Shown: positions 1 through 64,000 of the stretch, one piece after another
How the letters are laid out: every line of letters begins with the position of its first letter
Position numbering within the stretch: the stretch's first letter is position 1
Assembly: GCF_042242105.1 (NCBI RefSeq)
Contig: NC_092016.1
Span: forward strand, 11,236,501 to 11,300,500
Origin: Pempheris klunzingeri
Lineage: Eukaryota; Chordata; Actinopteri; Acropomatiformes; Pempheridae
Direction: 5' to 3'
DNA length: 64,000 nt
The notes under the pieces: model-generated
What the model saw: the letters and a program-made list of their open reading frames with translations, nothing else
The model's database searches: none
Told to the model about the DNA's origin: nothing
Made by a program: the position numbers and the translations under genes

Positions 1-2035
1 CAACAATAGCCCAATTTACGATTTCATAGTCCACAGTTAAATAAATATTCAAAGAATGATGCAAAGAAATAGTGTCCAGTCTTAACCTCCCCAAATGTGT
101 CTGAATACCTTTCATTTAATATTTATGCAGAATTTGTGCTACACCATTTAAACTTGAATGTTTACTGTATCTATTTTAGACTACATGAGGTAAAGTATTT
201 GAGTTTTTTAAGTAAATAAACTTGAATACTGAAACGATTGCAAATCCAATAAGTCATAGTTTGCCGTAATTAGTTTAAGTTAATAATACATATACAGAAA
301 TTAAGGTCACAGACAGCTTGACATGATTATTTGACGACAGGACTATTGTTATTTTTGCTTCTCAAAGAATTAATTTGTAACACCCTTAAACTGACAAACT
401 CAATCATTCATGTTAGGTGCAGATTCTCCAAAAGGTAGAGGAGGGTAAACCATACAAACCACACAGCAACACTTGTTTGTGTGTCTTTTTTTTCATATTT
501 TCTTTTCCTTTATTTGTGCAGTAGTAAATACTCATTTAGCCCACAAGAAGAACAGAGAACCTCAGAAAGATGTTTTTTAGAAAGACATGCTTCTCATTAT
601 CAAACACACATGCACACTGCATATCCATGAACACCCGCAGGTCACCTGGTATTATATTAATTCAACTGTGTTAACAGCTAAGTCAAAACAAGCCTTTCTG
701 TTTGCCGTGTACAACAGTGCATGAGCTATCACAACACACAAAAATTATTTCTACCTTGACTTGCTTTGTGGGAAGGTTTTGTTAAACTAAGATCATATTA
801 GTCCTGCTAATGATGTTAAGTGTAGCGAACAGGTAATGATTAGCCTGTTGTGCACAGCCATATGAGACATTATTTGGGGGTTTTATCTAAAACAGATAGC
901 AAGAATTTTTGGGCCACATCCATCTCAAGACCCTCTAAAAAAATTAACTTTTGTTACCCCTTGAATTTGGACTAAAAGCCTCTTAAATCAGCTTTTAAAT
1001 ACCAAAATGGGTTTGGTATAATTCAGGTTCAATACAGAGTTGGACTAAGCAGATGGTTTGAAAAATCTGGGTCGGGGCTCCAGTAGATTGATCCAGAGTT
1101 CAATGTTCAACATCAACATTTCCACTTCTCTCTTCGAATTCAACCAATCATAGTGAGAAGTGAGTCAGAATGAGAGGCACTGACAATGAACAATAGTGTC
1201 ATTTTGACATCATTGTCTCACTGTGACGCTAGGTCTCATATTTAAGTTGACTCTGCAGGAAGAGAATGACAGTAATGAAGAATGTTAACCCTAACCCTTA
1301 TTTCCTGTGCTATTCATAAGCCAGTTGCAACATAATCATGCAACATATTCTCTTACCTATTTAATGGTTAAATACTGCAAAACAGCATATTATTACATAA
1401 CACTGCTTTCAGATGAATTTACATAATTTATTATTTTAACAAAGATTATAACAGAAATACCTTGTAAGGAACATCAACAAAGTGTTGTAACCAACATACA
1501 GTGTTTACCCATTTTGTAGGATTTAAGCACTTTTGACTTTGGTGATTTTGGGAATCTTAGCATTGAAAAAGACACTTTTCATGGAGCAGAAAAGGCTCAC
1601 CTATTGTTTTTCAACAAGTAGTGTCTGCCTATAATTGATTTTTGTATAATACAAGCTTTATTTTATCCTGAGGATTTCCTTAAATCAAACAGCTTGAATG
1701 CAAATGATAACAAATGATGGAGATCCTACAGTCGGATACGTGGTGGTGGTCATCAGCACCTCGCCAAGAGCCTGGTCACTGTGAATGGCCTTTCCGTAAG
1801 TGAAAAGCTATCAAGCCCATCATATAACTGTACTGCTGTTTTCTCTGATATTTGTGCATTAGTCAGGCTATGCCAACTGTACTCATCATCATACAATGAG
1901 TTCATTCGAAATCATTCATGATTCACTTTAAACATAAATGTATAAAATGCATTACAGAACACAAACCCCAGACTATTTTATACTCAATCAGTTGTATATT
2001 TGACATTTGACACTATGATAACAATGATATGCAGA
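1..2035. other. Intergenic, AT-rich, no intact gene recognised
   Basis: No convincing coding exon, RNA gene or intact mobile element is visible. A segment at about 1755-1796 reads as a possible end of a mucin D1 exon (residues KSLVTVNGLS followed by a GTAAGT donor) and may belong to the decayed mucin just downstream, but that match is short and uncertain. Confidence 0.5.
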
Positions 2036-2747
2036 AAAATCGCAAAATCAGCCCCATTGAGATTGAGAACAACCACAAAGTCCATTGTCCAAACGATGAG
2101 GACCCCCTAAGAAGAGATAGATGGACCAGCGAAGCTTGTGACTGTGCTGCATTCATGCAATGAGTTTGTGAGTTTATTGTCCATATAGTTTAAGCAATAG
2201 ACATGATATGTAATAACATGTAGTGGTTCTTCTTGTATTAACACATTCACACATCCGGACACAAGCTCACTGTGTGAGGACCACAAAATGGATGGCTGCT
2301 TCTGTCTTCCTGGTTTTTTACTACACTGTTTCCTGTTTCATGACATGTAAATGCACTTTGTATTTTAAAAATGTTCATGTTGTGTGTTCATATTAGGAAC
2401 TGTATTTGATAGTATTTCCATGAGAGGGTGCATTAGTCAATCTGAATGTCAGAATACGGATGTCGGTTATTTCAGGGTGATGCAAGTTTACCATCCTGGT
2501 TCAGTTGGCGCCATGTGAAAATCAGAAGTTTGACACTTGTCTTAAGGCCCTTAAAATCCTACTAAACAATGACAGAAACAATGTGAGTTAAAACCTGTTG
2601 GTTAAGAAGACTGTAATTGTTTATGGATTCTCACTGAAATCTTCATTACTCTAATGATCAATTCTGTTTTTATTCAGGTATTAATGTTCACTTCTGATGG
2701 CACAGTAAAGCAAAACATGCAGGCCATCAGTTTGCCCTACCACTCAG
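2036..2747 (+). pseudogene. Decayed D1-D2 fragment of a second gel-forming mucin gene
   Basis: Pieces of the N-terminal half of a gel-forming mucin occur in the correct order. About 2045-2106 resembles the exon before C8 (ISPIEIENNHKVHCPND). Positions 2252-2312 are a TIL fragment reading SSLCEDHKMDGCFCLPG, matching [15 protein letters not shown] in the intact gene, but with one Cys replaced by Lys. Positions 2397-2460 read GTVFDSISMRGC after a TATTAG acceptor, matching the next exon ([12 protein letters not shown]). Positions 2476-2582 match the following D2 exon (CENQKFDTCLKALKILL) with both splice sites kept but one base missing near its start. Positions 2678-2747 match the next exon with the same phase (VLMFTSDGTVKQNMQAISLP). 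The 3' part of the 2397 exon and one whole exon are gone, and nothing downstream continues the gene. I infer a dead tandem paralogue of the intact mucin. Confidence 0.75.
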
Positions 2748-4019
2748 GTGGGTCAGACAATAAGAAACTCTGAATGAAACGTATTATTGTCATCTCTCAT
2801 TTGTGCTACGGCATCAACAAATGATCTGACAAAACAAGTCAACAGCCATCTCTGTTAGGCTGTATTTATGCACAGTGAGCATACTGACATTCTCACAATG
2901 ACAATGTTGACATGCTGATGTGTAACAGGTTTAATACTTACTATGTAAGTATTAAATGTTAGCTCAGCACTTTCATTCAGTAGATCACTGGCATAAAGTG
3001 TCAGCATAAAATGTCATGCTAATCCATTTTGTATAGGCTGAGCTATTTACGAGATTGGGATAGTTGAGATATGTGAAAACTTTTACCTGCTGGTAGCGCT
3101 AGTAGAAAAGGCAGTAGCAGATCACCAAAGTTAGCAGCATTCTTCCCGTGGGAGCCATAAATAGCTGTACAAAAATTTGTTGTAGTTAATTTTTTGAGTG
3201 GTGAACCACCCAGCAACCAACTAACTAACATTTCCAGCCTCAGAATCCTGACTCTTGCTTTGCTAAAAATCATATGGAAAATAATGATAGTGGTCTCACC
3301 CACCCCACCTATATCACTATCTTAGTTTAAGTATGTTACTCTAAAAGCACAACGGATAGTTACATCAGGTCTTGTGTATTAGTAGATATTAAGGCTCTGT
3401 GCATATGAACAATGCTACAGGGCGACAGGCCAGACTGTCAGTAAACATGGCATAGGCCTGTAAGTATTTGGCAAATGTTTGATCAATGTATGGTCCAGTG
3501 ATTTATGAATTTACTTAAAGATTTCACATCAGCGCATTTACTCTTGTGCTTAGATATGGAGACACAACCCACAGCTTAAAATGCTCAGGTTCAGTGAGGA
3601 AAGCACACGATTCTTGTTTTAATATGCATATACACTCATCTTCTGCTCATAAAAACGCGGACTTGAATAAAAGTGTTCAATAATTAGGATAAGGATACTG
3701 TGCAATGATTCATCTACTGAAACTGTATGTCAGTTCAGTTTAAAAGATTTCTCCTACTGAACGCCTAGACAAATGTTAATGTTTACTAAAGATTAACGAG
3801 TGATTGAGCGGAGGCTTCATGACAGAGAGATGGTTGTTTTATGCAATGTTTTTCGTGGGTGTGATCTTTATGGAAACAAAAACCACAGTGGTTGACACCC
3901 AAAAAGTCCTTTTACCCCTCCTAAACTGTAAACAACTAATGAACTATATTACATGACATTTATATTGTGGCATCACTTGGCGTATCCATCCCTCTTAGGA
4001 CCAGGACTCCTCAATGACC
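2748..4019. promoter_or_regulatory. Intergenic upstream region and probable promoter of the mucin gene
   Basis: No exon is seen here. The mucin start codon at 4020 lies about 60 bases after an AT-rich TATA-like stretch (TTTATATT near 3958-3965), a plausible core promoter position. This is inference from spacing only; no factor-binding site is claimed. Confidence 0.25.
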
Positions 4020-7000
4020 ATGAGACTACACAGGATGCCACTTGAATGGGTGATACCATGGCTCACCCTCTGCCTCGGACTATCTGCAGCGACCAGTGGT
4101 ATGTACACTCAATGGGACACTATACGTCAAATCCAACCTCATCTTTATTCTCATCCTGCACTGTCTATAGAGTATAAATGATCCTATCCTTTATAATACA
4201 AATATAAGCAGTCTCCCTGTCACTGACATTCCTCATCATGTCTAGTGACTGTATGTATGTTTTTTCTTTTTTAAGTCAATGTTCAGACGATGACCAAAAT
4301 GCCAGTAATTACAGGTAATTGTTTTTTTTTTTCAAGGATGAAAGATCACAAGCCAAAAATCACAACAGTTTGAACTACAGTATAATAAATGTTTTTGTTT
4401 TTTTTCCTGAAGTGAGCTCCTCTCACGACAACCAGTTCTGCAGCACTTGGGGAAACTACCATTTTAAGACTTTCGATGGAGATTTCTTCCAGCTTCCCTT
4501 CTCTTGCAACTACATCCTTGTGTCCCACTGCAAGGGCAGCTACGAGAGTTTCAATATTCAGCTCCAACGGCAGGAGATAAATGGAGTCACCACCATTAAG
4601 AAGGTCATTATGAGACTGGAGGGGATCATTGTGGAATTATCCAACTCTTCCGTCATAGTCAACGATGAACTGTGAGTCTATTTTTGATAATGTGACTTTT
4701 CATTACCAGCTGATGTACTGGTTACAATGATGCTTAATGTCTTATCATCATACTGTGGTGATTTGCTTTGTCCCCGCTAGTGTCACTGTACCGTTCAGCC
4801 ACACTGGGATTTCAATTGGAAGAACTGTATCCTACGTTAAGATTGAGGCAAAACTTGGTGTGGTTGTCATGTGGAATGAAGAAGACTCCCTCTGGGTATG
4901 TGTATTCTTTGTGCTCTATATATACACACACACAGACACACACATATATATATATACATACTGAGTTTTACTACTATATTACTATATTATACTATATCAT
5001 ATGCTATAGAGTAAAGCAGTTGTGAGGGTTCAGTGTCTTGATCAACACGTCTAGATCTTTTTCTACAGATGACAGACCTGAACCTGATAAAGTTATGAGA
5101 AGGTCTGTAAAGTAAGACCAAACACCACTGATGTTAGTTGTACCAGGGATGCTGTAAAAATTGCATGTAATAAAAATTATAAGAGAACTATTCAGAGGCA
5201 CTGACTCACCAAGAATGGAGAAAGCACAAACTACTCAGTCACTAAAAGACAGTATTCACTGTTGAAAGTCCAACGGAAAAAGTTTTCAGGCTGCTGTTAA
5301 AACAATTTCCACTTAATATTCACTCTTGGCCGAATCACATGGTGTTTCTTTGGAGCTTGTGTTTGATAAATTATTATGTGGATGTTCAAACTTTCCATTC
5401 TTCTTGCCTGATAAGGCTGAAAAAGAAATGCAGCTTCATCAGACTATTATGCATAAATGGTGCCAGACAAAAATAGCATAATATTTTCTGTAGTTAAGAG
5501 ATATTCACTTCTATATTCTGATCTAATTTTCTTTTACTGGTTTTAAGGTTGAGCTGGATGCAAAATTCAAGAATCAGACCTGTGGCCTGTGCGGTGACTT
5601 CAACGGAGTCCAAATTTACGATGAGTTCATCAACGCAAGTAAATGCTAAATATTAAAGTTTAAGACAAACTCCACAAAATCAGTTTTCTCATTTGCTAAA
5701 ACCTCTTTTTCCCCTCTACATACAGTAACTCCTGAAGATTATGGGGAGATCTGGAAAGTCAACGGTCCAACAGAAAACTGTGAAGAAATCTCTACAGCCA
5801 CACAGACCTGTGCAAATCAGGTATGTGAAATAATTCAAATAATTCTTCATGTAACATCTTAGAACAGTTTGAATACATTATATACTCTGACCCACAGCGA
5901 GACCTTTGTGAGAACCTGCTGTCAGGACCTGCATTCCTCAACTGTCAAGACTTGATTGACACTGACTCCTTCATCAAAGCCTGTGTCAAGGACCTGTGCT
6001 ACTGTAACACCAGCAGCACTTTATGCTTGTGTTCAACCACATCAGAGTACTCCCGTCAGTGCGCTCATGCAGGCGGAAATCCACAGCAGTGGAAGACGGC
6101 ACAACTGTGTGGTAAGAACGTCGATCAAAACACTTACATGTTCAAGCTCTGAGGTTTTCACTGATTTTATATCAGAATCTCTGTTTCTAAATTTTAATAG
6201 CCAAAACATGCAATTTCAACATGGAGTATAAGGAGTGCGGCAGTCCCTGTACTGACACCTGCAGCAACCCCCAGAGAAGCCAAGTGTGTGATGATCACTG
6301 CATAGACGGATGCTTCTGTCCATCCGGTAAGTTTCCTAATTTCAATGTTATTATTATCACTGTCACTTTTACTTTTGCGGCTGCTACTGCTAGTACTGCT
6401 ACTATTATTTATGCTATTGTTGTTTCTATGACTTCCTTAATTCATTCATTTATTGCTGTCATTTTTTCCAATGATCTCATTGTTTCAGAGGGAAACATGT
6501 TTTTTATGCATTCTTTTTTATTATTCTTTATTAATTCTTTTAAAATGTTAAACAATGTTAAATATAACAACATCAAATGTTAAATGTAAACGTTTTCTAT
6601 CTTGTAATAGAATATACCGTTACTAATTAAACTTTTATTTATTTTATTTTATTTTACTGCTCCTGTACACTTGCCATCTCTAACGTCCATATTTTAAGAA
6701 CTACAGTACCTTGGTTACATCAATTTCAATTCACATTTTATATATAAAAGCTGTATGTGCTCGATGCATGTTTTTCCGTCATCTCAACCTTGTCAAGTCA
6801 CCCAAAGTACATTTTGTCTCGTCTCACCTTTTTTTCACCATCTTCTTACTAACTAAACACAAATGATTAATTCAAGCGCAAATAAGCAATTCTAAAGCAA
6901 TTCAGGTGACATCTGCTGGGCTCTGCACACATTGGATTCTCTGATGGTAAAACAAGTGTTAATCATGTCATTATGTGTCCCTAAGGTACTGTATTTGACG

Positions 7001-10000
7001 ACATTAAACAAAGTCAGTGTGTTCCCGTCGACCAGTGCTCCTGCTTACACAACGGAAAGCCATACAAACCAGGGGAATCATACACAAGGGCGTGTCAAAA
7101 ATGGTAATTACTTGACTATGTTTAAGTTTGCAGCATGTGTATTTAAGTTGGTCTGTCTAGTTAAACTGACTGAACTCTGCTGATAGCACCTGTACCCGCG
7201 GTAAGTGGAGCTGTGAGGATATGGACTGTCCTAGTATCTGCTCCGTGCTGGGTGGCTCCCACATCTCCACCTATGATGATAAAACATATACTTTCCATGG
7301 AGACTGTTCTTACGTTCTCTCCAAGGTGAGGCATTCAAATGCACCTTAATTCATCCTTTAATTGATAAACAAAATTACAGCACAGTACTTGCAAATAAGC
7401 AAACAGTTTGTAATCAAGTGCATTTTTATCTTTCTGACTTTAGGAAACTAATGGGGTTTTCAGTGTGCTTGGTGACCTGGTCAAATGTGAAAAATTTGAT
7501 AAATCAACTTGCCTGGCTGCAGTCACTCTACTACTACATAAACGCACGGTACAATTAACATATATTATAGTTTTCTGCTAATAACGTGAAAATCTATTCG
7601 TATTAGAATTTTCTCCATTTCAAATCTATTAGAAAGATTCATATTTTTTTCATATTGTTTTTTTTTTTTTTTTCATACCACAGCAGACAATTGTAATTGA
7701 AGCCAATGGACACGTTTTTTATAACAAACAGATCTCTCCATTGCCTCTTTTCATGGGTGAGTGGTTGGTTTGTTTTGGTGTTCATTCTCCTATGAAAAGA
7801 CAACATATGATTGTGTTTGCTTAAATCAAAGCAGAGTATGATTCAATGTGAAAATGTTTTTTTCTCCTGCAGATGACATAATGGTCTTTAGCCCATCGAC
7901 GTTCTTCATTGTAATCCACACCACCTATGGGCTTGATCTTGAGATTCAGCTCACACCTATTATGCAGGTCTTTATCAAAGCCAGTGTTTCCAATAAGGGA
8001 AAACTCAAAGGTGTGTTTTATTTCTTTAGCACTTCTGATTATGTTGTAAAAATATTAATCATTTGTCGAGAGTTCTTTATTAGGTATTAAGTCAACGTGT
8101 CATTATCTTTATCCAGGCCTTTGTGGAGATTTTAATGATGTGGAAGCTGATGACTTCAGAACCACAAACGGGCTGACTGAGGGAACGGCTGGGATATTTG
8201 CCAACACATGGAAGAGCAAAGCAAGCTGCCCTGATGTGACAAACACACTCGGGGACCCCTGCACATTGAGCATAGAAAAGGGTAGGTCACAGAGATCATG
8301 CTCCACACTAAAATATCATTATTCACAACACTCTGCCACTAAACAATGCTTTTTTTTGCAGAGAAATATGCCAAACACTGGTGCTCCTTGCTGTCAGACC
8401 CAAAAGGGGTTTTTGCCCGCTGCCATTCTGAAATAAACCCTGAGGACTATCAAGCTGTGAGCAGTGATTTCTTTTGTGTTTTTTTATGTGTTTGTGTTAT
8501 TAACTTCTTCAACAACTGCACATTTCAGCTATTAATTTCACTTGTTGCTGCTTCTCTCCACAGTCTTGTATTTATGACACGTGCGCCTGTGAAAACAGCG
8601 AGGAGTGCATGTGTGCTGCTGTGTCCTCCTATGTCCATGCATGTGCCACTGAAGGTGTCCTACTGCATGGATGGCGGGACACCATATGCCGTAAGTTAAA
8701 CCCAAACTATCAAATGTGCAGTAAACGAAGTCTGTATTTATCTATAATATTCAAACACTAAGTGAACCTGTTTCCTTTCAAAAGAGAAATACACGACTGA
8801 CTGCCCTTCTACTTTTGTGTACGAGCACCAAATGACAAGTTGTCGTCGCACCTGCCGCTCTCTTAGTCAGTCGGACTTAACATGTGAAGTTGAATTTACC
8901 CCGCTTGATGGCTGCGGCTGTGCTGAAGGAACTTACCTTAATGAGAAGAGCCAGTGTGTGTCAGCCTCACAGTGCCCCTGTCATGTGGGAGACAGACTGG
9001 TAAACCCCGGGCATGTCATCAGGGTCCATGGACAAACTTGGTGAGGATTTCAATACTTCAAGTAAAAATAAAGCATTATTGAAAATAAGCAAAATAAACA
9101 TTTTTTTCCATCTACTGTCAGCTAAGTAATAAAACTAGTTAGCTGACAGTGAAGAGGTCACAGGAAATGCGAGGAGTGAGACAAGGGGAATGACAAGCAA
9201 CAAAGGTCTCCAGCAGGAGGCGAAGTGGGGATGTTGAGATTCATCAGTTTACTTTTAAACTGAGCAAAAAAGATCCTAAATTAGTGGATCCCAAGTTGTC
9301 ATAGTCCCTGGATCAAACGATTGGTTGACTTTTAAAGTTTGGTGTTTTAAAGAGTGTTTTATTTAGATTAAATACTGTTTCCCACTGCAGAGTGAGTGGC
9401 AGCATTAAGGCATTTAGTATTTAAAAACAATTAGGCTACAGATGCTTGTCTTGCACAACATAGTGCCCCTCAAAGATATCAGAATCAGAATTCCTTTAAT
9501 AATCCCCAGGGGGAAATTGCTTTTTGTTACACACAGCTCCAAAAGAATAAGAATAAACTTCAAACACAAAAGTAAATCAGGTGAGTCCAGGGTCCAGGGT
9601 CCTCTCCTCTCTGGTGAAACAGTTCCCGTACTGCTATATACACTGCTACCTGCAGAGATTTAAGTTAGCTTACTCCACATCTTAACTATTTAATGGAGTT
9701 ATGACGGAATATATTAAATTGGTTTTACTGGAAGTTAATATTGATGAAAAAATTCAGTATGTTGTAAGCAGTGAAGCACTGTACTTACTGGCCTTGTTTG
9801 AAGTTTAGCTTTTAAACAACTTCTTTTCTTTTAATTCTTGTCAGCAAAGCTGATGTTTTTAATATTATTATGAGGCCTATTGACATGTTATGCAGTAAAA
9901 ACAGTTTTGTAAGTCTTAATTTTTGCTGATTGCAATAGTTTGATTTGGGTTTTCATGCCATAAATGCACTTTTGCAACGTTGTAACGCTCATTATTTCAT

Positions 10001-13000
10001 AGGGATTTAAGGTCCATTTGCACTTACTTTATTTCAGTTTTCACTTTGTTTATCGTGTTTGGTGAATTGCAGTCACTATCCTGCCCATGTCAGTCTGTGT
10101 GTATGTTTGATAGACCAACAGATCAGGTTAGCTTATTTGTGTGGACTATGACTTGGGGACACTTTCATATCTTAGACGCTATACCAGATGGGAACCACAT
10201 TCCTAGATTGTTTTTGGAGGAAATCGAGCAAAAACTAGCAAAAATTAATAACAAGAAAATGCATTTCTCCTCTTTGTCCACCATGCCTGTCTTTCTATGC
10301 ATTTAAGCTCCTGTCATGGTGGAAAACTACGCTGTAACGGAAGCCCTATAAGTGAATGTAGGTACAAAGCACTCAGTTTGTCACAGTATTCCTTCAATAG
10401 CAGAGCCCAATATAAGCCACACCAAGCCTACAATGCTGTCCTTTGTAACACATAATCATTGTCACCAGCGTGCAGCGATCCAATGGTTTTCTTCAACTGC
10501 TCACACGCAAAGCCTGGTGAGAAGGGATCTGAGTGCCAGAAAAGCTGCCAGACACTGGACACAGAAGACTGTGTAAGACTGAGCCATTGGTACATCACTG
10601 TTGTTATTCTGTGCATCTATTCTAAAGCACTGGGATGATATGTTAAATACATTGCTGTTATGCTGTATAGGACGGTCCACAGTGTATCTCAGGGTGTGTA
10701 TGTCCTGCTGGCCTGCTGTCAGATGGTAAAGGAGGCTGTATCGAGGAGAAGAACTGTCCCTGCACATATAATGGAGAATCCTATAATTCTGGACAGACTG
10801 TCACAGTGGACTGCAATACCTGGTGAGCCCTTTAACGCTTTTCAATGTAGTCCTGCGCCAGTTTATCGTTGTGTGTGGGGTTTTTTTATAGGGATATATA
10901 ACCTGACAATACTTCATCTGTTTCAATCACAGCACTTGCAAAAGCAGAAAATGGGAATGTACAGATCATAAATGTGATGGAACCTGTACTGTATATGGAG
11001 AAGGGCATTACATCACTTTTGATGAAAAAAAATTCTCTTTTAATGGGGACTGTTCCTATGACTTTGCTCAGGTATAGCACAAACTTAACATTTAGTCTTT
11101 GTGATTTGCCAAACAGCGGTCTTGTGATACTGATATCAAAGTCTTGCAGGATTACTGTGGAGATAACACGAATGGAACCTTCAAGGTCTTAATGGAGAGC
11201 ATCCCATGTGGAACAACTGAAAGCATCTGCTCCACTGCTATCAAGCTCTACTTAGGGGTACATGACACTATTATATGTGTTTAAAATAAATGATGAAATG
11301 TTGAAAATAGCCTTGCAGGATTACAAATGAGCATGTTTTATGTTTTTCAGAATAATGAAATTGTTCTTTCAGAAGAAAATATCAGAGTAATCAAACAAAG
11401 CAAAGGAGTGGACATACCCTATAAGGTCCACACTATAGGTATATATCTTGTCATTGAGGCAAAGAATGGTCTTGTTCTTATTTGGAATAAGAAGAAAATT
11501 CTCATGATCAAACTCAGCTCCACATACAAGGTGGGTGAGCCGATATACGAGTGTTCAGGTAAATGTTAATAAGGTAGCTATTTTATGAATTCGCTAAATC
11601 TCATTGTATTCCAGGGAAAAGTCTGTGGTCTGTGTGGTAATTATGATGGGAATATCAAAAACGATTTCACGACCAGAAACAAAGAAGTTGTAGTTGACGC
11701 CCTTGAGTTTGGAAACAGCTGGAAAGAGTCGTCTACCTGCCCTAATGCAAAAACACAAAAAAATCCCTGTAGTCTGTACCCACACAGGCAGCCATGGGCA
11801 TTAAAACACTGCAGCATTATCACCAGTGACATATTTGTCGGTTGCCATTCAAAGGTAAGAAAATTGACAATATCACATGGCATGTTATCATAGACAAGGT
11901 CAATTTAATCAGTAACTGTCTACTTTCTGTTTGATTAGCTAACAGTACAATTCAGCCTCCATTTGCATTTACAATGGCTTCTTTCAAAAAGGTGCATCCA
12001 CAAAACTATTATGATGCCTGTGTGAGAGACACATGTGCCTGCAATACAGGAGGAGACTGTGAGTGTTTCTGCTCAGCTGTAGCAGCCTACGCAGCAGCCT
12101 GTAATAAGGCCGGAGCGTGTGTGAAATGGAGAACTCCCACAATCTGCCGTGAGTGTTTCATTTGTGTTTTTGTGAGGAGATAAACCAAAATAGAATTTAA
12201 TCATTTTCTCTTAGCATCATCTTAGTAACTTTAATTATAAAACTTAGGAATAAAGCCAATAAAGGTGTTATACCCAATTAAGTAATCTTTTCTCATATCT
12301 TGTTAATATTCCCTCCTTATGTTTCATTAGCTCTCTTCTGTGATTTTTACAACCCTGATGGAGAGTGTGAATGGCACTATGAGCCTTGTGGAAAACCATG
12401 CATGAAGACGTGTAGGAATCCCTCAGGAATGTGCTACAATAAACTTCCAGCATTGGAAGGTACAAAAAATATGCAAGTACTATTAGTAATACTAGCGTTT
12501 TAGGTTTGTAATTACTCAGGCAAAATTGATTGACTCTGCATTCTCTTTTCTAGTAAAGCCGGTTAAGCACAATTGTCTTATTGACTTTTTATTCACTTTC
12601 ACCACTAGACTTCCCTCTGTGCTTGTTTTGCAATTTACAAGAACATTTAACTTTTTAAGGCTGCTATCCAAGTTGCCCGCCTGAGCGACCTTATTTGGAG
12701 GAAGTTACCATGAAGTGTGTGTCAAAGGAGGAATGTGGCTGCTATGATAACGAAGGGGAGCATTATAGAGATGGGGAGCTTGTGCCTCCAAAGGAAAACT
12801 GTCACAACTGGTAGGACACTATCAATCTTATCAATGCTGTACTTGATGCAAAATTAATGGTAGCGATTATATAGTGTTTATATCTATATATATATACACA
12901 CACATATATATATATATACACTCTTTACGTGATGATGCCCCACAGTTGTTGCGCCAGATACAAAGTGTTTTGGACTGAGACACCAGAGGTGGACTGGCTG

Positions 13001-16000
13001 GAACAAATAGTTCTGAATGTGTTGATCATGATTTTTCATAGAACTGTGTAAACAGTTTTTAATGTGTCAGTCTCCAACATACCTTATGATTTACACTGTA
13101 GTATCAGTCAAGAAAATTGACTGCACTGGTCTCTGTTTGCCCCAGGAAAACAAATGTTTTCTGGTATGAAGCTGCAGTAGTACACTATATGTTAATGCAT
13201 TGTGTTTAAACTTTCCTTCCTTCAATTGCCTTTTAGCTATTGTTCTTTGACAAAGGTAGAGTGCAACTATGATGTCAAAGGTGAGTATTGTTACAACTAA
13301 TACTGTGATTTATTATTGTTACTGAGAAATCTATCATAGCATACACAAAACAATAGTCTGCATATACTGTAACAATAAAGACTCTATAGACTAATAGACT
13401 AAAGACTATATAATCCTTTCTTTTGCAGCTTGCACTTGTTCATATAAGGGACATATATACAAATATGACGATATAGTCTATTACACACATGACGGAGATG
13501 GAACCTGTATAACTGCAGTTTGTGGAGGAAATGGAAATATTACAAGAGTCATAGAGACTTGCGGTCCGACTTCGACCACCCAGGCACCAACAACAACAGG
13601 CTTTGATTTTTCCACAACTGGTAAGGATAAGAGATTTAACATGTGGAAAATTTCATAACTCTGGTTTTTTACACTTTGAAATACAGCTTTGTTATTCAAG
13701 TGTTTGTTTCTGTTTTTTGAAAATCACAGAAAAACCTACCACAACATCTTCAACTCCAAGTGTTACAACAGAGGCTGTGACAACAGTTCAGACCTTCACA
13801 ACACCAGGGATTTCTACAAGGTCTACAACAATATCTACTGAAAATCCAAGAGAAACATCCACAATCGCAGAAGAATCCACCACAACTCTGAAATCTACAT
13901 CGACCACAGAAAAGCATATTACTGTCACAACAACTACAGCAAAACCCACCACAACACCCACAGACTGCTTTGATTGTAAGTGGTCAGGCTGGACAAACAA
14001 TGATTACCCTAATCCCAGCATAGATGGTGGAGACTATGAGCCCATTGAAAAGATTACTGATCCAGATCTGAGTGTTTGCAGAAAACCACTGGATATAGAA
14101 TGTAGAGCAAAACAGTACAAAGATGTATCTTTGAAGGACCTAGGTCAAAAGGTAGCATGCAACTCAAAAGATGGACTCATCTGTCATAACAAAGACCAAG
14201 CTCTACCTGGTCTTTGTTTGGACTATGAAATACGAATCAAATGTTGTATTAACATTTGTAAGCCATCAACCACAATCACACCCTCAACAACCACAGGAAG
14301 AACCACAGAAGGGGCCACAACAACCACAGTCACAGAAGAACCCACTACGACGACCACATTCACTGTAAAACTCTCCACAACCACAGTCTCAAAAGAACCC
14401 ACCACTGTAACCACAATCACAGAAAAACCCACTACCACAATAACAAGGATCACAGAAAAATCCACAGTGATGCCCACAGAAAAGCCAAGTACCGTGGCAA
14501 CAACAGAAAAACCCAGTTCCAAAACAACCCCTGAATCCACAACAGTCACAGAAAAGCTGACTACAACTACAATCACAGAAAAGCCCACCACAACACCCAC
14601 AGACTGCTTTGATTGTAAGTGGTCAGGCTGGACAAACAATGATTACCCTAATCCCAGCATAGATGGTGGAGACTATGAGCCCATTGAAAAGGTTACAGAT
14701 CCAGATCTGAGTGTTTGCAGAAAACCGCTGGATATAGAATGTAGAGCAAAACAGTACAAAGATGTATCTTTGAAGGACCTAGGTCAAAAAGTAGCATGCA
14801 ACTCAAAAGATGGACTCATCTGTCATAACAAAGACCAAGCTCTACCTGGTCTTTGTTTAGACTATGAAATACGAATCAAATGTTGTATTAACATTTGTAA
14901 GCCATCAACCACAATCACACCATCACCAACCACAGGACGAACCACAGAAGGGGCTACAACAACCACAGTCACAGAAGAACCCACTACGACGACCACATTC
15001 ACAGTAAAACTCTCCACAACCACAGTCTCAAAAGAACCCACCACTGTAACCACAATCACAGAAAAACCCACTACCACAATAACAATTATCACCGGAAAAT
15101 CCACAGTGATACCCACAGAAAAGCTGAATACTGCAGCAACAACAGAAAAACCCAGTGTCACAACAACCCCTGAATCCACAACAGTCACAGAAAAGCTGAC
15201 TACAACAACAACCACAGAAAAATCCACCACAGTACCCACAGGAAAGCCAAGTACCCCAGCAACAACAGTACAACCAATCACCACCACAACCCTGGAATCT
15301 ACAATAATCACAGAAAAGCGTCCTTCTGTCACAACAACCACAGCAAAACCCACCCCAACACCCTCAATCACAGAAAAGCCAACTACAACAACCACAATCA
15401 CAGAAAAACCCACTACCACAATAACAAGGATCACAGAAAAATCCACAATAATACCCACAGAAAAGCCAAGTACCGTGGCAACAACAGAAAAACCCAGTTC
15501 CAAAACAACCCCTGAATCCACAACAGTCACAGAAAAGCTGACTACAACTACAATCACAGAAAAGCCCACCACAACACCCACAGACTGCTTTGATTGTAAG
15601 TGGTCAGGCTGGACAAACAATGATTACCCTAATCCCAGCATGGATGGTGGAGACTATGAGCCCATTGAAAAGATTACTGATCCAGATCTGAGTGTTTGCA
15701 GAAAACCACTGGATATAGAATGTAGAGCAAAACAGTACAAAGATGTATCTTTGAAGGACCTAGGTCAAAAAGTAGCATGCAACTCAAAAGATGGACTCAT
15801 CTGTCATAACAAAGACCAAGCTCTACCTGGTCTTTGTTTAGACTATGAAATACGAATCAAATGTTGTATTAACATTTGTAAGCCATCAACCACAATCACA
15901 CCCTCAACAACCACAGGACGAACCACAGAAGGGGCCACAACAACCACAGTCACAGAAGAACCCACTACGACGACCACATTCACAGTAAAACTCTCTACAA

Positions 16001-19000
16001 CCACAGTCTCAAAAGAACCCACCACTGTAACCACAATCACAGAAAAACCCACTACCACAATAACAATTATCACCGGAAAATCCACAGTGATACCCACAGA
16101 AAAGCTGAATACCGCAGCAACAACAGAGAAACCCAGTGTCACAACAACCCCTGAATCCACAACAGTCACAGAAAAGCTGACTACAACAACAACCACAGAA
16201 AAATCCACCACAGTACCCACAGGAAAGCCAAGTACCCCAGCAACAACAGTACAACCAATCACCACCACAACCCTGGAATCTACGATAGTCACAGAAAAGC
16301 GTCCTTCTGTCACAACAACCACAGCAAAACCCACCGCAACGCCCTCAATCACAGAAAAGCCAACTACAACAACCACAATCACAGAAAAACCCACTACCAC
16401 AAGAACAAGGATCACAGAAAAATCCACAGTGATACCCACAGAAAAGCCAAGTACCGCAGCAACAACAGAAAAACCCAGTTCCAAAACAACCCCTGAATCC
16501 ACAACAGTCACAGAAAAGCTGACTACAACAACAACCATAGAAAAATCCACCACAGTACCCACAGGAAAGCCAAGTACCCCAGCAACAACAGTACAACCAA
16601 TCACCACCACAACCCTGGAATCTACAATAATCACAGAAAAGCGTCCTTCTGTCACAACAACCACAGCAAAACCCACCCCAACACCCTCAATCACAGAAAA
16701 GCCAACTACAACAACCACAATCACAGAAAAACCCACTACCACAATAACAAGGATCACAGAAAAATCCACAGTGATACCCACAGAAAAGCCGAGTACCACA
16801 GCAACAACAGAAAAACCCAGTGCCAAAACAACCCCTGAATCCACAACAGTCACAGAAAAGCTGACTACAACAACAACCATAGAAAAATCCACCACAGTAC
16901 CCACAGGAAAGCCAAGTACCCCAGCAACAACAGTACAACCAATCACCACCACAACCCTGGAATCTACAATAATCACAGAAAAGCGTCCTTCTGTCACAAC
17001 AACCACAGCAAAACCCACCCCAACACCCTCAATCACAGAAAAGCCAACTACAACAACCACAATCACAGAAAAACCCACTACCACAATAACAAGGATCACA
17101 GAAAAATCCACAGTGATACCCACAGAAAAGCCGAGTACCACAGCAACAACAGAAAAACCCAGTGCCAAAACAACCCCTGAATCCACAACAGTCACAGAAA
17201 AGCTGATTACAACCACAATCACAGAAAAACCTACCACAACACCCACTGACTGCTTTGATTGTAAGTGGTCAGGCTGGACAAACAATGATTACCCTAATCC
17301 CAGCATAGATGGTGGAGACTATGAGCCCATTGAAAAGATTACTGATCCAGATCTGAGTGTTTGCAGAAAACCACTGGATATAGAATGTAGAGCAAAACAG
17401 TACAAAGATGTATCTTTGAAGGACCTAGGTCAAAAAGTAGCATGCAACTCAAAAGATGGACTCATCTGTCATAACAAAGACCAAGCTCTACCTGGTCTTT
17501 GTTTAGACTATGAAATACGAATCAAATGTTGTATTAACATTTGTAAGCCATCAACCACAATCACACCCTCAACAACCACAGGACGAACCACAGAAGGGGC
17601 CACAACAACCACAGTCACAGAAGAACCCACTACGACGACCACATTCACAGTAAAACTCTCCACAACCACATTCTCAAAAGAACCCACCACTGTAACCACA
17701 ATCACAGAAAAACCCACTACCACAATAACAATTATCACCGGAAAATCCACAGTGATACCCACAGAAAAGCTGAATACCGCAGCAACAACAGAAAAACCCA
17801 GTGTCACAACAACCCCTGAATCCACAACAGTCACAGAAAAGCTGACTACAACAACAACCACAGAAAAATCCACCACAGTACCCACAGGAAAGCCAAGTAC
17901 CCCAGCAACAACAGTACAACCAATCACCACCACAACCCTGGAATCTACGATAGTCACAGAAAAGCGTCCTTCTGTCACAACAACCACAGCAAAACCCACC
18001 CCAACACCCTCAATCACAGAAAAGCCAACTACAACAACCACAATCACAGAAAAACCCACTACCACAAGAACAAGGATCACAGAAAAATCCACAGTGATAC
18101 CCACAGAAAAGCCGAGTACCGCAGCAACAACAGAAAAACCCAGTTCCAAAACAACCCCTGAATCCACAACAGTCACAGAAAAGCTGACTACAACAACAAC
18201 CATAGAAAAATCCACCACAGTACCCACAGGAAAGCCAAGTACCCCAGCAACAACAGTACAACCAATCACCACCACAACCCTGGAATCTACAATAATCACA
18301 GAAAAGCGTCCTTCTGCCACAACAACCATAGCAAAACCCACCCCAACACCCTCAATCACAGAAAAGCCAACTACAACAACCACAATCACAGAAAAACCCA
18401 CTACCACAATAACAAGGATCACAGAAAAATCCACAGTGATACCCACAGAAAAGCCGAGTACCACAGCAACAACAGAAAAACCCAGTGCCAAAACAACCCC
18501 TGAATCCACAACAGTCACAGAAAAGCTGACTACAACAACAACCATAGAAAAATCCACCACAGTACCCACAGGAAAGCCAAGTACCCCAGCAACAACAGTA
18601 CAACCAATCACCACCACAACCCTGGAATCTACAATAATCACAGAAAAGCGTCCTTCTGCCACAACAACCATAGCAAAACCCACCCCAACACCCTCAATCA
18701 CAGAAAAGCCAACTACAACAACCACAATCACAGAAAAACCCACTACCACAATAACAAGGATCACAGAAAAATCCACAGTGATACCCACAGAAAAGCCGAG
18801 TACCACAGCAACAACAGAAAAACCCAGTGCCAAAACAACCCCTGAATCCACAACAGTCACAGAAAAGCTGATTACAACCACAATCACAGAAAAACCTACC
18901 ACAACACCCACAGACTGCTTTGATTGTAAGTGGTCAGGCTGGACAAACAATGATTACCCTAATCCCAGCATAGATGGTGGAGACTATGAGCCCATTGAAA

Positions 19001-22000
19001 AGATTACTGATCCAGATCTGAGTGTTTGCAGAAAACCACTGGATATAGAATGTAGAGCAAAACAGTACAAAGATGTATCTTTGAAGGACCTAGGTCAAAA
19101 AGTAGCATGCAACTCTAAAGATGGACTCATCTGTCATAACAAAGACCAAGCTCTACCTGGTCTTTGTTTAGACTATGAAATACGAATCAAATGTTGTATT
19201 AACATTTGTAAGCCATCAACCACAATCACACCCTCAACAACCACAGGACGAACCACAGAAGGGGCTACAACAACCACAGTCACAGAAGAACCCACTAAGA
19301 CGACCACATTCACAGTAAAACTCTCCACAACCACATTCTCAAAAGAACCCACCACTGTAACCACAATCACAGAAAAACCCACTACCACAATAACAATTAT
19401 CACCGGAAAATCCACAGTGATACCCACAGAAAAGCTGAATACTGCAGCAACAACAGAAAAACCCAGTGTCACAACAACCCCTGAATCCACAACAGTCACA
19501 GAAAAGCTGACTACAACAACAACCACAGAAAAATCCACCACAGTACCCACAGGAAAGCCAAGTACCCCAGCAACAACAGTACAACCAATCACCACCACAA
19601 CCCTGGAATCTACGATAGTCACAGAAAAGCGTCCTTCTGTCACAACAACCACAGCAAAGCCCACCCCAACACCCTCAATCACAGAAAAGCCAACTACAAC
19701 AACCACAATCACAGAAAAACCCACTACCACAAGAACAAGGATCACAGAAAAATCCACAGTGATACCCACAGAAAAGCCGAGTACCGCAGCAACAACAGAA
19801 AAACCCAGTTCCAAAACAACCCCTGAATCCACAACAGTCACAGAAAAGCTGACTACAACAACAACCATAGAAAAATCCACCACAGTACCCACAGGAAAGC
19901 CAAGTACCCCAGCAACAACAGTACAACCAATCACCACCACAACCCTGGAATCTACAATAATCACAGAAAAGCGTCCTTCTGCCACAACAACCACAGCAAA
20001 ACCCACCCCAACACCCTCAATCACAGAAAAGCCAACTACAACAACCACAATCACAGAAAAACCCACTACCACAATAACAAGGATCACAGAAAAATCCACA
20101 GTGATACCCACAGAAAAGCCGAGTACCACAGCAACAACAGAAAAACCCAGTGCCAAAACAACCCCTGAATCCACAACAGTCACAGAAAAGCTGATTACAA
20201 CCACAATCACAGAAAAACCTACCACAACACCCACTGACTGCTTTGATTGTAAGTGGTCAGGCTGGACAAACAATGATTACCCTAATCCCAGCATAGATGG
20301 TGGAGACTATGAGCCCATTGAAAAGATTACTGATCCAGATCTGAGTGTTTGCAGAAAACCACTGGATATAGAATGTAGAGCAAAACAGTACAAAGATGTA
20401 TCTTTGAAGGACCTAGGTCAAAAAGTAGCATGCAACTCAAAAGATGGACTCATCTGTCATAACAAAGACCAAGCTCTACCTGGTCTTTGTTTAGACTATG
20501 AAATACGAATCAAATGTTGTATTAACATTTGTAAGCCATCAACCACAATCACACCCTCAACAACCACAGGACGAACCACAGAAGGGGCCACAACAACCAC
20601 AGTCACAGAAGAACCCACTACGACGACCACATTCACAGTAAAACTCTCCACAACCACATTCTCAAAAGAACCCACCACTGTAACCACAATCACAGAAAAA
20701 CCCACTACCACAATAACAATTATTACTGGAAAATCCACAGTGATACCCACAGAAAAGCTGAATACTGCAGCAACAACAGAAAAACCCAGAGCCAAAACAA
20801 CCCCTGAATCCACAACAGTCACAGAAAAGCGTCCTACAACAACAATCATAGAAAAATCCACCACAGTACCCACAGGAAAGCCAAGTACCCCAGTAACAAC
20901 AGAAAAAACCAGTGCCACAACAACCCCTGAATCCACAACAGTCACAGAAAAGCTGACTACAACAACAACCATAGAAAAGTCCACCACAGTACCCACAGGA
21001 AAGCCAAGTACCCCAGCAACAACAGAAAAACCCAGTGCCAAAACAACCCCTGAATCCACAACAGTCACAGAAAAGCTGACTACAACAACAACCACAGAAA
21101 AATCCACCACAGTACCCACAGGAAAGCCAAGTACCCCAGCGACAACAGTACAACCAATCATCACCACAACCCTGGAATCTACGATAGTCACAGAAAAGCG
21201 TCCTTCTGTCACAACAACCACAGCAAAACCCACCCCAACACCCTCAATCACAGAAAAGCCAACTACAACAACGACAATCACAGAAAAACCCACTACCACA
21301 ATAACAAGGATCACAGAAAAATCCACAGTGATACCCACAGAAAAGCTGAATACCGCAGCAACAACAGAAAAACCCAGTGCCAAAACAACTCTTGAATCCA
21401 CAGCAACCACAGGAAAACCCACCACAATTGCCACAGAAAAACCTACCACAACAATGGCACAGGAAAAGCCTACTACTCCAGCAGCAACTACAGATAAGCC
21501 AACTCTTGAAACTCCAGCTGTAACACTTTCAACTCTTCAGTCTACGACATCAGGAAGGACAACTTTATGTTTCTGCAAGTACATGGATCAAACTTTCTCT
21601 CCTGGTAAGCAATGGCTATTATCATCAGCTATGATTCATATTATCATTGTAATGTTCTGGTACAGTTTCATGTGTCCTTGCAATGCAACCTGGAATATCT
21701 TATCACAACAGACAGCCTAAACTGTAAGTTGTTTATGCTTTATGTTGAAATCCTGTTCGCATTGAGATCTATTATCAGAACCCACATTGTGAGTTGGCAA
21801 TTTTTAGATGCTAGACAAAACTAAAAGAAAACAAAACAATTGGCTTTATTCTGTTCTCAAATGGCGTTGTTCATCTATTTTTATGCTGTAGTGACTTCTA
21901 CTGGTTTGTCATGGGGCTTGCACAATGGAGAGATAAGATATGACCACAACTGGCAAGTTTGGTCACAACCCTTATCCCTACTTGCGCTGTGGCCAAAAAA

Positions 22001-25000
22001 TTTAGCAATTGGAAGGGTGTTTATCAAGAACTACTAATGCCATTCCAGAGCAAATTTAGACAAAATTGTGACATTGACTTTACATTTAAGTTTAGAAAAT
22101 ATTAATGTGGGCAGTATTCACAAATGTTGCATTATAAAGTTACCCTGGTTTTTCCAGTTTTTCTCACATAACTATTCATTTTTATTTATTCTTATATAGG
22201 TCGCTTCATGTACAATAAGACTGATGGAGCAGGCTGGTGTTTCACTGCATATTGCAATTTGACATGCAACGTTGAGAAGCTTGCTAGACCATGTCACTCT
22301 ACTACTCCACCGACTGCTACCATCACCACAAGAAGCGCTGGCACTACAACACAAATTGGCTCAACAAAAGAGCCTTTCAAAGACTGTTCATACCTCAAGC
22401 CACCTAGAAAGGTATTTGAATTTACTATAAGCATGTACTTTAAAGGAGCAGATCATATTTTAATACAAATTCTGTCATTAAGTACTGCCCCCAAAATCAT
22501 CATTATCGTCATTAATTGGCTTCATTTCCACTGTCTCCATTCTGAGAAAGTTTAAAACCAGGTCTTTGTCTTTCCTTGGATAAAGGAAATGAGCTTTTAA
22601 TGCACGTATTCTGCATACTTTCTTTTGAATTGTCAATAAAAATATTAAAAGTAAAAGTAAAGTGCAACAAGACTCAGTAGAGTTAACATGCAATTTGACT
22701 GCATTTGAAATACCCCCAGTATCTCCATAATATAATGGCTGCTTTTAACACTTTACAAATATTGTATAAATCTCTTATATCATCAGGCATCTTCTCCCAG
22801 TAGTTGAAGAGTATTGGAATAAAGGTCAATGGTTGCTTTATTTAATTGTATTTACTGTGGTCCCTGTTAGATTAACCAAAACTGAGGTTATGCTGTTCAA
22901 TCACACACCACATGAACAGACAAAATAACACATTCAAACAAACCATAACCCCTAATCACAGCATACAAAACCAGACAAAGATATTAACACCTATAAATAT
23001 TAACAACACAACATAGCTTAATGCATAAATCAATTACTGGTAAGTAATATAACATTGCTGAGTACCTTATATGTCACTAAAGGACATCTACAAATTAACC
23101 CAACATAACAACTATTTAAGTACTTTAAACCATACGTGGAATTAATAACAACTGTGCATCATCTATTTCAATTTATTGCAGGTTATATTGATGTAAAATT
23201 CCTTGTTTCCTGAATTAGATAAATTATGGATTTGTATGTTGTGCATGTGTGCATCTGATGTTCAATTAATATTTGTTTTTACTGGTGGTTTCTGAAAGTA
23301 CTACTTTGCCCTTTACAGGATGGCGAGTCTTGGAGTTCAAGCAACTGCACGACAGAAACATGTGACAATGGGAAAGTGATAACAGAACATGTGCCATGTA
23401 AACCAGCAACCATACCTGTATGCGAAAATGGGCAGCCACCAGTTAGGGTTTATGATGACGCAGGCTGCTGTTTCCACTATGAATGCAAATGTCAGTTTTT
23501 CAAGTATTTTAAAATGTAACATTCAAGCAACATCTTTAACCTGCATCACATATGAAAAGTACAACATATACAGCTTTGCACATAACACTCAACTTAATCT
23601 CAATCTGATATTTGCAGGTATTTGCACTGGCTGGGGAGATCCTCATTATGTAACATTTGATGGCCAGACTTATATGTTCCAGAAAAACTGCACATATATC
23701 CTGGTCAAAGAGATCATTCCTCGACACAATTTTAAGATTCTTATCGACAATGAAAACTGTGATGTCTCTGGAGCTGTGACCTGTGCAAAAGCCTTGATTG
23801 TGTATTACAAAAACTATGAGATTATTCTTACACAGAGGAGGACCCCTAAGACCGTGAACATGGTAAATTTTGCCACAATTAACTGTCTTAACTTATTTCA
23901 ATTATTTTTGTTAAATATGTTCAAATGATATGCAATAATAATGGTATTGAAAAATGTTTTACCCAAACAATGTTGAATTTGTTTAGGTGTACATCAATGG
24001 CAAGCAGGTATTCCCAACCTACTCTAATGATGACTTCATCATTACGAGTTCAGTAATTGAGCTGCTTTTGAGAATCCCAGCAATTGAAGCAGTTGTGACG
24101 TTCAAAGGGCTTTTCTTCACCGTTGAATTGCCGTTTTCCCTTTTCCACAACAACACAGAGGGACAGTGTGGTAAGCCTATAATCGATTTGCTGTTTGAAT
24201 AAATGTCGTGAGCAGCAAATGAGGCTGTGTCAGAGTGTTGCTAGATGCACCAAATGTGGTAACACATGGGTTGTTATATATTTCATGTTTATATTCACTT
24301 TCACAAGGTACGTGTGACAATAACCGGAAAAATGACTGTAGATTACCAAATGGTCAAATTCATCCCTCATGCTCTCAGATGGGACATCAGTGGCATGTTC
24401 TAGATAAGAGTAAGCCATATTGTGAGAAGCCACCTCCACCACCACCACCACCACCAAGTCCAACACCTACACAACATGCCTGCAAGCCTGATATCTGTGA
24501 AATTGTGTTCAGCAAGTAAGAATTTGCAGAATGAATATCACAATATGACAATAAATTGTTGAGTATCACTTAGATTGACAAATGACTTCCTTTTGATTTG
24601 TACCTTAAGGGTGTTTGAGGAATGCCACAAAGTAATCTCACCACAACCCTTTTATGAGGCTTGTAAATTTGATGTTTGCAACATGCCAAATGCCACCATT
24701 GGATGTTCCAGTCTGGAGGCGTACGCCATCATGTGTGCTCAAGTGTCTGTCTGTGTAGCCTGGAGGAATGCTACAAACGGACAGTGTGGTAGGTTTTGTT
24801 TTTGTAAAAAGTAAACAATGTAATTTTCAGATGTTCAGATTTCCTTTTTTGATGTTTAAAACTACTTTCTCTTGTTGTAGAACATAAATGTCCAGAAAAT
24901 AAAGTATACAAGCCATGTGGACCAGTTGTTGTACCAACTTGCAATGCAAGGTAAGATCCCGGTTCTGTATAGCAATGTCGTAAATTGAATAATGTCAGCA

Positions 25001-28000
25001 TTTTGTAGATTAACAAGATTAAGAGTCTATAGCCACACTAGCAGTTCTAAGAGGCTACGTATAGACCATCATATGCTAATTAGCCCTAAACACAAAGTAC
25101 AGCTAAGACTGATCAGAATGTAATTAGTTTTGCAGGTATTTTGGGCATAACCTAAAGTATTGGACAAATGCACACTTTGGGGAAGGCGCTAGATGAAAAC
25201 TGAGGGGATTACCGAAATCATTGCAGTTGATCCTGAGGGGGGCACAAATGTGTGTGCCAAATGGCATTACGACCCATCTCAGAGTTATTGGGACATTTGA
25301 TTTAAAACCACTAATATCAACCTCATGGTGGAGCTAGAGGGAAAGTCAGAGGCTCAACAGAGTCATTAAAATTCATCCTGTGGGGACCATATGTACAAAA
25401 TTTCATTGAAATATTTCAGCCTTGACATACATGATGGGCCAATAGACCAGCATCGGTGTCCTTATAGCCGTGCCACTAGCATTGTTTAAGTAAAACAATA
25501 CTTGGTGTCAGCACAGTGTTAGACACCTCATTTATTTTTTTATTTCTGAAATGATAATGTGTATTGTTCACCATCAATTGTCTTTATATTTAGATACAAT
25601 GAGAGATATGCACAACAATGCCTGGGGAAGGAAGGCAACCAGAATCGACTTTGTGATGGATTCATGGAGGGATGTTTCTGCCCAGAGGGGACAACCTTGT
25701 TCAGCTCAAACTCTGATATCTGTGTCTCATCCTGTAAGAGCATTTTCTGTTATGGAGAAAAGTCACATAGATTGTGAATGAAATAATGCACAGGTAAATT
25801 TAATGTTTTATTGTTTAAGGTTGCACTGGACCTGACGGCCAACCCAAAGAGGTAAATGAACGCCTAATTTTCATTAAACTCAAGTGTATTTCTTGCTGTT
25901 ACAACATTAACTCTGTTCCTTTACCCAAACAGCTTGGTGAGAGTTGGCAGAGTGGCTGTCAGCAGTGCATTTGTGATAAGGACACTCTGGGTGTTCAGTG
26001 TGTGCCGATCGAATGTCCTGCACAAGAACCACCAGTAATCTGTGGGGAAGGTGAGGTGTTGGTGAACCACACAGTGGACTGCTGTGAGAGACTGACATGT
26101 GGTGAGTGATTCAAAGCACCACACTTAACATCTGCTGAAATAATGTTTTAACAGCCACAAGTATGTTCTTCTTAAAAACAGCTTTACACACACCTTTCTA
26201 AATAGCTTCCTATAGTCAGAGAAATTGTTGTAAAGACTTTTTACAACTAACTGTAAATACAACTTTCTGGTCATTTTGATGGATGGATGCATTTTGTGGT
26301 GCTGTTGTATTATGAAGAGAGGCATTTTGGTTATATGGCCTACAGCCAGTGATATTTGCCAAAATAGTAGAAATGCAATACAGCCATTTTCTTTACCTAA
26401 CAATTTTTGTTAATCTTTGTTTCATTCTATGTTATATTCACCAATCATGGAAACATGTTGCCTTTCAACCAACAGAATGTGATAAGAAACTCTGTCCGCC
26501 GCCCACACAATGCGAACTGGGATATGAGCTGAAGGTCCGTATCTCAAATGACAGTTGCTGCCCCTTTTACATCTGTGGTAAGCTTTGTTTATAGGTTTCA
26601 GTTCCATTTATTAACAGTATTATTGTGTGAAAAACTTGAAACTAAACTAAGCATAATCCATCAATATGATTTGTATATGTATTTGTCAACATTTTTCAAT
26701 CTAGCTCCCAAAAACGTCTGTGTCTTCAATGATACTGAGTACAAGGTAAGAAATAATATACTGTATATATTTCAAATGTGCTGTATTAAGAGTGCACTTA
26801 CCTGCTATAGTGTCACTATACTATAAATTAGATATAATCTTAAGAATAATATTGAAGTTATAAATGTGGCTCACCATTCTTCTATATTTTCACACTGTCA
26901 TCAGACCAGAGTGACATCTGTTACGTGAAATCAGCTCACATAAATTAATTTTATTGTTTACAGCCCGGCACGTATTTCTCCAAAGGCCCGTGTGAGACAT
27001 GCTACTGCTCTGAGGCTCAGGATCCCAACAACAAGTTGAACACCATTCAGTGTCATCTGAAACAGTGTTTTCCTTGTCCAGAGGTATGTTTGCAATGAAA
27101 TAGAATATTGCAGTTTTTGATTTTCATTTGAAGACAGTAAAGTTGAAATGTTTAACATTATATGCAAAATCTAGGGTCACTCACACATAAGTTTCACTTT
27201 CAGAAATCTGCAAGAAGTGTACTGATAATATGTATAACAGTTATGATGAAAGGTTATGATGGACAGCTTACCTATGTTCACTTGATGATGTTAGAAGATG
27301 TAAATTTTGGGAACGCAGTCTGAAACACAGGTGTTAACTCATGACAAGACAGCAACAGCAAAACAAATAATTTTGTTTCTAGTTATGCAAATGTATTGGT
27401 TTTCTTTTCTCAGATATGAGACTTCTGTCTCTTAGAATTTCTGCCAGCATTAAAATACAATAATTTAGTTTGTGGTGTTTCCACTGAAGCGATCAACAGT
27501 CTATTCTGTGGATTATTCAGACTATCAGGGACATTGTCTCCGGAAACTGATGTTGTTGTTGAATCTTTTTAACGAAAAATATTTTGAGCACCATAAACTG
27601 AGCAGCATTCACCTTGTTTTTGGTGGTGGTATAAATGTCAGAGGTGGATATCTCAAACCTTTGCACATCAGAATGGTTAGATACCACCAAGTGAGACAAA
27701 AGGTTTTCTTTTTGTAACTTGGATGAAACTGTCCCACTATACCCTATGAAAGTATTCTGTAAACACATATTTATTAATTATTTATACATTTAACTGACTG
27801 AAGTTAAAGTTGACTATACTGATTTGTATATTTTTCTCAGGGCTATGTGTATAAAAACCAACCAGGACAATGTTGTGGGTCGTGTATAAAGACAAGCTGT
27901 GTTTTGGAAGTCCCAGGCTTCCCTTCTCCAGTAATTATTAAAGTACGTACCGTGTAATGGAAACACCTCCAGAATCAGTGTTGTCGTAGTGTTATTCAAC

Positions 28001-29760
28001 ATTGTTTGTGTTCACTTATTGATCTCCTTTACACTTCTGACAGCCGTCTCAGTCTTGGTCACCACCGAATGACAACTGTACCACGTATGATTGCCAAAAG
28101 GTGAAGGATGAGTTCATAACCTCTGAGAAACAAAAAACATGTCCTGAATTTGATCCAGACAACTGCGTTCCTGTGAGTATAATCCAGTCCTGATATGAAC
28201 ATAAATTCTTGTTTTACAGTGCACTTTGCAACCAAACTGCATTTCAAAAAGTTTTAGGACTCAGTTATAAGTTAGTTATAAATGAAAAGGATATGTGTGT
28301 TTAGTTCTACTGTTTCTGACTAATTTCTGTTTTGGGCTTATTAGTCTTGAAAAAAATAAAATGTCAAATTACTTGGTTTTAAATCTACTGACAATATATA
28401 GAAAGCAAAAATAGGCACTGCAAGTCAAATACAGATAAACGTAAATTGGACAAAGTTATAGACACTATATGCTATATACTATATAGAATCTATATGCTTA
28501 GAGAAATATGAGGGATGAAAATACACCAAATGTGCTGAAATACACATATACATATTGAAGAGGAAATAACTTTATGTTGCCTTGTGCAAAAGCACGAGTA
28601 ATACAAGTGACTCATATGTGACTTTATATCTGTGTATTGTATGTTTATTTTGTAATCAATATTGTCTGTATTACAGGGAACTGAACAAAGTGACATGAGC
28701 GGCTGTTGCAAAACCTGTAAGTATTAGTCAATAAATAAAGTCAAATTACACAATATTCCATAATATGTTTTGAAAATGTAGTTACACATAAATAAAGGCC
28801 TTCGTAAACTTCATCCACAGCTTTTAAAAGTAACATTTTCTTAATTTAAATAATTTAATTTACAAGTGAGTCCTTAGTACTTTTTTAAGTAAAAGAATTT
28901 CTGTTTTTGTTAGACTAACAAGCTGAAATTCAAAGGTTTTATATTTATCGTGATATGAAATATAGAGAAGCTCAAGACAGTATATGTTTGGCATTTTGGC
29001 TTTAAATGATTCAGTATCAAAATTGTTGATGAATACATTTGAACAAATCCCTTCATTGACAAATTTTTGGAGGGCTGAAGTTCTCTGTGTTAAAAGCTGT
29101 CAGAATTACACTAGACTAGACTCATTTTGCAAACATCTGTGGTCAAACAAAACCTATAATGCAGTTTTTTCATAAAAACAGTCTTACAAGAATACATTTG
29201 TAACAATTTAAAGGCTAAAATTCCACATATTAGATGCTTAATTTTATTGTGGAGCTAAAATTATGAAGGTTGTTAGATGCTGATTTTTTGCATCCAGATT
29301 AAAAAGATGTTCATGTGTCTTTCACAGGTACTCCTCGTTCCAGCTGCCAAATGAACAGGAACACCACCTATCTGCAGACAAAGAACTGCAAGTCAGTAGA
29401 ACCAGTGGAAATCACAGCCTGCAAGGGATCCTGTGGAGCATCTTCATCAATGTGAGTGCCAGAGGGACATACAGTGCAAAGTACTTAGTCAGTCCTGCTA
29501 AAATCGCGCAGTCAGTGTTAAGATAAATGTTTGTTTGCATTGAACAGCAGGTGACTGACTCTGATCCCATCTCTTTCTACAGGTACTCTGCGGAGAGCAA
29601 CAGTTTGATGCATTCATGTTCGTGCTGTCGAGAAATGGCCACCAGTAAGAAGGAGGTGGAGATGATCTGCTCTGATGGCAGCAGGATAAAGCACTCGTAC
29701 ATTTCAGTTGATAAATGCAGTTGCCAAGTTGCTGAATGTACCAAGAACACCACAGACTAA
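4020..29760 (+). CDS. Secreted gel-forming mucin, MUC5AC/MUC5B/MUC2 type (complete)
   Basis: This is a large secreted, O-glycosylated polymer protein of mucus. Joining 48 exons gives about 14,202 bases (4,733 residues); every junction is GT-AG and keeps frame. Exon 1 (4020-4098) encodes a signal peptide ([20 protein letters not shown]...), and exon 2 is 4276-4314. Order: D1, C8, TIL (residues about 40-379); D2, C8, TIL (379-745); D' (745-847); D3, C8, TIL (847-1215); linker exons 13237-13280 and 13429-13620; giant Thr/Pro/CysD exon 13730-21604 (1294-3918); D4, VWC and C-terminal cystine knot to the TAA at 29758. CGLCG-type motifs occur in D1 (TCGLCG), D2 (KGLCG) and D3 (VCGLCG). Dimerisation through the cystine knot and multimerisation through D3 are known for the family. 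The several CysD domains favour MUC5 over MUC2, but I cannot separate them without a tree, so no symbol is given. Least sure: exons 1-2. Confidence 0.9.
4413..9040 (+). other. Mucin exons 3-17: D1 and D2 assemblies (VWD-C8-TIL twice)
   Basis: D1 VWD exons: 4413-4671 (starts [16 protein letters not shown]), 4781-4895, 5548-5638 ([10 protein letters not shown]), 5726-5820. C8: 5898-6111 (DLCYCN...[10 protein letters not shown]). TIL: 6201-6326 ([14 protein letters not shown]), 6986-7103. D2 VWD exons: 7187-7325 ([19 protein letters not shown]), 7444-7548, 7684-7756, 7873-8010, 8117-8281 ([14 protein letters not shown]). C8: 8362-8456, 8564-8690. TIL: 8785-9040. Phases agree at every junction. 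D2 has KGLCG where D1 has CGLCG; as I recall, other gel-forming mucins also lack the first Cys in D2, so this is not a defect. Confidence 0.88.
4917..4960. repeat. TA/CA microsatellite in mucin intron 4
   Basis: Alternating TATA, CACA and TATATA dinucleotides directly downstream of exon 4. Confidence 0.8.
9041..10307 (+). other. Mucin intron 17 with a LINE/SINE-like repeat fragment
   Basis: This 1,267-base intron contains, at about 9478-9560, sequence around TAATCCCCAGGGGGAAATTG preceded by AGAATCAGAATTCC. I recall this as the tail of a common teleost interspersed repeat; the exact family is unknown to me. Nothing else is recognised. Confidence 0.4.
10308..13620 (+). other. Mucin exons 18-29: D' region, D3 assembly and linker
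   Basis: Exons 10308-10357, 10469-10572 and 10671-10822 form the D' TIL-rich part ([36 protein letters not shown]). D3 VWD: 10933-11071 ([19 protein letters not shown]), 11150-11257, 11351-11530, 11615-11854 ([16 protein letters not shown]). C8: 11992-12148 ([18 protein letters not shown]). TIL: 12331-12459 and 12660-12810. Linker: 13237-13280 and 13429-13620, the last ending in the first Thr/Pro-rich codons. D3 is the segment that forms covalent multimers in family members. Confidence 0.87.
12881..12921. repeat. TA/CA microsatellite in mucin intron 27
   Basis: Mixed TATATA-CACACA-TATATA dinucleotide run within the intron. Confidence 0.8.
13963..14262 (+). repeat. CysD domain 1
   Basis: 100 residues with ten cysteines, beginning [10 protein letters not shown] and ending CCINICK. 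WSGW is a WxxW motif, the C-mannosylation signal known from mucin CysD domains. Preceded by a unique, non-modular Thr-rich leader (13730-13962). Confidence 0.9.
14602..14901 (+). repeat. CysD domain 2
   Basis: Same 100-residue domain; differs visibly by EPIEKV for EPIEKI. Starts 639 bases after CysD1. Confidence 0.9.
15583..15882 (+). repeat. CysD domain 3
   Basis: Same domain; carries NPSMDGG where the other copies have NPSIDGG. Starts 981 bases after CysD2. Confidence 0.9.
17248..17547 (+). repeat. CysD domain 4
   Basis: Same domain; preceded by CCCACTGAC rather than CCCACAGAC. Starts 1,665 bases after CysD3. First copy followed by the TTTFSKEP variant. Confidence 0.9.
18913..19212 (+). 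repeat. CysD domain 5
   Basis: Same domain. Starts 1,665 bases after CysD4; followed by EEPTKTTTF, a Lys variant unique to this block. Confidence 0.9.
20236..20535 (+). repeat. CysD domain 6
   Basis: Same domain. Starts 1,323 bases after CysD5 and is the last full CysD before the irregular terminal Thr-rich block. Confidence 0.9.
20536..21604 (+). repeat. Terminal mucin block with a different 123-base (41-residue) unit
   Basis: After CysD6 the pattern changes. The phrase GTCACAGAAAAG recurs at 20818, 20941 and 21064, exactly 123 bases (41 codons) apart, giving tandem units (TEK..., [22 protein letters not shown]). One segment like the 342-base type follows, then a degenerate tail and the start of the half-Cys motif CFCKYMDQ. 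Confidence 0.82.
22412..23318 (+). other. Mucin intron 31, nothing recognised
   Basis: A 907-base AT-rich intron after the Cys-rich exon; no hidden exon, RNA or clear element seen. Confidence 0.5.
25100..25480. repeat. Interspersed repeat copy in mucin intron 37
   Basis: The text CTCATGGTGGAGCTAGAGG, followed by GTCAGAGGCTC, CATCCTGTGGGGACCAT and TGTACAAAATTTCATTGAA, belongs to a repeat I recall as very common in teleost introns. Ends are approximate and I cannot name the family. Confidence 0.55.
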
Positions 29761-30319
29761 TGTAAAACCTCTGAGATACAACATTTGAAAATGAGCTTCT
29801 GTGAAGGGAAATTCTGACTGTACTTTTATGAGCTTTAACACTTCCTCTCCAAAAACTATTAGCGAATCAAGGCACAATATGTGACCACCAGACACACCTC
29901 TGTGTATTCAGCAGCCCCAAATAAGTGTATGAGTTAAACCTTTTAAACAGCACCTCTGGACCTTTGTACTCTAATAATATGTGTCATCACTTTCTCATTT
30001 ACTGTCAGGGAGGCGGGTCTGCATAGGGCCCCGTGATGACAGCATACATTTGCGTAATTGTGTCTCTTTTAGCTATTGAAGAGGTTGTTCCTTTATTCAA
30101 ACCGTATGGTGTGGTGTTTTCAGTCTTAGCGGGTGTTTCTCTGCCTTTTACTGCAAATGACTTGAGAGATTAAAGACACAAGAATGAGTTCAGATACATG
30201 GTACGTGGTAGCAATACTTATGTTTGTGGTAAAATGTGAATTCGAATTTTAGTGATTGTTGGTCATTATGTCTAACAGCACCATCAATATAAATGATCTC
30301 ACAACCCACTAAATATCTA

Positions 30320-30325
30320 AATAAA
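30320..30325 (+). terminator. Poly(A) signal, probable 3' end of the mucin transcript
   Basis: AATAAA about 560 bases after the mucin stop codon; the first well-placed canonical hexamer. Positions 29761-30319 would be 3' UTR. Confidence 0.5.
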
Positions 30326-30869
30326 AGAATGTAAAAAAAAATATATCAGAACTATTTTTGTCCAATGTCTGATGTGTCAAATTCTGCCAATCTGAATGTC
30401 TTAAATGTCATTAAAACTCTCAAGTTTACTGATGATCTTGTGTTCTTGGTCTCTTATTTCTGAGCTATTTTTATGTAGATTTGACTTGAAGTGTTTGGAT
30501 GATGCATTGTTGTTGATGAGGAGAATCTCTTTATTTCAGTTATTATCATACTATTATTGCACCATAATTTATAATTGTATATGTTATATTTTCTATATTA
30601 TTTCATATTTATTTGATATGTAGACCTAACTTACCTACAAGTGCATAGTTTTAGGCCAGTTCTAATAATTAATCACCCCTAAAACATATATTTTTGCAAG
30701 GAATAAACCCACCTTTTTGCCAGTATGCAATAAGCAAAACATTGTCTCTACTTATTATGTTATGTGCAAGTTTCTCTGGTTGTAGTCATAGGAATGCCAT
30801 CAAAACCTAGAGCAGAGTCAAATGAGCAAAGAAATGTGAGAAACAGTATGATCATTTGATAAATAGTTT
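30326..30869. other. Intergenic, nothing recognised
   Basis: AT-rich sequence between the mucin 3' end and the LINE insertion; no gene or repeat supported. Confidence 0.5.
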
Positions 30870-30886
30870 AGTAATAATTGTCTCTA
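30870..30886. repeat. Target-site duplication, 5' copy
   Basis: AGTAATAATTGTCTCTA, identical over all 17 bases to 34596-34612; flanking bases differ on both sides. Confidence 0.92.
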
Positions 30887-31019
30887 GCACCCTAGACCTG
30901 CTCTCGACCCCTGTCGATAAATGTAGGCAATTAAACTATAACAACTCTCCGCAACTATTCCTAACTACTTTAAATAAGTAGCACTTTCATTCAGCCACAC
31001 AGAAGATCTGGATTTTGAG

Positions 31020-31826
31020 ATGAATCAATCCAAACGAAGTGTGCAGACTCGTCTGAAAACTACAGCCACGGATGCTAGCCCTGCTAGCCCCGGAGCTAAC
31101 CCGAAAAACAGCATGGAAGACCTCTTCTCTGAAATTATGAAGCTTGGGGCAACTTTAAATCAAGTGGTGACTGATGTGACCATAATACGGGCAGACACCA
31201 CAGAGCTCAAGAACTCAGTAAGTGCGCTACAAACACGAATGGAAGAAGTCGAAACTCGCATTTCCAATGTGGAGGATAGCACTGCTAACATGGCTAATGA
31301 TAACAAGTGGCTAACAGAGCGAGTGGAACAACTATGGCAGAGAATTGAGGACTATGAAAACCAAAGCAGACGAAATAATGTCAGGCTGGTTGGACTGAAA
31401 GTGGGTAAAGAAGCTGGGAATAATATGAATGATTATGTCAGGAAGATACTACGAGATGGTTTTAAACTGGATGGAGATGAATATGAGATCGAAAGGAGCC
31501 ACAGAAGTGGGGGACCACGACAGGATGACAATCAAGCACCACGTATCATTCTGGTGAAGTTTCTACGTTATACGGCTCGACAGAAAGTTCTTGCAGCTGC
31601 AAAGAAAGCAAAAGGGCTAAAATGGGAAGGCTGCACTCTCTTGATGTTCGAGGATTTGACCAAGGAGCCCTCCGACCAGCGGAGGCAGTTCCCCCCCGTC
31701 ATGAAGACGCTGTGGCAGTACCAGGTGAAGCACACACTCGCACATCCAGCGAACTTGAGATTCACGTGGAAGGGGAAGAGATTCACCGACGAAATCGAAA
31801 AAGGCCGAACGCTTTGTCCGGGATAA
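31020..31826 (+). CDS. L1 ORF1 RNA-binding protein, frameshifted near its C-terminus
   Basis: 268 codons. Residues about 35-120 form heptad-like coiled coil (LKNSVSALQTRMEEVETRIS), followed by the RRNNVRLVGL motif that marks L1 ORF1p RNA-binding domains and a basic C-terminal domain. In the family this protein trimerises and packages element RNA as a chaperone. Close to the end, in a run of five A residues near 31797-31801, the frame is lost: the expected acidic tail continues in another frame to about 31957, while this frame stops at 31826. I read this as a one-base insertion in a homopolymer, either a mutation or a sequencing error. Confidence 0.75.
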   Translation: MNQSKRSVQTRLKTTATDASPASPGANPKNSMEDLFSEIMKLGATLNQVVTDVTIIRADTTELKNSVSALQTRMEEVETRISNVEDSTANMANDNKWLTERVEQLWQRIEDYENQSRRNNVRLVGLKVGKEAGNNMNDYVRKILRDGFKLDGDEYEIERSHRSGGPRQDDNQAPRIILVKFLRYTARQKVLAAAKKAKGLKWEGCTLLMFEDLTKEPSDQRRQFPPVMKTLWQYQVKHTLAHPANLRFTWKGKRFTDEIEKGRTLCPG

Positions 31827-32219
31827 TATTACGACCGCGGAACAAGAGGATTACGTGATACATGCGCCATGGAGAGTGGAACTTTATCCTGAAGGAGACG
31901 GCGGGGACGGGGATCAGCTGGGAGCTGTCAAAACCAGGCGGCGAGGAGGGGCGTGACGGCGCCGCCCACAGGATCCACGCGGACCGGAATCAGCAGAGGA
32001 GCTGCTCACACTGTCAGGTTCCTTTTTGAGACAGTGCTTTTTGAGTTGAGGTTGTTTTTCTTTTTGTTTACTGTTGCAGGACTTGAAATAAGGTTATGTT
32101 TAAATTTATTACTGCAGAGGCATGGCATGGATCTATTACACTGAAATATGGAATAGTATGGTTTTACTTTCAGAGAGAGGCAAATATTATTTTTACAAGC
32201 TTTATGGGTAGTCGGTACA

Positions 32220-34365
32220 TCTATATTGTTTCATGGAACATGCAATGGTTGCATGGTTGCAGATGTTGCTTTCATCCAAGAAGCACATTTTAAAAATGAA
32301 GATGAAGCTTTGAAATGAAACGTGACTGGGTGGGGAAGGTATTTCATATTTCTATATCTAGTAAGAGTTGTGGAGTTGCTATTCTAATTAACAAAAGGCT
32401 CAATTTCATACCTTCAAAACAATTTAAGGATTCTGATGGACGCACCCTGGGCGTGGAAGCTAAAATTAATGGAGTAAAAGTTGCATAATGTAATATTTAC
32501 GCCCCAACAAAGAAAGCCCAGTTTTTATAAAATAAATTATAGAATAATTAATTAATTACATCATCTACCGACATTAACAGGATTTTTAAAAGCTTCTATG
32601 AGGAACTATATACATCTTCAAATACAACTAATGAGGAGGATTTGGCCTCCTTTTTTGAAAAGATCACACTGCCACAGGTTCCTCAGATGGAAAAAGGTCA
32701 TTTGGATATACAGAAGTAAAAACCGCTATTATGGCTATGAAGTCTGGGAAGGGGGGGGTAGGGAACATAAACTTCTTCATTACGCGGACGACATTCTGGC
32801 ACTGTGTCAGGACCCAGCTAACTCTATAACACAATTACTGGAAACCATTAAAACATATTCCAAAGTTTCAGGGTACTGTATTAACTGGCATAAGTCAGAG
32901 GCCATGCCAGTCTCCCAGACCTGCTCCTCTAATCTACTCAATGCATTTAATTTTATATGGCTTCCAAAAGACATGAAATATTTAGGAATAGAACTAAATT
33001 CAGATATAGAAGAGATTATTACAACCAATATGGAAAAACTATTAAATAAAATAAAGGCTAATTTGGAGAAATGGGGCAGACTAAATTTAACATTATGGGG
33101 GAAAGTAAATACAATTAAAATGGTTATTGCCCCACAAATTAACTATCTTACTGGAATGATTCCTCTATGCATCCCTCCACAACTACTACTCAGATATAAC
33201 AACATGATAAAATGCTTCCTTTGGGGTGGAAAGAAACCCAGAATTCATTTAGATAAATTCTATCAACCATGAAAAGACGGGGGGTTGTCCCTGCCAAATA
33301 TTTCCTATTACAGTAATTCCTTTGAAATGGCGAAACTCGCGAAACACTGGAGTGGAACGAACACGGACTTGGACTGGATCTTGATTGAGCAGGAGCTCAC
33401 ATTCCCTTTCAAACTCACAGAGACTCTCACAAACGATTAAACAGAAGGAAAACAATATGATGAATCCAATTTTAACTCACTCAAGGAAAATTTGGCAGGA
33501 CATGCATAAAAACTGTAAAATCTCTCATAACACCCAAAAATCTGCATCTATTTGGCGTAATTCTAAAATAAAAATAGGTAAACAAACCATTTACTGAGCC
33601 CAGTGGTTGAAAAAAGGTATTAGAATATTAGATGATCTTTTTGAGGAGGGTAACTTTATTTCTTATCAAACATTATTAGATAAATTTAAACTAGAACAGT
33701 TCTTAAAATTACCACCAACTTCTCAAACAGCCTCCAAGTGGTACGAGGTCTGTCCTTGGAAGACCAGCAGAGGGTGTGATTATTTAAGGAAGATGTGGGA
33801 GAAAGATTTGGATTGTACTTTGGAGGAAGGAACGTGGAAGGGGATTCTTTCCAACACTGAAGAATATGTTAGAGAAGCTAGGAGCAAATTTATTCAATAT
33901 AAAATAATACATAGATATTACTACACTCCAACTAGACTTAATAAAATGAAATTAATTAAAGATGACCTGTGCTGGAAATGCAAGGCAGAACGTGGTACAT
34001 ATCTACACGCTATGCGGGAATGTCCTCGGGTTTTCCCTCTGTGGGAAAATGTTTTGGAGTTTGTAGGGAATTGGCTAGAATGTATACTCCCAACTTCACC
34101 AAGGCTCTGTCTCCTCGGAGACAAAACAACAGTACCAAATTTAAATAAATTTAAATACCGAATATTAAAATCTGGTCTATTAACCTGTGCTCGTCTGATC
34201 CTGAGGTGTTGGAAAGAACCCCAAACTCCGACTATGGAAATGTGGAAAGTTCAAATGATGGAAACGGCTGCATATGAAAAAATGTTGATGAGACTGAACG
34301 CTGGAAATGAAGCTGCTAATGAACAATGGGAGAGTTTTGGAGATTTTGTGTGTGTAAGAAACTGA
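32220..34365 (+). pseudogene. L1 ORF2 remnant (endonuclease and reverse transcriptase, broken)
   Basis: About 32220-32250 reads IVSWNMQW, the start of the APE-type endonuclease. After a small deletion and frame change the sequence resumes VAFIQEAHF, then stops (near 32486 and 32529). At 32575 a segment resembles the region before the reverse transcriptase (FYEELYTSS, MAMKSGKGG). It then jumps directly to LLHYADDILALCQD at about 32775, so fingers and most of the palm are deleted; only the YADD block survives. Stops at about 33271 and near 33595 break the rest. 33607-34365 keeps the C-terminal part with a Cys-His cluster (CWKCKAERGTYLHAMRECP). No active enzyme can be made from this copy. Confidence 0.88.
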
Positions 34366-34595
34366 AAAGTGAATTCTAACATGTGAATATTTACATGTGA
34401 ATATGAACATATGAAGAATGTACCACACCCCCTGAACACCCACTATGTGTTGGACCCTCTCAGCTTTTCTTTAGACAATTTGTGATGGACATTGCCTGCT
34501 GAAAAACCTGCCTTTTTATGTTATTGTTTTTTATGCTTTATGTGTTGGTTCATGTTTAAAAAATGGAAAATTCAATAAAAAAAATGCAAATTACA

Positions 34596-34612
34596 AGTAA
34601 TAATTGTCTCTA
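34596..34612. repeat. Target-site duplication, 3' copy
   Basis: Identical 17-base copy of 30870-30886, directly after the A-rich 3' end of the LINE. Confidence 0.92.
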
Positions 34613-34854
34613 ACATATGCATTGTCAAGGAAGCCTAGACTCTACTTTTTTTTTTTTTTAACTTTAAAACTTAATTAAACTTTCTCAAACTTTGTTCTGC
34701 TGTCATCCACCACCACCAATACATGTTTAATAAATACAAAACAAAAAAAAATGAAATACAGTACATAACTATTATAGACATATGTACAAAAATATACTAC
34801 TACTACTACTATTAATAATAATAATAATAATAATAATGATTAATATAAGCATTA
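34613..34854. other. Short intergenic stretch with T-run and TAC/TAA microsatellite
   Basis: Contains a run of 14 T near 34647-34660 and a (TAC)n(TAA)n microsatellite at 34795-34837; no gene. Confidence 0.6.
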
Positions 34855-36074
34855 TGTAGCCCATCTACCAGTTAAAAGGGTAGAAAGGGGCCCTGAGTTA
34901 TTTAACAATTTTACTTTTATAGAGTAACTCAGGTTAAGTCAATGTAATATTAATTTGGGGTAGGTAAAGTAACTGTAAACACTAGAAACAACTTTAACTA
35001 CTTTGTATTGCTTATCATTATTTTAAAGGACCTTTATACCTTGTAACATTCCTTTATAAACAACAATAACACACATAAACAGTATTAAAGTACACAAATA
35101 ATTCTTTACTTTAATAAAAAAATAATAAAAATAAAATATTTCCTTTCAAATGTATGCACTTCACCTCACACTTTAACCTTTTAAACAATAAACACAACAC
35201 TCTATAATTAACTCTAAAATAAAATACACCGTTGCAGGCCTGTTTCACTTTAGTTCGTTGAAATCAGTACTCACTTCTCCTCCAACGAGTGAAAACAACA
35301 AAAATCCAGGCAGTATCTTTCCAGATGTGCGTGAGTGTGAGGACCAAAGAGCATCAGATGGGGAGCAAAGGAGCAGGAAGCAGGATGCAGGTGAAGATGT
35401 GACGTCCAGCAGATCTCCAGCGTTGCCAGAGGACCTCTGAGCATCCAGGGTGGCTCAGAGCGCTACCTGGTAGCTGCTTCTTGTTTTCAGGCCGAAAACA
35501 ATCCAAAAAAACAGTCCAGACGAAGCCACTCGAACAAGCTGTGCTAGCTAACTGCAGTTAGCTAGCACAGCTTGTTCGAGTGGCTTCGTCCGTGTCCGCT
35601 AATCGCTACTCAATTGTCCAAAGAGCAGTCAATACAGTTCCATACCTCAAAACTTTGTACTAAAGTTCGGGGTTTTTTTGCAGAATACATTACTAATAAT
35701 CTGTATCTCACTTTAGTGTAAAACTTCTGGAAAACTCCGCGACGACGATCCACTCCTGCAGGCTCCTCTCCTCTCTCTCGCCTCTCATACACACGCACAT
35801 GCCCTCACTGCATGCCCTTCACGTGAACCAATTAACCTAAAGTAAAGTGTATTCGTGACCACATACATTTAGATTTAGCATTTCCTTTTTTCAAAATAAA
35901 TGAAATAAAATACATTTAACCAATTTAAACATTCTTATGAACTTTTATACACACAATTTTAACAAACCAAAAATATGTATTTAATCACTTTTTAATACAC
36001 TTTTTAACTCTCTATTTATTTATTAACCTATTTTGCATGAACAAATATTTATTAATATTTTTCACTGGGCTACA
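34855..36074. mobile_element. Candidate non-autonomous DNA element with terminal inverted repeats
   Basis: Begins TGTAGCCCA (34855-34863) and ends with its reverse complement TGGGCTACA (36066-36074). The bases directly outside are ATTA on both sides (34851-34854 and 36075-36078), as a 4-base target duplication would give. The inverted repeats match over only nine bases. Inside are a 72-base perfect palindrome and a more GC-rich core (about 35240-35830) between AT-rich arms. No transposase is seen. Ends and class are tentative, and chance cannot be excluded. Confidence 0.4.
35519..35590. repeat. 72-base perfect palindrome (two 36-base arms, no spacer)
   Basis: Left arm 35519-35554 and right arm 35555-35590 are exact reverse complements, centred on AACTG|CAGTT. 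The first outside pair does not match. As DNA it could extrude a cruciform; as RNA it would fold as one long hairpin. It could also be a fold-back made during library preparation or assembly. Confidence 0.95.
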
Positions 36075-36169
36075 ATTAGTAACATACGCATTAGTGGTGG
36101 TAGTCTTGTTAATGTGACTTTCTGTAAATAAAGAGCTCCGCGGGCTCTGACTGGAACTGATTCTGTGTC

Positions 36170-36807
36170 TCTGTATACACCCGGAACCCTTTTAGTGCAG
36201 CACACAGCCTGGCAGTCATGTCGGCGCTGAAGTCGGGACGCTCACTGTCGGAGTAGTCAAATTTCTGTTTAAAACAACTCATTCTGTGATTTTTTTATAA
36301 CCAGCAATACATTAGTTTGAGATTATGTGCTGAAGAAAAGCGACGTATTCGGTGCAGCATCGATTTATTTTGAGGTAAAGTAAGTTTACTGCCGACTTCT
36401 GTCTCCGGGTTTGTCTCTTCTTGACTGTTAACGCTAGCTAACGTAACGCTGGTTAGCTAAGTTGATGCGATAAAAGCCGTGAACACAACAGTGGTTTGCT
36501 TGTGTTAAGATCGCATTTAACGTTGCGTAGCGGAGGATAAATGAATTGTAGGAAGAATAACATTTATTCAGGACGTCTTAGCGCAGTGAGCTGAAATAGT
36601 TCGTGCTCGTGTCTCATGCAAAGTGCTTCATATCTTAGTGTAGGTGGTTTAGTCCCCGCGTTAAGTAGGTGTTTCTGTGGTAACGCTCATCTGTTTCTGA
36701 TCTCCTGCTTGTTCTTTCAACTGTGAGATTATACAAACACATGCTGTGAATGAGTAGTAATGATAATTAATTGTTTCTGTGGTTTTTCCCAGGTATTAGT
36801 TTGAGCC
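36170..36807 (+). promoter_or_regulatory. gtf2h1: GTF2H1 promoter, 5' UTR and first intron
   Basis: CpG-bearing sequence begins near 36140. A non-coding first exon likely ends at 36379 (AAA|GTAAGTTT) or 36374. The second exon starts at 36793 after TTTTTCCCAG, 15 bases before the ATG. A 12-codon upstream frame (36218-36256, MSALKSGRSLSE) lies in the first exon. No TATA box is evident. Exact start site not determinable from sequence alone. Confidence 0.55.
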
Positions 36808-43080
<6,273 letters not shown>

Positions 43081-43784
43081 GGTGTGATAGTTTGTCAAGG
43101 AGAGGACAAGGAAGACATTAAAGTATAAGGACAAATGGCCTGTGAAGGTTCTCCAGACTGCTGTGAAGTGATCACAGATCACACATCCTGATGGGATGTG
43201 GTTCACAGGGGCTTAATGAGGATATAGATGGACGCTGCTACATCTGTCTACAACTGTTCAACAGAGACTAACTGCATCTCAGTCACAAATAACTGTAATT
43301 AGTTTCTTTCTCTTTTTGTTTGTGTTTTCTCAGTGGTTGAGAGATTGATGCAAGTTATGGTTAAACAGGACTTTTAAAAAATGGTGTAACATGACCAAAT
43401 TTCAGATGGCAAATCGGAAAGGCACTCAGGACAACAGGCTGAGGCGTGAGACTCAGTCAGAGGGCTGCCAACATGCGTTGGCACAGTGCAGAGACGCAGA
43501 GCCCCTCTGAGCACTGGGTCGGTTTGTGGAATAATGTTCCAGAAAATCTGACGCAAAATGCAAAGTGAATATAAGCAATACTGTAGAGACATTTCACACT
43601 CGAGTGCATTAGTGTGGGTCACTGAAATCACACTGTCACTGGTTTGTAATGTCTGCACTGATGACAGAAGTGTTAACTCTGAATTAAAGTGAGGCATAAA
43701 GCTTTTGTTCATGCCACTGTCAATGGAAACTGCAGTATTTCATTAAGCTCATGCACTTCAAGTTTACTAATGTTTTTGGTACTT

Positions 43785-43790
43785 AATAAA
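43785..43790 (+). terminator. gtf2h1: Poly(A) signal, probable 3' end of GTF2H1
   Basis: AATAAA about 700 bases after the GTF2H1 stop codon; 43081-43784 would be 3' UTR. Confidence 0.55.
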
Positions 43791-43809
43791 CAACAGCATC
43801 CAGAGCTGT

Positions 43810-45565
43810 TTGCTGCCTTTCTACCTCCCCAGCTTTCACTGCTTTGGATGTTATGGAAATGGTTGCAGCTTTGGTTGTGACATCCAGCATCCAGCGCTGC
43901 TGCTGGCTGCTTTCAGGAAGTGTCCTCAGATCAGCTGAGAGAGACTGTGACAGGTCGGTCGGCTGCAGACACACCGACCGCTGACTTTCTCCACACACAA
44001 AAAAAAAAGTGAATAAAGTCAGCGATGTAAGACAGCGGCTTGGAGGGGACTTGAGGGCCATAACGCTGGAGCGTCACTCCGACCATTTGGTGAGTTTGAC
44101 TGACAAAACCACGAGTGAATGGCAACATCACTGTCTTAGCCACTAGCATGCTTGCTAACTTGTTATCGCAAACATAGTGAAACTGAAACGAGTCGACGCA
44201 CTGAAAAGAGTCCTCGGATTTATCTCAATTTAAATAAACCCGCCATACGTATTTAACATGGCAACACGGTGCTGACATTTATGCTTTTTAAGGTTTTCGG
44301 CGTCGCTTTAGTTTTGATAGAAATGTTAGCATCAGTGTCAGCAGACGGGTCTCGTGATGCAGACTGTCGTAATCGGCCGATTGAATCCGCCCCTCGCAGC
44401 AACTTAATCAATATAGGTACTCATTTTTATTGTGTATGAACGAAAACAGTATCAGAATAGAGCCGCCTAGTTATCAGACCGACATATTCACAGGGAGTTA
44501 AACCTTAACGTAGTTTGAACGACCGAGAGCGACCGCTTGAAATTTCGAGGTTTGTTGGCGGTTACGAACGTTAACGATGGAATTGCAATGTTAAAGGTAA
44601 CGGCCCATTAGAATGTTGGTGTCAACGTTCTATCGGTTCCTCTGCAGTACATGTTACTACTGAAGTACTGAACACATTTAGAGAACTTTCCTCGAGTATT
44701 TCCATTTCATGCCTCTCTGCTCCACTACGTATCGTTCAACATACACACATAAAGAGCGAATAAAATGTGATGCGTTGTTATGGTTAATAACTTCCGCAGT
44801 ATATAAATTAGTTGAAATTAGCTCCCCTTTGACCAGCTGCAACAATAAAATGTCATTCACATAATAATGCATCGGTAATTATAATATTTTAATGTAGTAT
44901 TAAATTGTGTTACACTCACAGAGTATTCAGCACTTTACTCGATACATGAAATATGTTTCTATACTGTTTCAATGCAGAACAACTTCTTCTAACAGTTTCC
45001 AGTACAGTGCATTGTTTGTTGCATTGTAGGGATCAGAATACTTCCCTCACCACAGACCACAAGCCATGCATCCACATAGAAATCAATGATAATGAGTTAA
45101 ACAGTATCACATGCGTACTGAATTTGTCCTGTCTTAAGAGAAGAATTTTGACGCTACTCATGCTTATCTGTAAAAAAAAAAAAAGAAAATAGAATTTGTG
45201 CATGCTGGATGTGCCCCCTGGGAGAGCGGTGAGCAAGCAAATCCTAAATCTGGAGGCCTTGCTTTGTGCGTTGTGTATCTGATTACACTGGTGATCTGCA
45301 GCTTTAGTTTTGCTTCTCCTTCCTCATAAGTTCACCTAAAACCGCATCAAGTAAATCAAAGTCATACATCAGTGAGTGATGTCAGTTAATATTGCAAAAA
45401 AGTCCTGTGACAACCAGAGAACTTAAAATGCAGCACAACTCCACTCTGAAAGTACACTACTGAAAGTCAGCCACACGTCAGAGGACCGTGGTTTGAGAGG
45501 AAGTACATTGTTAAACTCTGCTGAATGTTTCCTTCTTTCTCAGTTGTGGATGATCACACGTGAAG
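43810..45565 (+). promoter_or_regulatory. hps5: HPS5 upstream region, candidate non-coding first exon and intron
   Basis: A likely untranslated first exon ends at 44089 (GACCATTTG|GTGAGT). The next exon begins at 45544 after TTCTTTCTCAG, 22 bases before the ATG. The roughly 1.45-kb intron between holds no recognised gene. An A-run lies near 45172-45184. Confidence 0.45.
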
Positions 45566-48500
45566 ATGCCTCTGATACCTGTTGTGCCGGAGAACCACAG
45601 TCATGTACTGGCAGAGTTTGACTGCCTCGATCCACTCCTGTCTGCTCTCCGATTAGACTCTGGCAGACTCAAGGTAGGTTTCACCATCATCATGTTTAAA
45701 TCAGTGCTGTAATGAAATCACACTTAGATGATTTTTAGTATGTGCACTTTAGCATGTACAACATGCTATCACAAAAAATGTTTATCTAATGTGTCTACCT
45801 GAGGCAATGACTTAACTCTTATGAAATGTGACTTTTGTGTTATAGTGTACCTGTTTGGCGGTGACAAGAAAGTGGCTGGCATTAGGAACATCAGCAGGAG
45901 GGTTGCACCTGATTCAGAGGGAGGGCTGGAAGCAAAGACTCATCCTCACTCACAAGGTAATATATGACTGAGTACCTGAGTTACGCAGAAATACAGAGTT
46001 GACTATTGTTCTGATGTTAAATGAAACAGATGTATGATAAAGAGTACAGTTTAAATTAACCTGTCATGCACTCTTTTTCAGGAGGGATCTATCACTCAGG
46101 TGGCGTGTTGCCTTCATGATGAAGACTTTGTCGCTGTTGCAACAAGGTTAGAGTTTCTCCAGGAAGTAAAGAAATGTTTCGTACTCATCTACCCTCAAAC
46201 TACATTCACCCCTGTCATCTGGTGCCACCTCGCTCCTCTTCTGTCCACTCCTTTTCTCTCAGTGTTTGGCTGTGTTGCCTGTATCATTCACAGTGATTGC
46301 TGTGTTTGTCTGTGCTCCAGTCAGGGTCTGGTGGTGGTGTGGGAGCTGCAGCTAGAGCGGCGGGGTCGTCCAGAAAGAGTCAGTGTGTCCTGGGAGCACA
46401 GAGGTCAGACCATCACTGCACTCTGCTGGGACACCAGTGCACTCAGAGTTTTTGTTGGGGACTCAGGAGGCAAGGTGTCCTTTCTCCGAGCTGGATCTTC
46501 CAAACTGGGCAAGGTAGTGAAAACTTTTTGTTTCCTCTGTAATAATGTATATAAAATAAATGCGGCTTCTTGAAAAAGCAGGCACTTTATAGTGGATCCA
46601 CTGTCGGTTTTGAAAGGTTTTTGAAAGAAACTTATTTAATCATCAGACTAAGCATCTAAAAATAAAGATAATTGACTCTTGCTGGGCAAGTTCAACGGAG
46701 TAAAGTAGTAAATGGTTCAAGTTCACAGACTTGAATATGAACTGAAAAATGAAACATTCATTGTGCGCAAGACAACCTAATATCTCTTGGCTAGAAGTAC
46801 TCTGAGAAGGAAAGAGAGCAAAAAAAATGATGCTGATACAAGTTGATTAAAACAGACATGTAAAGCAAAATTAAAGGAAACTTTCAGCTTGCTATAAAAA
46901 GCCTTTGGAAGCTGTGATTTATGTGTAGTAGATGTTACCATCAAGTACTGGCTGACAGTGTGTCCACACATTGGTACATTATGTCGTATTATCTAGTTGT
47001 TTCTGTTTAAAGTTGAAATGTTTACCATGCAGGCATTTTTTTGCTTTGGAAAATGTTTTGCACCAGTGTAGTGTGTAAGCAGGTTTAGCGAATAGTGCAA
47101 AATGTGCAAAACCACTGACATAAGGAATTAGGTGGTTCATTTTTATTATTAGCTGTTTTCATATACAGTAGATCTGTCACGTCTGTGTCTTGCATCAGCA
47201 ATCACAGCAGAGACAAATGTTTGTATTTTTAAAATCTTTTAAGCTTGCATGAAATATTCCTTTAACAACTGCCTGAGATTTAGTTTTTTTGTTTCCTGCA
47301 CTTTTCAGCAACATTAACCAGTGGGATTTTTCATCTGATATTGTTTTTTTGTGTGTGTCTAGGGGTCAGGATTCGTTATCTTCCCTGTTCAGACTGTCAC
47401 CACTGTGGACTCCAGAGTGGTTCAGCTCGGGTACCAAGATGGCCGCCTGCTGGTGTCTTCCCTTAGCCGTTGCTACCTCTGTGACACGGAGAGGTGAGTA
47501 CCAGCATGGCTGTCTCTCATAGACTGTCTCTAGGAAGAGAGACTCTCAGAGGGACCATGCTAATGCCCCCATATTGGTACATATTGTCCTTACTGAAGTG
47601 TCTTCTATCAAGATGGTGAATCTGTATTCCAGTGCTCTTGGTTTTGTGGTTATTTATAAAGGATTCTTCACTAATTACTTATAATCTCTCTCAGCAGCAC
47701 TGTGTTTTTCTTTCTTTACCTTCCTTCAGGGAGAAGTTCTGGCGTGTTGGAAATAAGGAGCGTGACGGGGAGTATGGAGCTTGTTTTTTCCCTCAGAACA
47801 GAGGATTATTAGTTGGTCAGCCCCCCCTGCTGTACTGCGCGAGGCCGGGGTCTCGAATATGGGAGGCCAGTTTTAATGGCGAGGTTCTGAGCACACATCA
47901 GTTCAAACAGCTGCTGGCCTGTCCTCCTCTGCCTCTCATCACTTACAGGTACTGATTGTTCCTTGTTTTGCAAGCTCTATTAAAGACCAACTTCCTAATT
48001 TGTCATTCGTTCCTCTTTTACCTGCAGAAATGAGCCACATTACAACCCAGCGCAGAGGAGCTCCCAGTCAATTGCCTTCCCTAAACTGCTTTATTTGGGG
48101 TAATAAATTAGACCTAGTTTATATGTTTTATTATCAGAGGCCATTGTTTTTATGTAAGGGATGGTGATACAGGTCATTATACCTGAAGGGTATAATAATA
48201 GCCACCGCTCGCTGTACATAATCCCACTTATTACACAGCCTCAGACTAAAGAAATCAATAATTTGACATAAAATATTGATTTAAAAATGATTTTGTTGCT
48301 TCCGCTAGCAGAACTGTGACCATAGCAACGGTCTGCTATACAGATATAACAGACTGTAGAATGCTATAATTGACCAATCAGAATCAAGTGTTCTAAGGCA
48401 GTGTAATAAATATGCGTTAATCAATACAGGTAAATATGTACATCAGACAATGTCAGTCAAAACATAATTTTTACATGATATCTACAAATGAGCCTGTCAC

Positions 48501-51500
48501 TTAATGAACTGTACACTTTATTTATTTGCGTAGAGACCAAAATTTGCTGACCTGGACTGATTCTGCAGTTTATATCTTCACACCTCAGAATGGACAAGTG
48601 CTTCTGTGGGCTGAAGTCAAAGGTGTGTTCGCTGCTTTGTCGCAAACATTTTATTCATAAACACACAAACTGTCCATAACAGGGATAACTTAACATTGAT
48701 CCAAGCCTGTTTTCTGGTTTTTTAGACTTGGTAGATATTGCAGTCTACCGCAGCGAGCTCTTCTGTCTCCATGGCAGTGGACGTCTGTCCCACCTGTCCC
48801 TGTTATCTTCTGAGCGCTGTGTTGAGCGTCTGCTGCGGAGGGAGTCCTGGCTTCTGGCTGCTATAGTCTGCTGTATGTTCCAGCACACAATCACCACCGG
48901 CAGGGTAAGATGGCTGCTACTGCCATGTTAACTGGCCTCGTCTCTGTGTGCAGTGTATCCTAGATTCCAGTCTTATCTGGCTTGGCTGTTAATATGACCT
49001 CCTGACTCCTTGCATTCCTAAAGATAAAGCACAGTATGTACCTGTTCACCTGAGGTTTCTCACCTTGAATGGCCTGAACATAAAGATAAATACAAATGTG
49101 CAGGTGCTAGATATGGCTCTTGCTATTAAATGTATTATACTTTCAAGTTGACATGAGATTATCTCAGTAGTCAACAGTGTGATATTCTTAATACAGCACA
49201 TAAATATGCAACCATGAAAATCCTCAGGAGGTATGTGTGTCTTTGACTGAGACCTTCAAGTGGTTTGCCAAGGTAATCTATAGTAGTTTGTATATAAAAA
49301 TGTACTATATGATGAGTTTTGTAGATGCTGAAAACCAAATGTGGGGTGTACATGCTACAGGTTAAAGTATTAAGCATTTAAGAAATGAGGTAACTAATCC
49401 GATTGATCTGAATAAGAGCTCACCTTGGCTGTATTGTAGTGTTGATAAAGCTTTATTGAAAGCCTTGCTCATCATCCCTGTTTAATTCAGGCGAGGAAAT
49501 CAATTCCCATGGACCGCCTCGAACATCTCAGGTCCCAGCTCAGTTCCAGCACACACCCGGAGCTGACCAGCCAACTGGAGGAGGTCATCGCTAAACTGGA
49601 GCCTTTGGACTCTGCCTCCAGCAGCCGCAGAAGTAGCATCTCTTCACATGTAAGTTAATAACTCTGGAGATGATCTCTCTGAATAAACTAAATAAACTAA
49701 ATTTGCCAGGTAATGGTGAGCACCATAACAGTAGGCGATAAGATCACCAGTTCATTTACATTGAATCCTGTTGCTATGGATACCATTCAGTTATTGAAGG
49801 ACAAGTGTCCCTGTGGCACTACATTAAATCGGTTGTTTTGTGAGGAGTAGCAGGTTTCAACAGTGACTGAAACTGAATATGTATCCACATGTAAGAAGTG
49901 AGCGTACTGATATCGGATGTTTGATTATCCAGGAAAGCTTCAACGTCCTGGACTGTGGAATCTATCGCGTGATCAGCCGCAGAGGGAGTCAGTCAGATGA
50001 GGAGACGAGCTCCCTCATCAATCAGTCCATGTCAGAGGAGGAGCGGCTCAAAGAGTTCAGTTTTGGGCAGGAGGAAGATCAGGGGGATCATGGTAAGAGA
50101 TCAACAGCTGCCAAATGAACAAAGTCCGTCAGTAAAAATAAGACTGTTCATTCAAATTCATATATAGTCAATTTCAGGGGTTTGCTTTGTCAAAACTTCC
50201 CTCTTTGGATGGGGGTGATGTATACATTTAAGACTTTATATATTTTTGGATATAAACTAATTAACGTTTACAATGTTAGAATAATTGTAACAGCTCATTT
50301 GTACAATCTTCAAAAAAATACTGAATCAATGTGTATCAGATTTAGACACCATTTAGTGATGTTTTTATCTGCTCATAACAATGTATTTAGCAGAATTGGT
50401 TGTGCTAATGTTGAAACAGCGACCACAGCAAACCAGAAACACACAAACAAGAAACTCATTCACTCCCACACTCTTTGTTTCTTTCTTCACATCTTCTTTG
50501 TCTCCATTTTTGACTCTCTTTCTCTGTATATACTCTGTGTGTGTATGTAGCAAGAACAAACTCCTTTTCTGCATCTCCTGAGTTCAATGTGAAAAGAGAG
50601 TGAAATTATTTTCAGTAGTATTACTACCACTCTATTAAAATACCGGAATAATTTAAAAAAGCTTAACACAGAGGAAAAATGCCAAATGAAACATCTGTAT
50701 TCTGGAGCTATACTCTTTAGCTACTGAAAGATTTATCAGTACAAACGTGATAATAATTTTACTCTTGTTGTCATACGATTCATATGTCCCAGTTTTGTAT
50801 GTTTAATTAAATGTGTTTCTGATTTGATTTGAAAAAATACATAAAATCATAAAACCAGTCCTGTTGCTATTATGGGTGTAACAGTACATAAAAATCACGG
50901 TTTGGTTTGTACCTCGGCTGTTGAATCACAGTTTGGTATGTTTTCAGTACATCAGGAAGAAGAAACAAAATAAAAAACATTTAGATACGTGTACCGTTAC
51001 ACACTTGGTTGCCATGCTGTACCACTGGGTTTGCTGTGGGAGCTGAATGATGATGAATCACTCTGTTGGCTGACGTGCTTTGCAGATATAATCACACTGT
51101 TAATATCAAGTTTCTTGTCTGTTCCATCATACTGTATCACACATATATCACCATTTTGGTTTGGTCTGCAGCTTTTAATTTACGTTTTCTCTATAGTGGT
51201 GTCTGGCACCTTTGCTCCATCTGCTTGCATTATGTCCTCTGCCTCTCATCATTCCCCTCCAGTACTCCATCCATCTGTGTTTTCCTCTGGCTCTTGCCCC
51301 CATCTTTATTCAGATCCACAGAGCAGTGAGCGTATGGAGGCTGAGCGATCTGAGCAAGGCCTGCAGTTCCACCTCCCCCTCTCATTCCGCCCCAAACCCC
51401 CTCGCATCGCATTGCAGGCCGTCAAAGACAGGTGAAGATCCAGAGAATTGCAGGACAGACATGCTTTAAACAGAAGAATGTGTGACAGCAGCTCAGGCTG

Positions 51501-54500
51501 TTCAGGCATGAAGCTCTAATGTGTAGCTATGAATTTCAACACTGATGAAATTATTTGTGCGTTCTACTTTAATTTTTTGTCTTATTAGAGAAGAAACTCT
51601 CAGAATAACCATTTATTCAAGTGCAGCTGTGCTTTTCAATGGCTTACTTCCCCTTTCCACTGAAGACCCACATTTAGTTCTTTAGGCTCATTGGTCACCT
51701 GTGTAGGCACATGCAGCAGGTTTCATTTTCCAAGCATCACACTCATCTTTTGTCATATGAAACTGTTCACTGTTCTGTTTTCATCTTCCATCTCTTGTAA
51801 TCTTATTAGTGCGCAGTTGTTTCATTATTAAAATTTTCTTTTTCTCAGTGTTTCTAGTTTTGTTAAGAAGACAACAGAGAAGATCAACACCCTTCAGATG
51901 AACTCTGAGCTCTGGCAACGACCTGAATTCAGAGAGGCTGGACAGGCTGAAATGTCAGGCACCACAGTTCCATACTTAGAGGAAATAGACAACGAGTAAG
52001 TACAGACCTATTGGTCCCTAGTGGGCTAAAACCAATTTCTAGTGAGAATAGATGCATCCACACTCAGTTCTTTGACTTTAAATAACTCCGACCTTTGTCT
52101 TTAATAGGTTATTAAAACATTTAAAACCTGTGAATTATATTTGTCCTGACAGAGTTCATGATGAAATGCCTAACACAGAGGCTGACATGCAGGAGCTACG
52201 ATCAGCAACAGAGCGTGCTGTGTAAGTATGAACGGCAGAAGTTAGAATCCCGACTGCAAGATTTCACAACCTTTTTTCCCCCAGTTTTAATAGTGAAAAT
52301 GTACACGTGTTATGTTTTCCCAACATCAGCTTTCAGATCCAAGATCCTTTGGTGCTTCTGGATCCAGTGTGTCTGGCAGAGGCTCTGCTGGAGTGGCTGC
52401 CGGTGCTGGAGCGAATATTCGGACCTGTAGAACACGTATCAACTGCTGCGGGTGATTCAAACGTGGATGGACCAGGAGAGGAGAGGCTGGAGGAGTCTCT
52501 AAACTCCTGCTCAGAGCAACAAGAGGAGGCATCCTGCCCATCAGGAGAACCAACAGAGAGCATCACAGAGGAGAAGGAAGAGGCGTCTCCTGAGCTCAGA
52601 GATGAGGAGGACCACTGTAACTCCACTGAGAAGGAGCCTGAAGTCTCGAATGGCAGCCCTCCAGAGCCTGTTCGAGTGGTGTCTCCCAAACCTGTGCCAT
52701 CGGATCTCCTGGCTAACCTCACCCAGCTGGCAACGCTGTACACAGAGCTCAGCTGCTTCAGAGAGCAGGAGAATGAACACGCACTGGGGTGCACAACTTT
52801 TCTGCGTCGCTACTTCTTTCTGCTGGACCAAGAGCGCGTGAGAAGAATGTGCCTGCTGTGTTATCAGGAGCAGCCGGAGGTGCAGAGCTCCTTCACTGAG
52901 GCCATGATGGGTCAGAAGCTTCTCCTGAAATCGCTTTACCACACCAAACCAACTCTGGTTTTTTCTTTTCTTTTCTTTTCCAATATTCATTTTCAGATTT
53001 CACAAATTTAGAGAGAAAAAATGTATAAAGTAATAACAGCAAACGTATAAAAAAGTAATGTTGGGCTGCTGCGCTTTGAAAAGAAAAGTCATTCAAAAAT
53101 GTTGCAGATTCCTAGATAATGATGTTGAAAGTGAATAACTACAGATATTTCAAAACTGGATCTTGTTTCCATTGAGTAGTTAAGGAAGGGTCCTCAAATA
53201 CCCAAAACACTTATCCTGTTTCATAATTAAATCAGTGTATTGCTCCATTTTAATGATAAATGGCACTCATTCTTCACTAAATAAGTTTTTAAAACACACA
53301 GAAATTGATTATTTCTAGTCTAGGAGTATGTTCTGGTGGCTAAATGGAAAGATACAGCTAAGTGCAGATCTGGTTGGATGTCTGACATTAGAAAAATTGT
53401 AAATAAATAATGACATGGAACAAAACCCAAAATAACTGAGACAGAGATTCCTCAGCTAAAGAATTCCTGCCACATAATGATTGTCCTCAGTTTGGTTCTG
53501 CGGTAGTGGAGTCTATGGACAACAAACTGTATTAATGCAGCTCTGTGATCCAGTGAGCGACTTACTTCATCTAGTAACCCAACATGTAAATCAGAGGCCC
53601 ATGCATCCCACTAAACACTAGAGTAGTGAAAACCAGCCTTTTGTCGTTCTCCGTAGGTCTCACTCAGTCCGGTAAGGTGGCGGAGGTTATCCAGAGAGGT
53701 GATTTGCTGAGATCACTGCGCAGTCTGAGGGAGCTGCAGCCCTGGAGTGCTCCACCTCTCCTCGCTCACTTACACAGGTCAGTACACGTACTTCTTTCTA
53801 AAACTGTCAGCACATACTTCATCACAGCTGTGAGGAAACTTGTAAAGTAAGTTCACCGTGTTACTATCTAGGCTGTATGAGAAGCACGGGGAGGTGGCTG
53901 TGCGCTCGTTTTCCCAGTTCTATCCTACGATAACTCCTGCTGACGTAATGATCATGGCTCAGAAAAGCCACTTCCTGGCGTACCTGGATAATCTTGTCCA
54001 ATCACGAGCTGAGGAGCACAGGTACCTCTGCAGTATCACTGTGTTTTTTTTTCAAAGACAAAAAAAAAGCATTAAACATTTGTGTTGATCTTTACGTTCA
54101 CTTCTTCCTCTAGGTTGTCATTTTTGCAGTCCCTTCTTGAGCCAGAATCACTGAGACAGGATTGGCTAGAGCTGGCACTTACCCATGATGCCCCTCAACG
54201 CTGTGATACCCTCACCCCTGATGGACAGCCCAGGTCTGGGTCTGTTAGTGTGTGAAAACTGCAAAAAAGAATTGATCTTTAGTTTATTTGTATTCATTTT
54301 AACACTTACTTAAAGCCGAGTAAGATGTAAATTTGAGGCTGGAAATCAACCAAAATAATAAAATGTGAATAAAATGTTTTACTTGAATAGATAGGGCTAG
54401 TATGAGTACATTGTTTTCACTACTGGATTCCATTTCAACCACAACAAGGCTAAACTAAAAAATAACGAAGTGAAAGTGTATAATTGTAACTGTGCATCCA

Positions 54501-55945
54501 TGTGGCTCCTGCTGCAGGTGGCATTCTCATTTTTTCAGTTGGGGTTATGGACGCCTCCTGTCTCTCCTGATTGGCCTTCCTGCCGACCTGTCCTCCAAGC
54601 AGAAGATGGCAGACACCTGCCGCAGTCACGGGTACGTCCACTTTTCTTTGACTCAACGGGACAAGTTATCTTTGCTGTTAATGTTTGATAATGGGTTCAC
54701 ATTGTCATGTATAACTGTCTGTATCGTGAGTGTGCAGGTACTGGATGGGCTACCTCTACCTCTGCCGTGAGCTGCAGCGCCGCACAGAGGCATTCTCCAC
54801 CATCTGTCAGCTGGATGACATCAGTCTGCTCGAGGAACCTGATGGTAAAACTGTTTCCCAAGATCTTCTCTTTTCGCACTTTCAGGCACACGCAAAATTA
54901 TCTCAAATGGGCTAAAAGGAGAGATGGTAATGGTGAAGACATGTCAGGGATTACTGAAAACCAAGTCTACTGCATGGAAATCCAGTGCACGTGCACATGA
55001 TACATGAGCAGTGCACCATGTTTACATCAACTACCCACTGTAACCCGAGCCCAGCAGTTAGGAGGCGATAACAATTAGAGTATGCTGTTGATAATGGTAT
55101 AGCATGGCACGTATCCCAGTTTACCACTGAAATGTATGCTTGATTGACCATTTGGCAACGTCCTGGTGATGAACTCTGACATTTTTGACTTAAACAGTTG
55201 ATTTCTCTGTGAGGTGAGAGTGTCTCATTTAGTCTAATGTCCGTACTTATTTTCCAGGTGTTGTGCCTCAGACCTTGGAGGAGTGGAAGCTGTTGATCCA
55301 GCTGTCTCAGCGGTGCAGCAGTGTGGTCGACTCGGAGCAGGTCACGGGGGTGAACGGCAGCAGCTGGTCGAATGGCTCGGCGGACTGTGGTGCGAAGATC
55401 AGCCCAGAGAACCTGACCCTGATGCTGGCTCGGACAGCCGGGCCCGACCGCGCCATGACCGTCCTGGAGGAGTGTGGAGTGCAGCTGGTGCTTTCACCTC
55501 ACTCCAAACTGGTCTGTGAGCTGCTGAGAGTCGCTGAGAAGAGGCAGAGGTGGGTCTGGGTGCTGATGACCAAACTTATTAAACTAGTAGAACCTCAGAA
55601 GAAAGAGAAAGAGTTCCAACCACTGTTTTCAAACATAAATGTGAAGTTTATCTTTTCAAAGCTTAAATACTGGTGAACATGCTGTTCTGATTCATCAGCT
55701 TCATTGAGTTTGAAGAAACCTGTAGTTTTGAGAGCATGAAAGTCATCTTTGTGGTATGAAAGTCCTTTTTTAACGATTAGATCAAAAAGTCTGAGCTGAA
55801 TGCCCATTGTCACAGAAAAAGACCACTAGAATCAAAGGGAATCTGTGTAATTTGAATGAATTATTTTTTTTTTTTCTGTTTCAGAGCGATGATCCAGACA
55901 ATGCTGGAGCGCTGCGATCGCTTCCTGTGGTCTCAGCATGCCTAA
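45566..55945 (+). CDS. hps5: HPS5, BLOC-2 complex subunit
   Basis: HPS5 with HPS3 and HPS6 forms BLOC-2, a cytosolic complex routing cargo to melanosomes and other lysosome-related organelles. Twenty-two coding exons: 45566-45673, 45846-45956, 46082-46146, 46321-46513, 47363-47493, 47730-47948, 48028-48099, 48534-48622, 48726-48904, 49491-49649, 49933-50092, 51314-51431, 51849-51995, 52153-52221, 52330-52910, 53657-53777, 53872-54021, 54114-54233, 54518-54631, 54738-54844, 55258-55549, 55885-55945. They give 1,121 codons (human about 1,129 as recalled). Signatures: [55 protein letters not shown] (N-terminal beta-propeller, about 1-350); [54 protein letters not shown] at the end. The acidic middle (exon 52330-52910) is poorly conserved. 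Its donor GG|GTCAGA is weak but is the one that keeps frame. Confidence 0.97.
48150..48415. repeat. Interspersed repeat, copy B (HPS5 intron)
   Basis: Same family as copy A at 42420-42725, same orientation. It ends in TTGACCAATCAGAATCAAG and GTGTAATAAATA. Confidence 0.7.
50876..51002. mobile_element. Short hAT-like MITE in an HPS5 intron
   Basis: The left end GTGTAACAGTAC (50876-50887) and right end GTACCGTTACAC (50991-51002) are inverted repeats with one mismatch. The interior TCACGGTTTGGTTTGTACCT is typical of a teleost hAT-derived family as I recall it. Confidence 0.7.
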
Positions 55946-56330
55946 CTAAAGACTGGTGCTGTGTGATAACTAACACTGTGAGTCTATGTGTCGCCACAGT
56001 AAACGCTGTTGAAGCTGTGACTTAATTTATGCACTGTAATATATGTCAAAGCTTTCCTGTTTTAATGAAGGTGCTTATCCTTCCAATGAAAACAGTATTA
56101 TCTTTTTAACTTTAACTTAAACATTTGTTTGCACAGTTCTTTATTATCTCTGCATTCCATTTACTTGCCAATTTTTATATATAAATATTCAGATGTATGT
56201 TCAGGGTATCATCACATTACTGTTAATGATTTAGGTCAAATGCTTTTTTCACATGTACAGCTAATCTAATATATCTAAAAAATAACTGTCAATAATTACA
56301 GAAAAATGCTCTAACCAGGTAATATCATGT

Positions 56331-56336
56331 AATAAA
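56331..56336 (+). terminator. hps5: Poly(A) signal, probable 3' end of HPS5
   Basis: AATAAA about 385 bases after the HPS5 stop codon. Confidence 0.55.
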
Positions 56337-56339
56337 AGC

Positions 56340-57400
56340 TGTGTGTATTTTTTTTTTTTGTTTGTTTGTTTCTTTCTTTCTTAAAAGAACTAAAGGTTTC
56401 AGTCATCATGTTGACAGTTGACAAGCCTTTTTTCATTCTGCATAAAAAGCAGAGGGCGCGCACACATTTTCTTTACTTAACAGGTTAATTTTACTCAAAA
56501 TCCCTCTTATGCACAGTATCCAGCCATGTGCAAAGGTTTAGTTTATTTGTTGAGGTTTTGAGATGAGGTTTAAACGAAAGTAAACACCTGAAAGAATCCA
56601 CATAACTAAAGGCTGTGAACTGACCCATTATCTACCTGCAAGTATTTGCTTGTATTCTCTTCAACGGGACATATTTGAGAACAAACGATTTCTACATTCA
56701 GATCTTGAACGTCAACAGAGTATATAGTAGATGATGGGTAATGTGGGACAACAGAGATAATATTAATAACGACGTAATGAAATGGGACTGATGACTCGTG
56801 ATGGTATCACACACCTGGAGCATCAAAGGGAAGAAGCGGGCAGAGGGAAGACCTTCACATTTGACTTTTAAAGGCTTATACTGGACACAACCATGGCACT
56901 ATGAGTCACACCCTCTACAGTGATCTACTCTCTTGTCTGATCCTTAATTCTTACTTATTTTCAATTTCACTAGCGGTTCTTCGTCATTTCCCAGAATCCT
57001 CCTCACAAAATCTTCCAGCTCGCCCACCTGTGTGTGTGTCACTGGCGCAGAGACAATCAGATCGAAGGTTTTGGCACGTGGCAAAGACACAGACACATTT
57101 TTGATTAAAATTATCCACAAAAAACAAACATGCCAGCCTTTCTATTCAATCTGCTTCTAAAGTTGCTTGGACATTCATTATCTAATTTTCTGTTCTCTCT
57201 CGATGGGTAGAATTGTTTAGTTTGATTGAAATGAGCCAAATATGACAGAGGGTTTTCATCATGGGTGAGAGGACAGAAGTAAATTTGATTTGAAAGGGTA
57301 TTGGGTCGAGGCAGTGAGTCCGGTGTTTGATGTTGCGTTCCTGTCACCAGGAGGACAGATAAGGGGATTCTGCACATACCTGTTGGCCCTGCTGCCAGTG
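56340..57400. other. Intergenic between HPS5 and TPO
   Basis: Starts with a T-run and GTTT/CTTT microsatellite (56348-56383). The rest shows no gene or repeat I recognise and presumably includes the TPO upstream regulatory DNA. Confidence 0.5.
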
Positions 57401-57406
57401 TATAAA
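57401..57406 (+). promoter_or_regulatory. tpo: TATA box of TPO
   Basis: TATAAA in CAGTGTATAAATGGC. A start site about 30 bases on (near 57431) would leave a leader of about 140 bases before the ATG at 57573. The leader holds an upstream ATG at 57470 with a short frame. No other TATAAA is as well placed. Confidence 0.6.
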
Positions 57407-57572
57407 TGGCAACTTCGACATTTCGAGCTCAAACACACACTGACACACACTCACCGGCTGGCTCTCAAGATGAGTCACGGTTGGCGCGGCGGTAAGATAC
57501 TATGAGCGGGATTCGTTTTCTGAACCTGAAGTGAATCCTTTCTGCAGGAACCGAGCAGTTTTAACAGTCTCG

Positions 57573-60500
57573 ATGGACGCAGCACTCATGGTGAGTTTAT
57601 GCTTTTTTCCATCTGGCTTATTTTTAACTATTCTAATAGAATGAAATTCCACATTTCTTGAGATACTCAGATGTGCTCTGGTTTCAGGTGTCCGTCCCTC
57701 TACTTGGACTGGCTCTTGTCCTGCTCTCCTTCCCTGAGCACGCTTCACTGAACAGAGTATTTGACAACACCTCAGGTAGGATTTCTGCATGATTATTACT
57801 GAGGAGACCAGGCACTGAGGAGCCTTTCTAAGTTTTCCTTTTTGCCTGTTTAGGAACTGTTTATCTGGGGTCTGCGTTTGTGAAGGAGGCTCTTCAGAGG
57901 GCGATTGAGCTGACTGATGCTGCTTATGCTCACACAAGTGAAAGGTAAGAAGTTACTGACTGAAATGCTGAAATCTATTTGTTCTCTCTGTAAGGCATTG
58001 TGTTGGCACTAAAACCCTTATTGTTTCCAGGGTGAAGAAGTCTCTGTCTGAAGGCGCTCTGAGACCCAGCGACCTGCTGGCTCAGTTTAAACAGACTGAA
58101 GCCAGAACCAGGACTCAGATCCGGGCGGCCGAACTGCTGGACAACACAGTGGAGCTGATCAGAGAGATGGTCTACACTCACACAATGGTGCAGCCCAACC
58201 CTCACGGTACCGAACAGCATAACACAAGGCATACAGATGATTCTGCACCGTATCTCTCACATTTTTTGCCAACTAATTCCAAACTAATCTAGGGCTTATC
58301 ATGCCTGGCCCACTTTATGTTGCCTTTCATGTATGTTTCATGCTACAGATGAAACTTCCTACTTTTTGGCTCCGTCTCATATTTTTCGTGCATAATGAGC
58401 TTAACATGTCCTCAGTGTCCAGCCATGAGAGGAACTAACGTCAGAATCCTATTCTCAGTAGATTTTAATGATTTGATGTGATGAACTGTCAGTTTCTTTG
58501 TCTTTATCAAGGTTTTTTATTTTACTTATTTTCAGTGGACTTACTTACTGCGTTTAACTGTATGTTCCCAAAGAGCTGTTGAGTGAAGCAGATGTGGAGA
58601 ATCTGCTGCAGGTGACGGGCTGCTCAGCTGAGCTGCAGACACCCAGCTGTGAGTCTGACTGTTTGTCTGAACGCTACAGATCCATCACAGGAGAGTGCAA
58701 CAACAGGTAAGCACGGCGTTTCCCAGTCCTGGTCCTGGGGGCCCACTGCCTTCAGTTCATTTGAATCAGGTGTGTTGAAGTAGGGAAACATCCAAAAATG
58801 CAGGGTAGTGAGTTTCCAGGACCAGGACTGGTTTAGTGCTTACACACACAAAAAAAACAATACATAGCAAGAGAAAACTACTGTCTTGAAAAGATTTTGT
58901 TTCGGTTTTTGGTAACTGTGTATCTGTGGTACTTTTGTCCTTAGACAGCATCCCAGATGGGGGGCTGCAAACATCCCGTATTCCCGCTGGCTGCCTCCAG
59001 AGTACGAGGATGGGTGGGGGACGCCTCGAGGCTGGGACTCAGAGCACACCTACCATAACGTCACTATGCCTCCAGTAAGAGTCCTGCAGCAGCGCTCAGT
59101 CCTCCTCTGCCCTGTCAGCCGCTGTATCTCCAACACTCCTCACTTTGTTAATTTTCCAGGTGCGGCTGGTGTCTCAGGACGTGCTGTTCACTCACAACGA
59201 CAACATCTCTCTGGACTCCACTCTGTCCCACCTGCTGGTGGAGTGGGGTCAGTGGATAGACCACGACATGGTGCTGACACCTCAGAGCCCCAGCACGGCC
59301 GCCTTCAGGACGGGAGCTGACTGCACACACACCTGCAGCCGGGACGCGCCCTGCTTCCCCATACAGGTCTACTTCACTAACTAATCCTCCTCCTTCTACA
59401 CACCGTGTAAAAACTGCACCTCTTATTTTATTGTAGGGACACTTCTTTTAATAGAAATATGAAATGCACAAAATACAAACTTATTAAGCTTTTGGTTTGT
59501 GACCCTGTAAAACAAAGCAGTTTTTTAAAATAAAAGTAGATAGAAATTATGATAAATGTTAAAAGCATAAATGTTTTTTTCTGCTCTCCTATCCTGTTAA
59601 TCATTGTTTATTATGATGGCCACAAAAAGGTCTTTGTTGCACGTCATACATCACATCCAATTCTGGTCCACCTCTTTACTCTTAACTGTCCAATAAAGGT
59701 GGAAATGCCAAAACAGTTATAAAAAATAAAAAAAACAACCTGTGACTTGTTGGAGAGCTATGAACCTGCTCTGGAATGTGATAAAAAGAAAGAAAACCAT
59801 AAGGTTTTTATTTTTAGCATTTTCCTCAAATATACTTTAACCCTTTCATGCATGAATTATGATAACCTCAGTCAGGATTTTTTTTTACTTTTTTATTTTT
59901 TAAAGATATATTTACATGTCCACTAGCTGAAATATAGTTACACTGTTAAAAAAGCTCAATGAAATAAGTTTACATGAAAATGACGTTACGTTACTTCTGA
60001 TTTAATAGAATAGAACTTTATTCATTTTGGAAGAAACATTTGTGCCTAAGTTGCTCTATATACATAGCATATGTCAAATAAATTGTATGAATTGATTGAA
60101 TATTCCATAAGCACACTGTATAACTTGAATAAAATATACCTTTTAATTTTTGTATGTGAATAATAAATTCAAAATGAATCTAGAAAAAAAAAAGTGAAAG
60201 GAAGGTATACAGTACGAATGATTGTGCATGATAATCAAAGTTTGAGGTAACATTTACAATATTGTAAATTATAAGCGATGAATAACTTTTACAACAAACT
60301 ATCTACTATTCTCAGTAAGAAGAAATATTTATTTTTCCCCGATAATTGACAATAAAACCTCTCCTCCCAGATCCCTCTGTCAGATCCTCGCAGTGGTGTC
60401 CAGAGTTGCATGCCTTTCTTCCGCTCTGCTCCCAGCTGTGTTGCTGGCCTCTCTCACGGCCACCGAGAGCAGCTCAATGCCATCACCTCCTTTGTAGATG

Positions 60501-63500
60501 CCAGTATGGTGTACGGCAGCTCCACCAGCCTGTCCTCGGCCCTGAGAAACCACTCCTCTCCTCTGGGCTTAATGTCCCTCAACTCCCAGCACTCTGACCA
60601 GGATCTGGACTACATGCCCTTCCTGCCACGCCTGCAGGCCCACCTGGACCCCTGCGGACCACGAAACTCCACCCCCTCGGGGGCGTGGGACAGATCGAAG
60701 CGGCGGGAGAACACCACTTCCTGCTTTCAAGCTGGTGAGCGAGTAAATGCAGCGAGCTGTCTGTTCTCTGCAGGCTTCAGTGGAGCGGCTGTTCATGATT
60801 AATGTTTCACAGGTGATTCAAGAGCTAATGAGCATCTGGGAATGATCGCGCTGCACACGCTCTTTCTGAGGGAGCACAACCGGCTGGTCAAAGAGCTGCA
60901 CCTGCTCAACCCTCACTGGAGCCCTGACACCCTTTACCAGGAGGCCCGTAAGATCATGGGAGCCATTCATCAGGTGTCACCAGCAGCTTCAGTTTGACTT
61001 CCATTCATCTCTACATGAACATTCCCAGCAGTCTGACCTGATTCCTTTGTCTTTCCAGATCCTGACATGGGAGCACTACCTGCCGCGGGTCCTCGGTGAG
61101 AGTGCCACGGCTCGTCTGCTGCCTCCCTACAAGGGTTATGATCCCGAGGTGGATCCGAGCGTCGTTAACGTTTTTGCGGCTGCTGCATTTCGCTTCGCCC
61201 ACGTCACCGTGCAGCCCGTGGTGACCAGGCTGGGGCCAGGATACACCGCTAACTCCCAGCATCCCCCACTGCCTCTGCATCATTCACTGTTTGCTTCTTG
61301 GAGGGTTGTTCAGGAAGGTAAAGAACGATGCTGTCATGCATTAAACTCAGTCCACATGCGTTTTACTTATCTCTTTTGTCTCTTTTTCTGCGGGTGTGTC
61401 AGGCGGTATAGACCCTGTGCTGCGCGGTCTGTTGCTGTCTCCGGCCAAGCTGCAGACTCCAGGTCAGATGATGGTGGAGGAACTGACAGAGAGGCTGTTT
61501 CAGGCTCAGGGAGGGATGCCTCTGGACCTCGGGGCCCTTAACCTCCAGAGGGGCCGGGATCACGGCCTGCCTGGTACCAGCTTTCTTACTTCTGGCACAG
61601 TACAATGTTATTGGATCACTTTATACTGAAAGTCCTCTGACTGCTAACGGTGTCAGTTGACTGTCAGCAAGATTTGTTTTAACAGACGGATTGTATTTAT
61701 TTTTGCTGTGTGTTAACTTTAATATGCTGGTGTCGAAAATGCCGAAATACTACTTATCATAATACTTTGGATTAAGGATAAATTTAACTTTAACACTATT
61801 AGACAACAAACTTGGTCAATGAGGGTCATAGGAGGGAAAATAACCAGGCCATTTTCACAGCTGACATTTTGACTTGTCATAGTAGTAAAAGTGTAGATTT
61901 AGCTAACAACAATTACAGCTGCATTTTATTTACCTACACACTAGTTCTGAGCAGGGTTTGAGTCTCTTGTTTGTTCACACCGGAGATGTGAGTTTGCAAT
62001 AATCTGCTTTGTTTCTGCTGAGGCACACTAGTGTCCCATCATGCAATGCACAAAGGAGATGGAGGAGCTTCTCACAGCTGCAAAAAATTAAAATAAGGTG
62101 CAGGTGGAGGTGAGAGAGCCACAAAGAAATGTAGTAAAACCGAAAGAGTGGCTTTAATGTTTGGGAAATCATCCTACTTTTATGATTGGCAGTGGCATTT
62201 CCTGTTGGTATTACACAGTACAGTAAGATGATTTGTTTGTGTGCTAACTATGAAGCAGTTTAGTTTGTCAGCTTTTTGTTTGCTGTATACAAGTAGCCTG
62301 AAGTGAGTCAACATGCTCAGTACTAAGCTCTGGTACACATGCAGCCGTTGTTCATGGAATTGGTTACACCTGTGTTTTTAGATGTCTGCTGATTCATGAA
62401 CCAGTTCCAGATGAAGGAATGTGTGTTTATTAGCACTCCAGATGCCCACTAGCCTGGTAGTATTTGTTTGAATAAGCATTACTCCGCAGTTTAGACAAAA
62501 GGTTTGGCAGTTAAGTGATTTAGTGTCAACAGTAGAGCAGAAATAAGAGATTACCTCAGAATGTTTCTCATCATGTGAACAATTTAGTGTGTAAATGACG
62601 GCCTAAACAAAAAACACACTTAATTTAAGGCCCTGCACATCCACACATTTCGGTTTCTGCGGCTGGTTAGACCTCTGCTCAGGTTGAAGCTGGGTGGAGC
62701 TCTGCTGGGAAACTCTGTGTAGCAGTAAGAGAGTGTGCGCTCGCTCCAACACCCAACTGGCACAGAGCCACTCTGAGCCGGTTCGGCCTGGTTTCCACTG
62801 CATTTCTTCTTGGAACTTGCCACTTTATGAATTAGGAGGATACCAGTGGAGAACACTCGGTACCTGCCCACACAAGTATAATGAGGTAAAAACACTTTAG
62901 GTCTGCAAGCCCTCTAAATTTATGTCCTCGACTTCAGTGTAATATCTAGTCTTTTGCCCCAAAGGTTAACGTTTTACTTCACATGAATGTTCTGGTGTAT
63001 TAATTTATCCTGGTGTTTAGTAGAGGTGGTCTTTGCTTCAGGTAGAAGAAGCCCTGTATGTAATGCTCTCCCCTCAGTATCGCCCTTCCTTTACCAGACC
63101 TTTAAACTCTCATCCCTCCCCATCAGGCTACGCCTCGTGGAGAAGGTTCTGCAGCCTCTCTGTTCCCAACACTACCTCAGAACTGGCCGAGATCCTGAGC
63201 AACTTCACGTTGGCTCACAAATTCCAGCTCCTTTACGGGACACCACACAACATCGATGTGTGGGTGGGGGCCATCTCTGAGCCTGCTCTGCCCGGAGGTC
63301 GAGTGGGACCCCTTCTGTCCTGCCTGCTGGCGAGACAGTTCAGAGCGCTGAGAGATGGGGACAGGTAAAACCAGATCCTGGTGTAAAATTGTTACCCAAG
63401 GAGAGAAAATCTAAATCTGTCTTTGTCTCCTGAGGTTTTGGTGGGAGAGGGAAGGAGTGTTCACCAGCGCCCAGAGGAGACACCTCCACGCCGTCTCTCT

Positions 63501-63905
63501 GTCCCGCATCATTTGTGACAACACCCACATCACTCACGTCCCTACTGACCCGTTCTCACGCACTGAGAGGCCGGAGGACATGCTGGCCTGTTCACACCCG
63601 CTCATCTCCCACCTTGACCTCAGCCCGTGGAAAGAAGCAGACACAGGTGAGGGAGCAGAAAGAAAAGCATGTTGATTGCAGGTTTGTCTGGTGTGTTTTC
63701 ACATCTCTCCCTGCCTTGACCCGTGTGACCTCTCTTCTAGACCTCCGCTGTGGTCCAATACCCAGGGTTCAATCCGGCTACTCGATGCTCTGTGACTCTG
63801 TGGTTCTGTATCAGTGTCACGCCGGCTTCAAGCTGCTCGGATCTTCTTCTGTCAGCTGTGATCCAAACAGCCAGCAGTGGAGTCCCGCACCCCCGACATG
63901 TAAAG
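57573..63905 (+). CDS. tpo: Thyroid peroxidase (5' 14 exons; truncated by window end)
   Basis: TPO is the membrane heme peroxidase of thyroid follicles that iodinates and couples tyrosines of thyroglobulin. Coding exons: 57573-57590, 57688-57775, 57854-57944, 58031-58206, 58574-58706, 58945-59074, 59160-59366, 60371-60734, 60813-60973, 61059-61317, 61403-61573, 63127-63364, 63435-63646, 63741-63905; 804 codons so far, all in frame. A signal peptide follows [19 protein letters not shown]. Peroxidase signatures: [21 protein letters not shown] (distal His), [42 protein letters not shown] (proximal His), [22 protein letters not shown] and [10 protein letters not shown]. The last exon is a complete Sushi/CCP domain (LRCGPIP...PPTCK), which separates TPO from MPO/EPX/LPO. 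EGF, transmembrane and tail exons must lie beyond 64000. Confidence 0.95.
58724..58830. mobile_element. 107-base MITE in a TPO intron
   Basis: CAGTCCTGGTCCTGG (58724-58738) and CCAGGACCAGGACTG (58816-58830) are perfect 15-base inverted repeats. The interior includes ATTTGAATCAGGTGTGTTG, familiar from a widespread fish family. No coding capacity. Confidence 0.8.
59367..60370 (+). other. TPO intron 7, AT-rich
   Basis: A 1,004-base intron. TTAACCCTTTCATGCATG near 59839-59856 resembles the end of a known teleost DNA-element type, but no matching second end was found. Otherwise nothing recognised. Confidence 0.4.
61574..63126 (+). other. TPO intron 11, nothing recognised
   Basis: The 1,553-base intron is the longest in this part of the gene. 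No exon, RNA or element is supported. Confidence 0.5.
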
Positions 63906-64000
63906 GTACCAATCAGGGTTTCTGATGGCTTCATGTTTCTGTATGTCCAGACACATGCAGCTTTGTTTTCACTCTCATTCTATCATGATGTTTCTACACG

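Follow-up and report, generated by a model that had tools for sequence, protein, structure and literature searches.

CysD domains of a fish gel-forming mucin exon are spaced in 342-base steps, a pattern largely expected of repeated DNA changed by misaligned exchange

Introduction

In the higher-order repeats of satellite DNA, short units have diverged, whereas the long units that contain them remain similar and undergo exchange in register. The mucin array described here resembles these repeats in its level structure but is protein-coding. Among mucin genes, the central exon of human MUC5B contains a super-repeat that Desseyn reportedly described in 1997.

According to PMC9712336, CysD domains alternate with repeat blocks in the MUC5B central exon, as they do in the present array, and four PTS domains have homologous tails, each 147 aa long. 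The MUC5B repeats range from 24 to 34 aa (mostly 29), which makes the steps less exact than the 342-base ones here. For human MUC5AC, the same text places PTS groups between near-identical CysD domains of the central exon and describes the four short-repeat groups as a head of 36 aa, n repeats of 8 aa, and a tail of 13 aa, with both ends constant (n = 119, 18, 35, and 65; one 7-aa exception). The length of each such group is thereby a constant plus n repeats, as in the array described here; MUC5AC counts 8-aa units, with the n values just given, whereas the present array has 114-aa units and n = 1 to 4.

Copy number in such arrays varies. Human MUC5AC alleles differ in the number of CysD domains and repeats (PMC11344006), and the 169-aa (507-base) PTS unit of human MUC6 varies between people, with an estimated 15 to 26 copies (PMC6269512). 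MUC6 thus shares with the present array a long PTS module as the variable unit, while its known sequence is without CysD. Unequal crossing over and slippage are both named as causes of repeat-length variation in PMC13345508. In fishes, a CysD-repeat family termed "Mucin-5AC," with 2 to 27 CysD, is outlined for cartilaginous and bony species (PMC11765562); the gene analyzed here differs from that outline in having VWD and C8 domains flanking its array on both sides.

Results

The window, that is, the whole 64,000-nucleotide stretch of Pempheris klunzingeri DNA that was analyzed, corresponds to C5:11236501-11300500 (C5 being contig NC_092016.1) of a 646-Mb genome. All coordinates are window positions, and the data are the sequence of one assembled haplotype of one species. 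The CysD sequence of the array matched Pfam Mucin2_WxxW (PF13330, E = 7.4e-26) in a profile search with the shared CysD sequence, and its nearest solved structure was Mucin-5B (PDB 8oer_I, E = 1.6e-24). Pfam matches to VWD in three pieces and to C8 in one piece were obtained from DNA upstream of the array, and to both domains again downstream (VWD, E = 2e-19; C8, E = 3.3e-16). These matches assign the gene to the gel-forming mucins of MUC2/MUC5 type. The D3 piece had its best structure match in Mucin-5B (8oes_A, E = 2.6e-114) and its second in Mucin-2 (3.2e-111); the Mucin-5B, Mucin-2, and Mucin-5AC scores lie close to one another, and the data would favor no single member among MUC5B, MUC5AC, and MUC2. 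For C-terminal pieces that were picked and joined by eye, Cys_knot scored 21.9 bits (cut-off, 24), and a VWC-like piece had no Pfam match.

The array is contained in a single large exon, in which AG precedes 13730 and GTAAG follows 21604, and whose translation is Thr-rich in the linkers. Its layout is as follows:

13730..21604, plus strand: large central exon of a gel-forming mucin, PTS-rich, with six CysD; frame open throughout, splice borders read by eye
13966..14262, plus strand: CysD1 (297 bases taken as the block length; Pfam Mucin2_WxxW)
14263..14604, plus strand: linker 1, the single 342-base module L1.1, a near-clean head/tail chimera with its breakpoint at module positions 146-185
14605..14901, plus strand: CysD2 (block alignment)
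14902..15585, plus strand: linker 2, 2 x 342 bases, L2.1 (head) and L2.2 (tail) (block alignment)
15586..15882, plus strand: CysD3 (block alignment)
15883..17250, plus strand: linker 3, 4 x 342 bases, L3.1 to L3.4 (block alignment)
16567..16908, plus strand: L3.3, a chimera of L3.4 on the 5' side and L3.2 on the 3' side, with its breakpoint at module positions 256-299
17251..17547, plus strand: CysD4, identical in sequence to CysD6 (block alignment)
17548..18915, plus strand: linker 4, 4 x 342 bases, L4.1 to L4.4 (block alignment)
18232..18573, plus strand: L4.3, a chimera of the same kind as L3.3 (17/17 diagnostic sites)
18916..19212, plus strand: CysD5 (block alignment)
19213..20238, plus strand: linker 5, 3 x 342 bases (interval 5 resembles interval 4 minus its third module)
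20239..20535, plus strand: CysD6 (block alignment)
20536..21604, plus strand: terminal PTS stretch without 342-base steps (comparison with interval 4)
20755..21123, plus strand: three units of 123 bases with 88.6 to 95.9% mutual identity (a surplus of 246 bases over interval 4)

Measured from start to start, the CysD spacings are 639, 981, 1665, 1665, and 1323 bases, each of them exactly 297 + 342n (n = 1, 2, 4, 4, and 3). The spacing formula proposed in the initial annotation is thus reproduced for all five distances. The constant of 297 is approximately the CysD length left as a remainder, and 639 + 342n, with n = 0, 1, 3, 3, and 2, describes the distances equally well.

No gaps are needed to align the 14 linker blocks, each 342 bases long, with one another. 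Pairwise identity is 94.2 to 99.7% among the nine internal modules and 98.2 to 99.1% among the heads L2.1-L5.1; L1.1 is 92.1 to 93.0% identical to these four heads, and heads compared with internal modules reach 69 to 75%. The six CysD copies are 98.3 to 100% identical. At the level of whole intervals, the two of 1665 bases (3 and 4) are 99.3% identical, and interval 5 differs from interval 4 minus its third module at 7 of 1323 positions. Intervals 3 to 5 thus look like block duplicates in their sequence, which suggests that linker lengths were probably copied with the blocks, that about three length changes lie behind the five numbers, and that the exactness of the formula amounts to few independent facts. 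When 13 of the 14 modules (L1.1 being left out) and the six CysD were compared within classes (four module classes plus CysD), the copies proved to differ by a minimum of 35 substitutions and by no indels. With only this number of substitutions separating the copies, the missing small indels inside modules constitute weak evidence.

Repeat copies that are up to 99.7% identical, together with an identical tract of 741 bases at offset 2988, are the kind of sequence in which an assembler might add or drop modules. Such misassembly is nevertheless very unlikely: the frame is open across the exon, the window is without N, and intervals 3, 4, and 5 carry substitutions that distinguish them. Moreover, a whole-genome protein search with CysD returned at least 34 matches, and among those listed the six at 99 to 100% were all at this locus, with no second copy or haplotype of the near-identical set.

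The choice of 342 bases as the step was examined by scanning the exon for exact tracts at 2997 offsets, from 3 to 2999. Tracts of at least 40 bases occur at 25 of these, and all 25 are sums of the CysD spacings, 342, and the terminal 123/246 (summed by hand). Below 342, tracts of at least 25 bases occur only at offsets 123 (four tracts, the longest of 53 bases) and 246 (two tracts, the longest of 44), all within 20791-21140, i.e., after CysD6; the next best offset reaches 23 bases. In the CysD-to-CysD stretches, no exact tract exceeds 23 bases at any offset below 342. The short TEKP/TTTT units named in the initial annotation have diverged, since within the 14 modules neighboring blocks of 123 bases show 45.5 to 52.0% identity. 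At offset 342, the longest exact tract is 384 bases and links each chimera to its neighboring parent; tracts of this length would be a product of exchange rather than its cause.

Chimeric modules were sought in 15 module triples, using as diagnostic sites the positions where candidate parents differ. L3.3 fits at 19/19 such sites, being L3.4-like at the first 8 and L3.2-like at the last 11, with one switch between 256 and 299. L4.3 fits L4.4 and then L4.2 at 17/17 sites with the same switch interval, so that the two chimeras may represent one event copied with its block. The letters at positions 86 and 98 are common to L4.3 and L4.4 and missing in L3.3 and L3.4 (L5.3 has that at 86), which leaves room for either a later conversion or separate events. 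L2.2 and L3.2 as alternative parents of L3.3 also fit (18/18 sites, switch at 179 to 205); however, the L3.3 letters at 225, 232, and 256 are present in L3.4 and absent from both L2.2 and L3.2. L1.1 fits L3.1 (head) followed by L2.2 (tail) at 101/105 sites, with the switch at 146-185; this is the best of four parent pairs, the others giving 99/104, 95/102, and 93/101. Single breakpoints of this type are what exchange between modules in the 342 register would be expected to leave.

Other candidates were rejected. Neither L3.2 with L3.4 (12/19) nor L4.2 with L4.4 (12/17) serves well as a parent pair for L2.2, and the derivation of L2.2 from L1.1 and L3.4 shows no breakpoint (83/93 sites, all one-sided). 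Shared ancestry between the 150-base head and the 5' portion of the internal module was likewise not shown over the full length when 49 codon-frame rotations served as a control: ungapped, L3.1 and L3.2 agree at 65/150 positions, a score reached by 12/49 rotations, with 41 identical bases in 61-150 (reached by 6/49) and 32 in the last 60 (3/49). Such an ancestry, if shown, would account for the head-bearing module having the exact 342-base length as well.

The homology available to the inferred parents is limited, their longest common exact tracts being 38 (L3.1/L3.4), 45 (L2.1/L2.2), 61 (L3.2/L3.4), and 73 bases (L5.2/L5.3). For human meiotic exchange, PMC2583991 gives a homology estimate of 300 to 500 bases, while also reporting events with fewer than 50, and cites one cell assay with a 20-fold drop once identity shrank from 232 to 134 bases. 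The 342-base register is thus the best available within the linkers, yet with homology that is short for ordinary meiotic exchange. Since the parents have no more than these 38 to 73 exact bases in common, template switching is an alternative worth weighing. Replication slippage or template switching in place of meiotic unequal crossing over would be a variant of the exchange model rather than its opposite, and the same one-breakpoint chimeric modules would be expected from it. As the actual process it is possible but rather unlikely; block copies such as the 1665-base ones are probably long for simple slippage. The unequal exchange in 342-base register put forward in the initial annotation is accordingly favored as to register, by the chimeras and the tract scan, while unequal crossing over, template switching, and slippage fit alike.

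The linker after CysD6 behaves differently. When the sequence downstream of CysD6 was compared with interval 4, removal of 246 bases left 9 mismatches in 839 positions, the best of 174 sizes; the next best size, 216, left 74, and removal of 0, 123, or 342 bases left 90, 89, or 88. The extra 246 bases start between 20763 and 20790. At the sole site where a shorter repeat stays alike, the exon thus changed by part of a 342-base module. The proposal that glycosylated stretches change only by whole 114-residue modules, never by part units, was framed on 13963..20535, and this stretch lies outside it. The CysD-to-CysD linkers do consist of whole modules, but the proposal is not confirmed, as it fails for the post-CysD6 linker of the same exon, with its 246 extra bases of 123-base units.

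Further CysD arrays in the genome provide a comparison. The upstream mucin on C5 (L011) contains six CysD at spacings of 810, 813, 867, 867, and 594 bases; offset 54 holds most bases in exact tracts (the longest of 191), and the spacings differ by 54s and 3s. A gene on C1 (L009 and L010 joined) contains 20 CysD, with 12 of its 19 spacings equal to 450 bases, which is also its leading offset, and the remaining seven at 405, 423, 660, 600, 585, 663, and 672, so that its 450-base steps have irregular ends. This gene may belong to the fish "Mucin-5AC" family of PMC11765562. CysD was also matched weakly at two more sites, on C6 and C1; each is a single domain and hence offers no spacing. No spacing quantum shared by the three arrays (342, 54, and 450 bases) was found, and in each of them the step follows the local repeat.

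This observation counts against a selected CysD distance. Under that explanation, selection would hold the CysD domains, as cross-link or contact sites, at set distances, and linkers of any length other than n x 114 residues would be lost. The absence of small indels from the modules and the 98.3 to 100% identity of the CysD copies are as it would predict. The linkers here, however, span 114 to 456 residues (n = 1 to 4), no common quantum exists with L011 or the 20-CysD gene, the terminal stretch changed by 246 bases (though it is not flanked by two CysD), and at least 35 substitutions with no indels are too few to show an indel deficit. Selection on spacing is thus highly improbable as the source of the pattern, and it is less probable still that selection, rather than repeat mechanics, holds CysD cross-link sites to distances that are integer multiples of a glycosylated rod of 114 residues. 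The suggestion of selection for fixed spacing in the initial annotation was consequently abandoned, given a spacing that varies 2.6-fold in this gene and other steps in the other two arrays.

Discussion

In-register exchange on the 342-base module probably made the CysD spacings. The mucin exon is a multilevel tandem array, in which the short TEKP/TTTT units have drifted apart and the 342-base module is the smallest unit between CysD domains that still has exact tracts longer than 23 bases. Because 342 bases is the smallest level still alike, misaligned homology-directed exchange, whether unequal crossing over or template switching, would pair repeats separated by whole modules or by entire CysD-plus-linker blocks, so that linkers would gain or lose length in multiples of 342. 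These lengths would then spread as complete CysD-linker blocks are copied. After CysD6, where the 123-base unit is still alike, change occurred by that unit instead. We infer that exchange made the chimeras and spacings, what type of exchange it was, and in which order the changes came. The model would cover changes in an existing array and not the first 342-base duplication.

The 342-step pattern is therefore real but largely expected for repeated DNA that grows and shrinks by misaligned exchange. Precedents have been published for human MUC5AC, with constant ends and n x 8 aa, and for human MUC6, with its 507-base units. The mucin literature searched yielded no account of CysD domains spaced by exact multiples of 114 residues, although one may have been published. 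What is new here is a long module with CysD domains in between, which is added to the known mucin repeat arrays. The exon provides a readable example of mucin array growth, in which the step is the shortest repeat level still alike, and within one genome the step size is 342, 54, or 450 bases, depending on the CysD array. If this rule is general, the steps by which mucin alleles differ would be predictable from one reference sequence.

An identical tract within the mucin array

In the central exon of the window mucin, an exact tract of 741 bases occurs twice, at 16995 and 19983 (offset 2988). One copy runs across the end of linker 3 and CysD4, the other across the end of linker 5 and CysD6; the two CysD domains do not differ at any position and are not neighbors in the array. 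The sharing of this tract between non-neighboring regions suggests recent conversion or, alternatively, the copying of a block of two CysD domains. The minus strand of the exon (13730-21604) also contains open frames of up to 481 aa across the repeats, which are probably a by-product of repeat composition.

Elsewhere, the window contains the following features:

30978-34362, open-frame pieces resembling a LINE-type element, judged from the appearance of the frames; one matches zf-RVT with a score under the curated cut-off
46055-53008, exons of an HPS5-like gene (Pfam Beta-prop_HPS5 and TPR_HPS5), downstream of the mucin
60356-63922, animal haem peroxidase exon and Sushi domain, beyond the HPS5-like gene

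CysD domains elsewhere in the genome

Further CysD matches were located at these loci:

C6 (L012), lone CysD-like domain
C1:13127000-13128400 (L013), lone CysD-like domain
C1:28931491-28941183, minus strand (L009-L010), 20-CysD gene, single open frame of 3352 aa
C5:11219968-11224218 (L011), second CysD mucin, some 12 kb before the window begins

At both L012 and L013, a frame resembling a thrombospondin-type repeat, judged by eye, lies close to the CysD-like domain, a pairing also present in cartilage intermediate layer proteins. In the 20-CysD gene, spacing is exactly 450 bases in 12 of the 19 intervals. This gene is possibly a member of the fish CysD-repeat family described in PMC11765562. 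The second mucin on C5 carries six CysD domains and a PTS unit of 54 bases, and its proximity to the window mucin suggests a local cluster of mucin genes.
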